Of a stretch of DNA of 64,000 bases, positions 1 to 64,000 are shown piece after piece. The notes below the pieces were generated by a model, which saw only the letters and a list, made by a program, of their open reading frames with translations, ran no database searches and was not told the origin of the DNA. The position numbers and the translations under genes are program-made. The stretch is from Myxococcaceae bacterium (lineage in GTDB: Bacteria > Myxococcota > Myxococcia > Myxococcales > Myxococcaceae), in contig JAIBBQ010000006.1 of the NCBI GenBank assembly GCA_019694595.1, forward strand, positions 1 through 64,000. Direction: 5' to 3'. Position 1 is the stretch's first letter. The number at the start of each line of letters is the position of its first letter.

Positions 1-890
1 CCGCCGCCGCTCTGCCCGCTGCCGCCGCCGTTCTGCCCGCTGCCACCGCCGCTGCCGGAGCTGGGCGGGTTGCACGGCCACCCGCAGTAGGTCGCGGCGA
101 TGAAGACGGCCTGGGCCGGGTTGAAGATGGCCGCCAGCCCGTCGAGCCGGAACGGCGTGCTCGTGGGCGGGTTGAGGCCGTGTGCCGGGTCCGCCACGCA
201 GGTGCAGTCGATGGCGAAGCCGCCGTTCGAGGCCGGAGCGCAGTTCACGCCGGCAGCGTGCTGCGTGCCGGTGATGGAGCAGGCGCCGGTGCAGCTCGTC
301 GGCGGGAAGGTGCCTTCAGGCTGGCAGCTCAGCGAGCAGACCGACGGCTCGAAGCAGCCCGCCTGGGCGAAGACCGACCGCACCAGCTGCGCCACCAGCT
401 CCCACGAGAAGTGGGTGGTGAGGCCGCTGAGCGAGGTGGCGGTCGACTCGGCGCCGCCGATGGGCGCCCACTTCGTCTTGCCGTCGCTCGAGTGCAGCAG
501 CACCAGCGGGTCAGTCCCCGAGACCTTGCTGCGGTCGACGGTCATGCTGACCCGCACCGGCTTGGCGAAGGTCAGGCCTTCGGGCTCGAAGCGCACCACC
601 GGCCCGACGGCCACCGCGCCTGCAGGCAGCGTCTGCCCGGTCGCCGAACGAATGACGATGTGGGTCGAGCTCGACAGCGCGCCCGCGGGGATCTCCAGCG
701 TCACTCCGCCGCCGGTCAGCGTGCCGCCGGTGGAGCCGACGTCCTTCTCCGCCAGCACCTGCGCGGTGGAACCACCGCCACTCGAGCCACTGCCACCGCC
801 GCTCGAGCCGCCGCTGCCCGAGCAGCCCAGCTGTGCCACGAAGAACACTGCCCCCACTGCGATCGCTGCCCGGCCCAAGCTGAAGTTCAT
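1..890 (-). CDS. ZU5-like domain lipoprotein, 3' end cut by window edge
   Basis: Reading right to left from ATG at 890, the protein opens with a hydrophobic signal (about residues 6-22) and a Cys at 23 followed by a Gly/Ser-rich linker, so an outer-membrane or periplasmic lipoprotein is likely; the residue at -3 of the lipobox is Gln, which is imperfect. Residues about 44-130 have the pattern of a ZU5 domain (a GGTL...VTLEIPAGAL core followed by beta strands), common in secreted myxobacterial proteins. A Cys-containing region follows, then a tail of Gly, Ser and Asn coded by near-repeated units that runs off the window at base 1. No stop codon is seen. It is divergent from the next gene (86 bp apart). 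Exact function unknown; structural or adhesive role is only an inference. Confidence 0.8.
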   Translation of the reverse strand, partial: MNFSLGRAAIAVGAVFFVAQLGCSGSGGSSGGGSGSSGGGSTAQVLAEKDVGSTGGTLTGGGVTLEIPAGALSSSTHIVIRSATGQTLPAGAVAVGPVVRFEPEGLTFAKPVRVSMTVDRSKVSGTDPLVLLHSSDGKTKWAPIGGAESTATSLSGLTTHFSWELVAQLVRSVFAQAGCFEPSVCSLSCQPEGTFPPTSCTGACSITGTQHAAGVNCAPASNGGFAIDCTCVADPAHGLNPPTSTPFRLDGLAAIFNPAQAVFIAATYCGWPCNPPSSGSGGGSGQNGGGSGQSGG

Positions 891-976
891 GGCGGCGCCT
901 ATGCCATGACCCGGGCAATCGGGGAAAGTGCCCTCCGGAACTTTCCCCGGGGCTGAGATATGGCCTGCCGCGCCCT

Positions 977-3900
977 GTGATTCCTTCCTCGCGACACCTC
1001 GCACTGCTCCTCGGGCTGTTCTCTCGGCTGGCCTTCGCCCAGGTGATCGCCGCCGACGCGATCCTCGGCCACGAGCACACGCTCCGGCTGGCCGACGCCG
1101 GGCTGGCCGACTTCACGCCCGCGCCCTTCGTGCTCGACGCGGCGCTCACCGACTGGTCGTTCGGCATGCGCCAGTCGAACTTTCCACCCGAGGTGCTCTG
1201 CCAGCGCCGAAGCGACGCGAGCCCGCAGCCCGCGAACCTGGGCACGCTGTCGCCGCAGGTGATGGCCGGGCTCGTGCTCGCAGGGGCCGATGGCACCACG
1301 GCCTACCAGGTGGTGGTGAACAACGCCGGCGCTCCCCCCAACCCGGTGCTGGAGTTCTCCCGGGTGCACTGCGGCGACGCCAGCGCGGTGAGCCTGGGGG
1401 CCGTCACCGCCGGCCCAGGCAGCGCGGTGGGCGACGTCGACCCGCTGTTCCTCAACCGGGCGGTGGGCCTCGCCGGGCCCGGAGCGCGGGTGTGCTTCAC
1501 CCTGCGCGAGCGCACCGGGGAAGACGTGCTCGGCTGCTTCCTGCCCGAGAGCTCGCCGATCGGCGTCGAGCGCTGGGTGACGCCCGCCCAGCTCGACGCG
1601 GCCCTCACCCCGAGCGGCGGCTTCCTCGCGGCCTACCCCGCGCTCGCCGACTACACCCGCGTCGGGTGGACCATTCGCTCGGCGACCTTCGTGCCCGACG
1701 GCCGTGTGTTCGCGCTCGTCACCCTCACCTGGAAGCACAAGTCCAGCGCCGGCGTCACCTGGGCCAGGCAGTGGGTCGTCACCCAGGCCGCCGCAGGGGC
1801 GCCGATCCGGGCCCGCTCGCGAGCGCTGGACGCCTCGCAGTTCGCCGGGCAACCCCTGCCGACCCGGGAAGACTTCGAGCACCCGGCGTTCCGTGCGCAG
1901 CGCCTCTTCTTCCACCCGCCGACCAACACCGTGCTCGCCTGGCCGCGCAGCGGCCTGAACCTCGTGTACGACTTGAAGGCCGTCGGCTTCCCGCTCCTCG
2001 GCGGACAGGACTTCGGCGTCTTCGACGTCGCCAGCGAAGGCCAGGGGCGATTCGACATCACCTGGGAAGTCGCCAGCACCTCGGTCGACCCGCGCGTGCA
2101 CCCCACCCAGCAGCTCGCCCAGTGCTTCACCGCCGCCGGCCAGCTCGTGTGCGGGTTCTACGAGCACTTCAGCAACGGGACCGACGGCGCCCGCTGGCGG
2201 CGGCTCGAGTTCGACCGGGCGGGCGCCGACTTCGACCGCGACGGGCTCACCGGCGCCCAGGAGCAGGCCGCGGGGACCTCGGACTTCGACGCCGACTCCG
2301 ACGACGACGGGGCGAGCGACGGGGAAGAAGTCGAGCTCGCGCACAGCGACCCACGCGACGCGGGCAGCGGCGCGACCTCGCGAACGCCCGAAGGTCTGGG
2401 CTACGGCTACACCAGCTTCATCCAGGAACGGCTGCCGCTGCGCACCGTGGACCTGAACCCCGTCGAGAGCCGGCTGGTCTGTGGCGACGGCCGCTGCGTC
2501 GACCGCGCCGGTCGGGTGGTGTTCTCCAGCGACGCTGGACGACCGCTGTACGCGAGCCCCTCGGGCACCACCTTCGCCTGGCGCGCCGCCGACGGCCTCT
2601 ACACGCAGAGCCTCGACGCCGGGCCCCGCCGGCTGCTCACCGCCGCGCAGGTGAACGCGGAGCTGGGCCCGTCGGCCAACCGCTTCGCGCTCGCAGACGA
2701 CGGGCGCATCTTCCCGCTCGGGGGTGCGCTGCCGGTGGTGATCGAAGGCGGTCAGGTGCGCACGCTGTGGCGCCCCTCCGACGCCTGCCTCGGCCAGCGT
2801 CAGGGCTGCCTCGACGGTGGGCGCCCCTTCGACGACGTGGTGGGGACCCGCGTGCTCGCCTGGGACGCGCCGCGAGATCGCCTGCTGTTCTCCTTCCAGT
2901 CGAAGCTCGATCAGCGCGTGCTCGCGCTGACGCTCGACGGAGGGACCCTGTCCGTCCTGCGGCGAGGAGTCGACCTCCCGGCGGCCATCGTCTCCGAGAC
3001 CATCGGCGGGCAGCTGTCGCTCTACCACTCGGGCGCGGTGCTCGGTTCGCTCTCGCAGCTGGGCTCGGGCGCCTTCTTCGGCGACTGGGGCCTGGGCAGC
3101 GGCCTGCTGTCGGCGTCCGCCGCGCCACTGCCGCTCGATCGCGGCACCCTCGAGACGCCGCACGGCGCCGGCTGGGCGGGGGCGGCGCTCACCAACGATC
3201 CGTTCGACACCGACGCCTTCGACGGCGTGAACGAGCTGGTGCCGATGCGCACCGCCGTCGAGCCGGGCGACCTGCTCACCTGGTGGGGCGGGCTGGGTCA
3301 CCAGAGCGCGCCCACCACCGTCGCGGTCCACCTGGCCAAGGTCGGCCGCCGCGGCGGCCTGGTCCGCCTCGCGCCGGGGCTGAGCGGCTTCCTGTCACCC
3401 ACGGCGCTCGCGCGCGCCCCGGGCGGAGCGCTGTGCGCGGTGGCGAAGGAAACGGTGGGCGGCCCCGCGGTCCTCGTCGAATTCCTCGCCCCGGGTGGCG
3501 ACGGCGTTCCCCGGCAGAAGAAGACGTACGCCATCCCGGGCGTGGTTGGCTGCGCCTACGCGCCCGACGGCACGCTCCACTTCCTGGCCGCCGCGCCGCT
3601 GCGGCTCGGGCGCATCCAGGGCGACGCGGTCGGCCAGGAACTGACCCTGGGCGGAGACGGAGTGCCCTTGCACGTGAGCCCCGCCGTGGGTGGCGGCTGG
3701 TACGTCACCTCGCGCGACGCTCCGGTCCGCTGCATCGGCGCGGACCTCGCGAGCTCCACCCAGTCGACGCTCGAGGTCCTCGCGCTGGCGCCTTCGAAGA
3801 GCGGCGCCCTGTGGGGCATCGCCCGCGGCGGCGCGCTGTTGCGACTCAACCCCGAAGGGCTGTGCTCTGCCCGGGTGGGCGTCGAGAACACGGGCGCGTC

Positions 3901-4366
3901 GCTCAGCGCGCTGGAGTCGAAGCGCCTCGGCGTCTCGGTCACCGCGCTCGCGGCCAACGTCGCCGAGCGCGCCGACGGTCGCGTGGTCCTGCAGGGCACC
4001 GCGTGGACCGACCCGTCGGGCCAGGTCCCCGGAGCGCTGCTCTACTTCTTCGACCCCGAGACCAAGAGGTCGGGGCTGCTCAACTCCGAGGACCTCTCCG
4101 GCGGTCTGGTGGTGGTGCCGGGCGCCGACTGGTGCGACCCCTGGGGCGAAGGCCTGCCGGCCTCGGAACAGACCTGCCTGATCGCGCCGACCGGTGTCCC
4201 CGCGCGCCCCGCGGACGCCTCCGATGCCTCGACGCCCGTCGACGGCGGCACCTCGCCTGGGCCGTCGCCTTCCGGCTGTGGCTGCGGCAGCGCTCCCTCG
4301 GCTGCACTCTGGGCGCTCGCGATCCTGCTGGGTGGTGTCTGCCGGCGGCGCTGCACGCCCCGCTGA
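977..4366 (+). CDS. Secreted MYXO-CTERM-type protein, function unknown
   Basis: 1129 residues with a GTG start and an N-terminal signal peptide (hydrophobic residues about 7-21 ending in AFA). Residues about 415-465 contain Asp-rich calcium-binding-like repeats of the thrombospondin type 3 style (DFDRDG, DFDADSDDDG). The C-terminus has the layout of a MYXO-CTERM sorting signal: Pro/Ser linker, a GCGC cysteine motif, a hydrophobic helix, then an Arg cluster (CRRRC). Such tails are known to direct processing and surface anchoring in Myxococcota. The rest has no motif I recognise, although repeated short beta-like blocks are compatible with a propeller. ATG starts downstream would remove the signal peptide, so GTG at 977 is preferred. 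No sorting enzyme gene is seen in the window. Confidence 0.82.
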   Translation: MIPSSRHLALLLGLFSRLAFAQVIAADAILGHEHTLRLADAGLADFTPAPFVLDAALTDWSFGMRQSNFPPEVLCQRRSDASPQPANLGTLSPQVMAGLVLAGADGTTAYQVVVNNAGAPPNPVLEFSRVHCGDASAVSLGAVTAGPGSAVGDVDPLFLNRAVGLAGPGARVCFTLRERTGEDVLGCFLPESSPIGVERWVTPAQLDAALTPSGGFLAAYPALADYTRVGWTIRSATFVPDGRVFALVTLTWKHKSSAGVTWARQWVVTQAAAGAPIRARSRALDASQFAGQPLPTREDFEHPAFRAQRLFFHPPTNTVLAWPRSGLNLVYDLKAVGFPLLGGQDFGVFDVASEGQGRFDITWEVASTSVDPRVHPTQQLAQCFTAAGQLVCGFYEHFSNGTDGARWRRLEFDRAGADFDRDGLTGAQEQAAGTSDFDADSDDDGASDGEEVELAHSDPRDAGSGATSRTPEGLGYGYTSFIQERLPLRTVDLNPVESRLVCGDGRCVDRAGRVVFSSDAGRPLYASPSGTTFAWRAADGLYTQSLDAGPRRLLTAAQVNAELGPSANRFALADDGRIFPLGGALPVVIEGGQVRTLWRPSDACLGQRQGCLDGGRPFDDVVGTRVLAWDAPRDRLLFSFQSKLDQRVLALTLDGGTLSVLRRGVDLPAAIVSETIGGQLSLYHSGAVLGSLSQLGSGAFFGDWGLGSGLLSASAAPLPLDRGTLETPHGAGWAGAALTNDPFDTDAFDGVNELVPMRTAVEPGDLLTWWGGLGHQSAPTTVAVHLAKVGRRGGLVRLAPGLSGFLSPTALARAPGGALCAVAKETVGGPAVLVEFLAPGGDGVPRQKKTYAIPGVVGCAYAPDGTLHFLAAAPLRLGRIQGDAVGQELTLGGDGVPLHVSPAVGGGWYVTSRDAPVRCIGADLASSTQSTLEVLALAPSKSGALWGIARGGALLRLNPEGLCSARVGVENTGASLSALESKRLGVSVTALAANVAERADGRVVLQGTAWTDPSGQVPGALLYFFDPETKRSGLLNSEDLSGGLVVVPGADWCDPWGEGLPASEQTCLIAPTGVPARPADASDASTPVDGGTSPGPSPSGCGCGSAPSAALWALAILLGGVCRRRCTPR

Positions 4367-4516
4367 CGGTTCCCGAAATCGCGTGCCGGGGCGGCACCTT
4401 CGGCCACCTCGCCGGGCTTCCACCGGTGGAAACAAGAATTCGTGAGGCATCGCGTCGGCTCGGGGTGACCCAAGGCCGAAGTCGCAAGCCAGCGACACAC
4501 TCACAAGGACCCACGA

Positions 4517-5743
4517 ATGAAACTGATCGATCTGTGCCTGTTGCCCGTGCTCACCCTGCCGCTCCTCACCGGCTGTGGTCCGCAGGACGAACAGGTGGAC
4601 GAAGGCGACGAGACCTCGACCGCCGCCGCCGAGCTGACCGTGAAGCAGGAGCAGCTGAGCACCCTCGCCGATCAGGTCGAGGAGAAGCTCAGCGCCGACC
4701 CCGACTTCTCCAGCGTCGCGCTGGACACCGACAAGGACCGCCTCCTCGTCTACCGCAAGGGCGCCGCCGACGACCGCACCACCCCCGAGCTGCTCCAGCG
4801 CGCCACCGGCTCGGCCAAGCTCGAGTTCCTGCCGGCGCTGTGGTCGAAGCAGGAGAACGACGCCTTCACCGACCGCCTCGGCGTCGACGACGAGGCGCTC
4901 AAGGCGGCCGGCGTCGAGGTGACGCTGTCGGGCCCGAGCCCCAGCGGCGGCAAGTTCGAGATCTTCGTCAAGGGTGACGCCACCAGCGCCGCGCAGGTGC
5001 TCGAGGAACGCTACCCCGAGCTCGCCGGCAAGCTCGACGTCAAGACCGGCGGCCAGGTGGAAGAGAACTTCGGCCGCTTCGCCGACGGCCCGTACCACGG
5101 CGGCGCGCGGCTCTACTTCACCGCGCACAACGGCTGCACGTCGGGCTTCGCCGCCAAGAACTCCGCGGGCAGCAAGTTCCTGGTCACCGCGTACCACTGC
5201 GTGAACCCCGACAACCGCCTGCTCGACGGCCTGGAGCGCTACATCGGCCGGCTGGCGAAGACCGACCTGCTCTACGACGCCGCCATCTACCACGCGAACT
5301 CCACCCCCTCGGTGTGGACCGACAAGCTCTTCGCGGCGGCCTACAGCACGAGCAAGATCGGCGGCTCGGCGGCGCCCCGCGTCGGCCTGCGCATCTGCAC
5401 CAGCGGCTCGTACACCCGCTTCGCCTGCACCGGCGTGGTCCGCGGCTCGTACTCGCGCAGCGTGGTCAACAACTTCACCCACCGCTCGTACCGGGTGAAC
5501 GTCTGGTACGCCGACGCCACCAACGTGTCCCAGGCGCTCACCGGCGCGGGTGACAGCGGCGGCCCGGTCATCGCCAAGCGCTCCGACGGCAAGTGGAACG
5601 CCATCGGCCTCATCCACGCGGGCGGCGGCACCGACTACCGGGTGAGCTGCCCCGACGGCGCCAACCGCGCCTGCTCGTCGCGGGTGCTGTTCACCAACGT
5701 GCAGGCGGTTGCGACCCGGGATGGGCTGAAGTTCAGCTGGTAG
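4517..5743 (+). CDS. Streptogrisin/alpha-lytic-like trypsin-fold serine protease, lipoprotein precursor
   Basis: 408 residues. A lipobox (LLTGC, Cys about 20) suggests membrane attachment before or after processing. Residues about 45-185 form a pro-region with the alternating charged pattern seen in streptogrisin and alpha-lytic protease precursors, which assists folding. The mature S1-family domain shows the catalytic triad: His227 in AYHC, Asp254 in YDAA, and Ser347 in GDSGGP. Paired Cys flank His and occur near the C-terminus. An AAGGA-like ribosome site lies about 8 bases before the ATG. Expected to be secreted and self-processed; the natural substrate cannot be inferred. Followed by a strong inverted repeat. 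Confidence 0.88.
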   Translation: MKLIDLCLLPVLTLPLLTGCGPQDEQVDEGDETSTAAAELTVKQEQLSTLADQVEEKLSADPDFSSVALDTDKDRLLVYRKGAADDRTTPELLQRATGSAKLEFLPALWSKQENDAFTDRLGVDDEALKAAGVEVTLSGPSPSGGKFEIFVKGDATSAAQVLEERYPELAGKLDVKTGGQVEENFGRFADGPYHGGARLYFTAHNGCTSGFAAKNSAGSKFLVTAYHCVNPDNRLLDGLERYIGRLAKTDLLYDAAIYHANSTPSVWTDKLFAAAYSTSKIGGSAAPRVGLRICTSGSYTRFACTGVVRGSYSRSVVNNFTHRSYRVNVWYADATNVSQALTGAGDSGGPVIAKRSDGKWNAIGLIHAGGGTDYRVSCPDGANRACSSRVLFTNVQAVATRDGLKFSW

Positions 5744-5764
5744 TTCACTTTTCGGTGCAACTTT

Positions 5765-5803
5765 TGGCGCCGAGGTCCCTCCCACCGGTGGACCTCGGCG
5801 CCA
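5765..5803. terminator. Perfect 14-bp inverted repeat, possible terminator
   Basis: Bases 5765-5778 (TGGCGCCGAGGTCC) are the exact reverse complement of 5790-5803, with an 11-base loop. It sits 21 bases after the protease stop and 10 bases before the next ATG. There is no T-run after the right arm, so it is not a textbook Rho-independent terminator; transcript-end protection or attenuation are alternatives. Confidence 0.5.
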
Positions 5804-5813
5804 GCGACATTCC

Positions 5814-6380
5814 ATGGGGATGATCAGGAACCTCAGCTCGACGTTGCGAAACCTCTTCGGGTCGCCACCGCGCCCGATGCCCAAGCCCGTTCCCACGGGG
5901 CGGCCGAGCGTCGACCTCTCGGTCGAGCGCTTCAATGCCTTCGTCGAGGAGATGTCGAAGGACGACTTCACCCACGCCAACGCCGCCCGGGTGGAGAAGC
6001 TCGTCTCGGCCATCGACGCCGGCGTGGTGAACCTGAAGGACGGCCTCACCCGGGAACAGGTCGTCGACTTCCAGACCCAGCTGCGATCGCAACAGACCCG
6101 GCAGACGAGCCGCTCCGGGGCGAACGTGGTTCGCGAGCAACAGCTCCAACGGCGGATCCAGGGCTTCCGGGAAGTCACCGGCCCGAATGCGCTCATCGCC
6201 CACGCCTACGCCGACGCACTCGAGCAGCTGGAAGACGCTCGGGTGGCCGCCAGCCGACCGGACGCCACCCACGCGGACCGCGAGGCCCTGGCCATCGCGC
6301 AACGTGCCAAGGCGGAAGCCCAGCGGCGCGTCAGCGAGGTCATCTTCCGGGTGCGCAACCGGCGCTCCTTCCCGTCCTGA
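5814..6380 (+). CDS. Hypothetical alpha-helical protein
   Basis: 188 residues, no signal peptide or membrane segment. N-terminal about 35 residues are basic and Pro-rich; the remainder is predicted helical, rich in Gln, Arg, Ala and Glu (heptad-like in residues about 85-185), so a coiled coil is plausible. Two Met codons lie six bases apart (5814 and 5820); either could be the start. I recognise no family. It follows the protease gene after the hairpin and may be separately transcribed. Confidence 0.6.
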   Translation: MGMIRNLSSTLRNLFGSPPRPMPKPVPTGRPSVDLSVERFNAFVEEMSKDDFTHANAARVEKLVSAIDAGVVNLKDGLTREQVVDFQTQLRSQQTRQTSRSGANVVREQQLQRRIQGFREVTGPNALIAHAYADALEQLEDARVAASRPDATHADREALAIAQRAKAEAQRRVSEVIFRVRNRRSFPS

Positions 6381-6428
6381 GCGGCGGACGAGCGCCCCGG
6401 ACGCGGCGCTGCTATTGAACGCGTCCCC

Positions 6429-7415
6429 GTGCTCGTTTCCGGCAGCCCCCAGCGCGTGCTCGTCACCGGTGCCACCGGCTTCGTCGGCCGGGCGCTGATC
6501 CCCGCGCTGGTGCGCGAAGGCCACGCAGTGCGTGCCACGACCCGCGCGTTGTCCCGGGCCCGCCAGGGGAACGGCGCCGAGTGGGTGCGGGCGGATCTCG
6601 CAGTCGCCGCCGACGTCGAGGCGGCGCTCACCGGCATCGACGCCGCCTACTACCTCGTCCACGGCATGGGCGGCGCGCACGAGGGCTACCGCGCCGCCGA
6701 GCTGGAAGCGGCCACCCTCTTCGCGGCGGCGGCGGGGCGCGCAGGCGTGAAGCGCATCATCTACCTCGGAGGGGTCGCGCCCGCCGGGAAGGCGTCCGAG
6801 CACCTCGCCAGCCGGCTCGACGTGGGCGGGGCGCTGCGCCGTGGTCCGGTGCCGACGCTCGAGCTGCGCGCCTCGCTGGTCATCGGCAACGGCAGCGCCT
6901 CGTGGAAGATCGTCCGCGATCTGGCGATGCGACTGCCGGCGATGCTGCTGCCCAAGTGGACGGAGTCCAAGACCTCGCCCATCGCGCTCGAGGACGTGCT
7001 GGTCGCGCTGACCCGGGGCCTGCGGGTGCCGCTGACCGCGTCGGCGTGGTTCGACGTGCCGGGGCCCGAGGTCCTGAGCGGCCGGGACATCCTGCTCCAG
7101 ATCGCCGCGCTCCAGGGCCGGCAGCTGCCGAGCCTCCGGGTGCCGCTGCTGAGCCCGTCGCTGTCCTCGTGGTGGCTCAAGCTGGTGACCGGCGTCGACT
7201 TCGCGCTCGCGCGAGAGCTGGTGCTGGGCTTCACCGGGGACCTGCTGCCGCGCGACGACCGCTACTGGAGCCTCATCGACCACCGGCCCGCGGTCACCTT
7301 CGAGAAGGCGGCGCGCGTCGCGCTCGCCACCGAAGGGCCCACGCCCGGGGTGAGCGGGCTGTTCATCGACCTCGAAGAGGCCATCGTCCACCGCCTCGGC
7401 ACCCCGCGGCGCTGA
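6429..7415 (+). CDS. NAD(P)-binding epimerase/dehydratase-like protein (extended SDR)
   Basis: 328 residues from a GTG start. The N-terminal Rossmann fold shows the nucleotide-binding GATGFVG motif at about residues 14-20, followed by the strand and acidic/basic turn of the atypical or extended short-chain dehydrogenase family. A YLVHGMGG segment near residue 75 and IYLGG near 115 match the NmrA/YbjT-like atypical group rather than classical epimerases, because no YxxxK catalytic pair is evident. Such proteins act as oxidoreductases on sugars or quinones, or as redox-sensing regulators. It stands alone between a + strand hypothetical and a convergent - strand gene, so context does not settle the substrate. 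Confidence 0.8.
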   Translation: MLVSGSPQRVLVTGATGFVGRALIPALVREGHAVRATTRALSRARQGNGAEWVRADLAVAADVEAALTGIDAAYYLVHGMGGAHEGYRAAELEAATLFAAAAGRAGVKRIIYLGGVAPAGKASEHLASRLDVGGALRRGPVPTLELRASLVIGNGSASWKIVRDLAMRLPAMLLPKWTESKTSPIALEDVLVALTRGLRVPLTASAWFDVPGPEVLSGRDILLQIAALQGRQLPSLRVPLLSPSLSSWWLKLVTGVDFALARELVLGFTGDLLPRDDRYWSLIDHRPAVTFEKAARVALATEGPTPGVSGLFIDLEEAIVHRLGTPRR

Positions 7416-7441
7416 CCAAGGCTCGAGGTGGTCGACGCCGG

Positions 7442-8506
7442 TCACGCCTCCGGCGAACGCTGACCCTTCGCGGCGACGTTCCCCCACCGCACCGCCACGG
7501 GCTCGTCGAGGAACCGGGCGTAACGCTCCGCCACCGCGCTGACCGCCGCGCGGGCGCCGGGCGGAACGCGAGCGAAGGGCGTGAGTTCCACGGTGGAGCC
7601 GGTCCGGGACCGTTCCCTTCGCCAGGTGCCGCGGATGACGCCGTCGAGCACCAGCATCGGCCGGAAGACCCCGTTGCTGCCGGGGCAGACACGCTCGAAA
7701 TGCGCGGGGGAGATCACCGCCGAGCGCTCCGTGTACCCCAGCAGGTATTCGTCGAATCCGGCGAGGAGGAGCACCGGAGGCACGGCACCCGCCGACTCGC
7801 GCGGAATCGAAGCGAGGCCCATCGCGCGGCGCGCCTCCCCCAGCGTGAGCCCCGACCAGAACGCGAGGTCCTCCGCGGTCGCCGGACCGTGACCCTCGAG
7901 GTACCGGGTGGCGAGGGCCGCGAGCGCGTCGTCCCCATCCAGCACCCGCGGACGTGGGCCGCGCCCCTCCGGCAGCACGAAGTCCTCGCCCGCCTGCACC
8001 AGCACGCCTGCCTGGCTCAGGCAGAAGAGGAGATGGATGCCTCGCTGCGTCGCGGTCGCCTGTCCGGCCGCCTCGAAGCGCGCGAAGAGCTCGGCGCGCG
8101 AGCGGGGGCCGTCACGCAGCACCCGCTCCGCGATCGACCGCACGGCGCGCACGTCAGCCTCGGTCACGCCGAGCTGCCGCAATCGACCGGCCCCGCGCGC
8201 GAGGTTGCGCGGCCCGAGCAGGCGCACCACCCAGCCCGCATCCTCTGCGGGCATCACGTGGAGCGTGCCCCGCAGACTCCAGGTGCGCACCAGCTCGCCC
8301 GACGCGAAGGCCTCGTCCACCGCGGCGAGCGACGGGGCGCGCATGCGAGCGCCGAGCGCCCAGCGCACCTGGGTGAGATCCTGCCCCTGCAGTCCGAGGA
8401 GCCGCCGAGCGACCTCGGCGACGGTCGAGAGCGGAGCCGTCAGCCCCTGGGCCGCCAGGCGGGACGCGCGTATCTGGAGCTCGTCGGTTCGCCCGCGCAG
8501 AGGCAT
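7442..8506 (-). CDS. Winged-helix DNA-binding protein, AlkZ/YcaQ-like (HTH_42) family
   Basis: 354 residues. The segment around residue 70 (TWSLRGTLH) is the signature of the HTH_42 / winged-helix DNA-binding-domain family that includes Streptomyces AlkZ and E. coli YcaQ, DNA glycosylases that unhook crosslinks; many members are of unknown activity. The preceding LLGLQGQD and the following PxNLARG blocks also fit. AlkZ-type enzymes carry a QxQ/QxD catalytic motif; the Gln-Gly-Gln-Asp stretch near residue 40 sits where that motif is expected. DNA repair glycosylase is therefore a reasonable guess, but a purely DNA-binding role is possible. Convergent with the epimerase-like gene. Confidence 0.78.
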   Translation of the reverse strand: MPLRGRTDELQIRASRLAAQGLTAPLSTVAEVARRLLGLQGQDLTQVRWALGARMRAPSLAAVDEAFASGELVRTWSLRGTLHVMPAEDAGWVVRLLGPRNLARGAGRLRQLGVTEADVRAVRSIAERVLRDGPRSRAELFARFEAAGQATATQRGIHLLFCLSQAGVLVQAGEDFVLPEGRGPRPRVLDGDDALAALATRYLEGHGPATAEDLAFWSGLTLGEARRAMGLASIPRESAGAVPPVLLLAGFDEYLLGYTERSAVISPAHFERVCPGSNGVFRPMLVLDGVIRGTWRRERSRTGSTVELTPFARVPPGARAAVSAVAERYARFLDEPVAVRWGNVAAKGQRSPEA

Positions 8507-8763
8507 GGCGCGACCCTCTCACGTCCGCGCGACGCGTTCGACCGCGGGCGCGGCGCGGTCGCCTCGACCTTCTCCTGGAGTTCGCGAGACCTCACGTCTG
8601 GTACCACCTGAGCTCCGCCTACGGGATTCTCCCCGGCCACGGCGTGGAACCGACGATGGGCGATCTGCTCCGGAGCTGGGCGCAGCGCTCAGGACTTTCA
8701 TCCCCCGCGATACGGGATCCCGCCGCTGGCGTGCTCGACGCGGGAAGCAGTAGTGAGCGCGCC

Positions 8764-10653
8764 ATGCGAATCGCCGTTCTCCCGGTGACCGTGGCCACCC
8801 TCCTCGCGCTCACCGGCTGCCAGGGCAAACCGTCGGGGCTCGACGCCGGGACCGACGCCGGCCCGATCCACGACGGCGGGACTGACGCCGGGAACGACGC
8901 AGGCCCCAACGGCGACGGGGGCATGAACCCGGCAGACGCGTACCTCGTCGGCTGCAAGAGCTTCTTCGCGGCCCGCACGCTCGAGAAGCAGCGGGAGCTC
9001 GACTCGACCTTCCCCAACGACTGCGACGCGCCGCTCAAGGCAGCCATCGGCAAGATCGCCGTGGGCGGCAAGGCCCTCTGCGCCGCGGGCGAGAGCGCCA
9101 ACGCCTGTCAGCAGCGCCTCTACGCGACGCCGCCTGCGATGAGCGATCGCGAGCCGGGCTGCGCGGTGGGGTCGCCCACCCCGAAGAACTGCCTCGTCGG
9201 CAAGAACGTCCCACGCTGCGCCGACGGCACCGAGACGTGCGCGGAGCCCCAGGCCATCTGCCAGGACGGCACCCGCCCCTTCGTCTACGTGGAGCCGGCG
9301 ACCGCGGGAGCCTCCGACGTCTGGTTCTTCTGGCTCGGCGGCGAAGGCGGCCCCTGCACCGGGCCCACCTGCTGGCTCTACTACCGCTTCGGCCCACAGG
9401 TGGACAAAGCCGAGCACCAGCAGGCGATGAGCACCGCACACCCCGACAACACGTACGCCCGCGGCAAGGCCGGAGGCGGAGTAACCAACGGCACGGTGGT
9501 CCCGGAGAACCCGTTCGCGCAGATGAACCGCGTTCGCTTCAAGCGCTGCACCGATGCCGCGAGCAACGCCACCGAAGACGCGCCCATCGGCGACGGCGTT
9601 CCGGCCAGCGCCGCCGCCGAGTACCCGACGCTGCCCATCGCGACCCGCACCGCGAAGGTCCCCGTCTTCCACCACGGCTTCGACACCTGGCGCGCGACGT
9701 TCCGCTCCTTCACCACGCCCGCGGGGCGGGACCTCGACGGCGACGGAACCCCCGACCTTCCTTCGCTGGCCAACGCCAAGACCGTCGTCCTCGCCGGCAG
9801 CTCCGACGCGTCGCAGTGGGTCATCTCCGCGGGCGACGAGCTCGCCAAGGAACTCCGCGCCATCGCGGGCCCATCCGTCGACGTGCGCCTGATGGTCGAT
9901 GGACACTTCGAACCCGCGCTCGACAACGAGGGACGGTACGACGCCGGGGTTCCGGCCGGCTTCGACGCGTTCCACCAGCCGTACTCGAAGACCCACGCCT
10001 GCACGCTGCCCGACAACGCCGACGGCATCGCCAACGAGACGTGCTCCGACAAGCCGTACGGTCCTGGTGGCGCGTGGCGCAAGGCGCTGGACACCCGCGG
10101 CGTCGTCCGTGACGCCTCCTGCGAGGCGATGCACGGCGCGAACGCACCGGAGTGCTACGACGGCAAGCACACCCTGTTGCACCACGTCGCGACGCCGGTG
10201 CTCATCCTCTCCGACCAGGAAGACCACAACATCTCGGGCTCGCCTCCCATCTACGCCGAGGACTCGAGCTACCACTGGGCCAGTCCGCCCCCGTACCGCC
10301 GACGGGTGCTCGACCTGGCGCACGACATCGAGTCGTTCTGGGCGACCAGCGCGCGCGAAGAAGGCGCGGGCACCCCGGGGAACTTCGCACTCGCGCTGCC
10401 CAAGTCCCGCCGCACCGGCGAGCCCTGGGCCAACGCCCGGCACGTGCGGTTCCACGACGACGTCGAGATGCAGAAGGGCATGACCCGCTGCTCCCAGGCC
10501 GGCACCAAGCTGGGAACAGTGGCATTCGGCACGATGGTCGGCACGTGGGTGCTCGCCACCCTGCCCAACACCTTCGCCATCGAGGACGGTACCTTCTGGG
10601 GCGGCGTCGGGGCGTACACGGTCACCGGCGACACCTGCCGGCCCCCCGAGTAG
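8764..10653 (+). CDS. Pectin acetylesterase/Notum-like lipoprotein hydrolase
   Basis: 629 residues from ATG 8764. The signal ends in a lipobox (LALTGC, Cys about 19) followed by an Asp-Ala-Gly linker repeated several times, typical of myxobacterial surface lipoproteins. Residues about 175-600 resemble the pectin acetylesterase family: a WFFWLGGEGGPC oxyanion-like segment, a NPFAQMNRVRFKRCTD block matching the family's N-P-x-W-N-x-V-x-x-x-Y-C-D core, and a nucleophile-like AGSSDASQW segment (Ser347). The usual GCSAGG elbow is altered, with Asp-Ala in place of Ala-Gly-Gly. Cys residues are abundant, fitting a disulfide-rich exported enzyme. Upstream in-frame codons (8644 on) would hide the signal peptide, so they were rejected. 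Substrate unknown; a carbohydrate or protein-linked ester is the family expectation. Confidence 0.7.
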   Translation: MRIAVLPVTVATLLALTGCQGKPSGLDAGTDAGPIHDGGTDAGNDAGPNGDGGMNPADAYLVGCKSFFAARTLEKQRELDSTFPNDCDAPLKAAIGKIAVGGKALCAAGESANACQQRLYATPPAMSDREPGCAVGSPTPKNCLVGKNVPRCADGTETCAEPQAICQDGTRPFVYVEPATAGASDVWFFWLGGEGGPCTGPTCWLYYRFGPQVDKAEHQQAMSTAHPDNTYARGKAGGGVTNGTVVPENPFAQMNRVRFKRCTDAASNATEDAPIGDGVPASAAAEYPTLPIATRTAKVPVFHHGFDTWRATFRSFTTPAGRDLDGDGTPDLPSLANAKTVVLAGSSDASQWVISAGDELAKELRAIAGPSVDVRLMVDGHFEPALDNEGRYDAGVPAGFDAFHQPYSKTHACTLPDNADGIANETCSDKPYGPGGAWRKALDTRGVVRDASCEAMHGANAPECYDGKHTLLHHVATPVLILSDQEDHNISGSPPIYAEDSSYHWASPPPYRRRVLDLAHDIESFWATSAREEGAGTPGNFALALPKSRRTGEPWANARHVRFHDDVEMQKGMTRCSQAGTKLGTVAFGTMVGTWVLATLPNTFAIEDGTFWGGVGAYTVTGDTCRPPE

Positions 10654-10694
10654 CGGGCCGTCTCAGCCCCGACCACCGGGCTGCTCCGGGCGCT

Positions 10695-11693
10695 ATGCTC
10701 GACGCCCTCGTGCCTCTCCACGTCCCTGCCGGCTCTCCGCTCGCGGTCTTCTCCCCCCAGGAGCTCGACGCGCTCTCCGCCTCCGGGACCCCCAGGCGCT
10801 GCGCCGCCGGCGAGGCGATCGTGGTCGAGAACGAGCCCGGCGACTCGATGTTCATGCTCCTCGACGGCACCGCCGAGGCGCGCCTCCCCGACGGCCGCGC
10901 AGTGCGGCAGTACACGCCGGGCGCCTATTTCGGGGAGCTGTCCTTCATCAACCCGGGCCACCGGCGCAGCGCGAGCATCGTCGCCACCAGCCCCGCGCAG
11001 CTCTGCGTGCTCGACCAGCGCTCCATCGAGTCGCTCACCGAGCACCACCCCAAGGTCATCTTCACCCTGCTGCGCCGCGCCTGCGCCTTCCTGGTCGATG
11101 CCGAGCGAAACCTCGTCTCGGACCTGCGCCGCCGCAACGCCGAGCTCCAGGACACCTTGGCCCGGCTCGACTTCACCCGCCGCCGGCTCACCCAGGAAGA
11201 GGAGCGCGCGCGCACCGACACCCTGAGCGGCCTCTTCAACCGCCGCGCCTTCGACGCCGAGCTGCCGTCCTTCATGGAACGCGCCGCCGCCATCGGCGCC
11301 GGCCTGGCAGTGCTCGCGCTCGACCTCGACCACTTCAAGCCGGTGAACGACACCCTGGGCCACGCCGCGGGCGACGAGGTGCTGCGCGGCGCCGGCAAGC
11401 TGCTCAAGCAACACACCCGCCCCACCGACCTGCCCTGCCGCATCGGCGGCGACGAGTTCATCGTGCTGCTGTCCGACCTCGACGAGGCCAACGCCCGGAA
11501 GAAGGCGGAGTCGCTGCGCGCCGCCATCGGCGCCATGCCCCACCCGGGCAACGACCAGGGCATCCGCATCACCACCACCATGGGCGGCACCATGTTCCGC
11601 CCGGGCGAGACCGCGGCCGACTTCCTCCACCGCGCGGACGAGGCGCTCTACGCCGCCAAGCGCGCCGGCCGGAACCGCGTCGCCTGGGGCTGA
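10695..11693 (+). CDS. Diguanylate cyclase with N-terminal cyclic-nucleotide-binding domain
   Basis: 332 residues. Residues about 10-130 are a cNMP-binding (CNB) domain; the phosphate-binding cassette has FGEL and the ligand-holding Arg91 in an RSAS motif, so real nucleotide binding is expected. A coiled-coil linker (about 135-172) leads to a GGDEF domain: DTLSGLFNRR near its start, catalytic GGDEF at 251-255, and an allosteric I-site R242-x-x-D245 exactly five residues upstream. It should make c-di-GMP from GTP under control of cAMP or cGMP, with product inhibition. It begins 41 bp after the esterase gene and is followed by another CNB protein. Confidence 0.9.
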   Translation: MLDALVPLHVPAGSPLAVFSPQELDALSASGTPRRCAAGEAIVVENEPGDSMFMLLDGTAEARLPDGRAVRQYTPGAYFGELSFINPGHRRSASIVATSPAQLCVLDQRSIESLTEHHPKVIFTLLRRACAFLVDAERNLVSDLRRRNAELQDTLARLDFTRRRLTQEEERARTDTLSGLFNRRAFDAELPSFMERAAAIGAGLAVLALDLDHFKPVNDTLGHAAGDEVLRGAGKLLKQHTRPTDLPCRIGGDEFIVLLSDLDEANARKKAESLRAAIGAMPHPGNDQGIRITTTMGGTMFRPGETAADFLHRADEALYAAKRAGRNRVAWG

Positions 11694-11744
11694 TCCGCAT
11701 CTCCGGGCGCCCCGGCGCTGGCGTTCGCGCTACCGTGCGCCGCC

Positions 11745-12998
11745 ATGCCCACTTCGGAATTCGACTTCGTCGACGGCGATGACGGCGGCCAGTTCGTGCT
11801 CGTCGGTGGCCCCATGGTCACCCTGCGCGTGCATCTCGCGAAAGGAGAGGTCGACGCCGCCGTGCGGCTCTACGAGGAGACCGGCGCCGTGGTGCGGGCG
11901 GAGCTCCTCACCGAGGCCGAGACCGCGTCCTTCGACACCAAGAAGAACATCGCCCAGCTGTTCCGGAAGGCGCGCGACTTCGCCGCTGCCGCCAAGGTGT
12001 TCCGCGCCTGCAAGCTCGACGGCGACGCCGCCGCTGCGTACGAGGCCGCCAGCGACTTCGCGGAGGCCGCCGCCGCCTGGGTGCGCGCGGGCGACCTCAC
12101 CCGCGGCGCCGCCGCCTTCGAGCGCGCCGGGAAGACCGAGCAGGCGCTCGAGCTCTACCGCAAGGCGGGCGCCACCGACCGCGTCGCCGAGGGCCTCGCC
12201 CGCAGCAAGCGCTTCCTCGAGGCCGCCGAGGAGTTCCGCCGGCTGGGCAACACCCACGCCGAGTTCGAGGCGCTGCGCTCCGGCTTCGCCGAGGAGCCCG
12301 GCAACGTCGAGGTGGTCAGCCGGCTCGCCGAGGTGATGCTGCAGCACGGCCGCAGCGAGAAGACCGCGCTCCTGCTCACCGAGACCGTGCGCCGCACGCC
12401 CGCCGCCATGTCCAACTCCCGCTTCGTGGGCCTGCTCGCCGCCGCGCTCGAGGCCGTGGGCAACGCCGAGGCCGCCGCCAAGGTGCGCGCCCGGCTCAAG
12501 GGCCTCCCCCCCGCGCCCGCCGCGCCGCCGGTGGTCCAGGGCAAGCTCCCCGCCGCCGAGCCGGGCTCCGACGCCTACGGCTTCCTGAAGGCGCTGCCGA
12601 TGTTCGCCGACCTGAGCTTCGACGACATGAAGTCGCTCTACCGGGTGTGCACGCTGCACGCGTTCCAGCCGGGCCAGCACCTCATCGAGCCCGGTCAGCC
12701 GGGGCGCGGGCTCTTCCTCATCGTCAGCGGCCAGGTCGAGGTCTTCGCGGGGGCCGATGCGTCGGCGCGCCTGCTCAACACCCTGGGCGTCGGCGGCTAC
12801 GTGGGAGAGATCTCCCTGCTGCAGGACGGGCCCACCTCGGCCCGTGTGACCGCGCGCACCGCGGTGAAGGTGCTCTTCATCTCCCGCGAGGCCTTCAACC
12901 TCTTCATGTTCGGCACCCCGGCCGCGGCGCTGCACATCTACAAGCTCTTCACCCTGAACCTGGCCGAGCGGGTGCGGGTGCTCTCCGCGGCGAAGTAG
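11745..12998 (+). CDS. TPR-like protein with C-terminal CNB domain
   Basis: 417 residues, no signal or membrane segment. Residues about 60-260 are repeated Ala-rich helix pairs of TPR/SEL1 character. Residues about 285-410 are a CNB domain with a recognisable cassette (GGYVGEISLL) but with Thr-Ser-Ala where the ligand-binding Arg-x-Ala normally stands, so binding of cAMP or cGMP is doubtful. It may be a scaffold whose CNB domain serves protein contacts. Its stop codon ends at 12998, directly touching the stop of the convergent CNB gene, with no spacer. Confidence 0.85.
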   Translation: MPTSEFDFVDGDDGGQFVLVGGPMVTLRVHLAKGEVDAAVRLYEETGAVVRAELLTEAETASFDTKKNIAQLFRKARDFAAAAKVFRACKLDGDAAAAYEAASDFAEAAAAWVRAGDLTRGAAAFERAGKTEQALELYRKAGATDRVAEGLARSKRFLEAAEEFRRLGNTHAEFEALRSGFAEEPGNVEVVSRLAEVMLQHGRSEKTALLLTETVRRTPAAMSNSRFVGLLAAALEAVGNAEAAAKVRARLKGLPPAPAAPPVVQGKLPAAEPGSDAYGFLKALPMFADLSFDDMKSLYRVCTLHAFQPGQHLIEPGQPGRGLFLIVSGQVEVFAGADASARLLNTLGVGGYVGEISLLQDGPTSARVTARTAVKVLFISREAFNLFMFGTPAAALHIYKLFTLNLAERVRVLSAAK

Positions 12999-14267
12999 TC
13001 AGACGCGGCGGTCGGGCCCCGCCGGCAGGCCGTGGGCCCGGTCGTACCGCGCGGTGCGCTCGAGCCGCGCGTTCGCCAGGTGGCGCAGCGTGACCGCGGC
13101 GCCCGCGTCCTTCATCACCAGCGCCTTGAAGTCCGCCGCCGCCAGCTCGAGCGTGAGCACCGGCGCGCTCGCGGTCACCGTCGCCGTCGCCGGTCCGCCG
13201 GTGAGAATGGAGATCTCCCCGAAGAGGTCCCCTTCCCGCAGGTCGGGGTAGCTGTTGCCGCTGGAGTGCTTCACCGCGCACACGCCGCGCAGGAGCACGT
13301 GCACCGCCTCGGGCGCCTGGCCTTCCGCGATGATGGTGGCGCCTGCCGCCCAGGTCTTCGGCTGGAACGCCCGCGCGAGTTCCTTCTTCGCGCCGTCCTG
13401 CAGACCGCGCAGCACCGGGCTCGCCCGCATCATGTTGGCGAGCAGCCGCTCCCGGTAGAACGCGTCGAGCACCTCGCCCACCCGCGGGTGCTTGGCCACC
13501 ACCTGGTCCATCGCCGCGCGCGGGAACTCGAGCACGGTGGCCGAGTCGTCGGTCACCACCGTCGCCACCCGCAGGCCCTTCGAGACCAGCGCCACCTCGC
13601 CGAAGATCTCCCCCGCCGACATCGACGCCACCCGGCGCTCGTCGGACGTGCCGTGGCCGCGGAAGACGCCCACCGTGCCTTCCACCAGCGCGAACATCGA
13701 CTCCCCCGGGGCGCCTTCCTTCACGATGAGCTCGCCCACGCCGTACGCGCGGACCTCCATCGCCGAGGCCAGCACCTCGCGCAGCTCCGCCTCACCCAGC
13801 ATCGAGAAGAGCGGAATCGACGGCAGCCCGCTGGCCGTGGGCGGCGCCACCACCTCGAGCTCGATGTCGATGGCGTCCTCGACGGCCGCGGGCGCTGCCG
13901 CAGCCACCGGCGCCACCGGGACCGCGGCCGGGCGGACCGGGAGCGGCTTCTCGCTCTTGGCGAAGAGCGAGGCGATCAGCGCCAACGTGCGCTGGTGCTT
14001 GGGCTCGATGGCCAGGATCAGCCGGCACACCGCGGACGCCTTGAAGAACTGCCCCTGCTCCGCGTACCGGCGGGCCACGTCCTCGTACGCCGCGACCGCG
14101 TCGACGCTCTTGCCCAGCTTCTGCAGCAGCTCGGCGACCTTCTGGCGCGCCGCGACGTCGTCGGCCGCCACCTCCACCACCTTGCGCCACGCCTCCAGCG
14201 CCGCGGGCAGCTTGCCCTTCGCGGTCAGCTGCATCGCCTTGTCCTTCAGCTCACGCACGTCGCTCAT
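12999..14267 (-). CDS. TPR protein with two tandem CNB domains
   Basis: 422 residues from ATG 14267, preceded by GAGGGGGAA 2 bases upstream; an in-frame ATG at 14336 lacks such a site. Residues 5-110 are TPR helices, 115-150 an Ala/Pro linker, then CNB-1 (about 155-275) and CNB-2 (about 285-400). CNB-1 has the canonical cassette FGEVAL with Arg233 in RVAT, so it should bind cyclic nucleotide. CNB-2 has FGEISI but Ala in place of Arg (PATAT), so it probably does not, similar to the neighbouring + strand protein. It is the last gene of the six-gene cyclase cluster (16 bp after the Cys-rich gene), and is a likely cytoplasmic effector of the cyclase. Confidence 0.87.
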   Translation of the reverse strand: MSDVRELKDKAMQLTAKGKLPAALEAWRKVVEVAADDVAARQKVAELLQKLGKSVDAVAAYEDVARRYAEQGQFFKASAVCRLILAIEPKHQRTLALIASLFAKSEKPLPVRPAAVPVAPVAAAAPAAVEDAIDIELEVVAPPTASGLPSIPLFSMLGEAELREVLASAMEVRAYGVGELIVKEGAPGESMFALVEGTVGVFRGHGTSDERRVASMSAGEIFGEVALVSKGLRVATVVTDDSATVLEFPRAAMDQVVAKHPRVGEVLDAFYRERLLANMMRASPVLRGLQDGAKKELARAFQPKTWAAGATIIAEGQAPEAVHVLLRGVCAVKHSSGNSYPDLREGDLFGEISILTGGPATATVTASAPVLTLELAAADFKALVMKDAGAAVTLRHLANARLERTARYDRAHGLPAGPDRRV

Positions 14268-14283
14268 GGTTCCCCCTCGCGCT

Positions 14284-15456
14284 TCACTGGCACGTTCCCG
14301 CGTCGCACACCTGGCCACCGGTGCACGCCACGCCACACGCGCCGCAGTTCGCCAGGTCCGCCTTCAGGTCCACCTCGCAGCCGTTCTGCAGCTGCGTGTC
14401 GCAGTCCGCGAACCCGGTCTCGCAACCCGCGCGCGAACAGGTGCCGAAGTTGCAGAGCCGCGGCGCGTGCTCCACCGGAACGCAGGGCTGGAAGCAGCCG
14501 CCGCAGTGCTCGGGGTCGTGCAGGGTGTCGACGCACAGGCCGGCGTCGCAGGTGTCGAGCGGCGGCGTGCAGGTGGTGCCGCACTGCCCGTTGACGCACA
14601 CGCTCCCCGCGTCGCACGGCTGGTTGCAGCCGCCGCAGTTGAGCTGGTCGGACTCCACCCGCACGCAGGTGCCTCCGCAGGGCACGGTGCCCGGGGTGCA
14701 GCTGGGCAGACAGAAGCCGCCGACGCACAAGCCGCCTCCGGTGCAGCCCGCGTCACACCCGCCGCAGTGGGCGACGTTGAACTGCAGATCGACGCACGAG
14801 CCGCCGCACGCCGTCAGTGGCGCCGTGCAGCCCGCGAGACACGCGCCGCCGCTGCACACGCTGCCGGCGTCACAGGTCCGCCCGCAGGCGCCGCAGTTGA
14901 GCGGGTCGAACAGGGTGTCCGCGCAGCCGCCCGCGCACGCCACGGTGGGCGCCCGGCAGGTCGTTCCGCAGTGGCCGTCACGGCAGCGACCGACGGCGCA
15001 GTCGGTGTCGCGCACGCACCCCTGGCCGGCGTCACACGGCGCACACCCCGCCCCGCCGCAGTCCACGTCGGTCTCGGTGCCGTTGCGCGCGCGATCGCCG
15101 CAGCTCGCCGCGGCACAGCGGCCGGCGTCGCACACCAGGCTCGCGCAGTCCGAGGAAACGCCACACGTCCGCCCGACCGCACACGCGGGACACGGGCCGC
15201 CACAGTCCACGTCGGACTCCGGTCCGGTGCGCTGCCCGTCCTGGCAGGAGGACGCCACGCACACCCGCCCCGCGCACGCACCGCTCGCACAGTCCGCGGG
15301 GACCCGGCAGGTCAGCGCCTGCGCACACGGCGTGCACCGGGTGCCGCCACAGTCCACGTCCGACTCGTCGCCGTTCTTCAGGCCGTCGGAGCAGCTCGGC
15401 GTCGACGTGACGTGGCACGCTCCGAGCGCGAAGCCCACCAGCGCGCCGATCGCCAT
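14284..15456 (-). CDS. Cys-rich repeat lipoprotein (second of a tandem pair)
   Basis: 390 residues from ATG 15456. The signal ends at a lipobox-like GACH (Cys about 14). Three to four N-terminal repeats of the type [15 protein letters not shown]...C..C (about 25-170) resemble Cys-rich repeats of myxobacterial surface proteins, followed by about six CGG..C repeats of the C..GGxCVD..xDxxxCGGC type. Cys is the dominant residue, so many disulfides in an exported protein are expected. It is closely related in layout to the upstream gene at 15471-16841; the pair is probably a gene duplication. Short spacing on both sides places it within the cyclase operon. Function unknown; an extracellular sensing or structural role is inferred from position only. 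Confidence 0.8.
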
Positions 15457-15470
15457 CCACCGCGCAGGCG

Positions 15471-16841
15471 TCAGCAGCCGTTGCACAGGAGCACCCCGTT
15501 GCAGTTGGTGATGCCCGCCGGACACGCGGGCGCGAGTGGGATGGACGCCGGCTGCGGCACCTGCGCGTTGTCCTTGCACAGGCAGATCAACTGCCCGTTG
15601 CACGCCACGCAGTTGAGGCAGGACGACTGGTAGGTCCCCGGAGGCAACGAAGGCAGGCAGCACCCGCCCGGCGTGCAGGTCTCGCCCCCGGAGCAAGTGA
15701 TGCCACACGCGCCGCAGTTCCCGCTGAACGACAGGTCGGCCTCGCAGCCGTCGCCCGGGAGGCCGTTGCAGTCCGCGAAGTTGGGAGCGCACGGCCCCAG
15801 GCCGCACTGGCCCGCGACGCACGCGGGGAAGGCACCGTTGGGGAACGGACAGGCGGTCGTGCAGTTGCCGCAGTGGGCGGGGTCATTCGCCGTGTCCACG
15901 CACTGGGTGCCGTTGGCGCACACCGCGAGCGGCGCGGGGCAGCCGATGCTGCACTGCCCGCCGACGCAGGCGGTCCCCTGCGGACAGGCGTTGGGACAGC
16001 TGCCGCAGTGCTTGGCGTCGCGGCTGAGCACCGCGCAGTCCGGTCCGCACGCCACCGCGCCGCCCGCGCACGCCGACGCACAGGCGCCCGCCACGCAGAA
16101 CTGCCCCATCGCGCACGGCTGGTTGCAGCCTCCGCAGTGAAGCGGGTTCGACTTCGGGTCCACGCAGCCGCCGCCGCAGAACAGCGAGCCGCCCAGGCAC
16201 GCCCCGCCGCACACCCCCGCCGTGCAGAGCTCGCCTGGCTGGCAGGCGTGGCCACAGGTGCCGCAGTTCGCCGGGTCCTGCTGCGCATTCACGCACTGCG
16301 CGCCGCACGCCGACAGCGGCGCGACGCACGGGTTGCCACAGGTGCCGTCGGTGCACGCCCCCGACTGGCAGTCTGCGTCGCGGCGGCAGCCCTTGCCGTC
16401 GGCGCAGGCCGGGCAGCTCCCGCCGCAGTCCTGGCCCGTCTCGGTGCCGTTGAGCAGCCCGTCGTTGCACTGGGCCGCCACGCACAGCCCCTTCGCGCAC
16501 GCCCCGCTCGCGCAGTCGCCCGCGACCTGACAGGCCTGCATCAGCTGGCAAGGGCTGCACTGCCCGCCGCAGTCCACGTCGGTCTCGATGCCGTTCTTGG
16601 CGCCGTCGAAGCAACTGCGCGCCACGCAGCGGTTCAGACTGCACGCCTGGCTGCTGCAGTCCGCGTCGGCGACGCACAGCTGTCCCATCGCACAGGGCGC
16701 ACACACCGAGCCTCCGCAGTCGAGGTCGGTCTCCTCGCCGTCGAGCCGCCCGTCGTTGCATGCGCCCGCGCTGGGCACGAAGACCTGACACGACGCGAGC
16801 AGCGCCGCCCCCACCCACAGCATCAAGAGGCGCGCGCTCAT
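15471..16841 (-). CDS. Cys-rich repeat lipoprotein (first of a tandem pair)
   Basis: 456 residues. Lipobox LLASC (Cys about 18). Four N-terminal repeats containing ETDxDCGG with following C..C pairs, then about six repeats with HCGxC/NCGxC cores, and a distinct C-terminal stretch rich in CNG motifs. The ATG at 16841 overlaps the stop of the cyclase gene by ATGA, indicating translational coupling. It may be exported and disulfide-bonded at the cell surface. The same repeat grammar occurs in the downstream gene, but the two differ in repeat number and in the C-terminal 60 residues. I know of no assigned biochemical function for this family. Confidence 0.82.
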
Positions 16842-19759
16842 GCGGTCACCAGCACCGACTCCGCGTGGGCCGCGGTGGCCGCGGGCACCTCGCCCAGGGC
16901 CGCGGCGAGCACCGGCTTGAGCTCCGGGGGCACCGAGGTGAGCCGCAGGTAGATGACGCCCGGCCGCACCTCGCTCTTGAGCACCTTGCCGTAGAGCTCG
17001 CCCGGCCGCGTGCCCGCGCCTTCCACCACCCGCAGCTGGAGGTCGGTGAGCGTGCTCAGCGCCTCGTCCACCTTGAGCTCCAGCCCGCGCTCCGAGAGCG
17101 CCTCCACCTTCGCCAGGTGCCAGTGGTCGGCCACCTGCTTGTTCTTGATCACCGCGTAGCGAAGCTCCAGCGGCGCGGTGGGCGCCTTGAGTTCCTCGCT
17201 CGCCGACGCCAGCTGCACGCCGTACTTCCCGCCGACCCCCAGCGCCTCCCAGATGGTCATCGTCCCCTTCACGCCCTTGGGCGAGACGACCTGCGACGCG
17301 CCCAGCGTCACCAGGTCGCCGCAGCGCTCCCGGGTGACGTCGGAGATCAGCACCTGCCCGCCAACCGTGTACGACTCCACCCGCGAGGTCAGGTTGATGG
17401 TGCTGCCGACGATGCCGTACTTGGCGCGCAGCTCGGAGCCGATGTTCCCCAGCACCACCTCGCCGCTGTGGATGCCGATGCCCATCTCCACCGTCGGCAG
17501 GCCGTTGGCCGCGTTCCAGCGGTTGATGTCCGGCATGGCGTTCAGCATCTCGATGGCGCACGCCACCGCGCGCGCCTCCTCGTCTTCCAGCGGCACCGGC
17601 GCACCGAACACCACCAGGATCGCGTCGCCGATGAACTCGTCGATGGTGCCGCCGTAGCGGGCGATGATCCGCGTCATCGCCTCCAGGTAGTGGTTGAGCA
17701 GCTTCACCACGTTCTCCGGCTCCATGCTGCCGCACATGCTGGTGAAGCCGCGGAGGTCGGTCATCATGATGGTGACGAAGTCGCGCTGGCCGCCGAGCTT
17801 GAGGCCGTCGGGCGAGTCGAGGAGCTGCTGCACCACCTGCTCGGTGAGGTAGCGGCCGAAGGTCGAGCGCACGAATTCCCGTTCCGCCGTCGCCTTCGCG
17901 TGGGCGTTGTGCGCCGCGCGCGCGCCCAGCATCAGGAAGAGGAGTGAACTCGAGGCCGCGGAGACCGCCGGCCCCACCGAGGCCACGTAGTAGCCCTGGG
18001 AGAAGGCCACGAAGGCCGCCACCATCCACCCGAGGATGATGAGCGCCGTCACCAGGAGCCCCGCGCCCTCGCTGGACAGCGCCACGCACACCACCGCCGC
18101 CACCAGCGCCGCCAGGAACACCAGCGCCCGGCTCAGGCCCTTGGGCGCCTGGTGGAAGAAGTCGTCGTGCAGCAGGTTGGCCAGCATCGAGGCGTGGTGC
18201 TCGACGCCCGGCAGCTCGCCGAGCGGCCCGTTGCGCATGTCGGCCGCCGCCAGCGCGGTGGAGCCCACCAGCAGGTGCTTCCCGGTGAGGAACGAGAGGT
18301 CCATCTTGTTGCGCGCCGCGCTGGCGAGCGTGGTGGTGAAGCGCAGGGTCGACTCGTCGAGCAGCTCGAAGTCGGGCTCCGACGGCGGCCGCGCCCCGGT
18401 GGTGATGGCGAGCTCGGTGATGCGGCCCGGGTCGCTCGAGTACACCGCCTTCCCCGAGACCACCGCGCCGGGTGCGAGCAGCAGCGGCTCCACCTCGCCC
18501 ATCGGCACCACCACGCCGTCCTTCGTCACCCGGGTCGACTCGTCGGCGGTGAAGCGCTGGTCCGCGCCCATCGGGTTGCCGTCGAGGCGCAACGACAGGT
18601 CGCTGCGGAGCACCGACCACATCGACAGGTAGCGGAACGGCCCCTGCCCGCGCGCGTCGTGCCGCCCCTGGTAGCGCACCAGCGTGCGGCCGAGCAGGTC
18701 GATGGGAATGCGCCGCTTGCCGCCCACGTCCACGTACGTCCCCGGCACCACCTTCACCTGGGACAGCGGCACCCCGAGCGCGTTCGCCGCCAGCCGCAGC
18801 GAGAGCGACGGCAGGAGCCGGTTGCCCAGCCGCGCCACCACCAGCGAGTGCCGGAGCATGTCGTCGCCGCGGTCCAGCAGCACGTTGGCCATCGCGATGC
18901 CGTCGGCGTGCTCGGCCACCGGGTCGATCACCCCCTGCGGCAGCACGTCGCCTCCGACGATCTCCGTGTACTCCGGGAGCGTGGCCGCCGACTCCTGCCA
19001 AGGAATGGAGTTCGCCTCCAGCGCGGTCCGCGCCGCGTCGGTGAGCACCGGCCGCGAGTCGGTGACCCGGGCCACCGTGAAGGTGAAGGTGACGTTGCGC
19101 GCCCGGGCGGCCGCGTCGCCGATGGCGAGGTCCCAGTCCGGATGCTCGCGGCTGGCGTCGACCAGCGAGACGTCGAAGGCCAGGCTGGCGGGCTTGGCCT
19201 CGGCGACCGCGTCGATCAACCGCGCGTAGTGAATGCGGGGCAGCGGCCAACCCAGGTGGAGGATCGCCTCGTCGTCGAGCGCCAGCACCACCACGTCGTC
19301 CTGCCGGCGCGCCGACGGCAGCTCCTGGCCGGTGGCGAGCTCCGCCTGCGAGCGCTCCGGGAAGCGCAGGCGGAAGAACACGTCCACCATGCGCGTCTCC
19401 AGCCAGCTGCCCATCTGCGTGCCGTCGAGGAGCAGCAGCACGCCGGTGCCCACGATGAGCGTGAGCAGCGTCACCCGGATGGAGCGGCCCTGGAGCTTCG
19501 GGAGTGCCTCGAGCCGGCTTTCCGCGGCGTCGAGCAACGCGAGCGCCCGCGTCACCACCCGGCCGAGGAGCGCGCGCAGCCGCAGCACCGCCGCCGCGGC
19601 GACCAGCAGCACCACCGCGCGCACCACCAGCGACACCATGGGGAAGCCGACCCCAGGCGCGAGCGGCGCCAGCGACCACGCGACGTCGTCGCGGAAGAGC
19701 CAGGTGGCTCCCGCGAGCACGAGCAGCGCCAACCCGGTGAGGTCGGCGCGCTTGATCAC
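16838..19759 (-). CDS. CHASE2-domain class III nucleotide cyclase with PilZ-like tail
   Basis: 973 residues from GTG 19759, which overlaps the preceding stop (GTGA). N-terminal hydrophobic helices (about 8-25, 40-60, 95-112), then a periplasmic CHASE2 sensory domain (about 115-535, with the VVVLALDDEAI core), further TM helices (about 540-615) and a cytoplasmic class III cyclase domain (about 650-830). Metal-binding Asp668 (MMTDLRGF) and Asp712 (FIGDAIL) are present, as are the transition-state Asn789 and Arg793. The purine-selecting positions are Glu708 and Gly782 rather than the Lys and Asp/Thr of adenylate cyclases, so cGMP or mixed product is possible. Residues about 850-970 look PilZ-like (LSERGLELKV then GVIYLRLTS) but lack the Arg pair that binds c-di-GMP. 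It is the likely signal generator of the surrounding operon. Confidence 0.9.
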   Translation of the reverse strand: MIKRADLTGLALLVLAGATWLFRDDVAWSLAPLAPGVGFPMVSLVVRAVVLLVAAAAVLRLRALLGRVVTRALALLDAAESRLEALPKLQGRSIRVTLLTLIVGTGVLLLLDGTQMGSWLETRMVDVFFRLRFPERSQAELATGQELPSARRQDDVVVLALDDEAILHLGWPLPRIHYARLIDAVAEAKPASLAFDVSLVDASREHPDWDLAIGDAAARARNVTFTFTVARVTDSRPVLTDAARTALEANSIPWQESAATLPEYTEIVGGDVLPQGVIDPVAEHADGIAMANVLLDRGDDMLRHSLVVARLGNRLLPSLSLRLAANALGVPLSQVKVVPGTYVDVGGKRRIPIDLLGRTLVRYQGRHDARGQGPFRYLSMWSVLRSDLSLRLDGNPMGADQRFTADESTRVTKDGVVVPMGEVEPLLLAPGAVVSGKAVYSSDPGRITELAITTGARPPSEPDFELLDESTLRFTTTLASAARNKMDLSFLTGKHLLVGSTALAAADMRNGPLGELPGVEHHASMLANLLHDDFFHQAPKGLSRALVFLAALVAAVVCVALSSEGAGLLVTALIILGWMVAAFVAFSQGYYVASVGPAVSAASSSLLFLMLGARAAHNAHAKATAEREFVRSTFGRYLTEQVVQQLLDSPDGLKLGGQRDFVTIMMTDLRGFTSMCGSMEPENVVKLLNHYLEAMTRIIARYGGTIDEFIGDAILVVFGAPVPLEDEEARAVACAIEMLNAMPDINRWNAANGLPTVEMGIGIHSGEVVLGNIGSELRAKYGIVGSTINLTSRVESYTVGGQVLISDVTRERCGDLVTLGASQVVSPKGVKGTMTIWEALGVGGKYGVQLASASEELKAPTAPLELRYAVIKNKQVADHWHLAKVEALSERGLELKVDEALSTLTDLQLRVVEGAGTRPGELYGKVLKSEVRPGVIYLRLTSVPPELKPVLAAALGEVPAATAAHAESVLVTA

Positions 19760-20943
19760 TTGCCCACCGTGACCGCGTACACCTTGGAAGGCGCGCCCGA
19801 GAAGCCGCGCGCGTCGACCGCGGTGACGCGCCAGAACCACTTGCCCTTGGCCAGCGGCTCCGGCCACGAGAGCGTGGTCGCCGACACCTCGCGCGAGGCC
19901 GCGTCGATCACGAAGTCGGCGTCGCGGGCGAGTTCCACCCGGTAGACGGCCGCGTCGGCGACGGCCTGCCACTCGAAGCGGGCGTCGGCGCCCAGCGCGC
20001 CCTTGAGCGGACCGACCGCCACCGGCGCAGCGGGCAAGGCGCTCGGCGGAGCGATCTTCCCGTCGGCGCTCACGCTGGTGCCGTGACCGGCGGTGACCTC
20101 GACCGGAGCCGCGCTGGGGTCGTTCGCCGGGGTCACGCCCACCACGCCTTCCAGCGTCTCCAGCCGCGCGCCGCCCTCGTTGCCCACGCCGAACCGGAAC
20201 TGGGTGCCGCGCACCGACGCCACCGCGACGCGCGACGAGGCCTCGAACTTGCCGAGCTGGGTCGCCTTCCGCACGTCGGCGACGATGCCGCCCGAAAGCA
20301 CCTCGATCTTCACCTGGCGGTCCGCCGGCGTGGGAATCGAGAGCACCAGCATCTTGATGGTCGACTCCGGCTTCACCTCGATGCCGCTGCCGTCCTTCAG
20401 GTGAATGGTGGCGTGGGCGTTGGGCCCGGTCTTCACCAGCTCGTTCACCAGCACCGGCATGCCGGGCTCGACGGGCTTGAGCATCGCCTCGTCGGGGCCC
20501 AGGAACACCGCGCCGCCCGCCGAGGCGATGCGCGCCACCACGTCTTCCAGCGCGCGCTCCACGTAGCGCAGCGAGATGCCCATCGCCTCGTTGCGCTGCG
20601 GCGCCGGGGCGAGGCCGAAGACGCGGTTCTTGGGGAGCCCCGCGTCCACCAGCGCCGCGGCGACCGCCTTCGCCGACGCCAGCCCCTTGCCGTTGACCCG
20701 GTCGGCGTCGGGGACCAGCGCGGCGACGGTGACCGCGCGCACCAGCCGGTTGCGGTCGATCTCCTTCACCAGGTCGGCGAGGCAGTCCTTGCCCTCGCTC
20801 GTCTTCACCCAGGCTTCGGTGACCGTCTTGCCGAGGCGGACCTGCCCGCCCTCCAGCTTGACGCCGCCGCAGCGGTCGGCCGCCTGGGCGAGCGCCGGCA
20901 GCGACAGGGCCAGCACGACGAGGGCGCGGGTGAGGTGGCTCAT
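19756..20943 (-). CDS. Exported FecR-domain protein
   Basis: 395 residues with a Sec signal peptide (cleavage after AQA, about residue 21). Residues about 150-265 are a FecR domain: LVKTGPNAHATIHLKDGS, strands, and VASVRGTQFRF. It lacks the N-terminal cytoplasmic segment and TM of anti-sigma FecR proteins, so this is the exported FecR type that often accompanies CHASE2 cyclases. Residues about 50-110 have a pattern (VxVAALVPDAD...NGKGLASAKAVAAAL..AGLPKNRV) like an OmpA-type peptidoglycan-binding core, which I offer only as inference. The last 90 residues resemble a fibronectin III-like beta domain. ATG overlaps the OmpA stop (ATGA), and its own stop overlaps the cyclase GTG. Role: probable periplasmic partner of the CHASE2 domain. 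Confidence 0.85.
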   Translation of the reverse strand: MSHLTRALVVLALSLPALAQAADRCGGVKLEGGQVRLGKTVTEAWVKTSEGKDCLADLVKEIDRNRLVRAVTVAALVPDADRVNGKGLASAKAVAAALVDAGLPKNRVFGLAPAPQRNEAMGISLRYVERALEDVVARIASAGGAVFLGPDEAMLKPVEPGMPVLVNELVKTGPNAHATIHLKDGSGIEVKPESTIKMLVLSIPTPADRQVKIEVLSGGIVADVRKATQLGKFEASSRVAVASVRGTQFRFGVGNEGGARLETLEGVVGVTPANDPSAAPVEVTAGHGTSVSADGKIAPPSALPAAPVAVGPLKGALGADARFEWQAVADAAVYRVELARDADFVIDAASREVSATTLSWPEPLAKGKWFWRVTAVDARGFSGAPSKVYAVTVGK

Positions 20944-23588
20944 TGGGCTTCTCCGAGGATCAGGAACTCGACGCGGCGGTTCAGCTCGCGGCCGGCGAGC
21001 GTCTTGTTGCTGGCGACGGGCCGCGTGGGCCCGTAGCCGGTGGCGACCAGGCGGTTCAGGGCGACGCCCGCCTTCGAAAGGAAGGTGCGGATCGACTCCG
21101 CCCGCTTCTGCGACAGCTTGATGTTCGCGGCCGCGCTGCCGACGTCGTCGGTGTGGCCCTGGATCTCCACCGGCAGGTGCGGATACGCCTTGAGCACGCC
21201 GGCGAGCTGCTTGAGGAGCGGCAGCGACGACCGGTCGAGCTCCGCCGAGCCGATCTTGAAGCGGATGGTGCCGGAGAGCACCACGCGGTCCTTGGTGAGC
21301 TTGATCGCGCTCGCGCCCACGTCCGGGCAGCCGTCGTCGTCCTGGAAGCCGTTGATGGTCTCCGCCTCGAGCGGGCACTTGTCCTTCGCGTCCGCGATGC
21401 CGTCGTGGTCGTTGTCCAGCTCGGGGCAGCCGTCTTCGTCCTCGAAGTCGTCCTTGTCCTCGGGGCTCGTCGGACAGGCGTCGGCGTCGTCCGCCAGGCC
21501 GTCGCGGTCGAGGTCGGCGGCGACGGGCGCGCCACCGGCCGCGACGGGCGTGGCCGCAGCGCCGGGGAAGCCCGGGAGCGCGAGTGCAGGCAGCGGGGTG
21601 TGCGGGCAGCCGTCGGACGCATCGCCCGGCTCCAGCGGGCAGCGATCGCGCTCCGAGTCCACGCCGTCGCCGTCGGCGTCGGCCGGCTCGTCGGGGCAGC
21701 CGTCGTCGTCGCGGTTGCCGTTGACCGTCTCCGCCTCGAGCGGGCACGCGTCCTTCCCATCGACGATCGCATCGCCGTCGTTGTCGGGCTCGGGGCAGCC
21801 GTCGTCGTCCTCGAAGCCGTCCTGATCCTCGGGGGTGATGGGGCAGCGATCCGCGTCGTCGGGCAGGCCGTCGCCGTCGGCGTCGCGGGACACCGGCGCG
21901 ACCACGGACACGCCCGGGCTGGACACCGCGGAGGGCGGCTTCAACAGCGCAGCGAGCGCCTCGCGGTGCGGGACCTCGGCCTCGGGGCAGCCGTCGGTGC
22001 GCGCGCCGCCCGGCGTGGCCGCCTCGAACGGGCAGCGGTCGGCGAGATCGGCGAGCCCGTCGCCGTCAGAGTCCTTCGCCAGGTCCGGGCACCCGTCCTC
22101 GTCGTCGACGCCGTTGAAGGTCTCCGCCTCGTTGGGGCACTTGTCGGCCGCGTCGAGGATGCCGTCGGCGTCGTTGTCCCGCTCGGGGCAGCCGTCCTCG
22201 TCCTCGAAGTCGTCCTTGTCCTCCGGCGTGACCGGGCAGCGATCCATCGAGTCGGGAATACCGTCGCCATCCGAGTCCAGCGCGGGGCGCTCGACGCCCG
22301 CGTCGGCGGCCGCCACGGGCACTCCGGCGTCCACCTTCGGCGCCAGCACGCGGACGAGCGGAGCGCCGGGGGTGAGCTCGACCTCGGGACACCCGTCCTC
22401 GTCGCGAATGCCGTTCTTCGTCTCCGGCTCGTACGGGCAGCGGTCGACCGCGTCCGCGATGCCGTCGCCGTCCGCGTCGCCCGTGGACGACGTCGGCCGG
22501 GCGACACCGGCGAGGGCGCCCGGAACGCCGGCATCCGGCACGGCGGGCGAGGCCGGCGTGGCCGGCGCGACGCCGCCATCAGGGAGCACCTCGGTCTTGG
22601 CGTGCTCCGACTCCTTCGCCTGCGCTTCGGCTTCGGCCTCGGCCTCGGATTCCGGCGAGCGCCGCGGCGCCCAGGCGATCCGCGCCATGAGGCGAGCGTC
22701 GGGCGTGCCCGCCGCGCCGAAGAACCCGACCCCGCCACCCACGCCGACGAGGACGCGGTTGAACAGCAGCCAGTGGGCGCCGCCGAGCACCTCGACGCTG
22801 GTGCCGTTGGCCTTGAAGGCGCCGGTGCCCAGCACCTGGGTCGAGGCCTGGGCCTCCGGGCCGACGAAGAGCCGGTCGTCGAGGAGCGAGAGGCCGAGCG
22901 CGAGCCCCAGTCGCGCCTCGGAGGCCGCGGTCATCGCCAGCGCAGGCGGGCCGTAGGACGCCGCGGGCCGCAGCAGGAAACCCAGCTCGACGGAGTAGCG
23001 GCCTGGACCGAAGGCGCCGGCGATCACCGCGCGCGGCAGGAGGCGGATCGACACATCGCCCTGGTGCGCGGCGGCGCCGCCCGTGGGAATCCACACGTCG
23101 AGCCCCGCGTGAAGCGAGAACGGCTCGCGCTCCGAGAAACCGTAGAGGCGCACCATCGCGCCCACCCGCGGATCGCCCAGGCGCACGCCGCTCGCCGGGC
23201 CGAGGCCGCTCAGGAAGTCGGTGCGCCCACGCTCGAGCAGCGTCACCGGCAGGCTGGCGCTCACCAGGAAGCGGCTGGTGAACGCCGCGGCGAGGTCGAG
23301 GTGTCCGACGAGCGCGTTGGAGACGATGGGCGAGAGGTCCCCGCCCCCGGCCGCCACCCTGGGCACCAGCGGGTTGAAGGCGTCGTCCACCGTCAGCCCG
23401 ACCGCGAAGGTGCGCGTGTCGCCGTACCAAGGCCGGTCGACCAGGAACTGCATCGCGCCGGCCTCGGTGCCTTCGAAGCGATGGAGCCGGAAGCCGCGCT
23501 CCTGCGCGCCTGCGGAGGCCGCCACGCCGAGCGAGAGCAACAAGAGCCCCCGGATCAGGAAGGGCGCGACGGAGGCGGTGCGCGGCAT
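20940..23588 (-). CDS. OmpA-family outer membrane protein with thrombospondin type 3 repeats
   Basis: 882 residues. Signal peptide (cleaved after AGA, about 27), then residues about 30-300 with amphipathic strands consistent with a beta barrel, an Asp/Glu/Lys/Ala linker, and about nine calcium-binding thrombospondin type 3 repeats (DxDGDGIxD...DRCP...DEDGCP) at about 385-740. The C-terminal OmpA domain (about 755-880) holds the peptidoglycan-binding pattern FKIGSAELD...GHTDDVGS...LSQKRAESI...RRVEF. A calcium-stiffened rod linking outer membrane and cell wall is the family expectation. It is the first gene of the coupled cluster, so a promoter should lie in 23589-23692. The stop overlaps the next ATG. 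Confidence 0.9.
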   Translation of the reverse strand: MPRTASVAPFLIRGLLLLSLGVAASAGAQERGFRLHRFEGTEAGAMQFLVDRPWYGDTRTFAVGLTVDDAFNPLVPRVAAGGGDLSPIVSNALVGHLDLAAAFTSRFLVSASLPVTLLERGRTDFLSGLGPASGVRLGDPRVGAMVRLYGFSEREPFSLHAGLDVWIPTGGAAAHQGDVSIRLLPRAVIAGAFGPGRYSVELGFLLRPAASYGPPALAMTAASEARLGLALGLSLLDDRLFVGPEAQASTQVLGTGAFKANGTSVEVLGGAHWLLFNRVLVGVGGGVGFFGAAGTPDARLMARIAWAPRRSPESEAEAEAEAQAKESEHAKTEVLPDGGVAPATPASPAVPDAGVPGALAGVARPTSSTGDADGDGIADAVDRCPYEPETKNGIRDEDGCPEVELTPGAPLVRVLAPKVDAGVPVAAADAGVERPALDSDGDGIPDSMDRCPVTPEDKDDFEDEDGCPERDNDADGILDAADKCPNEAETFNGVDDEDGCPDLAKDSDGDGLADLADRCPFEAATPGGARTDGCPEAEVPHREALAALLKPPSAVSSPGVSVVAPVSRDADGDGLPDDADRCPITPEDQDGFEDDDGCPEPDNDGDAIVDGKDACPLEAETVNGNRDDDGCPDEPADADGDGVDSERDRCPLEPGDASDGCPHTPLPALALPGFPGAAATPVAAGGAPVAADLDRDGLADDADACPTSPEDKDDFEDEDGCPELDNDHDGIADAKDKCPLEAETINGFQDDDGCPDVGASAIKLTKDRVVLSGTIRFKIGSAELDRSSLPLLKQLAGVLKAYPHLPVEIQGHTDDVGSAAANIKLSQKRAESIRTFLSKAGVALNRLVATGYGPTRPVASNKTLAGRELNRRVEFLILGEAQ

Positions 23589-23692
23589 CGAGCGGCGCGG
23601 AGGATAGAGACGTGTGAAAGCGCACGGCCAGTGGAAAGGACAGCGCCTGCGGTGACCTCCGGTCGGCGCGTCACCTAGGCTTTTCCGCCGCG

Positions 23693-24526
23693 ATGGCCTC
23701 GCTCTTCCCGATGGCAGCGCTGTGCCTGACCCTGGGCGTCGATCCGGCCACACCGTCGGCGTTCCCGGTGCGGGTCAAGGACGGCTCCTGGAAGACGATC
23801 CAGCGCCGGGCCGAAGCGCTCAACGCGGAGTCCCCCGACTGGACGGTGAAGCTCACGCGCCAGGGCTTGCTGGACACGGCCTGGTACTCAGGGCCCGAGC
23901 GCACTCCCGGGCCGGTGACCCCGCGCGATCTGGAGCTCGTCCACGCCTGGGCCGAGGCGCACCGTGACATCCTCGGCGTCGAACCCTCGGTCGCCTTCTC
24001 GAGTGTCGAGCGTTCGATGCAGCCGCTGCTGCCGGTGACCCCTTCTGTGATCTTCCAGAAGCTCGGCGTCGGGTCGCTCGGCCTCACCGGGCACCTCTGC
24101 CCCGGCTGGACCCCCGAGCGGGCGGCGGCGGGCGCCGACGCGTGGGCGGCCAAGCTGCTCGGCCGCAAGACCGTGAAGTGGGTACGCGCGTGCACCGACG
24201 GCGACGGCAAGCCGTGCGATCCCCGCGACGGCAAGCGCCGGAAGGACGAGTGCTCCGAGCCCAGCTCCCGGCGAATCGTCGAGCCGCTCGCACGCGAGGA
24301 CGTCGAGCTCGGCACACCACAGTGTCTGCGCTTCTGCCGTGCCCCGCAGCGCGACTGCGTCTACCGCTGGGTCTCGCCCCTGCGGACGGTGTGGATGGAC
24401 GGCGAGGACTGCAACCGGACGGAAGGCGAGCGTGCGAACCGTCAGCTGCGGCGGGTCGAGCGCGCCGGGCTCCCGAGCTACGTCGATCTCCTCACCGGCG
24501 AGGGAGTCTTCAGCGATCCCGGGTAG
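23693..24526 (+). CDS. Hypothetical exported protein
   Basis: 277 residues; a short hydrophobic N-terminus (about 4-16, ending near DPATPSA) suggests export. The middle has Cys pairs (about 142, 168 and a cluster around 190-225) and a C-terminal CNRTEGERANRQLRR segment. No catalytic motif was recognised. It is divergent from the OmpA gene, so the 104-bp gap may hold both promoters. The start could also be the Met six codons downstream. Confidence 0.6.
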   Translation: MASLFPMAALCLTLGVDPATPSAFPVRVKDGSWKTIQRRAEALNAESPDWTVKLTRQGLLDTAWYSGPERTPGPVTPRDLELVHAWAEAHRDILGVEPSVAFSSVERSMQPLLPVTPSVIFQKLGVGSLGLTGHLCPGWTPERAAAGADAWAAKLLGRKTVKWVRACTDGDGKPCDPRDGKRRKDECSEPSSRRIVEPLAREDVELGTPQCLRFCRAPQRDCVYRWVSPLRTVWMDGEDCNRTEGERANRQLRRVERAGLPSYVDLLTGEGVFSDPG

Positions 24527-24533
24527 CGCCTCG

Positions 24534-25535
24534 TCACCAGGCCTGGCCGCGCTGCGCGAGCCACGCCCGGCCGAAGAAGAACTGGAACGGCACGTGAATG
24601 CGCTCGCTCCATGAGCGCTCCGAGTGCAGCCCTTCGGGGAAGCTGAACTGCAGCAGGTCGACCCCGAGCGTGAAGCCCTTGCTGCGCAGCAGGTCGCGCA
24701 TCGCGTTGGTGGCGCCGTAGTTGTCCTTGGGCCACCCGGAGTCCATGTAGATGACGAGCGGCTTCTTCGGCTCCCGCTCGATGCGCTCGAACAGATCGTC
24801 GTAGACCCCGAAGGTCGACGACAGGCACGCCGCGCGGCCGAAGATCTCGGGGTGGCTCCAGGCGACGTGGAGCGCGGCCACCCCGCCCAGCGAGCTGCCC
24901 ATGATGACCGTCTCTTCCGCCTCGGGCCGGGTGCGGTACTCGGCGTCGATGAGCGGCTTGAGGCGCTCCACGAGGAACCGCGCGTACCCGTCGTACCCGG
25001 GCTTGGTGTACTCGCGCATGCGGTCGTCTGGGCGCACGCCGACCACGATGACCTTGCGGATGGCGTTCATCTGGGCGAGCCGGTCCATCGTCTCGTCGAC
25101 GCGCCACTCCACGCCCATGAAGGCCTCTTCCGGGAAGAAGAGGTTCTGCCCGTCCTGCATGTAGATGACGGGGAAGCAGCGCAGCGTGTTGTCGTCGTAG
25201 CCCGGCGGCAGGTAGACGCGCACCGAGTGGGCGACGCCCGCGTGCTCCACGCGGCGGACCTCGGTCACCCGTCCCTGCTCCGAGCCGAAGAAGCACGGCC
25301 ACAGGTCGCGCTCGGGCTCGTGCGCATTGACCACGTAGTTGCTCCCCTTCGCCCAGAGCACCTCGTCGCCCACGCGCAGGACCGGCTTGAGCTCGAGGGT
25401 GGTCGTCGCCAGCGAGAGCTCGAACACCGCGCCCCGCGGTGAACGCTCGACCGGCTCGACGTCGCGCGCCCAGTCGTCGGCGGTGCGCAGCACGAGACGG
25501 CCCTGGGTGACGGGGTAGTTGACGTTCAGGCGCAT
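24534..25535 (-). CDS. Esterase D/enterochelin-esterase-like alpha/beta hydrolase
   Basis: 333 residues from ATG 25535; no signal peptide, so cytoplasmic. N-terminal about 110 residues form a beta-rich carbohydrate-binding-like module (often seen before esterase domains in the Fes-like group), followed by an alpha/beta-hydrolase fold: PVIYMQDGQNLF, nucleophile Ser215 in MGSSLGG, and a C-terminal His in GLHSE. A downstream Asp (YMDSGW) is a candidate triad member. Family members hydrolyse acyl esters, siderophore esters or other substrates; none is fixed by context. Convergent with the hypothetical gene, 7 bp apart. Confidence 0.83.
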   Translation of the reverse strand: MRLNVNYPVTQGRLVLRTADDWARDVEPVERSPRGAVFELSLATTTLELKPVLRVGDEVLWAKGSNYVVNAHEPERDLWPCFFGSEQGRVTEVRRVEHAGVAHSVRVYLPPGYDDNTLRCFPVIYMQDGQNLFFPEEAFMGVEWRVDETMDRLAQMNAIRKVIVVGVRPDDRMREYTKPGYDGYARFLVERLKPLIDAEYRTRPEAEETVIMGSSLGGVAALHVAWSHPEIFGRAACLSSTFGVYDDLFERIEREPKKPLVIYMDSGWPKDNYGATNAMRDLLRSKGFTLGVDLLQFSFPEGLHSERSWSERIHVPFQFFFGRAWLAQRGQAW

Positions 25536-25670
25536 GGCGCCCGGTGAAAGCACAACTCCCCCACGGAGGCCCGCGCGACCGCCGCACCGCGGCATCCGCA
25601 TCCTGGATCCACACCTGGGTCGAGGCTGACCCGAACACCGTGGTGCCAGCAGCCGCTAGAGTTCGACTGC

Positions 25671-27119
25671 GTGCCCGCGAACTCCTCGTCGTGGCTCCCC
25701 ACGTTGATCGTCGTGCTCCTCGGCGGCTGCGGCGGCGTCGGTTCCACGCCGCTCGCCAGCTACGAGACGTTCACGCTGTCGCTCGAGAACGCCACCGAAG
25801 GCCAGGAGCTGCACCCGCTGGACGAGGTGAAGGTCCACGTCGTCTACAAGGGCGACCTCGCCCGAAACCTGCGGTTGTCCGCGACCATCACCGACCTGGC
25901 GACCGGCGGCGTGGTCACCGAGACCTTCGCGAGCGAGACGAAGGACGCGGCCGCGTTCGACCTGCACTCGACGTGGAAGGCCAACCACTCCACCTTCCGC
26001 TCGAAGGGGCGCTACGAGGTGACGTTCACCGCGACGATCGTGGCCACGGTGCGAGGCAGCGAGCCGTGGGCGACCGACCCGGCGAAGGTGGTGGTGCTTT
26101 CGGCGCCCCAGCTCGACAGCGTGGTCGTCACCGGGCTGTCGGTCGGGGCACCGACGCCCTACGCGACGCCCTTGCGCGTCACCGTGGCCGGCAAGGAACT
26201 CTGGGGGCCCGTGCGTGTCAGCCTGGTGGACCTCGACCGCGCCCGCTCGGTCCCCGAGTTCGGCGCCACCCTGCCCTTCGAAGGCACCACCACGGGCCGG
26301 GTCCACGGCTGGAACGGCGTCGCCATGAGCATGGAACGCGTCGGCGTCATCCAGCTCCAGGTGGTCGCGGAGTACGGCGACGCCGTGGTGCGATCGGAGC
26401 CCTTCTCGATGGAGATCACCCACATGGTGGACTCGGTCGGCGTGCAGTACCGCGACCAGAGCGACGTGCTGCACCCGGCCACCAGCACCGAGGTGCGCTT
26501 CGACGACATCAAGGCAGTCGTCGTCTCGGTGAAGGGAACGAACCTCGTCGGGCACCTGGTGCGCCTGAACAACGACGCGCCGTTCATCGCGACCGCCGAT
26601 GACTTCCAGATCGTCGTCGTGCCCAGCCTCGACGCCTTCCCCGCGGGCCTCGGTACCCATCACTTCTCGTACAACGTGTCGTCGGGAGGAAGCGCGCGTG
26701 GCCTCGGCCTCGACGTGCGCCGCTGGAAGCTGGAATCGTGTGGCTGGGCGATGGCCGACGGCTCGCCGCTGTCCAACCCGGTGCCGCCAGGCACCCGGGT
26801 GGTGATGCGCGCCTCGGGCTGGGGCTTCCCGGACACGTCGGGGATCCTGCTGTTCAAGAAGAACCAAGCCGACTTCACGCTGTGGGAGCGCGACGACGGG
26901 CAGAACACGAGCGGCCACCCCGAGCCCTACGTCAACAACGACGACCAGGTCGACACCTTCAAAGTCGACGTGCGGAACAGCGTCGCCGAAGAGAAGTGGA
27001 CCACCGTCTTCGACGAAGAGGTGCCGGTGCTGGGCCTCTCGCATGCCGAGTACTACTTCGAGGTGACGCTCCAGGACCAAACCTGCACCTCCGGGGAGCT
27101 CACGGTCCCCGAGAAGTAA
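25671..27119 (+). CDS. Lipoprotein with beta-sandwich repeats, function unknown
   Basis: 482 residues from GTG 25671. Hydrophobic N-terminus ends in a lipobox (LLGGC, Cys about 20). The rest contains repeated Ig-like beta-strand patterns (for example LHPLDEVKVHVVYKG, VTVAGKELWG, VEFDD-like starts) about 90-100 residues apart, consistent with three to four beta-sandwich domains. No Cys pairs or catalytic motif after the signal. Probably surface-anchored and structural. Tail-to-tail with the GST gene 25 bp away. Confidence 0.68.
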   Translation: MPANSSSWLPTLIVVLLGGCGGVGSTPLASYETFTLSLENATEGQELHPLDEVKVHVVYKGDLARNLRLSATITDLATGGVVTETFASETKDAAAFDLHSTWKANHSTFRSKGRYEVTFTATIVATVRGSEPWATDPAKVVVLSAPQLDSVVVTGLSVGAPTPYATPLRVTVAGKELWGPVRVSLVDLDRARSVPEFGATLPFEGTTTGRVHGWNGVAMSMERVGVIQLQVVAEYGDAVVRSEPFSMEITHMVDSVGVQYRDQSDVLHPATSTEVRFDDIKAVVVSVKGTNLVGHLVRLNNDAPFIATADDFQIVVVPSLDAFPAGLGTHHFSYNVSSGGSARGLGLDVRRWKLESCGWAMADGSPLSNPVPPGTRVVMRASGWGFPDTSGILLFKKNQADFTLWERDDGQNTSGHPEPYVNNDDQVDTFKVDVRNSVAEEKWTTVFDEEVPVLGLSHAEYYFEVTLQDQTCTSGELTVPEK

Positions 27120-27143
27120 CGCCTTCACCAGCCGGCCAGCGCC

Positions 27144-27791
27144 TCACACCCTCGCAGGTGGATCGAAGCCGAACACCGTGGCCTGTGCCGACGGTCTCGA
27201 CGCCAACCTTCCGCGGAACCCGTCGAGGGCCGGCGTCGCGCCCCACTCCAGCGTGGGCCGGAAGCGCAGGTGCTCGAGGAGGCAGAACAGGCTGACCTCG
27301 AACACGCTGAACTGGCGCTGCGGTGGCAATCGGCCGAGCACCCCGTCGAGGCGCTCGTCGAGCCAGCAGAGTGACTGCTCGAGCCCGAGCCGCGCCTTCG
27401 CGAAGTAGGGATGCTCGGCCGGCAGGCGACCCACCATCACCCTGAGCACGAGCTGGACCTGCGCCGCCATGGCGTTCCAGACCACCTCCTGCGCGCTGCG
27501 GGCGAGGTGGTCGCGCAGGTGATGCGACAGCACCACGCGGGGGTCGTCGTCCCGCCCGGCCAGCTCCGCCAGCGTGCGGCAGATGGTGTCGGTGCCGAAC
27601 AGCGCCCCCTCGCCGACGAGCAGGCTGGGAATCTTCATTCCCGGGTGGCCGCCATACGACGCCACGTCGGTGTTCATCACGTCGTGGAGCACCACGAGCT
27701 CCACCTCGAGGCCCAGCTCCGCGGCCACCATCCGGGCCACGCGGGTGAAGTGGGAGCTGCTGCGGCCCACGAGGCGCAGCGGCGCGCTCAC
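27144..27791 (-). CDS. Glutathione S-transferase-like protein
   Basis: 215 residues from GTG 27791. The N-terminal half is thioredoxin-like: LRLVGRSSSHFTRVARMVAAEL places a Ser at the usual catalytic turn, followed by KIPSLLVGEGALFGTDTICRTLAEL, the cis-Pro (IP) and substrate-binding S/D turn of GSTs. The C-terminal half is all-helical. It starts with a GTGA overlap on the dienelactone hydrolase stop, so the two are coupled, perhaps for detoxification of electrophilic or aromatic compounds; this is inference. Confidence 0.78.
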   Translation of the reverse strand: MSAPLRLVGRSSSHFTRVARMVAAELGLEVELVVLHDVMNTDVASYGGHPGMKIPSLLVGEGALFGTDTICRTLAELAGRDDDPRVVLSHHLRDHLARSAQEVVWNAMAAQVQLVLRVMVGRLPAEHPYFAKARLGLEQSLCWLDERLDGVLGRLPPQRQFSVFEVSLFCLLEHLRFRPTLEWGATPALDGFRGRLASRPSAQATVFGFDPPARV

Positions 27792-28603
27792 GCGACCTCC
27801 GCGAGGCGCGCCTTGAAGAAGGTGACGATCTCGTCCCGCGCGGCGAGCGTGGGTTGGCCCGCCTCGTCGATGAGGTGGGCAGTGACCACGCTGTGGGGAC
27901 AGCCCACGACGGCGCTGAAGAACGGCGGCGGCGCCGGGTTCGCGGCGCTCGACGGGAGCACCCGGAACTCGAAGCGCGGCCCGAGCGCCGCGGCGTACGC
28001 GGCGAAGCGCTGCGCGGTACAGAACCGGTCGCCCTCGAAGCGGTAGGCCCTCACGGTCAGCTGCTCGCGCTCGAGCCGCTCTCGCACCTGGGCGAGCTCC
28101 GCTGGCGGGCTCTCGACGCGGTCCAGCTGGTCGAACGGCAGAGAAGGCTGGCACAGCACGGGCGCCAGCACCGACGGCTCCAGCATCATCGACAGCGCCA
28201 AGTTGCCGGTGAAGCACATGCCGATGGCGCCGACCCCTCGCCCTCCCCGCTCCGCGTGGGCCAGCCGGGCGAGGCCGCGCAGCCAGGCCGTCACCGGGCT
28301 CGCCTCGTTCGCCGCGAAGGCGCGGAACTCGGCGCTCACGCAGGCGCGCTTGAGCACCGCCAGGCCGCGCTCTGCCTCGGGAAAGGCGCCGTCCCGTCCG
28401 AACAGCGACGGGAGGTAGACGCAGAAGCCCGCCTCGCGGACCCACCGGGCGAAGCGGGCGACATGCGGGCTGATGCCGGGCATCTCCGCCATCACCACCA
28501 CCGCGGGCCCCTGCCCGCTCACCAGGACCGTCTTCGACACGCCCTCGATGGTCAGCGTTCGGCGCTCGAAGTCGGCCAGGGCATCGTCGCGGGGGTCGGA
28601 CAT
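27788..28603 (-). CDS. Dienelactone hydrolase family protein
   Basis: 271 residues from ATG 28603. The fold begins with VVVMAEMPG at about residue 36 and has the family's Cys nucleophile at about 130 in GMCFTGN, in place of the Ser in most alpha/beta hydrolases. An Asp about 50 residues on and a His in CPHSVVTAH complete a probable Cys-Asp-His triad. Founding members cleave dienelactone in chloroaromatic breakdown; many relatives have unknown substrates. The 73-bp gap to the divergent regulator gene probably contains both promoters, so the regulator may control this pair. Confidence 0.83.
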   Translation of the reverse strand: MSDPRDDALADFERRTLTIEGVSKTVLVSGQGPAVVVMAEMPGISPHVARFARWVREAGFCVYLPSLFGRDGAFPEAERGLAVLKRACVSAEFRAFAANEASPVTAWLRGLARLAHAERGGRGVGAIGMCFTGNLALSMMLEPSVLAPVLCQPSLPFDQLDRVESPPAELAQVRERLEREQLTVRAYRFEGDRFCTAQRFAAYAAALGPRFEFRVLPSSAANPAPPPFFSAVVGCPHSVVTAHLIDEAGQPTLAARDEIVTFFKARLAEVA

Positions 28604-28676
28604 GCGGCCACCATGCGGCAGCAGCGAGGCCCGGACGAGTGGCACGAACGACATCCTTCGGTCCATTCTTGCCAGC

Positions 28677-29666
28677 ATGATCGTCCACCTCGCCATCGAC
28701 GGAGTGATGGAAGGCGCGCTCGGCCTCGGCCTCGACGTGGTCGACACCGCGGCGCGGCTCCAGCGCGCGGGACGCAGCTCCGCGCCACGCTCGACCCGCG
28801 CCTTGCAGCAGCAGGTCGTCTCTCACGACGGAGCCCCGGTGCCCTCGGTGCAGCGCCGCGCCCTGAGCGTCGAAGGCCGCTTCGACCCGAAGACGCTCGG
28901 GCGAGGCGACGTGGTGGTGCTCCCGGGGGTCTTCGCCACCAAGGACTCCTCGCTCGATCGACTCTTCGCCAGGGCCGACGTGCGGAAGGTGATCGAGCTC
29001 CTGCCTCGGGCCGCGGCGCGCGGGGCGCTCATCGCCGCGTCGTGCTCGGCGACCTTCTTCCTCGCGGCGGCCGGGCTACTCGACGGGCGCCAGGCGACGA
29101 CCACATGGTGGTTGATGCCGTTCTTCGCCCGCCGCTTTCCGCAGGTCGACCTCCGCAGCGACCGCATGGTGGTCGACGCGGGCCCGTGCCTCACCGCGGG
29201 CTCCGCCTTCGCGCACGCCGACCTCATGCTGGCGGTGGTCGCCCGGGTCGGCAGCCCCACCCTCTCGAACCTCGCCGCGCGCTACCTCGTCCTCGACGCC
29301 CGGCCGTCGCAGGCGAAGTACATGGTCATGGAGCACGTGCACGGGTTCGACCCGATGCTCCGGGGCCTGGAAGACTTCGTCACCGCCAACCTGGAACGCC
29401 AGGTGTCACTCGCCGAGCTGGCCCGGGCCGCCGCCACCTCGCCGCGCACCCTCGCCCGACGGCTGGCGGAGCGCCTCCAGGTGACCCCGCACCGGTTCGT
29501 GCAGCGCCTGCGGGTGGCACACGCGGTCCACCTCCTCGAGAGCACGCACGAATCGGTGGAAGCCATCGCCGCGCGCGTCGGCTACCAGGACCCGGCCGCG
29601 TTCCGCCGCGTCTTCCGCCGCGCGGTCGGCACCGGTCCCGGGAGCTATCGAGCACGGAGCGGCTGA
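28677..29666 (+). CDS. GlxA-type transcriptional regulator (DJ-1/PfpI plus AraC HTH)
   Basis: 329 residues from ATG 28677. Residues about 1-195 are a DJ-1/PfpI-like domain with the nucleophile-elbow Cys in AASCSATFFLAAAGLLDGR and the downstream ATTTWW pattern seen in GlxA regulators. Residues about 220-325 are an AraC helix-turn-helix pair (LARAAATSPRTLARRL..RLQVTPHRFVQRLR..HLLESTHESVEAIAARVGYQDPAAFRRVFRR). Likely senses a small metabolite and controls the divergent dienelactone hydrolase-GST pair. It is followed 27 bp later by yebC; the two may be cotranscribed. Confidence 0.9.
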   Translation: MIVHLAIDGVMEGALGLGLDVVDTAARLQRAGRSSAPRSTRALQQQVVSHDGAPVPSVQRRALSVEGRFDPKTLGRGDVVVLPGVFATKDSSLDRLFARADVRKVIELLPRAAARGALIAASCSATFFLAAAGLLDGRQATTTWWLMPFFARRFPQVDLRSDRMVVDAGPCLTAGSAFAHADLMLAVVARVGSPTLSNLAARYLVLDARPSQAKYMVMEHVHGFDPMLRGLEDFVTANLERQVSLAELARAAATSPRTLARRLAERLQVTPHRFVQRLRVAHAVHLLESTHESVEAIAARVGYQDPAAFRRVFRRAVGTGPGSYRARSG

Positions 29667-29693
29667 AGACACCCGTGCTATGGGCAGGGCGTC

Positions 29694-30389
29694 ATGGGCG
29701 CTCAATGGAAGCACGCGGGTCGCGAGGCGAACAGCAAGGCGAAGGCCAAGCTCATCAGCAAGGCCGCCAAGGAAGTGATGATCGCCGCCAAGGCCGGCGT
29801 CGACCCCGCCTCCAACATCCGGCTGCGGCTGGCCATCGAGTACGCCAAGAAAGTGAGCATGACGAAGGACACGCTCGAGCGCGTGATCAAGAAGGGCGCG
29901 GGCCTGCTCGACGAGGCGGTGAACTACGAGCTGGTGACGTACGAGGGCTTCGGGCCGCACCGCGTGCCGGTCATCGTCGAGTGCCTCACCGACAACCGCA
30001 CCCGGACCGCGGCCAACGTCCGCCAGCACTTCCGCCTCGGGCAGCTCGCCGCCACCGGCGCCATCTCCTGGGACTTCGACCGGCTGGGCGCCATCGACGG
30101 CGTCGGCCCGGCAGGAGCCGACCCCGAGACCGCCGCCATCGAGGCCGGCGCGCAGGACCTCGAGAGCGGCGAGGAAGGCGTCACCCACTTCTACAGCGCG
30201 CCGGGCGACCTCGATGCGGTCCGCAAGGCCCTGGAAGCCGCGGGCTGGAAGATCGAGTCCGCGGCCCTGGTGTGGCGGGCGAAGAACCCGGTGTCGGTGA
30301 CGCCCGAGCAGCGCACCGAGGTCGACGAGTTCCTCGAGGAGCTCGACGGCGACGACGACGTGCAGACCCTGTTCGTCGGCCTGAAGTAG
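29694..30389 (+). CDS. yebC: YebC/PmpR family regulatory protein
   Basis: 231 residues, near the usual 240-250. Starts with MGAQWKHAGREANSKAKAKL (the family has a W..IKxxK.. N-terminus), then KEVMIAAKAGVDPASNIRLR, LERVIKKGAG, TYEGFGPHRVPVIVECLTDNRTRTAANVR, and an acidic C-terminal part (TPEQRTEVDEFLEELDGDDDVQTLF). YebC proteins bind DNA as regulators in some bacteria and have been linked to relief of ribosome stalling in others. A well conserved housekeeping gene. Confidence 0.95.
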   Translation: MGAQWKHAGREANSKAKAKLISKAAKEVMIAAKAGVDPASNIRLRLAIEYAKKVSMTKDTLERVIKKGAGLLDEAVNYELVTYEGFGPHRVPVIVECLTDNRTRTAANVRQHFRLGQLAATGAISWDFDRLGAIDGVGPAGADPETAAIEAGAQDLESGEEGVTHFYSAPGDLDAVRKALEAAGWKIESAALVWRAKNPVSVTPEQRTEVDEFLEELDGDDDVQTLFVGLK

Positions 30390-30397
30390 CCGAGCGC

Positions 30398-31285
30398 TCA
30401 GCCGCCGTGCGCGAGCGCGAAGTCGAGCGCGGCGCACACCGCGGAGACCTGCGCGGCGTTGCACTGGGCCGGGCTCGCCCGCGGACTGTCCGGGTACACC
30501 TCGGTGGTCGTCGTGTAGCGCGCCGAGGTGATGCCCGCGCACAGCCCGAGCGACTTCACGTCGTATTCGATGACGCCCGGCGAGACGACCGCCGAGCCGA
30601 TGATCTGGTTCTTCGCATCGGGCGGCGCGATGTGCGTCACCCGCGAGACCGCGTCGATGAGCGCCCGCTGGAACTCGAGCTGGGGGTTCGCGGTGTCGGC
30701 CACCACGTAGAAGCCGTCGGGAATCTCCCCGGGCACGTACTCCTTGCCGTCGCGGGCCGCGAGCGCCGGCCGGAACTCCGACTCGTCGCTGTCGGTCGTC
30801 TCGTGGAGATCGACGTGCACCACGAAGCGCCCACGCAGCGGCGCGATGAGCCGCAGCACCGGGGCGGTCTCGGCGACGCTCGTGCCCTCGCGGAACGAGC
30901 GGTTGGGGTCCACCGCCTCCGGGTTCCAGCGGTGAATGTGCTCGTACGCCCACGGGCTGATGCACGGCAGCACCAGCACGTTCAGCCGGCCCGCGTAGCG
31001 GCTCGCCTGGGCGTCGATGAACTGGAGCGCGCCGTGCACGCCGCTGGTCTCGTAGCCGTGGACACCTCCGGTGATGAGCGCGACCGGCCGGCGCTCGTCC
31101 CAGCCGCGGGTCCGCACCGCCCACAGCGGGTGCTTGGCGCCGGCGTACGGGAGCTCACCGTACTGCTCGACGTCGAAGCGATCGCGGAACCGGTCGACCG
31201 CCCGGCTCACGTCGTCGGCGTAGCTGCGTTTGCGCGTCTGCGCGGCGAACCACTGCTGCTTCTCTTGCGGGCCCCAGGGCTTCAC
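30398..31285 (-). CDS. M14-family zinc carboxypeptidase/deacylase-like protein
   Basis: 295 residues from GTG 31285. The zinc-site pattern GGVHGYETSGVHG (H-x-x-E) near residue 73 and the third ligand in HVDLHETTD near residue 155 match the M14 fold (carboxypeptidases and AstE/AspA-type deacylases). DPNRSFREG near 125 supplies the substrate-binding Arg typical of M14. No signal peptide, so cytoplasmic; amide or ester hydrolysis of a small substrate is the best guess. Tail-to-tail with yebC, 8 bp apart. Confidence 0.8.
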   Translation of the reverse strand: MKPWGPQEKQQWFAAQTRKRSYADDVSRAVDRFRDRFDVEQYGELPYAGAKHPLWAVRTRGWDERRPVALITGGVHGYETSGVHGALQFIDAQASRYAGRLNVLVLPCISPWAYEHIHRWNPEAVDPNRSFREGTSVAETAPVLRLIAPLRGRFVVHVDLHETTDSDESEFRPALAARDGKEYVPGEIPDGFYVVADTANPQLEFQRALIDAVSRVTHIAPPDAKNQIIGSAVVSPGVIEYDVKSLGLCAGITSARYTTTTEVYPDSPRASPAQCNAAQVSAVCAALDFALAHGG

Positions 31286-31368
31286 GGTGCGAGGTGAGTT
31301 AGCCCAACCCTCGTCCGCCGGGACCGAATTCGCTCGTGCGCGCCGCGCCGCTCATTTCAAGATGCGCC

Positions 31369-33210
31369 ATGGTCTCGTCTCGCGTGGCCGTCGCGGTGTT
31401 CGCCGCCCTGGGCGCCTCCGTGGCGGTCGCCCAGCGCACCGATGCTCCTGACGCGGGGCCCACCTTCGCCGTGCCTCCACCCGATGGTGGTTCGCGGCCA
31501 CCGCGCCTCCCGCCCCCACCCCGGCAGGCCGATGGAGGCCTCGTCCAATGGCGGCCGCTGGATGCTGGCCCCTTCCCGTGGCGAGGCGCCGACGGCGGAC
31601 TCTCGTTCGGTCCCGGTTCGCTCCCCACGCGGCTCGAGCCCGCGAAGGCGCTCTTCGCCGAGGCGAGGAAGCCCGACCTCGACTGCGAGAAGTTGCTCGC
31701 CGGTCGCGCCCGGTTCGGGCTCTGGCCGGCCGCCTGGCCGGTGCAGGACATCAAGGCCAACCGCGACGAGATCGTCCGCATCGCGCGCTGTGCCGAGCAG
31801 CTGGAGTACTTCTTCTTCCTCAAGGACCTCGGAGAGACGCTGATCCGCGGAGCCCAGGAAGACGGTCACCCGGAGCTGCTGGCCCGGGCGCAGCTCGGCC
31901 TCGGGCAGACCGACGATGCCCAGCAGACGCTGAGCACCTGGCTGAAGAAGCGGCCCGACGACCCGCACTTGCTCGTCACCCTGGGCAAGGTCGAATGCCG
32001 CCTCGGTCGGTGGGTGCCGTGCCTCGACGCGGGCCAGAAGGCGGAGGCCGCCGCGGCGAAGCTCGAAGGCCCGGAGTCGAACGCGGTCAAGAACCGCGCG
32101 CTCAAGTACCAGGCGCGCGCGCAGGCACACCTGGGGAAGCTCGACGAGGCGCTGGTGGCGGCCGACGCTGCGGAGGCCCTGGGCGGCGAGGTGGGCGATC
32201 TCGACGACGTGCGCACCCTGGTGCTGGAGGCGAAGGCGACCGGCCTGCTCACCGAGTTCAGCGTCGCGCCGCAGCTGGCCCTGGGCACCTACCACCTGTT
32301 CGGGAAGGCGCGCGGCACCCGGCCCTTGGTCGAACTCTCGCTGACCCGCGTGGCCCCAGGCACGGCGCAGTACCGGGTGGAGATCGAGGTGCCCGGCGTC
32401 ACCACCCGGCTGGCCTCCGCTGCGGTGGCCAAGCCAGGACGCGCGCAGAAGCTCGACCTTCATCCACCGCTGCGCAACGAGCTCGACGTGAGGCAGGTGC
32501 GGGCCCCCAAGCCCGCGCAGGTGGACGTGGTGGTGTTCACCGTCGAGGGAAACCGCGAGGTGCTGCGCAAGAGCTTCCCCACGATGCTCCAGCCCCGCGA
32601 CTACCTGCCCCTGCACGTCTACACCTCGAAGGACCGGCGCATGCACAGCCTGGTGAACGACTACCTGGGCGCCTGGGTGACCCCCAACGTGCCCGCCATC
32701 GATGCCTTCTTGAAGGACGCCAAGAAGCGCGCCCCGCGCCAGACCTTCGCCGGGACGCAGCGCGAGACGGTCCCGCAGGTGAAGGCCCTCTACGAAGAAC
32801 TCCAGGCGCGCGGCATGAGCTACGTGATGGACCCGTACGTGGTGGAGGTCGACGGCGTCAAAGGTCAGCGAACCCGGCTGCCGTCCGAGGTGCTCGAGAC
32901 CACCAACGCCCAGTGCCTCGAGGGCGCCATCCTGTACGCGACGCTGCTCGAGGCGATCGGCCTGCGGCCCAGCATCATTCGCGTGCCCGGCCACGCCTTC
33001 GTGGGCTGGGGAAGCGGAGGGAAGGACGGCACCTCGGCGCCTCCCACGTACTTCCTCGAGACCACGATGACCCACGATGCGCCCTTCGAGCTCGCGATGG
33101 AGCGCGCCACCAAGTCCTTCGAGGAAGCGAGCGCGCTGAACGCGGCGACGGTCGTCTCCATCCCGGAGCTGCGCGAGGCGGGCATCACCGCCCAGCCGTA
33201 CGACCGCTAG
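31369..33210 (+). CDS. Exported TPR protein with transglutaminase-like Cys-His domain
   Basis: 613 residues from ATG 31369; a GTG 11 codons upstream is less likely since it would precede the signal peptide (AVFAALGASVAVAQ). An Asp/Pro-rich low-complexity linker is followed by TPR-like helices (about 150-290), then a beta-rich part. Residues about 505-550 match the transglutaminase-like fold: Cys516 in NAQCLEGAILYATLLEAIGL and His542 in PGHAFVGW. Such proteins hydrolyse or modify peptide bonds or act as peptidase scaffolds. It is convergent with nothing and divergent from the M14 gene. Confidence 0.75.
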   Translation: MVSSRVAVAVFAALGASVAVAQRTDAPDAGPTFAVPPPDGGSRPPRLPPPPRQADGGLVQWRPLDAGPFPWRGADGGLSFGPGSLPTRLEPAKALFAEARKPDLDCEKLLAGRARFGLWPAAWPVQDIKANRDEIVRIARCAEQLEYFFFLKDLGETLIRGAQEDGHPELLARAQLGLGQTDDAQQTLSTWLKKRPDDPHLLVTLGKVECRLGRWVPCLDAGQKAEAAAAKLEGPESNAVKNRALKYQARAQAHLGKLDEALVAADAAEALGGEVGDLDDVRTLVLEAKATGLLTEFSVAPQLALGTYHLFGKARGTRPLVELSLTRVAPGTAQYRVEIEVPGVTTRLASAAVAKPGRAQKLDLHPPLRNELDVRQVRAPKPAQVDVVVFTVEGNREVLRKSFPTMLQPRDYLPLHVYTSKDRRMHSLVNDYLGAWVTPNVPAIDAFLKDAKKRAPRQTFAGTQRETVPQVKALYEELQARGMSYVMDPYVVEVDGVKGQRTRLPSEVLETTNAQCLEGAILYATLLEAIGLRPSIIRVPGHAFVGWGSGGKDGTSAPPTYFLETTMTHDAPFELAMERATKSFEEASALNAATVVSIPELREAGITAQPYDR

Positions 33211-33303
33211 CGCTCGGCGGGGCGCGACATTTTCGTCCCAGGGGCCACTCTTCCCCATGGCACCTTGTTCGCCGCTGACGGCCTGCCGTACCGTGAGGCC
33301 TCA

Positions 33304-34584
33304 GTGAAGGTCCGACCCAGGTCAGCCGGCGCGAGCGGCCAGTCACAGGTTGGCAAAGCCGCGCCGAAGGCCAAGGCGAAGGGCGCTCCGACCGCCCACC
33401 GCCCCGCGGGACTCGAACATCCGCGGGCACGCACCAACGCGCTCGAGGGAGCGCCCCCCAGGCACACGCCCCATGCCGCTCCGAGGCGGCCGGTGCACGA
33501 GGCGACGACCGGGGCGGCGGCGCTGCACCGCGAGGTGATCGAACTGAAGGGCCTGGCGCTCGACGCGAAAGGCCGGACCGCGCCGCAGACGCTGACGCTG
33601 CCCGCCGACGTGCAGAGCGTGCTCATCGAGGTCCGCGGCAAGGACGACCACTGGTACGTCGTCGACTCGCTGGTGGGCCCGAAGGCCCAGGCGCTGGTGA
33701 CGCCCTCGCGCGACGGCGAAGACGCCTTCCTCGGCCCGCAGCAGAGCGCCAACCCGGCCACGGTGGTGATGCGCGGCTCGAGCGCGCTGATGGCGCCCAA
33801 CAACCCGGGCGTGAAGCTCACCGGTGGCGCCTGGACCTTCACCGCGGCGGGCGAGCGCGACGACGGCAAGGCCGCCGGCGGGAAGGTCGACGTGCGCGTG
33901 ACCGTGTCCTCGGGGCCCGAGCGGACGCGGGGGCGGCTGCCGCTCAACCTGTACTTCACCAGTCCCAAGGTGGGCTACCGCGCGGAGGATGCGCGGCACA
34001 GCCCGGTGTTCGACGTGGCCATCGAGCGCATGAAGCAGGTCTACGCGGCGGCGGGCATCGAGGTCGGCCCCATTCGCCTGTTCGACCGTGGACCGGTGAA
34101 GACTCCGAGCGGCGAACGGAGCGCGGCGGTCGTCGACGCGCTGAGGCAGAGCGGCCCCGCCCCCGAGGACCTGCTCAAGACCACCACCGAGCAGGAAGGG
34201 CTCAACGTCTTCCTGACCGAGGGCGTGTACCTCGAGCAGGGCCAGGTGGGCGGCGTCAGCGGTTCGCTCCCGGGCCCGGCCTCCCCCGGCTCCACGTCGA
34301 GCGGCGTCCTCTTTTCCATCAACGCCCCGCTCGACCGGCCGCAGCCCGTCTACGGACCGGTGCTCGGCGCGGTGATGGCGCACGAGATCGGCCACTACCT
34401 CGGCCTCGCGCACACCGCCGAAGCCTCGGGCGAGGAAGACCGGCTCCCCGACACGGGCCGGGGAACCGAAGGCCCTGGCAACCTGATGTTCTGGTCGGAG
34501 ATCCGCGGCGACCGGGCGTTCTCGTTCAGCCCCGAGCAGGCGCAGGTGATGCTGCGCCATCCGCTGATCCAGTCCGCGGAGTAG
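33304..34584 (+). CDS. Metzincin zinc metalloprotease-like protein
   Basis: 426 residues if GTG 33304 is used; a TTG at 33265 is an alternative. The only clear active-site feature is a full HExxHxxGxxH zinc motif, His360-Glu361-His364-His370 (HEIGHYLGLAH), followed by NLMFW, where metzincins place a Met-turn. N-terminal about 90 residues are basic and Pro/Ala-rich (low complexity), without a classical signal peptide. Residues about 110-250 are a beta-rich domain of unknown role. Secretion by an unknown route or a toxin-like function is possible but not shown. Confidence 0.78.
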   Translation: MKVRPRSAGASGQSQVGKAAPKAKAKGAPTAHRPAGLEHPRARTNALEGAPPRHTPHAAPRRPVHEATTGAAALHREVIELKGLALDAKGRTAPQTLTLPADVQSVLIEVRGKDDHWYVVDSLVGPKAQALVTPSRDGEDAFLGPQQSANPATVVMRGSSALMAPNNPGVKLTGGAWTFTAAGERDDGKAAGGKVDVRVTVSSGPERTRGRLPLNLYFTSPKVGYRAEDARHSPVFDVAIERMKQVYAAAGIEVGPIRLFDRGPVKTPSGERSAAVVDALRQSGPAPEDLLKTTTEQEGLNVFLTEGVYLEQGQVGGVSGSLPGPASPGSTSSGVLFSINAPLDRPQPVYGPVLGAVMAHEIGHYLGLAHTAEASGEEDRLPDTGRGTEGPGNLMFWSEIRGDRAFSFSPEQAQVMLRHPLIQSAE

Positions 34585-34632
34585 CCGCGCGAGTGCGCGA
34601 AGGCCGTGGAGCGAACTCCTCCGCGTGCACGC

Positions 34633-36123
34633 TCACTCCGGGATGCAGGCCACCGGGTGCAGGCGGGAGTCGACGGAGCTCAGCGCGCAGCCCGCGAGCC
34701 AGCCCTGGTCGTTGACGTCGTAGAAGTCGTAGGCGTGGAGGCCGGCGTCGAGGTCCTGACAGAAGTCGGGGTCGGTGATGTCGGAGCTCACCACGCCGTG
34801 GCCGAAGCGGCCGAGCACGTACATGCGACTCACGGGGCTGAAGCGGACCGGCATCTTGGTGAGCGTCTCGGTCCCCGGGATGGGGTCGATCAGCGTACCG
34901 GCCGAGTCGAGCTGGCACTTTCGAACGCCGTCGCAGAGCCCGAGCGCCGCGTACTGCACCGCGGTGCCCGTCATGTGCCGGACCTCGAGCCCACCATCGA
35001 GCGCATACGGCACCGGCGAGCCATTCACCCAGTGCACCTGGGTGGAGACGTTGTTGAGGGTGCAGGCCCCGTAGAGGTTGCCGGTACTCACCCCGGCGGC
35101 GACGAGGCAGTTCTCGGTGGGGTCGGTGGTGAGCCCTGCGAGGGTCACCGCGGTGCTCGACGTGGGGAGCCAGTAGGCCGCCACGCTGTGCGGCTGCGGC
35201 GTGCTCAGGTTGACCTGACCGAGCGCGATGCCCGCGCGGGTGACGTCGTAGACCATCGCCGGCTCGCCCATCGGCCCGGTGAGGACCTCGAGCGCGCTCT
35301 GCAATCGCATCGCGCCCGAGGTGCTGTCCTGGAAGACCACGGTCCGGTCGAAGTCGTAGGCCTGGAAGATGGAGTACCAGTTGGCGGTGGTCGCGTAGAT
35401 CTCGGGCGTCGACGCCGTGGCCAGCGTGGTGCGGAAGAGCAGCCCCTGGTTCGGCACGATGGTGCCCAGCCACCCGCTCACCACGCCGGCATCGGTGATG
35501 CCGAGCGCGCAGCCGAGGGTGCCCGCGTCTCCGATCTGGATGAGCCGGTACCGCAGCGGGTGGCCTGCGTCGCTCCCGGCGTCGCCCGGGCCCGCGTCGC
35601 CTGGCCCAGCATCGGGCTTCCCGGCGTCAGGCTTGCCGCCATCGGCGCCTCCGTCCTCGTCGGGAGGCTGCTGCATCGACGCGTCCATTCCGCCGTCGAC
35701 GCCGGCATCGATGCGGTGGAGCAGCGCGGTGTAGACGACCTTGCCCACGACGCTCTTGGCGATGATGGCGCGGGCGGTGGGGTCCGGGAACTGGTCGTCG
35801 GAGAGCGCGTACGGGGTGATGCTCTGGAGCCCGTAGGAGTTCTCGTCGGCCGGCTTCACCAGGCCCGTCCAGCGGTCGAAGACCCAGCCCTCTGCCGGGA
35901 AGATGGTCAGCCTGGCCTGCGTGGGGACGCTGCCGCAATCTTTCGGGCAGGCCATGGCGGTGCAATCGACGGAGCAGGTGCTCGCCATGCCATCCGTTGG
36001 CGCCACCTCCACGGTCCCCGACCCGTTGAGCTGCACCTCATCCCGATATGGAGTGCTCGGAATCTCGGAGCACATGCCGCAGCTGAAGCTGAACGCCACC
36101 ACCCCCACCCACAGGAAGCGCAT
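34633..36123 (-). CDS. Large Asp-rich-linker lipoprotein, function unknown
   Basis: 496 residues from ATG 36123. Signal with a Cys-containing lipobox region (FSFSCGMCS, Cys about 15). Residues about 30-130 hold a Cys-rich stretch (CSVDCTAMACPKDC) and a FPAEGWVFDRWTG motif found in bacterial repeat (Listeria-Bacteroides-type) domains. An Asp-Ala-Gly/Pro-Asp linker (about 150-180) precedes a C-terminal region of short beta-strand repeats, with Trp-Gly and Tyr-rich turns, resembling the extracellular repeat proteins of Myxococcota that lack a known name. Anchored to the outer membrane, by inference. Confidence 0.7.
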   Translation of the reverse strand: MRFLWVGVVAFSFSCGMCSEIPSTPYRDEVQLNGSGTVEVAPTDGMASTCSVDCTAMACPKDCGSVPTQARLTIFPAEGWVFDRWTGLVKPADENSYGLQSITPYALSDDQFPDPTARAIIAKSVVGKVVYTALLHRIDAGVDGGMDASMQQPPDEDGGADGGKPDAGKPDAGPGDAGPGDAGSDAGHPLRYRLIQIGDAGTLGCALGITDAGVVSGWLGTIVPNQGLLFRTTLATASTPEIYATTANWYSIFQAYDFDRTVVFQDSTSGAMRLQSALEVLTGPMGEPAMVYDVTRAGIALGQVNLSTPQPHSVAAYWLPTSSTAVTLAGLTTDPTENCLVAAGVSTGNLYGACTLNNVSTQVHWVNGSPVPYALDGGLEVRHMTGTAVQYAALGLCDGVRKCQLDSAGTLIDPIPGTETLTKMPVRFSPVSRMYVLGRFGHGVVSSDITDPDFCQDLDAGLHAYDFYDVNDQGWLAGCALSSVDSRLHPVACIPE

Positions 36124-36184
36124 GGGGTGTTTCTGGAGCGCCGTGGCCCTGGAGAACAGCGATTCCGGACCCAGGTGGCGCCGC

Positions 36185-37972
36185 TCAGGGAGGCGCTGCC
36201 CGCAGCTCCGCCGAGCGCACCTGGCAGCGCTCCCACATCTGCACGAAGGCCTCGGCCGAGTCGTAGAGCGCATCCATCGCGGAATCGGGCACGCCGACGG
36301 TGCGCAGGTCCTCGAGGAAGTCCGGCAGCAACCCGAAGTGCGCCAGCCCGTCGACGTTGTAGTCGAACGGTCCCGCCTGGCGACCCGGCAGCTGGACCCG
36401 CGTGAGCGGCTGCTGCAGGAAATACGAGAGCCGCGCCAGGTCGTCGTAGTGGAGCGCGTCGGCGGCGTTCCCCACGGGCTTCGGCGCGAGGAAGCCGTAA
36501 CGGGGCCCCGGTTGTCCGGCGAGCCCGTTGAAGTCGGTGCCGAGCGCCACGCCCCCACCCTTCTGCGCCACGCGATCGGCGGCATAGAGAAACGCCTGCG
36601 CGTAGGTCTTCGAGGTCCCGGTGGCGTCGTTGGGGACGTTCCCGAACTTCTTGAGGATGTGCTGGTTGGTGATCGGCGCCACCAGGCCGCCCTGCGCGAG
36701 GATGGCGTCGACCTGCTCGGGCGTCTTCATGCCCTCGTGACACAGGCAGCTGTTGTCCGTGGTGTCTCGCGGCATCAGGCCGAGCGCGCGGAACGAGCTG
36801 TGCGAGGAGATGAACGGATACCTCGCCGAGGTCGACAGCGAGAGCGCGTCGTCGGTGGCCGCCGACGACATGTGATCGACGTCGATGATGAAGCCGCGGC
36901 GCATCGCGCGCTGCAGGAACGCCCGGCCGACCGCGGTGAGCCCCCGGGTGTTGGCATGGCCGGCGGCCGGATCGTCGGGCGGAGGGATGGTCCGCGGCGG
37001 GAGCCGGAGGATCAGCGCGCGGATGAGCTCGAAGCGCGTGGGGTCGACGCCGAGACGAAAACCCAGGGAGCGGTCCTCGTCGAGCGTGAAGTACTCGCCG
37101 CGGAGCCAGCAGTTCAGCAGGTCGAAGTAGTCGTTGTAGACGGCCGCGCCCCCGAGCGCGTTGTCGGCGACGTGCACGGGCGTCATCATCGACACGCCGA
37201 AGTGCTGGAGCACGTCGAGCACGCGGTCGATCTCGGACTCGAGGAAGGGGCGCTCGCGCAGGCTCTGCGTGGGCACCGAGGGCAGCGACGACGGGTGCGC
37301 CAGCGGAGGCCGGTGCTCGGTCGGCTCGTCGTTCGCCACGTGGCGGGCGAGCGACTCGATGGTGTCCATCTCGATGCCGATGACGATCGCCAGCTTCCCT
37401 TCGCCGACGATGCGGCGCGCGTCCTGGGGCGAGGAGGCGATCTCCATCCACGGCGGGTCGCCGGGCGCGACCCGGGCGTTGGCGAAGGTCACCAGCTCGC
37501 GCAGCTCGTGGACCTGCGACTCGAGCATGTTGAAGTCGGAGAACCGCACCGCACCGCTCTCGCGCGCGAGCATCTCGTTGTTGACCATGTGCGCGCAGAG
37601 CAACCGCAGGCCGTGGCGCCAGGCCCGGTGGATCCAGTCGACGTGCATCTGCTGGTGGTACAGCGTGTCGAAGACCGGCCAGTCGGCGAAGGTCGGCGCG
37701 CCGCACGCGCCGTGCGAGCGCTCGGACAGCATGCGGATGACCGAGCCCAGGAGCGCCCCCTCGTGGCCGAAGTGCGCGTGGGGTTGACCCACCGTCTCGC
37801 AGTTGGCCAGGGCCGCGTTGATGCCGTCGGGGTGGAAGGCGGCCCCCGCGAGGACGCGCCCGCCGAAGGCGCGGTGGGCGACGGGGTGGGCGTGGAGGTC
37901 GGCGAAACCGCGAAGGCCAGGCATGCGGGGGCTCCCGGAGGCGAGTTCTCGCACGGTTTGGGCAGGCCGCAT
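36185..37972 (-). CDS. Membrane dipeptidase (M19)-like metal hydrolase, long form
   Basis: 595 residues, longer than the roughly 320-400 of typical M19 members. Family blocks are present: DLHAHP near residue 25, the bridging Glu in IGIEMDTI (about 200), IDVDHMS (about 365) and SHSS (about 385) for the His ligands, and GTDFNG near 460. In place of the family H-x-D near the start there is H-A-H, so the metal site may differ. No signal peptide; M19 enzymes act on dipeptides, but a general amidohydrolase is also possible. Two start codons are possible (37972 or 37924); the earlier one is used. Confidence 0.75.
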   Translation of the reverse strand: MRPAQTVRELASGSPRMPGLRGFADLHAHPVAHRAFGGRVLAGAAFHPDGINAALANCETVGQPHAHFGHEGALLGSVIRMLSERSHGACGAPTFADWPVFDTLYHQQMHVDWIHRAWRHGLRLLCAHMVNNEMLARESGAVRFSDFNMLESQVHELRELVTFANARVAPGDPPWMEIASSPQDARRIVGEGKLAIVIGIEMDTIESLARHVANDEPTEHRPPLAHPSSLPSVPTQSLRERPFLESEIDRVLDVLQHFGVSMMTPVHVADNALGGAAVYNDYFDLLNCWLRGEYFTLDEDRSLGFRLGVDPTRFELIRALILRLPPRTIPPPDDPAAGHANTRGLTAVGRAFLQRAMRRGFIIDVDHMSSAATDDALSLSTSARYPFISSHSSFRALGLMPRDTTDNSCLCHEGMKTPEQVDAILAQGGLVAPITNQHILKKFGNVPNDATGTSKTYAQAFLYAADRVAQKGGGVALGTDFNGLAGQPGPRYGFLAPKPVGNAADALHYDDLARLSYFLQQPLTRVQLPGRQAGPFDYNVDGLAHFGLLPDFLEDLRTVGVPDSAMDALYDSAEAFVQMWERCQVRSAELRAAPP

Positions 37973-38101
37973 GGGCCCACGTCATTTCAGCCACTTGGCG
38001 TGCCAAGCGCCCGCTCGAGCGAGGCGAGTTCACCACAGGACTGTAAGAAAACTGACGTCGATGGCGCTCACCGCACCGGTGCTTCATGCTGACAACTGTT
38101 C

Positions 38102-39154
38102 ATGTCCCGGATCGACAAGCGCGCGGCAACCCAGGCTCACTCCACCAGGTCGACTTCCACCAGGGCGCCCTCGAAGGCAGCGACCGGGGCCCAGTCGTTC
38201 TTCAGCGATGGGATGGGGACCAGCCAGGACGCCGCCCGTCGGACCGCTGCGCAGCACGCCGTGGGCGCCACGTCGAGGCAGGGGCAGGACGTCGCGGTGG
38301 CGTTCGAGGCGAAGATCGCCCAGCTCCAGCGCGCCATCGCCAACGACACGCCCGGCGCCCGCGAGGAACTGGCCAACGTCATCCGCGACCGCGACGGCGT
38401 GGCCGCGGCCATCGCCGACATCGAGAAGAAGCTGGCCGCCAACGAAGACCCGGCGACGTGGGCGAACGTGACCCCGAAGAGCCGGGCGCGCGCCGAGCAG
38501 GCGGACACCCGCGCGCAGCTGCAGAAGCAGCTCCAGGACCTGAAGGTGTTCGGCCTCAAGGTGGCGAAGATGAACCCCACCGAGCGGCAGAACCTGCAGA
38601 ACTTCTTCCGCCTCGCGAAGGAAGACCCGGAAGCCTTCAAGCGCTTCGTCGAAGGCAACAAGCCCGGCGCGCAGCCCGCGCCCGCCCCGACGCAGGGGCC
38701 CGCGCCGGTGAACACCACCCCGACCGGTGCGCCGGCGAACATCCAGGCGGCGATCGACTTCGGCCTCACGCAGCTCGGCGCGCCGTACGTCGGTGGCGCC
38801 AGCCCGTACCGCTTCGGCACGCCGGGCGACGGGCGCACGTACCAGATGGAAGGCCAGCACGCGTACGTCTCGCCCAAGGGCGTCATCGGCTACGACTGCT
38901 CGGGCCTGATGGTGACCATGCTCAAGAAGGCGGGCATCGACCTCAGCGGCATGGCGAGCAGCCGCGGGATGCTCAAGCTCCCCGAGGTGCCGAAGGACCA
39001 GCTGCAGCCCGGCGACCTGCTGGTGAAGAACGGCCACGTCGCGATGTACATCGGCAACGGTCAGATGATCGAGTCGGTGCCCGGCGGCGTGCGCGTCGCT
39101 CCGGCGAGCAAGTACATCTACGATCCGGCGTACAGCGGGCGGCACCCGGGCTGA
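38102..39154 (+). CDS. NlpC/P60-family cysteine peptidase
   Basis: 350 residues. The N-terminal half is helical and low-complexity with no signal peptide found by eye, then an Ala/Pro linker, and a C-terminal NlpC/P60 domain (about 220-345). Catalytic Cys266 lies in YDCSGLM and the His312 in NGHVAMYIG; a third polar residue follows. NlpC/P60 enzymes cleave D-glutamyl-meso-diaminopimelate links in peptidoglycan. The route of export is unclear because no signal is visible; a type VI or other effector is possible, as some are leaderless. Divergent from the M19 gene. Confidence 0.82.
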   Translation: MSRIDKRAATQAHSTRSTSTRAPSKAATGAQSFFSDGMGTSQDAARRTAAQHAVGATSRQGQDVAVAFEAKIAQLQRAIANDTPGAREELANVIRDRDGVAAAIADIEKKLAANEDPATWANVTPKSRARAEQADTRAQLQKQLQDLKVFGLKVAKMNPTERQNLQNFFRLAKEDPEAFKRFVEGNKPGAQPAPAPTQGPAPVNTTPTGAPANIQAAIDFGLTQLGAPYVGGASPYRFGTPGDGRTYQMEGQHAYVSPKGVIGYDCSGLMVTMLKKAGIDLSGMASSRGMLKLPEVPKDQLQPGDLLVKNGHVAMYIGNGQMIESVPGGVRVAPASKYIYDPAYSGRHPG

Positions 39155-39202
39155 GGGCCTCCGGGTCGACGCCCCTGGAGCGGTGCGGCTATACGCCGGG
39201 TC

Positions 39203-41149
39203 ATGAACCGACGCTGCGCTGCGCTCGTCTTGCTCCACCTCTCCGCCTGTCAGTGCGGCGGCCCCGTGTCGAGCGACTCGCCTCGCGTGGTGACCATCTC
39301 GCCCGCGGCGGGAGCGACCGGGGTGACGGCCTCGACCCGCGTCGAAGTGTTGTTCTCGCGCGCGATGCGCGAGGCGTCGGTGTCGTTGACGCCGGACACC
39401 TCGCTCACCCAGCAGCTCGACGACACCCAGACGCAGCTGACCGCATCGCCGGTCGCGAACCTCGCCAGCGACACCACCTTCACCGTGCGGGTGAGCGGAA
39501 AGGACCTGAGCGGCCACGACCTCGGTGGAGACACGGTCTTCACCTTCACGACCGCCGCCGCCGCGCCCGCCGACACCACTGCGCCGCAGCTGCTCCGCTC
39601 GAGCCCCACCGCTTCGGCCACGTCGGTCGCCCTCGACGCCGGCCTCAGCCTCGAGCTGTCCGAAGAGATGAGCCTCGACGGCTTCGACGTCGCCTTCGCT
39701 CCGCCCTGGGAGACCGGGCCCGCGGTGTGGAACGACGCGCACACCACGGTGCGCTTCGAGGGAGTTCAGCCCTTCGCCGCGGGCACCACCTACCAGGTGG
39801 GCCTCACCGGACGGGACCTCGCCGGCAACCCGCTCGGGGCGACCAGTGTCGGCTTCACCACGGTCGTGCCGTCCGACACCGAGGCGCCGACCGTGACGGC
39901 GTTTTCGCCCGCGGCGACCTCGACCGCGGTGAGCACGTCGGTGGTGCCGTCGGTCACCTTCTCGGAACCGATGCAGGCCTCGGCGGCGGCGGCGTTCTCG
40001 ATCTCGCCCACCGTGCCGTGCGTGATGAGCTTCGACCCCACCGGCACCATCCTGCGCTGCGTGCACCCCTCGCAGCCGAACCTGGCAGGCAACACCACCT
40101 ACACGCTGGCCGTGTCGACCGCCGCGCGCGACCTGGCCGGGAACCCGCTGGCCGCGCCGGCCGTCGCGACCTTCACCACCAGCGCGGCGCCGGACATCAC
40201 CGCGCCCACGGTCGTCGACGCGACACCGGCGATGAACTCGACGGTGAAGGCGTGCTCCGACCTCACCCTGACGTTCTCCGAACCGATGGACAAGACGTCG
40301 GTGCAGTCGGCCTTCAGCGTCACCCCGGCCCGCGTGGGCACCTTCAGCTGGCAGGCCGACGGCGGGCCGCGCGTCACCTTCAACCCGAGCAGCGACTTCG
40401 ACGCTGGCGTCACCGTCACCTTCGGAGTCTCGACCGCCGCGACCGACCTGTCGGGCAACGCGCTGGGCCCGACTTCGTTCAGCCGCAGCTTTCGTACCTA
40501 TCGCCTCGGCACCGCCGTCGTCGGAGGCAGCGCGCAAGATGGCCAGCTCTCGTACTTCAACGACGGTGGCTACGCCGCCTCGCACTCCACGGTCGGCGAG
40601 GTGGGCGATGACTACGTCGGCATCGGAGGGCTCACCCACTTGCGGCGCCGTACCGCGATGCACTTCGACTTGAGCGCGCTCCCTCCTCCACCGGCGTTCA
40701 TCAAGTCGGCGCGCCTCACCATGTTTCAAATTGGCGGTTCGACCGCGAATGCGTTTCTCACCCTGGGCAATGTGCTCCTGGAGAACGTGCCGTACGCCAC
40801 CTTGAGCCCGGCGGTGTGGACGCAGGCGACCAGCCCCGCGCCGGCCTGGTGCAGCACCTGCCTGTGCCTCAGTCACGCGCCGTATCCGAGCCATGTGCTC
40901 AGCAGCTCGAGGCCTCCCGGCTGGCGCTCGGTCGACGTCACCGACGAAGTGCAGGCGGGCCTCGCCGACCGGCGGGTGAGTTTTCGGCTCAGGTTCTCGC
41001 TCGCCGACGGCAACGGCGACTTCACCGACGAGTACGTCTCGTACGCCCTCTCGTCGTGGGTGCCCGACTCGACCACCGCCAAGGACTGCAACGTCAACGG
41101 CCACCCCGACTGCCGCCCTTTCTTGACGGTGGAGTACTACGCGCCCTGA
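39203..41149 (+). CDS. Ig-like repeat lipoprotein with DNRLRE-like C-terminal domain
   Basis: 648 residues. Lipobox near residue 16 (LSAC). Four tandem repeats of about 105 residues, each opening with a VxSxSPAxxAxxV motif and containing an F/LSE-x-M strand and a TTYxVxVS..xDLAGN close (SbsA Ig-like type, Big_5). The C-terminal about 200 residues (HFDLSALP..IKSARLTM..SVDVTDEVQAGL..FLTVEYYAP) resemble DNRLRE/CBM96 beta-sandwich domains used for carbohydrate binding. A surface adhesin or binding protein is inferred. Confidence 0.82.
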   Translation: MNRRCAALVLLHLSACQCGGPVSSDSPRVVTISPAAGATGVTASTRVEVLFSRAMREASVSLTPDTSLTQQLDDTQTQLTASPVANLASDTTFTVRVSGKDLSGHDLGGDTVFTFTTAAAAPADTTAPQLLRSSPTASATSVALDAGLSLELSEEMSLDGFDVAFAPPWETGPAVWNDAHTTVRFEGVQPFAAGTTYQVGLTGRDLAGNPLGATSVGFTTVVPSDTEAPTVTAFSPAATSTAVSTSVVPSVTFSEPMQASAAAAFSISPTVPCVMSFDPTGTILRCVHPSQPNLAGNTTYTLAVSTAARDLAGNPLAAPAVATFTTSAAPDITAPTVVDATPAMNSTVKACSDLTLTFSEPMDKTSVQSAFSVTPARVGTFSWQADGGPRVTFNPSSDFDAGVTVTFGVSTAATDLSGNALGPTSFSRSFRTYRLGTAVVGGSAQDGQLSYFNDGGYAASHSTVGEVGDDYVGIGGLTHLRRRTAMHFDLSALPPPPAFIKSARLTMFQIGGSTANAFLTLGNVLLENVPYATLSPAVWTQATSPAPAWCSTCLCLSHAPYPSHVLSSSRPPGWRSVDVTDEVQAGLADRRVSFRLRFSLADGNGDFTDEYVSYALSSWVPDSTTAKDCNVNGHPDCRPFLTVEYYAP

Positions 41150-41248
41150 GGGGCAGGGCCGCGGTGTTCTGAGCGCGCCCGCCTCCGATGCGGCGCAGCG
41201 AGGAGGAGGCCTAGAAACGGTACGTATACGGCGTTGGCCGTAACCATC

Positions 41249-42484
41249 TCACGCAGCGGGTTGGTACCCGGCCTTCGCTCGATTGCCTTTGCCCGTTCCA
41301 GGGTGAGGCGTGTGGACCCCAACAAGTTGTCGGAATCGTCGCGGGACGGCCTGTGGCTTCACGGCGACCGGAGGGCTTCCTCGGTCAGGTGGGATGAGCT
41401 TGGGGCTGACGCTCACCCGGCTCTCACCGAGCAGCTGGCGCCGAACCTCTCGCCCAATGACCTCTGCCAAGAGCGACGGCACCGCATTGCCGAGCTGCTT
41501 GTGCACCGAGGCGTGCTTGCCCGTGATGACGACATCGTCCGGAAAGGTCTGAAGCCGAGCAAGCTCGCGCATGCTCAGTCTGCGGTTGTTCCAGTGGAAG
41601 GGCCCAACAGCAGGGCCAGGCTGCGCCTGAATCGTCCAGGAGGGGCGGTTCTTCGCGAGCTTCAACAGGAACGTCCAGTAGCGCCGCCGCCAGCCAAAGA
41701 GAGGCAGGCCGCCTCCGCGCTCGGTGTGCCACAGGTAGTTCTGGCCCTCCGGGATCGTTGGCAACAGGTCCGCCCACTTGCCGCGCATGGCCAAGAGTTC
41801 CGCGTCGTCGGGCTCAGGCAGGTCTCCCAAGGCATCCCACGCCGTGCGAAGCGGCGGAAGCGACCTGACATCCAGGAGCATCGGTTGGTCGTCCACAGCG
41901 GCGAACCTCGCCTCCGGGAACTTGAATTTCGCGCCATCGCGAGCAGCTACCATGAAGAAGCGCTCACGAAGTTGCGGTACGCCGTAGTCGGCCGCGTTCA
42001 GGACCTGGAAGTGCGGGACGTAGTTGCTCCGCGTCTTCTTGTTGATGGCCGCAATGCGTCGGAGCAGAAGTTGAAGCCCTTCGTCCTTGCCGGAGAAGGC
42101 CAGTCCGCCAACGTTCTCGAGCACGAAGACCCGCGGCAGCGCTTCCTCGACGATGCGCAGGTATGCGCCGAGGGTGTCCGACCGGGGGTCATCGAGACGG
42201 GCGGAGTCACCTCGCGCCCAGTACCCTGCCTTCGAAAACGGTTGGCAGGGGGGGCCTCCGATCAGCAGGTCTGCCTCACGAGGCTTGAGCTTGCCGGTCG
42301 CGAGCAACTCGCTGGTGGGCACGTCGAAGACACTTCGCTCGATCACAGGCCAGGAACGATTGCGCCGGAGCGTCTCGCAGCAGTCATGGTCGAACTCCAA
42401 GGCGACCGCGGTCTCGAAGCCTGCCGCTTCGAACCCGTAGTCCATGCCGCCTGCGCCACTGAAGAGACTGATGAGCCTGCCCAT
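41249..42484 (-). CDS. DNA (cytosine-5-)-methyltransferase of a type II RM system
   Basis: 411 residues from ATG 42484. The C5-MTase motifs are in order: I (FSGAGGMDYGF, AdoMet), IV (GGPPCQPFS, catalytic Cys80), VI (ENVGGL), VIII (QLRERFF), then after a variable target-recognition region IX (MRELARLQTFPDD) and X (KQLGNAVP). The enzyme should methylate cytosine in a short site and so protect host DNA. The last about 50 residues after motif X are basic and not typical. It follows a PD-(D/E)xK gene by 32 bp on the same strand. Codon use is less GC-extreme than in neighbouring genes. Confidence 0.93.
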   Translation of the reverse strand: MGRLISLFSGAGGMDYGFEAAGFETAVALEFDHDCCETLRRNRSWPVIERSVFDVPTSELLATGKLKPREADLLIGGPPCQPFSKAGYWARGDSARLDDPRSDTLGAYLRIVEEALPRVFVLENVGGLAFSGKDEGLQLLLRRIAAINKKTRSNYVPHFQVLNAADYGVPQLRERFFMVAARDGAKFKFPEARFAAVDDQPMLLDVRSLPPLRTAWDALGDLPEPDDAELLAMRGKWADLLPTIPEGQNYLWHTERGGGLPLFGWRRRYWTFLLKLAKNRPSWTIQAQPGPAVGPFHWNNRRLSMRELARLQTFPDDVVITGKHASVHKQLGNAVPSLLAEVIGREVRRQLLGESRVSVSPKLIPPDRGSPPVAVKPQAVPRRFRQLVGVHTPHPGTGKGNRAKAGYQPAA

Positions 42485-42516
42485 GCGGCGGCTCCTAGCA
42501 CAGCGGTCTGACAGGG

Positions 42517-43695
42517 TCAGGAGGCGGCGACCCGAAGTACCTGCACGACGTCGGTGCTCCAGCGATCGTCGACCTTCACGTTGTTCGACAGCTTGCTTCG
42601 GCAACGCATGTGGCGGTCGAGCCTGCTCGGCACCACGTACTTGAACTCCCACTTCTCGCTGACGGCATGGAGACAGGCGGCAATGACGTCGAACTCCGAG
42701 GGCGCGTAGTAGCGCGAACACGGGTCGCTCTTCGATGCCCTGGTGCGCTGAAAGTCGACTCGAGCCAGCCCCTCTGCCGTCGTCTTCCTCAGAACGTTCT
42801 TGCACTCCACAGTGAGCAGGGAGCCTTCGAACTTGAGGCTGATGTCGGGGCCACCCTCTTCGTCCACACGAAGGCATTCGCTGACGCCCGGCACTCGCTC
42901 GAGTCGCTTCACGAGGTGGGACTCAGCGACCCAGCCACGCACCGCCATCTTGAGTCTGCGGGCACTCGCGATGAGGTCAAGAACACCCGACTCCGACATT
43001 TCAAACTCGGCGGCGAGCGCATGCAGGCGGTCGGACGAAACCGCCGGAACCACGGAGCCCCGCTTCACGGCAGTTGGCCATCTGCTGGGCTCGGCATCAT
43101 TCATCCGCTCAGCGAGCAACATGCGATGCCCCTGGTCCTCGCCGAGAGCCTCCCGCTCGAAGCGGACGTATCGAAGGAAGGAGTGGGCTGTTCCCCCGAC
43201 GAGTACCTCGACCGGCTTGTCATCATTTGCACGGTGGTCGCGCTCCCATGAGTGCCAGCCGTGACGAAGAATCTGAGCGACCTCTTCCTCCTTGTACTCG
43301 ATGGAGATGAAGAACTTCGTCGGGCTGTGAAGGACCGGATCGGCGCCCACGAAGATGCCCCGCTCGGGGTCGATGCCGCAGAAGAGCGTGGTGTAGAGCA
43401 GGTATGGGTCCTGCCAGATATTGTGGAGCCTTCGATCGTCTGGCCCGTACTTCACCTGGAACCGGTGCTCGTCGTCGGGACGATTCTTGGTGAGCCGGGA
43501 GTTCGCGAAGAAGGCGTACACCACGATACCCATGCGCTCCGACGTCGGAGTCTCGAAGGTGATCCTGAAGGGGGCCCGGCTCGGTTCGCTGGCTTGGAGG
43601 ATGCGGCATCCGCTGGCCACCAGCCCCTCAAGGATGAACCGAAGCAACGGCTCCTTGTCACTCTTGCTCACGGAGTATTCGCGGAACTCGGCCAT
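42517..43695 (-). CDS. PD-(D/E)xK type II restriction endonuclease
   Basis: 392 residues. The nuclease core is Pro283-Asp284 (GGPD) with Glu297-Cys-Lys299 after 13 residues, the spacing of a PD-(D/E)xK catalytic site. The N-terminal about 220 residues are probably the DNA recognition part, and a helical stretch at about 215-265 may bind DNA. It lies directly before the C5-MTase, so they form a restriction-modification pair, by context. I do not recognise the specific target family. The recognition sequence cannot be predicted. Confidence 0.85.
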   Translation of the reverse strand: MAEFREYSVSKSDKEPLLRFILEGLVASGCRILQASEPSRAPFRITFETPTSERMGIVVYAFFANSRLTKNRPDDEHRFQVKYGPDDRRLHNIWQDPYLLYTTLFCGIDPERGIFVGADPVLHSPTKFFISIEYKEEEVAQILRHGWHSWERDHRANDDKPVEVLVGGTAHSFLRYVRFEREALGEDQGHRMLLAERMNDAEPSRWPTAVKRGSVVPAVSSDRLHALAAEFEMSESGVLDLIASARRLKMAVRGWVAESHLVKRLERVPGVSECLRVDEEGGPDISLKFEGSLLTVECKNVLRKTTAEGLARVDFQRTRASKSDPCSRYYAPSEFDVIAACLHAVSEKWEFKYVVPSRLDRHMRCRSKLSNNVKVDDRWSTDVVQVLRVAAS

Positions 43696-43844
43696 GGGCA
43701 GCGACCCTACGGAGCAGACCTTCCGCCGTCGACGAACAATTTGAGCGACTGGGCTGCGAGGCGGGCTCTACGAATGCCTCATGAGCGCTACGCGGCCGAC
43801 ATGCGCAACGTTTCCAAGACAGCGGTGAGCGAGTCCACCCGAGT

Positions 43845-44582
43845 TCAGGGCCACGGATACCGGACCACGAGCCAAGGCATCCAGCCTCGGATCCCGTGCT
43901 GTGTTTCACCCGCATGGGCGTCCAGCTCCCGACAGCATGAGTAGGCGGCTTCGAATGAGTCGATGAGGCCGTCGTTGTTCGGGACGACGCCCACGGCTCG
44001 GCAGACCGCCTGTTCGTCGAGGTGCCTCGACTCCGGGCTGTTGAAGCAAGAGCCGGCCTCATTGATGAGGATCTCGTGCCCGAGGACCTCCCCTCCCTCG
44101 ACCAGAGGCGCTGAGCGAATACACGCGACGACGTGAGCGCCACTCGCACCGATGGGCGCAGCGCCTGGTGGCGACTGGGGCGGCTCCGACGCCTCACTGA
44201 AGGACCGAAGCAAAGTTCGATGAATCCCCAGACCCCAGATTTCGAGACCTCGCGCATTGGGGAGCACGAGCCGAGCGGCGTCCTGCGCCGCCTTCAGCGT
44301 GAAGAACACGCTCCAGGCGCCGAACTCCCGATCGAAGCCGGCGTCGGCCCAGCGCATGACTTCGTCGAGTTGGTCCTCTGAGATTCCAAAGATCGAAGCC
44401 CGTTCGACCCTGCTCTCCCTCGTATCGTCGCACCACGAGAGGGCCCATGAGTCCGGAAAGAAGCTCCGTTGCGAATGGTCCGAGGCCAGCGTGACCCGCC
44501 TCAGCTCTGTGCCCGTGCAATCCCGAGCGCCCGTCCACCGAGACACGAAGTAGCCCGCGGCGACGTAGTCCTCGATCCTCAT
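43845..44582 (-). CDS. Hypothetical protein duplicated nearby
   Basis: 245 residues, no signal peptide, few strong features; several Cys and a central WSVFFTLKAAQDAARLVLPNARGLEIWGLG block suggest a globular enzyme-like domain. The first 18 residues (MRIEDYVAAGYFVSRWTG) are matched by a damaged copy at 46148-46215. It is followed by 149 bp and the RE gene. The encoded protein may be an accessory of the RM region or an unrelated passenger. I recognise no family. Confidence 0.6.
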   Translation of the reverse strand: MRIEDYVAAGYFVSRWTGARDCTGTELRRVTLASDHSQRSFFPDSWALSWCDDTRESRVERASIFGISEDQLDEVMRWADAGFDREFGAWSVFFTLKAAQDAARLVLPNARGLEIWGLGIHRTLLRSFSEASEPPQSPPGAAPIGASGAHVVACIRSAPLVEGGEVLGHEILINEAGSCFNSPESRHLDEQAVCRAVGVVPNNDGLIDSFEAAYSCCRELDAHAGETQHGIRGWMPWLVVRYPWP

Positions 44583-44652
44583 GAAGCCCTCGGCGACCCT
44601 TCATGCACTTTGACGGCACCATCCCAGTAACGGTGGCGAGCTGAAACGGGTC

Positions 44653-44733
44653 GTGGTGAGAATCGCAGGAGTGCTGCTCGGCGTCCTAGCCGCTAGCTGC
44701 CGAGACAAGAACGCCTTCAAGGTGCTGCCGTCA
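44653..44733 (+). pseudogene. Possible 5' remnant of a lipoprotein gene
   Basis: From GTG 44653 the frame reads VRIAGVLLGVLAASCRDKNAF..., a textbook signal with lipobox LAASC. The frame continues only until it meets the antisense 3' end of the gene at 44731, after which it becomes low-complexity Asp/Arg text, so the original gene seems broken at about 44730. The length of the original gene is unknown. This is inference from the signal alone. Confidence 0.35.
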
Positions 44734-45273
44734 GTTCACGGTCAGCTTCGCGCAGACGATGCCGACGATGAGCGACGAGACCACCTGGCCGGTGCCGACG
44801 TTGTAGCACTTGACGTCGTACCCGTTCGCACCGGTCGTGCCGTTCACCACCGGGCCTGAGCTGTAGATCCCGTGACCGCTGTTGGCGCAGCTCGTGGACC
44901 AGTTGATGACGTTCTCCCCGACGGCGTTGCAGAAGCAGGGGCTGCTGCTGCAGGCCTTCTTGTATGCGCCGATGTCGAGGCCTCCACCGACCACCACCTG
45001 ATTGGGCAGCGAGACGACCGAGCCGCTCGCCGGTGTGATGGTGTTGGTGCTCAGCGTCCCGGCGACGGTGACGTTCGCAGAGCCGAGGGTGCCGACCTTC
45101 TGCGTCACCAGATCGACGATCTTCTGAATGTTCGCGTTCATCTCCCCGGCGACCGCCGGCTCGTTGGGGCAGAAGTGCGTGAAGCCCAGGCCCGTGGGGA
45201 AGCCGTTGGGAGCGGCGCACATCCCCGCCCAGACTTTCAACGAGACCTGAACCTGTGGTGAAATCAACAGCAT
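44731..45273 (-). CDS. Hypothetical protein, probably 5'-truncated
   Basis: About 180 residues from ATG 45273. The N-terminus lacks the signal peptide expected before the QVSLKVWAGMC segment, so the original start may have been lost. The body has Cys and Gly/Thr/Val-rich beta-strand repeats (GTLSTNTITP, VVSLPNQVVV, VVNGTTGANGYDVKCYN), like exported pilus-tip or surface proteins. The ATG and the ATG of the + strand neighbour share the CATG at 45271-45274. Function unknown. Because the start is not secure, the size given is a minimum. Confidence 0.45.
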   Translation of the reverse strand: MLLISPQVQVSLKVWAGMCAAPNGFPTGLGFTHFCPNEPAVAGEMNANIQKIVDLVTQKVGTLGSANVTVAGTLSTNTITPASGSVVSLPNQVVVGGGLDIGAYKKACSSSPCFCNAVGENVINWSTSCANSGHGIYSSGPVVNGTTGANGYDVKCYNVGTGQVVSSLIVGIVCAKLTVN

Positions 45274-46081
45274 GCAACGAAACATGCCAGAGAGCGTCGC
45301 CGTCCGCACAACGCGCACGTATGCCACGTTTGTAACGGCTACGGTGCTGATGCTGCTCGGGCTGGCGTGCATCACTATCAAGCAGCGACTGGGTACCGAT
45401 TCACAGCTCGCGCCCTACTTGAGCGACATTTCCAGCGCCTTCTTGGCGAGTGGGCTGTTGTCCATGCTTTTCAAGGTTCTAGAGGAGCGGGAATTCCAAC
45501 AAAACCTTCGCCACATGCTTGGCATCCACGACAGCATCGAGGAGCGCGGCCTCGTTCGCATCTTGCCCGAGGTGCAAGCGTTCAACTTCGCGGGACTGAT
45601 CGAGGACGCTGATTTTCTCGTTGTTGTGATGAACGACGGACAGCGCTGGGTCGGCAACCACTCCGTCGCCCTTCAGGCGAGGTTTTCAAAGGACTCCACG
45701 ACCGAGTTTTTCACGGTTGATCCTGACTCGTCGTTCATCGAGTCGCTTGCACGAAAGACCGGAGGAACCGCCGCAGAGCTGAAGCAAAAGATCGAGAAGG
45801 CATGGGCTCTCCTCGAGGACGCCTATGAGAAGTCATCGAAGAAGGGCCGACTTAGAATTTACAAGCTCAAGACATTTCCCACCAAGACGATCTTCCTTAC
45901 AGAGAAGTTGCTGATTGAGACACCGTACCAGACTGCCTCTGGCCGGGCGCAGATTCCGGTGTTCGCCTACGAGAAAAACGCACGCGACGACTCCATCTAC
46001 GAGTTCGTTCACCGCGACATTGAGGCTGTACGCAAGGAGGCGCTGCTCGCGAAGCAACTTCCGGCACCACCCGCCGCTTGA
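45272..46081 (+). CDS. Two-TM membrane protein with PLD-like cytosolic domain
   Basis: 269 residues. Two hydrophobic helices (about 20-36 and 50-66) are followed by a soluble domain with alternating strands and helices: FLVVVMNDGQRWV, EFFTVDPDSSFIESLARKTG, RLRIYKLKTFPTKTIFLTEKLLIETPYQ and EFVHRDIEAV. This order, with a long helix between strands, resembles phospholipase D-superfamily-like domains that have lost the HKD motif. The local sequence is visibly poorer in GC than the genome average seen elsewhere. It lies between RM genes, so a defence role such as a membrane effector is a possibility, not shown. Confidence 0.7.
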   Translation: MQRNMPESVAVRTTRTYATFVTATVLMLLGLACITIKQRLGTDSQLAPYLSDISSAFLASGLLSMLFKVLEEREFQQNLRHMLGIHDSIEERGLVRILPEVQAFNFAGLIEDADFLVVVMNDGQRWVGNHSVALQARFSKDSTTEFFTVDPDSSFIESLARKTGGTAAELKQKIEKAWALLEDAYEKSSKKGRLRIYKLKTFPTKTIFLTEKLLIETPYQTASGRAQIPVFAYEKNARDDSIYEFVHRDIEAVRKEALLAKQLPAPPAA

Positions 46082-46147
46082 CGGCTAGCCGGCTGGGCCT
46101 TGATCGCCACAAAGGCCGACGAATTGGGTGGGGGGGGACAGGTCATC

Positions 46148-46215
46148 CGTGCAATGAGATCACCGGCCCACTGAGAGACGAGGTAGCCCGAGGCGACGTA
46201 GTCCTCGAGCCTCAT
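46148..46215 (-). pseudogene. Truncated duplicate of the 43845-44582 gene start
   Basis: From ATG 46215 leftwards the frame reads MRLEDYVASGYLVSQWAG, nearly the same as the start of the 44582 gene. The nucleotide match covers about 68 bp, including the flanking GTAGCCCG-AGGCGACGTAGTCCTCGA portion. Beyond about 46148 the similarity ends in a tract with an 8-G run (46130-46137) and no longer resembles the parent. A copy cut off after about 22 codons is the simplest reading. Confidence 0.65.
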
Positions 46216-46341
46216 GCCTCCTCCCTTCGCACTTGCAAGCGCAGTAACCAGCTCAGGTCGACCGTTACGATGGCCAAACGCGCGCCGTGAGCCCAAACAA
46301 TAGTGCCGACTAGGCTCTGGGGGCCCACCACGCACCTTCGT

Positions 46342-47496
46342 TCAAGTTGCGCGGCCCAGCGGATGAGTTGATGCCGAATCTGTCGTAGTGCCTTCGCCGG
46401 AGAGTTCCGCGATCTCCTTCTCGAGGAAGGCGCGCTTGTCCGCCTGCATGTTCTTCATCACCTCGTCGACGTCGACCAGCGCCGCCTGCTCGAAAAGTTT
46501 GGCGAGGTCGTCAGCGTGCCAAGACTGTTCGGGAACGCCCCGCAGCGGCAACTGCCTGTTGGGGGCGGGCCGCTTGCTGAATTCAAAAACCAACTTCCTT
46601 AGAGAATACCGCTTCCGTCCCTCATGGAATGTCCTGTCGTAGGCGGCATGTCGGTATTTGCGACACTCCCATTCAAAGCTGTGTCCCTGCTCGATGATCC
46701 ACTTCGCCGTCACCTGGGCTAGCCCTTCTTCGGGATGCCGCTCCAGCACCTCCTTCGCGGTCGAGACCCTGTATCTATCAATACAATGTTCTTTAACCTT
46801 CAGATGCTTTTCGAGGTTCTGCTGAAAAAACTCTCTAAGCGTCTCAAGCACCGAGGGATCTGTCTCTGGAGTGCCCGCACGAAAGGTCACCATCATTGCC
46901 CACGGCCCAGCATGAGAACCCTGAAGTTGGAAGCACTCTCTCACGCCCTTAAGAAACGGCGGATAGGGTCCATCGTTCCTATTAGCAATGTTGGTAGTCA
47001 GATCCAGGTTGATTACGTCATACGGTGCACAGGCACGGATGGCCGAGCCATTCTCTGACTTCGGATCGACCAGCGCCTTGAGCACATCCCCACAAAGCAG
47101 TTCACGCAGGCGAGGTTCGGCGGTCATCATCAGACCGAACTGCGTGGGGTCGTACTCGAAACCCACAACATCTAAGCGCTCTTCTCCGTCGACACTGGTT
47201 CGAGCCAGCAGTTTTTCCTTCTCGTAGAGACCAATCTCGAAGCGGTGGCGGCCAGGCAGGGTGAGTAGACGTAGCGGGCGCGACAACTCCTGTCTAATTT
47301 TTTTGACAGTCTTCAACCACAGCTCGCGACGCACCCAGTGTTTCGTAACGTCGTTGAACTCCCTCGCCCGTTCGATCATTACTGCATTTTCGGGTGCGTT
47401 CCGAAAAAACGAGCCTTCGTGTTCCTCGATCCGCTTCTCCTGCGCATCTTCATCAAATGTCTTGAGAAGCGCATTGATGTCGTTTTCCGTGCTCAT
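46342..47496 (-). CDS. Unknown protein, third member of the Dcm-GHKL triad
   Basis: 384 residues from ATG 47496, which overlaps the preceding stop by ATGA; an in-frame start further upstream lies inside the ATPase gene. The middle shows a Rossmann/AdoMet-methyltransferase-like run (VVGFEYDP, LLCGDVLKAL, PYDVINLDLTT), where the last block resembles a methyltransferase motif IV (D-x-x-N-L-D). A glycine-rich loop I could not identify. The C-terminal helices are charged. It might be a degenerate methyltransferase or a nuclease-associated factor; neither is established. Sequence composition is lower in GC than flanking genes, in line with horizontal gain. Confidence 0.75.
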   Translation of the reverse strand: MSTENDINALLKTFDEDAQEKRIEEHEGSFFRNAPENAVMIERAREFNDVTKHWVRRELWLKTVKKIRQELSRPLRLLTLPGRHRFEIGLYEKEKLLARTSVDGEERLDVVGFEYDPTQFGLMMTAEPRLRELLCGDVLKALVDPKSENGSAIRACAPYDVINLDLTTNIANRNDGPYPPFLKGVRECFQLQGSHAGPWAMMVTFRAGTPETDPSVLETLREFFQQNLEKHLKVKEHCIDRYRVSTAKEVLERHPEEGLAQVTAKWIIEQGHSFEWECRKYRHAAYDRTFHEGRKRYSLRKLVFEFSKRPAPNRQLPLRGVPEQSWHADDLAKLFEQAALVDVDEVMKNMQADKRAFLEKEIAELSGEGTTTDSASTHPLGRAT

Positions 47497-49199
47497 GAAC
47501 GCACAGCAGCTGCGAGAGCATCGAACAAGCCGGCAGCCTCCTCCGCAGAGACTGAGTCCCAAATATCATAGGCCGCTAGCGCCGTCGCGACACGCAGCAA
47601 ACGACGCCGACCGTCCTTTTTGAGGCCATAGGTCATACTAACCCTATCGAGTTCGGTCTTCGAAATGTGCGCTTGCCCGTCAACCACGGTCACAAGTTGT
47701 TGGTAGAGACTTACAGTTTTGCGATCCGGGACCGAATGGGTAGCGGGGCGGCTCGGGCTCTGCTTCGAGTTTGAACGCGACTGAGATGACGACCGCGGCT
47801 TTACACCGATCTGTGCAGGAGCCTTGGAGAGTGCGGCCGAAAGCGCCTGCTCGTCGGAAGCAAGCCGGGCTGCATCCTTCTGCGTCTTGATTATGTTTTG
47901 CCGGCTCTTCTGCCCCGGAAAGACGGTGGTACGAAGGAGATTCCAGAGCTGGGCGCGGATCGCGAGGTAGTGCGGGTCAGTCTCACGAAAGCTCGAGCGG
48001 TCTATATTGAGGGCACTTTCAAGACCATCTTTCACATACAGCTCTGCTGATACCTGCCCGAACTTGATCCCTTCGTCGTATGGGTAACCCATAAGCGACT
48101 TGTCGTATGGGCCAACACCTACACCGCGAACGCGCAGCTGAACACCGTTGAGTTCATGAGCATCAACGTGCGGCTGTTGCACGTACACGTACCCTCCAAC
48201 CTCGACCTTCCTGCCGGCAACCTCTTGCTTCCAATTGACCGGGTACAAGATCGGGTCAGGCCCCGCGTACCCGAGTGCCCGCCGATTCGGGAAAAGAATA
48301 GGCCGACGCACGTCAAGCCCGTCAAACTTCACTATGAAGTTCTCAGGCTCCTCCAGTCGGATTCCATTGGCGCCGTCGATGTTTCGCTCGTCCGACTTGA
48401 ATGGGCCTCCATCTAGATAACGGACCGGACACAGCAAACCAAGCTCCCACGCGAGGTAGTGGTAGCTGTCGAGTACGATGTCGGCTCGCTTGTTGTTCTG
48501 CACGAGTTCCACGACCTCGCGAAAGGTCTTTGCTCTGTTCTTCAGGGTGAAGTGAGGCTTCGAGCCCAAAAACTCCCGAGTGCGTCCGAGCATCTCACTG
48601 ATCAGGCCCGCCTTCGGATCGGGTACAGTGACTACGGTGTAATGGCTTGAGGCCGACTCCGGGAGGCCCTCTGCAAACCGCACCGTTCCTATTTCAACCT
48701 CTTCGTCGTCAGAGCCACCAGAACCAAGTACGCGCAGCGCTGCATCCTCTTTGTGAAACGGGCGAAGATCGACTTCGGCGAGGAACCGCGTTCGCTCGCC
48801 TTTCACTGTCGACGACACATAGAACCGCTGCCCGAGCTGAGCCACCGCAAGCAATCCGATGCCAATGCGTCCAATTAGCTTGCGCTGATAAATGGGCGAG
48901 AGCCCGGTCGGCGTCTCAAGTCGCTTTCTGCTACCCCCTATATGTTGGAGCACCTCGAGGAAGCGCTCAAGCCGCATTCCGGTACCATTGTCTCGCACAA
49001 CCAACTGCCGAAATCGCGGCGCGTCGGTCTCGACCAGGATTTCGGTAGCATCGGCATCGTATCCATTAGCGACCAATTCTTTCAGGGCCGCCGCAGGCGT
49101 TCGGTAGATACCCGTGCTGATGTCCGCGATGATCTTTTCGGACGCAGTAATTGTTACACGTTTGGCGTCGGCGCCAAGTTGAGTTCTTGTTCCACTCAT
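47493..49199 (-). CDS. GHKL (HSP90/MutL/MORC-like) ATPase in RM context
   Basis: 568 residues. The N-terminal HATPase module shows the E-x3-N-x2-D box (Glu41, Asn45, Asp48), DNGTGM at 70-75, and the GRIGIG loop at 110-115. A beta-rich region at about 230-380 follows, consistent with an S5 domain, as in MutL and MORC. The C-terminal about 140 residues are basic and Ser-rich, then a small helical domain. ATG overlaps the Dcm stop (ATGA), so it is translated with it. Published analysis of MutL homologues in prokaryotic restriction-modification systems (ancestors of MORC proteins) describes this type next to C5-methyltransferases; their biochemical role is not clear to me. ATP-driven clamp or loading of a nuclease is one idea. 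Confidence 0.85.
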   Translation of the reverse strand: MSGTRTQLGADAKRVTITASEKIIADISTGIYRTPAAALKELVANGYDADATEILVETDAPRFRQLVVRDNGTGMRLERFLEVLQHIGGSRKRLETPTGLSPIYQRKLIGRIGIGLLAVAQLGQRFYVSSTVKGERTRFLAEVDLRPFHKEDAALRVLGSGGSDDEEVEIGTVRFAEGLPESASSHYTVVTVPDPKAGLISEMLGRTREFLGSKPHFTLKNRAKTFREVVELVQNNKRADIVLDSYHYLAWELGLLCPVRYLDGGPFKSDERNIDGANGIRLEEPENFIVKFDGLDVRRPILFPNRRALGYAGPDPILYPVNWKQEVAGRKVEVGGYVYVQQPHVDAHELNGVQLRVRGVGVGPYDKSLMGYPYDEGIKFGQVSAELYVKDGLESALNIDRSSFRETDPHYLAIRAQLWNLLRTTVFPGQKSRQNIIKTQKDAARLASDEQALSAALSKAPAQIGVKPRSSSQSRSNSKQSPSRPATHSVPDRKTVSLYQQLVTVVDGQAHISKTELDRVSMTYGLKKDGRRRLLRVATALAAYDIWDSVSAEEAAGLFDALAAAVRS

Positions 49200-50200
49200 C
49201 GGGCACCAGCGGGAGTACCGAGAGCACTACGCAAACGCCTCGCCAATGCGTACGCGACTGGCGGAGGAACGGCGTTCGACACTTGTGTCACTTGTTCTGA
49301 AAAGTTACCCCGCAGGATGTACCTTCTGGGGAAGCCCTGAAGCAACATCGCCTCGTAAATCGACAGTCGGCGAGCGCCGCTTGGGTGGACGTGTATTTCG
49401 CGGTTACCGTAGGCCACAGTTGGGCTTGGCTTGGACCAGACGAGGCGACGAAAGGATCTCCATCTATTAAACCGACGCTCAACAAACCGCGGAGATTTGG
49501 GGGTCATTGTCCAATGGTTTGGATGATGACCGACCTCCTCAGCGGTCACGCCACGCCTAAAAAATGTCGGGGCCGGAAGTCCTCGGATTGCGTCCGCAAC
49601 AGTTCGAGTCCTTGATCGTCCCTGTGGGAAGACGAACCGAGCTGAACTCAGACGCTTCTCGTGAAGGCCTACGAGAAAGAGGCGCCGCCGGTCCTGAGGA
49701 ACACCGAAGTCGCGAGCATTGAGTTCGGCTGTGTGAACTGTAAAACCAGCTTCGCGGAATGCTCTCTTCAGCTGGCCGAAGAACCGAATGTTTCTTGTGA
49801 TGTCGACAACGTTCTCGAAGACGAAGAAATCGACACCTACTTCCGCGTCGAGACTCTTAAGCAATTTCGCATAGGAGAACGGCAGACGGTTCCGTGGATC
49901 GTTCGAATCGCGGCTCGCGTTACCACGAGAGAATCCCTGGCAAGGGGGCCCACCGATTACTCCGACAGGTCCGCGAACACCGCGAGTTCGAAGCTCTGAG
50001 GCAACATGCCCTGCCCTTAGCGCACTGACATCTCCCCGTATCGCAACCACACTCTTAGAGTTCGCATTCACTGTCTCAACTGCAGCGGACTCGATGTCAA
50101 CGGCGAGCACAACGTCAAAGCCTGCTTTTCGGAACCCAAGGTCGAGGCCTCCGGCCCCTGCGAAGAAGCTGACCACGCACCGGTTGTCAGACCGCCCCAT
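49196..50200 (-). CDS. DNA (cytosine-5-)-methyltransferase, first gene of the triad
   Basis: 334 residues from ATG 50200. C5-MTase motifs: I (FFAGAGGLDLGF), IV (GGPPCQGFS, catalytic Cys87), VI (FENVVD), VIII (QDRRRLF), IX (RRLSIYEAMLLQGFP) and X (QVSNAVPP). The protein is compact with a short target-recognition region. It is separate from the MTase at 41249-42484, and the motif I/IV wording differs, so it is not a recent duplicate. The 4-bp overlap with the ATPase gene suggests that both act in one complex or pathway. Target site unknown. Confidence 0.92.
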   Translation of the reverse strand: MGRSDNRCVVSFFAGAGGLDLGFRKAGFDVVLAVDIESAAVETVNANSKSVVAIRGDVSALRAGHVASELRTRGVRGPVGVIGGPPCQGFSRGNASRDSNDPRNRLPFSYAKLLKSLDAEVGVDFFVFENVVDITRNIRFFGQLKRAFREAGFTVHTAELNARDFGVPQDRRRLFLVGLHEKRLSSARFVFPQGRSRTRTVADAIRGLPAPTFFRRGVTAEEVGHHPNHWTMTPKSPRFVERRFNRWRSFRRLVWSKPSPTVAYGNREIHVHPSGARRLSIYEAMLLQGFPRRYILRGNFSEQVTQVSNAVPPPVAYALARRLRSALGTPAGAR

Positions 50201-50474
50201 CGCCACCTCCAAGTAGAGCGTGAATCTTTGCATAATGACTCATGTTTTCCCAGGAGAGCGACGGCATCTGAGGCTACAGATGTCGAAGATGGGCGCGATC
50301 AGACAATGTCGACCAAGAGCAGTTGGCCTTCAGTTGCCGACCGCAGCCGTCGCTAAGAAGTGCCCGATGAACCGGGCGTCGAGGCTTTGGGCCTTTTTGG
50401 GAAGCCGTTGGTGGTCACGCCGACAACCAAGCAGCACTACCGTGCCGATGGCTCGCTAAGCCGGTCGTCGACGC
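50201..50474. other. Intergenic stretch before the initiator tRNA terminator
   Basis: The 325-bp gap between the methyltransferase start and the tRNA holds no supported gene. It contains the methyltransferase leader (RBS-like GGAGGTGGCG just before its ATG) and an AT-richer spot at 50225-50250 which could hold a promoter. No integrase, direct repeat or attachment-site copy was found in it. Confidence 0.6.
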
Positions 50475-50517
50475 AGAAAACCGAAAGCCCCACCGGCTAA
50501 GTGCCGATAGGGCTTCC
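50475..50517 (-). terminator. Rho-independent terminator of the tRNA gene
   Basis: On the - strand, GGAAGCCC (50517-50510) pairs with GGGCTTTC (50490-50483) through eight pairs including one G-T, with an inner CGGC/GCCG stem, followed by GGTTTTCTG. It lies 10 bases after the tRNA 3' end. Confidence 0.75.
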
Positions 50518-50525
50518 GGAATCTA

Positions 50526-50600
<75 letters not shown>

Positions 50601-50612
50601 AGATGTAGGGAG

Positions 50613-50641
50613 TAAGTACGTCGCGAAGTGGCCCCCGTCAA
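50613..50641 (-). promoter_or_regulatory. Putative sigma-70-type promoter of tRNA-fMet
   Basis: TTGACG at 50641-50636 with a 17-bp spacer to TACTTA (50618-50613), about 12 bases before the tRNA 5' end. The -35 box fits 5 of 6 consensus bases, but the -10 is weak. Confidence 0.45.
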
Positions 50642-50735
50642 GGGGATCCACCCGCCCCACCACCCATTTCCACGCCGCCAACCACCCGGAACCGCTCCTT
50701 CCCGTCGCCCACCGACGCTGCCAAGGTGCTCTTCG

Positions 50736-53519
50736 ATGTCCGGCGCGGACCCGCAGTCGTCTCACCCCTCCACCCAGACGCTCGCGGCGCTCGTCCACAG
50801 CCGCCGCGACGCCGCCACCGACTCCGTCCTCGCGCACCTCGATGGCTGCGCGGCCTGCCGCCGCATCCTCGCGGCCGCGGTCGACTCCCAGCCCGCCCTC
50901 CCCGGCCCCACCGCCTCCCTCCAGCCCGGCCAGCGCTTGGGCCGCTACGAGTTGCGCGCGCTCCTCGGCGTGGGCGCGATGGGCGCCGTCTACGAAGGCT
51001 TCGACGCCCAGCTCGACCGCCGCGTGGCGCTCAAGCTCCTGCGCGCCGACGCCACCCACTCCGAGGACGCCCGCGCCGCGCTCCTCGCCGAAGCCCGCCT
51101 CATGGCGCGCGTCAACCACCCCAACGTGCGCGCCGTCTACGACGCCGGCACCGACGGCGAGCGCACCTTCCTCGTCCTCGAGCTCGTCGACGGCCAGAGC
51201 CTCTCCCGCTGGCTCACCACCCACCCGCGCTGGCGCGACGTCGCCCTCGCCTTCCTCGACGCCGGCAAGGGCCTCGAGGCCGCGCACCAGGCCGGCCTCG
51301 TCCACCGCGACTTCAAGGCCAGCAACGTCCTCGTCGACGCCGCCGGCCGCATCCGCGTCACCGACTTCGGCCTCGCCCTCTCCGGCGCCATGCCCGAAGG
51401 CGAGCTCGCCGGCACCCTCGCCTTCATGGCCCCCGAGCAGCGCGCCGGAAGGAGCGCGGATGCCCGCAGCGACCAGTTCTCCTTCTGCACCGCCTTCGAC
51501 CTCGAGCTCCCCCCCGACGCCCCCGCCTGGCTGCGCGAGCTCATCGCCCGCGGCCGCAGCCTCGACCCCGCCCAGCGCTTCCCTGCCATGGGCGAGCTCC
51601 TCGCCGCCCTCTCCGGCCGGCTCTCCCCCCGCTCCACCCGCCCGGTCCTCGCCGCGGGCGCGCTCCTCCTCGTGCTCCTCGGCGGAGCGGCCATCGTCCA
51701 CGAGCGCCGCACCCGCTGCGCCATCGACGAGCGCGAGCTCCACGGCGCGTGGGACGCCGCCACCCGCACCGCCACCCAGGCCGCCTTCTCCGCCACCAAG
51801 CTCCCCTTCGCCGACGCCGCCTTCGCCCGCGTCGCCCCCGAGCTCGACGCCTTCGCCCAGGACTGGCTCGCCGCCCGCCGCGACGCCTGCGAGGACACCC
51901 GCCTCCGCGACGAGCAGCCCCAGGCCATGCTCACCGCCCGCGGCGTCTGCCTCGAGCGCCGCCGCGCCGAGCTCGCCGCCCTCTCCCAGCTCTTCACCCA
52001 CGCCGACCGGGCCGTCGTCGAGAAGGCCGCCGACGCCACCGCTGCCCTCACCCGCGCCGGCCTCTGCGACACCCTGGAAGAGCTCGCGCTCGAGCCCGCC
52101 GCCCCCACCCAGCTGCCCGCCTACGCCGCCGTCGTCGACGCCCTCGTCACCGCCAAGGCGCTGCACGCCAAGGGCGACGCCGCCGCCGCGCTCCAGCGCC
52201 TCGACGCCCTCGCCCCCGACGCCGCCACCCTCGCCCACCCGCCCACCGACGCCCAGCGCCTCCTCCAGCGCGGCCAGGCCCTCGCCCAGCTCGGCCGCCT
52301 CGACGACGCCGCCAAGGACCTCGACGCCGCCGTCTTCGCCGCCGACCGCGGCCGCGCCGCCACCACCCGCGTGGAGGCGTGGATCGCCCTCCTCCTCGCC
52401 CGCCTCCAGGGCGCCCACCTCGACTCCGCCCTCGACGCCGCTCACCACGCCCGCGCCGCCCTCGACGGCCTGCCCCGCCCCGCGCCCCTCCTCGCCGCCC
52501 AGCTCGACCTCGCCGAAGGCCGCGCCCTGCGCATCGACGCCAAGCTCGACGACGCCATCGCCCTCTTCCAGCGCGCCCGCGCCCTCGCCGGCGACGACGC
52601 GCAGCTGCGCCGCGAGGCCGAGCTCGGCCTCGGCACCGCCTATTCCATCCAGGGCAAACACGCGGAGGCCATCGCCACCCTGCGCGACGCCACCGCCGCC
52701 ATCGAGCGCATCAACGGCGCCGAACACCCCAACACCGCCCTCGCCCTCGCCTCCCTCGGCGCCGTCTACTTCGACGCCCGCCAGCACCAGGCCGCCGTCG
52801 ACGCCCTCGAGCGCGCCATCGCCCTGCGCAGCTCCATCACCTCCGCCGACGACCGCACCCTCCTCGGCTTCCACACCAACCTGGGCCTCGCGCTGAAGAA
52901 CCTCGGCCGCTTCGCCGACGCGCGCGCCCACCTCCAGCTCGCCGCCGACGCCTTCGAGCGCCTCGACGGCCCCGACGCTGCCCGCAGCGCCTTCCCCCTC
53001 GATGCCCTCGCCAACGTCGCCTGGCTCGAAGGCCACCCCGACCAGGGCCTCCCCTTCGCCCGCCACGCCGTCCGCTGCGCCCGCACCCGCTCGCCCACCG
53101 CCAAGTGGCACTTCAACTTCAGCCTCACCCTGGTCGACCTCCTCTTCGCCACCGGCCAGAGCGACGCCGCCCTCCAGGAAGCCCGCGCCACCGCCGCCCT
53201 CGCCGACGCTCCCGGCGTCGCCGCCGACGTCCGCCCGCTCGGCCAGGTCTGCCTCGCCGACGCGCTCTGGCGCACCCACCACCTCGACGACGCGCGGAAG
53301 CGCTACGAGCAGCTCGCCGCCCAGAAGCTCGAGGGCCGCGCCCTCGCATTGACCAACCTGGGCCGCGCCCGCCTCCTTGCCAAGAGCGCCCCCGCCGAGG
53401 CCCTCGCGCTCGCCCTCGCCGCCCGCCCGGTGATGGCCGCCGACGACGACTCCCCTCTCCACCTGAAGGAACTCGACCAGCTCATCGCGTCGCTCCAAGC
53501 TCCTGCCCGCCGCCCATGA
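50736..53519 (+). CDS. Ser/Thr protein kinase with zinc-finger N-terminus and TPR C-terminus
   Basis: 927 residues from ATG 50736. A zinc-finger-like H-x3-C-x2-C (HLDGCAAC) at about 35-41 resembles anti-sigma proteins. The kinase domain (about 70-290) has GVGAMG (78-83), the Lys of VALK, HRDFKASN (His190), DFG (209) and an APE (MAPEQ). The region after SDQFSF normally forms helices F and G, but here only about 14 residues lie before PAWLRELI, so roughly 25-35 residues are missing in frame. A TM helix (about 304-325) is followed by an extracytoplasmic TPR array (about 470-900). The gene's stop overlaps the sigma-factor ATG (ATGA). Likely regulates the sigma factor by phosphorylation, by inference. 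Confidence 0.9.
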   Translation: MSGADPQSSHPSTQTLAALVHSRRDAATDSVLAHLDGCAACRRILAAAVDSQPALPGPTASLQPGQRLGRYELRALLGVGAMGAVYEGFDAQLDRRVALKLLRADATHSEDARAALLAEARLMARVNHPNVRAVYDAGTDGERTFLVLELVDGQSLSRWLTTHPRWRDVALAFLDAGKGLEAAHQAGLVHRDFKASNVLVDAAGRIRVTDFGLALSGAMPEGELAGTLAFMAPEQRAGRSADARSDQFSFCTAFDLELPPDAPAWLRELIARGRSLDPAQRFPAMGELLAALSGRLSPRSTRPVLAAGALLLVLLGGAAIVHERRTRCAIDERELHGAWDAATRTATQAAFSATKLPFADAAFARVAPELDAFAQDWLAARRDACEDTRLRDEQPQAMLTARGVCLERRRAELAALSQLFTHADRAVVEKAADATAALTRAGLCDTLEELALEPAAPTQLPAYAAVVDALVTAKALHAKGDAAAALQRLDALAPDAATLAHPPTDAQRLLQRGQALAQLGRLDDAAKDLDAAVFAADRGRAATTRVEAWIALLLARLQGAHLDSALDAAHHARAALDGLPRPAPLLAAQLDLAEGRALRIDAKLDDAIALFQRARALAGDDAQLRREAELGLGTAYSIQGKHAEAIATLRDATAAIERINGAEHPNTALALASLGAVYFDARQHQAAVDALERAIALRSSITSADDRTLLGFHTNLGLALKNLGRFADARAHLQLAADAFERLDGPDAARSAFPLDALANVAWLEGHPDQGLPFARHAVRCARTRSPTAKWHFNFSLTLVDLLFATGQSDAALQEARATAALADAPGVAADVRPLGQVCLADALWRTHHLDDARKRYEQLAAQKLEGRALALTNLGRARLLAKSAPAEALALALAARPVMAADDDSPLHLKELDQLIASLQAPARRP

Positions 53520-54172
53520 CCGCCGCCGACGAGCTGGAGCTGGCGCAGGCCTGCGCCCGCGGAGACGACGCCGCCCTCGAGCGCTTCGAGCGCGAGTACC
53601 TCGCGCCCACCACCGAAGCCCTGCGCAAGAAGTTCGGCGCGGACACCGCCCAGGAAGCCACCCAGCGCCTGCGCCTGATGCTCCTCGTGCCCGCGAAGCC
53701 CGGCCGCCCGCCCGGCCTCCTCGACTTCCGCGGCACCGGCCCCCTGAAGGCCTGGCTGCGCGTCACCGCGTCCCGCCTCGCGCTCGAGGTCCTCCAGAGC
53801 GGCAAGCTCCCCGCCAACTACTCCGACGCCAAGGCCATCAGCTCCCGCGACGACGAGCTCCAGGCGCTCGCCACCCGCTACGGCCCGCTCCTCGAGGAAG
53901 CCTTCGCCGCCGCGCTCGAAGGCCTCGAGCGCCGCGAGCGCCTCGCCCTCAAGCTCCACACCCTGGAGCAGCTCCCCCTCGAGAAGATCGCCGCCATCTT
54001 CCACGTCAACGCCTCGTCGGTCTCCCGCTGGCTCAACGCCGCCCGGCAGTCGCTCCACGAGCGCACCCTCGCCCTGCTCGAGGAACGCCTCTCCCTCTCC
54101 CCCGCCTCCGCCCGGAAGCTCCTCGGGCAGCTCCAGGGCGAGTGGGACGTCAGCCTCCGCCGCTTGCTCTGA
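53516..54172 (+). CDS. ECF-like RNA polymerase sigma factor
   Basis: 218 residues. Region 2 (about 10-90, LAQACARGDDAALERFEREYL through LKAWLRVTASRLALEVLQ) and region 4 (about 125-200, LERRERLALKLHTLEQLPLEKIAAIFHVNASSVSRWLNAARQSL, a helix-turn-helix for -35 contacts) match ECF sigma-70. Preceded by a four-base ATGA overlap with the kinase gene, so the two are coupled. Kinase-linked ECF factors are known in Myxococcota and Planctomycetes. No separate anti-sigma gene is seen; the zinc-finger segment of the kinase may serve. Confidence 0.88.
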   Translation: MTAADELELAQACARGDDAALERFEREYLAPTTEALRKKFGADTAQEATQRLRLMLLVPAKPGRPPGLLDFRGTGPLKAWLRVTASRLALEVLQSGKLPANYSDAKAISSRDDELQALATRYGPLLEEAFAAALEGLERRERLALKLHTLEQLPLEKIAAIFHVNASSVSRWLNAARQSLHERTLALLEERLSLSPASARKLLGQLQGEWDVSLRRLL

Positions 54173-54337
54173 CCGAGAGGGGGGCCTCGCCCTTCCGCCG
54201 GCGGACGCACTTGAATCCCGTTCTGATCTTCGCGAGTTACGCGGCTTCGACGCCGCTGTGCGCGCATGTACGCAAGGGCGCGCGGTCCGAGGCCTCCTGG
54301 CGCAGGGAGCTCAATCCCTCTTCACCAGGAGCCGCAC

Positions 54338-54814
54338 ATGACCCGGACGCTCACCGCTGCACTCGCCATCGCCTTCCTCGCCGCCTCGTGCGGCCCCGCT
54401 GACCTCGACGAGACCGCCGGCGGGGACAACGTCGCGGGCGTCACCGTCGACGAGAACGGCACCGTCGTCGCCACCGCCGACGACACCGCCTCCACCACCG
54501 AGCAGGCGCTCTGCAGCGGCTGGGGCACCTGGGCCCGGTACCCGAAGTACGGCGGCTGCAGCTGCGGGGCCGCCACCGCCTGGGCCACCACGGCCAGCAC
54601 CCCTGGCATCACCGTCGACAACGGCGCGTCGGGCTGGACCAAGGGCACCAACCACACCGGCAAGGAGCGCCGGGTGCAGGCCCAGTGCAGCCGCCGCATC
54701 GACGGCCGCAAGACCACCGTCACCGGGGGCTGGACCAAGGTCTCGGGCAACATCCACGTGAACTGCCCGGCCGGCTACCCCGACGTGTGGCAGGCCCGCT
54801 GCGAGATTCGCTGA
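54338..54814 (+). CDS. Small Cys-containing lipoprotein
   Basis: 158 residues, lipobox LAASC (Cys about 19). An Asp/Thr-rich linker precedes a compact C-terminal domain with six Cys and many Trp-Gly and Gly-Trp pairs (CSGWGTWARYP..CSCGAA). The pattern suggests a small disulfide-stabilised exported domain. Upstream AGGAGC site six bases before ATG. Followed by a strong terminator. I recognise no family. Confidence 0.7.
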   Translation: MTRTLTAALAIAFLAASCGPADLDETAGGDNVAGVTVDENGTVVATADDTASTTEQALCSGWGTWARYPKYGGCSCGAATAWATTASTPGITVDNGASGWTKGTNHTGKERRVQAQCSRRIDGRKTTVTGGWTKVSGNIHVNCPAGYPDVWQARCEIR

Positions 54815-54830
54815 AACGCTGTCGCTGTCC

Positions 54831-54875
54831 GAGTCCCCGGAGCGCGCCCAGAGAGCGCTCCGGGGCTCTTCTTTT
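54831..54875 (+). terminator. Rho-independent terminator
   Basis: CCCCGGAGCGC (54835-54845) pairs exactly with GCGCTCCGGGG (54855-54865) across a 9-base loop, followed by CTCTTCTTTT. It ends the + strand lipoprotein gene and lies 7 bases from the stop of the convergent gene. Confidence 0.87.
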
Positions 54876-54881
54876 CGGCCG

Positions 54882-55475
54882 CTACTTCACCCGCGTGTAC
54901 TCGTACGCCACCGTGCGCTGCGAGCTCACGTCGAGGTCGTACCAGTGGTCCGCGTCCGCCGTGTACGCGCGCGTCATCGAGCCCACCGACGGGCAGGTCG
55001 CCGCGAAGGTCGAGTCGGTGCCCGAGTAGCTCACCGTGCCCTGCGAGTGGGCCATGGAGCCGTTCGCCTGCAGCGACCCGTACATCGTGTTGCCGCTCTT
55101 GAGGTACGTGACCCGCACCTTGGCGTCCGGCCCCGTCGGCCCCAGGCCGTACACCCGCACCGCCGTCAACGCGTAGAGCCCGTCGGCCACCGTGCCGCCC
55201 ATCGGCGTCGGCTTGCTGAAACTGTTGTCGAGGTAGGTGAAGGACACCTCCTCCGCGCAGTTCACCAGCTGGTTGCAGCCGGCATCCGCTGCGCCCACCA
55301 TGCCCGCATCCGCCAGCGCCGTGGTGCAGGTCCCGAGGCCCGCGCTCACGCCTGCGTCCTTGTTGCCGCCGCTGCCTCCGCCCGAGGCGCCGCTGCCGCC
55401 CCCGGAGCCACCGCCGCCGCCGCCGCCGCACGCCATCAGTCCCAGCACCGCCACCACGCCAATCGTCTTCCTCAT
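54882..55475 (-). CDS. Gly-rich-linker lipoprotein, function unknown
   Basis: 197 residues. Lipobox LMACGG (Cys about 16) followed by a long Gly/Ser/Asn tract (about 17-40). The remainder is beta-rich with Tyr and two Cys pairs (CTTAL, CNQLVNCAEE, ATCPSV). Similar layout to other myxobacterial lipoproteins; no known family. It follows the 91-residue lipoprotein on the same strand with 14 bp between, so an operon of two. Confidence 0.65.
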   Translation of the reverse strand: MRKTIGVVAVLGLMACGGGGGGGSGGGSGASGGGSGGNKDAGVSAGLGTCTTALADAGMVGAADAGCNQLVNCAEEVSFTYLDNSFSKPTPMGGTVADGLYALTAVRVYGLGPTGPDAKVRVTYLKSGNTMYGSLQANGSMAHSQGTVSYSGTDSTFAATCPSVGSMTRAYTADADHWYDLDVSSQRTVAYEYTRVK

Positions 55476-55489
55476 TGTGTGTTCCCCCT

Positions 55490-55765
55490 TCACGGTCCGT
55501 ACGTCGCGATCTTCTTGCAGTCGAAGCCGATGTCGCAATCCTTGAACTCGCACGCTTGATACGTGCCGCCGTCGCTCGAGCCGCAGCTGTTGTCCGTCTT
55601 CTCGACGATCTTCGCGCTCGCGCAGTGGTACGTGACGCCCTGCGCGCCGCACTGCGAGGTGTCCACCGACTTCGCGCTCGAGCAGATGTTGCACACCCCG
55701 TTGCTTACGTTGCGGCAGCCGAGGAACGCCAGCGCCAGCACCGCCACCGCCAGGACCTTCTTCAT
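55490..55765 (-). CDS. Very small Cys-rich lipoprotein
   Basis: 91 residues, lipobox AFLGC (Cys about 17), then nine more Cys in a 60-residue segment. Short Cys-rich exported proteins with Gly-Gly linkers are common in Myxococcota. ATG 55765 is preceded by GGGGAGGCGC. It may be a small secreted domain that binds metal or folds by disulfides; no further evidence. Confidence 0.65.
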   Translation of the reverse strand: MKKVLAVAVLALAFLGCRNVSNGVCNICSSAKSVDTSQCGAQGVTYHCASAKIVEKTDNSCGSSDGGTYQACEFKDCDIGFDCKKIATYGP

Positions 55766-55869
55766 TGCGCCTCCCCGAATGAGCGCGGCATTCGACCAAA
55801 GCTGGCCGGTCCTTTCCAGAATTCCGTCCACCCTTCCGCCGCCCGCGCCGATGCGCCACCATCGCGCCC

Positions 55870-56607
55870 ATGCTGCTCTCGCTCCTGCTCGCCGCGGCGC
55901 CCCTGACGCCCACCACGCTCCACTACGCCAAGCACTCTGACGGGGTGGTCGACGTCTACTCGCCGCCCAGGCCCACCCAGCTCCCGCTCGTCTTCCTCAT
56001 CCACGGCGGCTTCTGGTCCCCCGCGTACGACCGCGCCCACCTGAAGCCCCTCGCCGAGTCGCTGGTCGCCTCTGGCTACCGCGTCGCGCTCCCCGAGTAC
56101 CGCCGCGCCGGCGCGGGCGGCGGCTTCCCCGCCACCTTCGACGATCTCAAGGCCGCGCTCGGCCTCGTCGCCGCCACCTACAAGGACCAGCGCATCGTGG
56201 TGAGCGGCCACTCCGCCGGCGGCCACCTCGCGCTCTGGCTCGGCTCCCAGACCGCCACCCAGCTCTGCGGCGTCGTCGCGCTCGCCCCCATCGCCGACCT
56301 GAAGAGCGCCGAGGCGGAGCACCTCGGCAACGACGCCGTCGCTGCCTTCCTCGGAGGGCCGTCGTCCCGCATCCCGGAGATCTGGGCCCAGGCCGACCCT
56401 CAGAAGCTGCCCGAGCCGCGCTGGCCCACGCTTCTCCTCCACGGGAAGGACGACCAGCTCGTCCCCGTCGACCAGTCGCGCAAGTACGCCAAGCGCCGCC
56501 TCAACGTGAAGGTGGTCGAGCTGTCCGGCGTCGACCACTTCGGCCTCATCGCGCCCGGCTTCGAGCCGTACCTCGGCGCGCTCAAGGCCGTCTGCCCCGA
56601 CCGCTGA
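55870..56607 (+). CDS. Secreted alpha/beta hydrolase (prolyl-oligopeptidase/esterase type)
   Basis: 245 residues. N-terminal signal (LLSLLLAAAP) with a weak cleavage site. VFLIHGGFW contains the oxyanion HGG, the nucleophile is Ser in GHSAGGHLALW (about 117), an Asp (DDQLVP, about 200) and a His in VDHFG (about 222) complete the triad. Such arylformamidase- or esterase-like enzymes act on various esters. It is convergent with the lipoprotein/cytochrome operon, 9 bp away. Confidence 0.84.
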   Translation: MLLSLLLAAAPLTPTTLHYAKHSDGVVDVYSPPRPTQLPLVFLIHGGFWSPAYDRAHLKPLAESLVASGYRVALPEYRRAGAGGGFPATFDDLKAALGLVAATYKDQRIVVSGHSAGGHLALWLGSQTATQLCGVVALAPIADLKSAEAEHLGNDAVAAFLGGPSSRIPEIWAQADPQKLPEPRWPTLLLHGKDDQLVPVDQSRKYAKRRLNVKVVELSGVDHFGLIAPGFEPYLGALKAVCPDR

Positions 56608-56616
56608 CCCGCGCTC

Positions 56617-57639
56617 TTACGGCAGGCAGAGCCAGCGCGGCGGCGCCCCGCCCCCGGTGCTCGGCAACAGCCCCTGCAGCTCGCCGTAGCTCACGACACC
56701 AGGCGCCAGCACCACCTGCCCCAGCGGGAAGAACTGCCAGGGCCGCCCGGTCTTCTCGTCCTTCACCGGGTCCACCAGCGCCAGCGTCACCGGCGCGGGA
56801 GGCCCCGCCGGCATCAGCACCACCGTGATGCCCGCCGAAGCCGTCGCCGGGTCGTCCGCCACGTAGAAGCCCCGCGGGCTCTGGTTGAGCATCGGCGGCA
56901 ACACGCCCGGCGGCGCCCACGCCACCTTGAGCACCTTGCCGCCCGTCGACGTCGCGTTCACCCCGAAGGCCGGCACGCGCAGCGACGACGGCCCCGGCTG
57001 GAAGGCCCACAGCACCGCCACGCCGCCGAACTTGGTCGGGTCCACCAGGTCCTTCGCGGTGTACGTCGTGGTGGTCGTCGACTCGTGCCGCGCCACCGCG
57101 TCGAGAATGCCGCTCTCGGAGGCCTGCACCGCCGAGATGCCCAGGCACTGGCCCCAGCCCCCGGTCGCCACCGGCCGGAAGGTCAGCGTCGGCAGGTACC
57201 CCGTCGTCGAGCCGCCGTCGGGCAGCGCCGCCGAGGCCCGCGCGGGCGCGAAGGGGAAGAACGGCACCCCCGTGCGCGCCGGCACGTGCGCGAGGTTCCA
57301 GGTCCCCGCGGCCGACGTCAGCCCGGCCGCCACCGGCGCCGTGCTCACCGGGTCGAACAGCGCCACCGGCGCCTGCCGCTGCAGCGCGCCCTCGAAGAGC
57401 GGGATGCCCGAGAAGACCAGCGGCGGAATCGGGCAGTCCTGCCCGCAGGCCGCCAGCGCCCCGAAGAAGGCCTCCGGGTCCCACAGGTAGCCATTCACCT
57501 GCACGCCCGCGTCGGCCGGCGCGACGTACTCCGTCTTCGCCACCGGCTGCGCGCCAGCATCGGCGCTGCCTTCGGGCAGCTGGAACGCGCAGCCCGCCGC
57601 CAGCACCGCGACCACTGCGAACGAGAGAGAGGTCTTCAT
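56617..57639 (-). CDS. Lipoprotein of the cytochrome-TonB operon
   Basis: 340 residues with a lipobox (VLAAGC, Cys about 17) and an Asp-Ala-Gly linker. The body is beta-rich, with conserved-looking Trp/Gly turns; only two more Cys (CGQDC) and no haem motif. It starts inside the stop of the cytochrome gene (ATGA), so the two are cotranslated, suggesting a partner for the cytochrome on the outer membrane. No known domain recognised. Confidence 0.7.
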   Translation of the reverse strand: MKTSLSFAVVAVLAAGCAFQLPEGSADAGAQPVAKTEYVAPADAGVQVNGYLWDPEAFFGALAACGQDCPIPPLVFSGIPLFEGALQRQAPVALFDPVSTAPVAAGLTSAAGTWNLAHVPARTGVPFFPFAPARASAALPDGGSTTGYLPTLTFRPVATGGWGQCLGISAVQASESGILDAVARHESTTTTTYTAKDLVDPTKFGGVAVLWAFQPGPSSLRVPAFGVNATSTGGKVLKVAWAPPGVLPPMLNQSPRGFYVADDPATASAGITVVLMPAGPPAPVTLALVDPVKDEKTGRPWQFFPLGQVVLAPGVVSYGELQGLLPSTGGGAPPRWLCLP

Positions 57640-59582
57640 CGCGCAGGCACCAGGTGGTTCTGGGGAGGACGCAGCGCGTGGCACGACTGCGCGCAGTTGG
57701 AGAAGCGGTCCGGCACGCCGGTGTCCGGCCCCGCGGTCGGCTGCAGCTGCATCTGGAAGTAGTCGTTGCCGTGCACCCCCGGGTGGCACGAGCCGCACAC
57801 CGCCAGGCTCGGCCGCAGCGTGCTCTCCTTGGTCAGGTGACAGAGCGAGCAGTCGCTCTTCTGCCGGGCGGTGAACTTGGTCGACGACATGTGGATCTCG
57901 TGAATCACCTCCACCGAGCGCGAGCCCGCGTTGTCGTCGATGTTGTGGCAGGTCTTGCAGCCCTCGATGAAGTCCACCGGCAACCCGTGCCGCACGTTGT
58001 CCAAGGACAGCGGCCCGCGGTGGCAGAGCTGGCAGTTGCCCACCCGGCCGGGGAACCTGGTCCGCTCTGCCTGCCCCACCTGGAAGTAGAACGGCGTCGC
58101 CTTGGTCACCCGCTCACCGAGGAACTGCCGGTGCAGCTTGAGCTCCACCAGGTACGTGCCCGCCGGCGCGTCGGCCGGCACCGTGAAGCGGTAGTGCGTG
58201 GGCACCGGCGCGTCGCGCCCGCCCACCAGCGCGCCCACCGCCGCCGCCGGCGTGGGGAAGACCACCATCGCCCGCCCCGAGTCCGCCCCGCCCAACGCGA
58301 AGTCCGCCAGGAACAGCTGGTCGCGCCCGCCGCGCGTGTACGAGAAGCGCATGTTCTGGGTCGGCCCGGTCAACGCCAGCCCCGCGATGCTGTCCACCTC
58401 GCCGTAGGCCACCAGCGGGAAGAGGTTGAAGTACATGAGCCCGTTCGACTGCCCGCGCGCGTACTCGTTCCACGACGGCAGCGCGTCGGCCGGGTGCAGC
58501 CGGTTCCCCGCGCCGTCGAGCGCCGCCGCCGTCACCTCGAACGACTCGCCCGGCACGTAGAACTCGCCGTTGGCCGGCGTGCTGAAGGTCACCTTGGGCT
58601 GAATGCCGAAGGTGCAAGGCACCTTGGTGTCGTCGGCGCCGTAGCAGCTCGGCGGCAGCGTCTCCGGCGCGGTGAAGCGCACCGGGAAGAGGAAGGTGCG
58701 GTTGGGCAGCTGACTCCAGCTCACCCGGAAGGCGCCGTCGCCCGACAGCCCGGCCGGCACGTTGACCACCTTCTCGGGGTGCGCCTGCGTCGCCAGCTCG
58801 ATGCGCACCATGGTGGTGCTGGTGGGCGGCCCCACCGGCGCGTCGTTCGGCCCGCCCGCCGGCGCCTGGTGCAGCGTCAGGTCGCCCGGGAACTTGGGCG
58901 CCCCCACCGGAGAGATGCTCCACGTCACCCGCGTGTGCTGGGCGATGGGGTTCTGCGCCAGGAAGTCGAGCCGCCGGTAGCTCTGCGACGAGCGCACGTT
59001 GCCGTCGCCGTCGACCAGCTCCACCAGGAACTCGTCGTCGAGCGCGTTCATCCAGTTCGCGCCGCCATACGTGACGCGCTTCTCGTACGTGCCCAGCGGC
59101 GAGCCGCCCGCCTCGAGGAAGTCGTCGTGCTGCACGCCCAGACCCCGCCAGTCGAGGTCGTTGAAGAGCGACTTGCGGGTGATCCACTCCGCGGGCGCCG
59201 CCGGCTGCGACGGGTCGTCGTGCAGCCCTTCCACCTCGTCCACCAGCGCCAGCTGCCCGAGGAAGTAGTCGGTGCCCGTCATGATGGGCATCGGCTCCGG
59301 CGTCGGCGTCGCGGGCACCGGCGGCAGCAGCGGGTGCCGCGGGCAGCTGTCCGGGTAGTCGAGCTTCGCGCTCCCCTTCCCCAGCGGCTCACCGGTCGCG
59401 AGGATCGCGCAGCCCTTGAACATCTGCAGGCCCAGGCGCACCGCGCCCGACTTGCCGCCCACGTACGGGTCGAACCCCTTCGGGCCGCGGCGGGTGCTGC
59501 CTTCCTGCGCGCGGGTGTCGAAGAGCTGACAGCCGCTCAGCGCTGCCACCACCACCAGAGAAACCCATGCAGTCGTTTTCAT
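57636..59582 (-). CDS. Multihaem c-type cytochrome lipoprotein
   Basis: 648 residues. Lipobox LSGC (Cys about 18). A large beta-rich N-terminal part (about 100-500) with two or three Ig-like folds precedes a haem-binding C-terminal segment: CQLCH (517), CKTCH (542), CSLCH (578), CGSCH (596), and one atypical CAQSCH (630) with three residues between the Cys. Domain plan recalls outer-membrane OmcA/MtrC-type decahaem proteins, but with fewer haems. Probably at the cell surface and involved in electron transfer. Its start is 12 bp after the TonB-receptor stop, and its own stop overlaps the downstream lipoprotein. Confidence 0.85.
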   Translation of the reverse strand: MKTTAWVSLVVVAALSGCQLFDTRAQEGSTRRGPKGFDPYVGGKSGAVRLGLQMFKGCAILATGEPLGKGSAKLDYPDSCPRHPLLPPVPATPTPEPMPIMTGTDYFLGQLALVDEVEGLHDDPSQPAAPAEWITRKSLFNDLDWRGLGVQHDDFLEAGGSPLGTYEKRVTYGGANWMNALDDEFLVELVDGDGNVRSSQSYRRLDFLAQNPIAQHTRVTWSISPVGAPKFPGDLTLHQAPAGGPNDAPVGPPTSTTMVRIELATQAHPEKVVNVPAGLSGDGAFRVSWSQLPNRTFLFPVRFTAPETLPPSCYGADDTKVPCTFGIQPKVTFSTPANGEFYVPGESFEVTAAALDGAGNRLHPADALPSWNEYARGQSNGLMYFNLFPLVAYGEVDSIAGLALTGPTQNMRFSYTRGGRDQLFLADFALGGADSGRAMVVFPTPAAAVGALVGGRDAPVPTHYRFTVPADAPAGTYLVELKLHRQFLGERVTKATPFYFQVGQAERTRFPGRVGNCQLCHRGPLSLDNVRHGLPVDFIEGCKTCHNIDDNAGSRSVEVIHEIHMSSTKFTARQKSDCSLCHLTKESTLRPSLAVCGSCHPGVHGNDYFQMQLQPTAGPDTGVPDRFSNCAQSCHALRPPQNHLVPAR

Positions 59583-59594
59583 GTGTCTCTCCTC

Positions 59595-61703
59595 TCAGTA
59601 GGCGAGCTTGAGCTCGGCGAAGACGCGGGTCGAAGGCGCCGGAAAGCCCAGCGTCTCCTCGTAGCGCGTGTTGAACAGGTTCATCACCGACACCGACGCG
59701 GTGACGTGCTCCAGCGGCCGCAGGCCGAGCCGCGCGCCCGCCACCACGTACCCCGGCAGCTTGGCGTGCGACGTCGCGTTGCCCGCGTCGTCGACCAGCA
59801 GCCCCGCGTCCTGTCTCCCCGAGAGGAAGAGCCCGTAGAAGTCGGCGAAGAGCATGTCCTGGTACGTGAAGTGCGCGTGCAGGCTCACCCGGTGCGCCGG
59901 CGCGTAGTCGAGCCGCCCGGTGGACAGCGCGTCGGTCCCGGTGGCGTGGGTGTCGAGCACCCGGTACCCCGCCGTCACCGAGCCCACGTTCTTGGGCAGC
60001 TTGGCCTCGGCTTCCAGCTCCGCGCCGTAGACGTTCGCGGTGCCGATGTTCTGGAACTGCGACGTCGAGCCGCCGAGGAAGACGGGGTTGATGAGGTTCT
60101 TCGCGAAGTTGAAGAACACCGTGCCGGTGAGCCGCAGGCCCTTGTCTTCCGGGTGGTAGTCGGCGGCGAGCTCGAAGGCGTCCAGCCGCTCCGCCTTGAG
60201 GTCCGGGTTGCCGAGCAGCGTCGCCGCGTACATCTGCTGGTTGATCGCCAGCTCGGCGAGCGACGGCGCGCGGAACGAGTGCCCGTAGGAAGCGCGCACC
60301 GAGGCGTCCTTCAGCGGGCTGAAGATCACCGCGGCGCGGGGGCTCAGCTCCGAACTCGGCTTGCGCCACACGATGTCGGGAATGATGACGTGGTCGTACC
60401 GCAGGCCCGCCGACACCCGGAGCTTGTCCATCGGGCGCACCTCGCCGTCGGCGAAGACGCCCAGCACCGTCTGGCGCAGGTCCGACGGAGAGAGCTCCGA
60501 GAAGATGTTGGTGTTGTTCACGTCGTCGACCTTGAGGTCCACGCCGCCGATGGCGTTCCACATCGCCTGGGTCACCTGCGCATGCACCTCGCCGCCGACG
60601 CGCCGGCGCTTGCCGATGAACTCCTGCGGCTCGCGCGTCACGTCGTTGCGCAGCACCACGTCGCGCCGCTTGATGAGCACGTAGGCGTCGCCGAACACCT
60701 TCACCCCGTCGGTCACCGGCACATCGGCGCGCACGTCGGCGGTGAAGTTCTGCACCGCCTCGGAGTCGTTGGGGGTCGCGTGGCAGCGGCCGCAATTGCC
60801 CACGGTGGTGAACTCCAGGCCGCCCGGCCGGCCGATGGCCGAGCCCGTGTAGCCCGCGTTGGCGGTGACGTACTTCCACTTCAGCTTGCCGGTCACCTGG
60901 TTGACCGACGCCCACTCCTGGGTGTCGACCACCTTGCGGTCGGGGTCGTTGAGCAGCTGCGGCCCGTCGGTGCGGTAGCCCGAGTAGTTCACCAGGCCGC
61001 TCAGGTCGCCCGTCTTGCCCGCGGCGGTCACCTGCGCGCGCAGGGTGCCGTCGGCGCCGCCGAAGAGCCGGCCTTCCGCGCCCACCTGGTTGCCCTGGGC
61101 GATGAGATCCTCGGGGTCGCGCGTCAGCACGTTGATGACGCCGCTGAAGGCGTTGGAGCCGTACACCGAGCTGCCCGGCCCGCGGATGATCTCGACCCGC
61201 TTCAGGTTCGCCGGCGGGGTCGTCTCGTCGGGGTAGAAGATGCCCGTCCAGGGGTCGGTCTCCGGGCGGCCGTCGGTGAGCAGCAGCACCCGGTTGGACA
61301 GGAAGTTCGAGCCCAGCCCACGCAGCGAGATGGCGGCCTTGCGCATCGGCCCGCGGCGGCAGTCGACGCCCGGCACGTACTGGAGCGCGTCGCACAGCGA
61401 GATGAGCCCGGTGCCTTCGAGCTCCTCCGCGGACGTGGAGCTCACCGAGACCGGCGCCTGCGAGGAGCGCTGCTCGCGCTTCGAGGCCGACACCACCGGC
61501 GTGTCGAGCAGCGTGTCGAGGTCGAGGTCGGCCACGTCGTGCACCGACGCGGGGACCAGCACGGGGCTGGCCGCCTCGGTGGGCGCGGGCGCGGGCTGCA
61601 CGGCGTCGGCCGGCGCGGCGACGGGCGTGTCCACCCCCGCGTCGGGCTCGGCCTGGGCGCTCGCGGCCCCGGCCACCAGGAGACTGAGGAACCAGACTTT
61701 CAC
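59595..61703 (-). CDS. TonB-dependent receptor with an embedded CxxCH motif
   Basis: 702 residues. Signal peptide cleaved near AQA (about 19), linker rich in Ala/Pro, then a plug domain (about 65-190; SSTSAEELEGTGLISLCDALQYVPGV, LRGLGSN, RVEIIRGPGSSVYGSNAFSGVINVLT) and a 22-strand beta barrel ending in FAELKLAY, an aromatic C-terminus suited to BamA recognition. In the barrel, Cys304-x-x-Cys307-His308 (NCGRCH) sits in a predicted extracellular or periplasmic loop, a haem c motif rarely seen in TonB receptors. It begins 21 bp after the YfiR-like gene. Import of a metal or haem compound with coupled electron transfer is a possibility. Confidence 0.9.
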   Translation of the reverse strand: MKVWFLSLLVAGAASAQAEPDAGVDTPVAAPADAVQPAPAPTEAASPVLVPASVHDVADLDLDTLLDTPVVSASKREQRSSQAPVSVSSTSAEELEGTGLISLCDALQYVPGVDCRRGPMRKAAISLRGLGSNFLSNRVLLLTDGRPETDPWTGIFYPDETTPPANLKRVEIIRGPGSSVYGSNAFSGVINVLTRDPEDLIAQGNQVGAEGRLFGGADGTLRAQVTAAGKTGDLSGLVNYSGYRTDGPQLLNDPDRKVVDTQEWASVNQVTGKLKWKYVTANAGYTGSAIGRPGGLEFTTVGNCGRCHATPNDSEAVQNFTADVRADVPVTDGVKVFGDAYVLIKRRDVVLRNDVTREPQEFIGKRRRVGGEVHAQVTQAMWNAIGGVDLKVDDVNNTNIFSELSPSDLRQTVLGVFADGEVRPMDKLRVSAGLRYDHVIIPDIVWRKPSSELSPRAAVIFSPLKDASVRASYGHSFRAPSLAELAINQQMYAATLLGNPDLKAERLDAFELAADYHPEDKGLRLTGTVFFNFAKNLINPVFLGGSTSQFQNIGTANVYGAELEAEAKLPKNVGSVTAGYRVLDTHATGTDALSTGRLDYAPAHRVSLHAHFTYQDMLFADFYGLFLSGRQDAGLLVDDAGNATSHAKLPGYVVAGARLGLRPLEHVTASVSVMNLFNTRYEETLGFPAPSTRVFAELKLAY

Positions 61704-61724
61704 GACTCCCCCCTCGAAAAAGGA

Positions 61725-62300
61725 CTACTGGAACAACCGCGCCACCCGCATCACCGCGGTGTTGAAGGACGCCCCCACGGCGTGCGCCGACGGCACGTTC
61801 ACCAGCAGCAGCGGCTTAGCGTTGTTCAGCGTCACGCCCAGCGCGATGCCCGACTTCACCGGCGCCTCTTCGAGCGCCAGCGTGTACAGCTTCTTCTTGG
61901 CCCCCAGGGCCTGCACCGCTTCCACCAGCTCCGTGGGCGAGCCCTGCAGCACCAGCACCGCCGACGCCTTCGCCGACGCGGCGGTGGCCTCCAGGCTCGC
62001 CTGGGGTACGGACTCGAAGCGCAGCTTGCGGCCCGACACCTGGTCGACCTCCAGGCCCGCGGCCACGGCGAGCAGCTCCTTCGCCAACGCCGCCTGCGCG
62101 GGCACGAAGGGCACCAGCACCACGAACTCCGCGCCAGCCGCCACGTGGGCGTCGAGGTTGGCGTCGTAGCTGAGCACCTTGAGCAGCAGCAGCAGCCCCA
62201 GCTTGGGCGGCACTTCCTCGGCCTGCGCGCGCGCCGGCCCGAGCAGCATCGCCGCCGCCAGGACCCAGCTGACTGCCAGTCGAGAACTCAGGGTGCGCAA
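61725..62300 (-). CDS. YfiR/DUF4154-like exported protein
   Basis: 191 residues from TTG 62300, which has GAGGGGG nine bases upstream and gives a signal peptide (LSSRLAVSWVLAAAMLLGPARAQA). A GTG at 62330 lacks such a site. The C-terminal stretch GVTLNNAKPLLLVNVPSAHAVGASFNTAVMRVARL resembles the hallmark of the YfiR/DUF4154 family. Such proteins are often encoded next to TonB receptors or diguanylate cyclase receptors; YfiR itself is a periplasmic repressor. It heads the TonB-cytochrome operon. Confidence 0.7.
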   Translation of the reverse strand: MRTLSSRLAVSWVLAAAMLLGPARAQAEEVPPKLGLLLLLKVLSYDANLDAHVAAGAEFVVLVPFVPAQAALAKELLAVAAGLEVDQVSGRKLRFESVPQASLEATAASAKASAVLVLQGSPTELVEAVQALGAKKKLYTLALEEAPVKSGIALGVTLNNAKPLLLVNVPSAHAVGASFNTAVMRVARLFQ

Positions 62301-62389
62301 GAAAGGGGCCCCCTCATACCAAATGCGCACGCTTTGCAGGGAGCGCGTTGCGGCCCGCCCCTTCAGGCTTTCCCTGAACTCGCGAGGAG

Positions 62390-62412
62390 CGTTCGGTCTC
62401 TCGATCCGAACG
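62390..62412 (-). terminator. Weak hairpin after the S1-domain gene
   Basis: CGTTCGG and CCGAACG pair across a 9-base loop; a second short TTCAGG/CCTGAA stem lies 12 bases further. There is no T-run, so termination is uncertain. Confidence 0.3.
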
Positions 62413-62420
62413 TCACCAGT

Positions 62421-64000
62421 TCACAATTTCAGTCCCTTGAACTTGTCGGCGAGCGTTCCGAAGCCCGCCTTGCCGCCGCCCTGGGGCGCCTGGCTCTTCT
62501 TCCAGGCCTCGAGGTCCGCGCGCTCCTCGATGCGCTGCGCCTCGGGGATCGACAGCTTCAGCTTCTGCCCTTCGATCTCGATCACCGCCGCCTTCACCTC
62601 GGTCCCCATGGGGAACGTGCGGCGCAGGTCGGTGCCGCGGTCGGTGCCGGTCTCGCTGGCGGGGATCAGGCCCTTGCCGCCTTCGAAGGCGATGAAGATG
62701 CCGAAGGTCTCCACCCGCTCCACCTTGCCGGTGACGATGGTGCCGCGCTTGGGGCGCGGGGCCGCCGGGGCCGCCGGAGCGCCGCCCGACGCCTGCGCCG
62801 ACGCCTCGGGCGCCGACGCGAACGCCGCGCCGACGGGCTGCCCGTCCTTCACCAGGCGCAGGCCGACGCGCTTCTCGGCGGGGTCGACCTTCTCGACCAC
62901 CACCTCGACCTCTTCACCCACCTTGAGCACGTCCTTGGGGTGCGCGATGCGGCGATCGCTCATCGCCGAGACGTGAATCAGGCCGTCGATGCCCGGCTTG
63001 AGCTCCACGAAGGCGCCGAAGGGCTGCAGGCGAACCACCTTGCCCTTGAGCCGCGCGCCTTCGACGAACTCCGCCGCCGCCGCCTTCCACGGGTCTTCCT
63101 GGCGCGCGCGCATCGACAGCGTGATGCGCTCCTTGCGCTTGGCCTTGTCCGGCGAGTCGGGCTGCGCCGCTTCCATGCGCAGCACCTCGACCTCGACGAT
63201 GTCGCCTTCCTTCACCACGTCGCGGGCGTGGCCCACGTGCACGTGCGACAGCTCGCTGACCGGAATCATGCCTTCCAGCCCGCCGAGGTCGACGAAGGCG
63301 CCGAAGTTCTGCACCGAGACCACCGTGCCCTTGAGCACCGCGCCGACGCCGAGCGTCTTGCGGGTCTCTTCCGCCTTGGCCTTCTGCTCTTCCTCGAGGA
63401 TCGCGCGCCGCGAGAGGACCACGTTGCGGTCGCGCACTTCCGAGACGCGGAAGGTGAGCGTCTCGCCGACGAAGCCGTCGAGCTTGCCCACGAAGCGCAC
63501 GTCGACCTGGCTCGCCGGGCAGAAGGCGCGCACGTCGCCCACCGCCACCTCGAGGCCGCCCTTGTTCACCGACAGCACCATGCCTTCGACCGGCATGCCC
63601 GAGACCTTGGCGTCCATCAGGCGCGACATGGTCGCCGCGCCCTTGGCCAGCTTGCGCGAGAGGATGATGCCCTTGGCGCCGGCCTCGGCCACGTGGGCCT
63701 CGACCTCGTCGCCCACGCCGAAGCGCAGAATGCCTTCCTCGTCCTTGAGCTCCTGGAGCTCGATCATCGCCTCGCTCTTGCCGCCCACCGACAGGAACGC
63801 GGTGTCCGCGCCGAGCTGGAAGATCTTGGCCTTGACCTTGTCGCCCACCTTGAGGCGCTTGGCCGGAGCCTCGCCCTTCTGCGACTCGGCGAGCATCTCG
63901 GCGAACGACTGCGCCTCGGGCACTTCCTCGAACAGGGGGCTCGGCTTCACCGGCACCATGCGCGGCGCCGACGGCTTGGCCGCAGGGGCCGCAGCGGGGG
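62421..64000 (-). CDS. S1-domain RNA-binding protein (rpsA-like), 5' end beyond window
   Basis: The reading frame is open to the window edge (beyond ATG 63959, with an Ala/Pro-rich upstream part), so the gene starts outside. Five S1 repeats are visible, at about 40-105, 120-185, 195-270, 295-365 and 395-460, counted from 63959. Typical core patterns are NFGAFVDLG, PFGAFVELKPGIDGLIHVSAMSD and TFGIFIAFEGGKGLIPASE. Ribosomal protein S1 or a related multi-S1 translation factor is likely; the Ala/Pro tail between S1-4 and S1-5 is unusual for S1. It probably binds mRNA. Confidence 0.88.
   Translation of the reverse strand, partial: PAAAPAAKPSAPRMVPVKPSPLFEEVPEAQSFAEMLAESQKGEAPAKRLKVGDKVKAKIFQLGADTAFLSVGGKSEAMIELQELKDEEGILRFGVGDEVEAHVAEAGAKGIILSRKLAKGAATMSRLMDAKVSGMPVEGMVLSVNKGGLEVAVGDVRAFCPASQVDVRFVGKLDGFVGETLTFRVSEVRDRNVVLSRRAILEEEQKAKAEETRKTLGVGAVLKGTVVSVQNFGAFVDLGGLEGMIPVSELSHVHVGHARDVVKEGDIVEVEVLRMEAAQPDSPDKAKRKERITLSMRARQEDPWKAAAAEFVEGARLKGKVVRLQPFGAFVELKPGIDGLIHVSAMSDRRIAHPKDVLKVGEEVEVVVEKVDPAEKRVGLRLVKDGQPVGAAFASAPEASAQASGGAPAAPAAPRPKRGTIVTGKVERVETFGIFIAFEGGKGLIPASETGTDRGTDLRRTFPMGTEVKAAVIEIEGQKLKLSIPEAQRIEERADLEAWKKSQAPQGGGKAGFGTLADKFKGLKL

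Follow-up and report, generated by a model that had tools for sequence, protein, structure and literature searches.

The closest two-gene relatives of the locus described here belong to the BbrUII/HgiDII restriction family, in which a C5-cytosine methyltransferase (Dcm) is encoded beside a GHKL-PD-(D/E)XK enzyme. The architecture of these type II restriction–modification (RM) systems (NCBIfam NF050001) is Dcm plus a GHKL-S5-PD-(D/E)XK protein. Other loci, of the HEF_HK/Response_reg_2 type (Bellieny-Rabelo et al. 2021, PMC8011034), carry a GHKL protein of about 1000 amino acids and a third protein of 555-617. Prokaryotic MORC/paraMORC operons place a GHKL + S5 ATPase among methylase genes, and the sections consulted of the study describing them (Iyer, Abhiman and Aravind 2008, PMC2292703) propose that paraMORC ATPases loop DNA using ATP, and name helicases and/or RE-fold, HNH or Vsr nucleases as their partners.

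In a 64,000-nt stretch of DNA (the window), we analysed a triad made up of a Dcm, a GHKL ATPase and a third protein. The triad is a variant of the Dcm–GHKL systems, which are themselves already known. An earlier sequence-only reading of the window did not recognise this exact gene set, and we likewise found no description of it in the literature searched.

The triad and the HgiDII/BbrUII-type systems both have an adjacent C5-methylase, both occur on viral contigs and both often have Vsr nearby (three of the triad loci, many of the HgiDII type). However, the triad ATPase matches NF050001 over the N-terminal GHKL module only (residues 29-139, E=5e-20), and scores 71.5 bits against a cut-off of 550 and the 658-729 bits of genuine members. 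It lacks the C-terminal PD-(D/E)XK domain of the HgiDII-type enzymes (GRxDL..ExKRP, read by eye in their alignment); every triad instead encodes a methyltransferase-fold protein as a separate chain, which the HgiDII-type loci examined never do. The two HEF_HK/Response_reg_2 loci compared have the same gene order as the triad (Dcm, GHKL, third protein), but the triad's GHKL and third proteins have 568 and 384 amino acids, respectively, and the third proteins are not homologous (no HMM match at E<=10). PF19191 (HEF_HK) and PF19192 (Response_reg_2) gave no match in the triad proteins at E<=1. The paraMORC operons resemble the triad in setting a GHKL + S5 ATPase among methylase genes, yet a methyltransferase-fold third partner is not described for them in the consulted sections of PMC2292703.

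The locus and its three proteins

The three genes are tightly linked on the minus strand (ORF calls; Table 1), and the plus strand reads TCAT at both junctions, in agreement with the ATGA overlaps first noticed by eye. Position 50200 is an in-frame internal ATG of the Dcm gene and a possible alternative start. The triad region has a GC content of 0.57-0.61, compared to 0.70-0.74 in its surroundings, which bears out the lower GC reported before. This low-GC island sits at the 3' end of a tRNA-Met gene and also carries a second Dcm with an MTaX1/PD-(D/E)XK partner (Pfam search of the window). A pattern search of the window found no repeat of the tRNA-Met end (attachment site), and most matches of a flank search for the island's empty site, within the window's own family, were kinase paralogues or tandem copies of tRNA-Met.

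Table 1. Features of the triad locus (positions in the window)
Feature	Position	Strand	Details
C5-cytosine DNA methyltransferase (Dcm), gene 1	49196..50233	-	345 aa; PF00145, TIGR00675
GHKL (MutL/MORC/Hsp90-type) ATPase, gene 2	47493..49199	-	568 aa; PF13589
Third protein, gene 3	46342..47496	-	384 aa; divergent PP_RS20740 family
Dcm-ATPase ATGA start/stop overlap	49196..49199	-	sequence
ATPase-third ATGA start/stop overlap	47493..47496	-	sequence; junction table of relatives
tRNA-Met (CAT), border of low-GC island	50526..50600	-	ARAGORN

The methyltransferase and the ATPase are what the sequence-only reading took them for: an intact C5 enzyme and a GHKL protein with all its nucleotide-binding boxes. 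The Dcm matches PF00145 (E=6e-49) and TIGR00675 (152 bits, above the family cut-off) and contains the PCQ, ENV and QxRxR motifs; the catalytic motifs are invariant in an alignment of 23 homologues. Judging by these motifs, it would methylate the host's own DNA at its cognate cytosines. The ATPase matches PF13589 (HATPase_c_3, E=4e-15), and none of its N-box (E41, N45), D70-G72-G74 or GxxGIGL varies among 23 homologues. Its predicted model adds an S5-type transducer domain to the aligned GHKL motifs and matches structures of Hsp90/TRAP1, MORC3, MORC2 and MutL. Sequence and model thus support a GHKL/paraMORC-type identity. The GhXhhpXXRhl motif specific to the S5 of MORC (described in the consulted part of PMC2292703) is absent, and the alignment reads NGVxLRI... 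at that place. No C-terminal nuclease domain was recognised in the ATPase, either by eye in the alignment or by Pfam, and no nuclease motif or fold was found.

The third protein is a divergent member of the PP_RS20740 family (NF047698). It matches the profile with E=6e-26 and 91.7 bits, below the curated equivalog cut-off of 200, while relatives score 270-393 bits and other triad members reach 390; on this sequence comparison, it is homologous to the equivalog without being one. The family has a single literature report, a furfural-tolerance screen, and its function is otherwise unassigned (PMC9630843); a search for literature on the PP_RS20740 locus in P. putida, using guessed neighbouring locus tags, returned nothing relevant. 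The only match of the third protein is to this family of unknown function and not to a known unrelated one. A search of solved structures by sequence with the third family had no match at E<=1. Moreover, the window protein matched nothing in PADLOC-DB or, by tblastn, in GenBank phages and plasmids, and so has no independent defence annotation. The third gene also had no blastn match in E. coli genomes.

The methyltransferase-like core suggested earlier proved right, as the AlphaFold model (pTM 0.71) has the topology of a class I methyltransferase, predicted as a Rossmann-like seven-strand fold, and its top Foldseek matches in the PDB are SAM methyltransferases. The predicted models are of moderate quality (pTM 0.71 and 0.65). 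In the homologue alignment the SAM loop is non-canonical, LPG replacing the GxGxG of motif I, and the motif II acid position usually holds N and otherwise E, D or M (E in the window copy). Around the cofactor site, LPG and G112 are strongly conserved. K52, R56, W60, D160, N163, D165, Q192, W199 and T204 are invariant, and most of these invariant residues are expected to lie on the substrate side. A DPPY-type motif IV is absent. Two candidate identities were rejected: a second-strand DNA methylase (M2), as the DPPY and PCQ motifs are missing, and a Response_reg_2 homologue, given no Pfam match and no HMM match in genuine loci.

Linkage and mobility of the triad

A contig scan with the window third protein alone had found no matches; relatives were reached through an alignment of the ATPase C-terminal block. 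The triad is present in 23 loci (the window and 22 others; 20 non-redundant, including the window) from Myxococcota, a Planctomycetota MAG, Gammaproteobacteria and prophages. Its distribution is patchy (2/195 genomes of the phylum), and a search for close DNA copies among 60 relatives returned the window only.

The sequence-only reading had proposed checking whether the third gene always follows the ATPase. In viral contigs found by the ATPase alone, it follows the clade ATPase in 18 of 18; the 62 other GHKL loci, most of them methylase + GHKL-nuclease systems of the HgiDII/BbrUII type, all lack it. Linkage is complete, and the overlap between the ATPase and third genes is kept in nearly all relatives (junction table). 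The pairwise distances of the ATPase and third protein are also strongly correlated (r=0.974, compared to 0.734 for ATPase and Dcm). Because the gene set and the overlapping junction recur in 22 other loci, the third gene is more than a chance neighbour of the ATPase.

The triad can also move. In one relative (G081), a 4,502-bp insert holds the triad alone and is flanked by a 595-bp direct target duplication (97.5% identity), and its empty site was found in relatives. Long target duplications are known for RM systems (PMC3031569). As prophage cargo, triads adjoin integrases, repressors and tail genes. Altogether, the triad is a conserved, horizontally mobile, restriction-like unit of bacteria and prophages.

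Possible modes of action

We favour the reading, with a probability of roughly 0.6, that the triad is a self-contained, mobile, RM-like defence unit with predicted ATP-dependent restriction or exclusion. Prophage cargo, islands and RM-like mobility suggest that it is probably an anti-phage system. Dcm methylation would mark self DNA, and the ATPase and third protein would attack or exclude unmarked DNA as a single complex, which we infer because their linkage is 100%, their junctions overlap and they co-diverge. The GHKL ATPase would be a MutL/MORC-type clamp, expected to dimerise, and the third protein most likely a DNA-reading subunit whose engagement of unmodified sites would trigger ATP-driven clamp closure. 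After closure, the incoming DNA would be either cut by a cryptic active site or blocked without a nuclease. The RM-like idea of the sequence-only reading thus stands as to the conserved mobile unit and its ATPase. Its suggestion of a nuclease role for the third protein is not supported: as had been remarked, no nuclease motif is visible in that protein, none was found in any of the three triad proteins, and the PD-(D/E)XK profile comparison was negative. With no nuclease recognised, the proposal is unproven.

The two outcomes of clamp closure are sharper versions of the favoured reading. Classical ATP-dependent restriction, with a new nuclease active site in the third protein or in the middle/C-terminal region of the ATPase replacing the HgiDII-type PD-(D/E)XK, is a tentative option. 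It is consistent with the GHKL-fused nuclease of the sister two-gene systems, the RM-type mobility and the Vsr association, and the invariant D160, N163, D165, Q192 and K52 could bind metal; however, the fold matches of the third protein are methyltransferases and not nucleases, and a comparison of that protein with the HgiDII-type enzymes (hhalign probability 0.1%) led us to reject it as their split-off nuclease domain. A BREX-like or eukaryotic MORC-like mode, where a clamp guided by a methyltransferase-fold reader traps or compacts unmethylated DNA, is an equally tentative option. The lack of a recognisable nuclease and an ATPase model closest to the Hsp90/MORC3/MORC2/MutL clamps point this way, as does BREX itself, a methylation-guided defence with no apparent nuclease in the consulted part of PMC9122589, whereas related GHKL enzymes do carry nucleases. 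In its most specific form, with a degenerate methyltransferase reading unmodified DNA and loading a MORC/MutL-type clamp that traps or silences the invader, this nuclease-free defence seems rather unlikely.

Two further explanations would take the triad out of defence. An active third protein, methylating DNA, RNA or protein within a modification or regulatory system, appears improbable: the predicted class I fold and the conserved LPG and G112 agree with activity, but the missing GxGxG, the mostly N motif II position, and the lack of a DPPY-type motif IV or a Pfam methyltransferase match (the protein has no Pfam match at all) argue against it. More improbable by far is a metabolic or stress-tolerance gene set. 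Overexpression of the PP_RS20740 V338F mutant raised furfural tolerance in P. putida, the one published effect of the family (PMC9630843), yet the obligate association with Dcm and MutL-like ATPase genes, the prophage and island locations, the patchy distribution and mobility by target duplication all speak for something else.

For the PP_RS20740/NF047698 family, linkage to the triad provides a firm functional context. The triad is a third Dcm–GHKL architecture, beside the HgiDII-type RM and the HEF_HK/Response_reg_2 type. As a self-contained unit of 4.5 kb, it can be cloned whole, so the role of MutL/MORC-like ATPases in restriction loci without a nuclease becomes testable. If the nuclease-free clamp is the true mode, the triad would be a bacterial equivalent of MORC silencing, pared down to three genes.

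Three linked genes in a low-GC island

The triad consists of a C5-cytosine methyltransferase (Dcm), a GHKL ATPase and a third protein. All three genes are intact, joined by the ATGA overlaps that the sequence-only reading had described, and the lower GC that it had noticed was confirmed (0.57-0.61 at the triad vs 0.70-0.74 in the surroundings). The source genome comprises ~7.3 Mb in 394 contigs. In an NCBIfam profile comparison, the N-terminal part of the ATPase resembles BbrUII/HgiDII restriction enzymes and MutL.

A second Dcm in the same island, together with the MTaX1 protein just upstream of it (41249-43695), makes up another RM-like pair, probably of the type II kind. Separately, a 59-nt stretch recurs at 85% identity: one copy is the start of a 245-aa ORF, the other belongs to what is left of a similar gene after truncation.

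Features of the triad and its island (window coordinates)
Feature	Position	Strand	Basis or remark
Dcm	49196-50233	minus	intact ORF; PF00145 E=6e-49, all catalytic motifs
GHKL ATPase	47493-49199	minus	intact ORF; HATPase_c_3 match
Third protein	46342-47496	minus	intact ORF; NCBIfam NF047698 match
ATGA overlaps	49196-49199 (Dcm/ATPase), 47493-47496 (ATPase/third)	minus	sequence
tRNA-Met	50526-50600	minus	borders island, 3' end towards island
Second Dcm	41249-42517		C5-methylase
392-aa protein	42517-43695	minus	MTaX1 (PF20296), weak PD-(D/E)XK match
245-aa ORF	43845-44582		no assigned function; MRIEDYVAAGYFVSRW
59-nt repeat	44525-44583, 46158-46216		second copy directly downstream of triad
ORFs between the two methylase systems	44731-45381, 45272-46081	minus, plus	no Pfam or NCBIfam assignment

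Linkage, co-divergence and mobility

The third protein has no match in Pfam, PADLOC or PHROGs. It matches NCBIfam NF047698, the 'PP_RS20740 family' (E=6e-26, 91.7 bits), below the equivalog cut-off of 200 bits. In the open-licence literature PP_RS20740 was found named in one paper, a Pseudomonas putida furfural-tolerance screen (PMC9630843) in which it is hypothetical and functionally unstudied. A profile search placed the family in 2 of 195 genomes of the phylum, the source genome and a relative (G081), where the third gene again follows a GHKL ATPase and Dcm. In the class of a triad-bearing Dyella, 2 of 369 genomes carry the gene, the Dyella genome included, which makes it rare.

Alignment of the ATPase C-terminal block recovered the triad in a Myxococcales MAG, a Planctomycetota MAG, Dyella and viral contigs, and in all loci from this search the third gene lies directly 3' of the ATPase with Dcm adjacent. 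A wider scan used the whole ATPase as query and made no use of the third gene, so the gene's presence is not an ascertainment effect. Scores split cleanly, with triad-clade ATPases above 740 bits and 62 other GHKL loci at 38-76 bits. The proposed check of whether the third family always follows the ATPase thus came out positive: the gene is in 18/18 viral-contig members of the clade and 0/62 of the other loci. Searches starting from the third gene likewise found it beside this ATPase only. Nearly all of the other 62 loci adjoin Dcm. A sample of them consists of BbrUII/HgiDII-type enzymes, which almost without exception end in a PD-(D/E)XK domain.

Our triad set holds 23 loci (20 at <90% ATPase identity), counts that partly reflect related contigs. 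Across the set, ATPase and third protein behave in evolution as a single unit, to which Dcm is tied more loosely, because ATPase identity correlates with third-protein identity at r=0.974 vs 0.734 with Dcm, the ATPase and third genes overlap or all but touch in 23/23, and Dcm is convergent in two. The sole broken member seen is a prophage triad (L045/L023, 2246-4230) whose ATPase falls into two ORFs of 417 and 243 aa. The window ATPase shares 70-73% identity with its counterparts in the Myxococcales and Planctomycetota MAGs and only ~32% with that of G081, a member of its own family, which implies horizontal transfer.

At the G081 locus (L006), the triad is the entire content of a 4,502-bp insert (4359-8860). 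On either side of the insert stands a direct repeat of 595 bp (3764-4358 and 8861-9455, 97.5% identity), which duplicates a LysR gene's 3' part. Three relatives carry the uninterrupted site with a single 595-bp copy, and a fourth agrees. Mismatches are concentrated at both repeat ends, as if the duplicated copy had arrived with the insert or been patched. Insertion that leaves long target duplications of variable length is described in PMC3031569, with reference to Nobusato 2000 and Furuta 2010, as one way in which RM systems move. Other triads adjoin phage integrases, CI-type repressors, tail and tape-measure genes and, judged by these neighbours, are prophage cargo. Three triad loci (L016, L048, L053) include a gene for Vsr endonuclease, as do many of the HgiDII-type loci, which is expected of a C5-methylase RM system. 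The Myxococcales MAG triad neighbours a Schlafen/AlbA-AAA ATPase gene. The L048 triad is followed (11844-14643) by HNH endonuclease and ThiF-family genes, which may be another defence cluster.

Fold of the third protein and proposed mechanism

The AlphaFold model of the third protein (pTM 0.71; residues 48-340 mostly usable) alternates helices and strands and ends in a beta hairpin. Class I SAM methyltransferases make up nearly all of its top PDB matches, and viral matches concur, which upholds the methyltransferase-like core proposed from sequence. SAM cofactor use is doubtful, because (L/F)xLPG replaces the GxGxG of the SAM loop and N usually stands at the position of the motif II acid. Conservation is strong on the motif IV/VI face. 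Among 23 sequences K52, R56, W60, L80, G112, D160, N163, D165, Q192, W199 and T204 are invariant, and P81, G82, S147, R206 and D344 nearly so; by methyltransferase anatomy, rather than measured distances, conserved residues would lie on the substrate side. The ATPase model (pTM 0.65) matches Hsp90/TRAP1, MORC3, MORC2 and MutL. Its C-terminal part consists of a linker and helices, in which the homologue alignment reveals no conserved nuclease residues.

The best-supported reading is an RM-like self/non-self system, in which Dcm would mark self DNA and the ATPase-third complex would act on unmarked DNA. The suggested role of the third protein as the nuclease was not borne out: its fold matches are methyltransferases, and homology comparison with the HgiDII-type nuclease enzymes was negative. 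The complex might cut unmarked DNA through a cryptic active site or might exclude it without cutting, and we consider the two about equally probable.

Relation to known Dcm-GHKL systems

The triad is new among Dcm-GHKL systems because it fails a defining feature of each known neighbour, namely the HgiDII/BbrUII RM enzymes, the HEF_HK/Response_reg_2 + Dcm loci and the paraMORC RM operons (PMC2292703). No paper describing it was found in the open-licence literature, searched as text without figures. In two examined loci of the Dcm + HEF_HK + Response_reg_2 kind (PMC8011034), L141 (6260-11979) and L142 (3610-9512), gene order is as in the triad but the third protein is non-homologous. They read Dcm, ~1000-aa GHKL, Response_reg_2, repeating the triad's logic with an unrelated third protein. 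This suggests that Dcm-GHKL pairs have several independent third partners.
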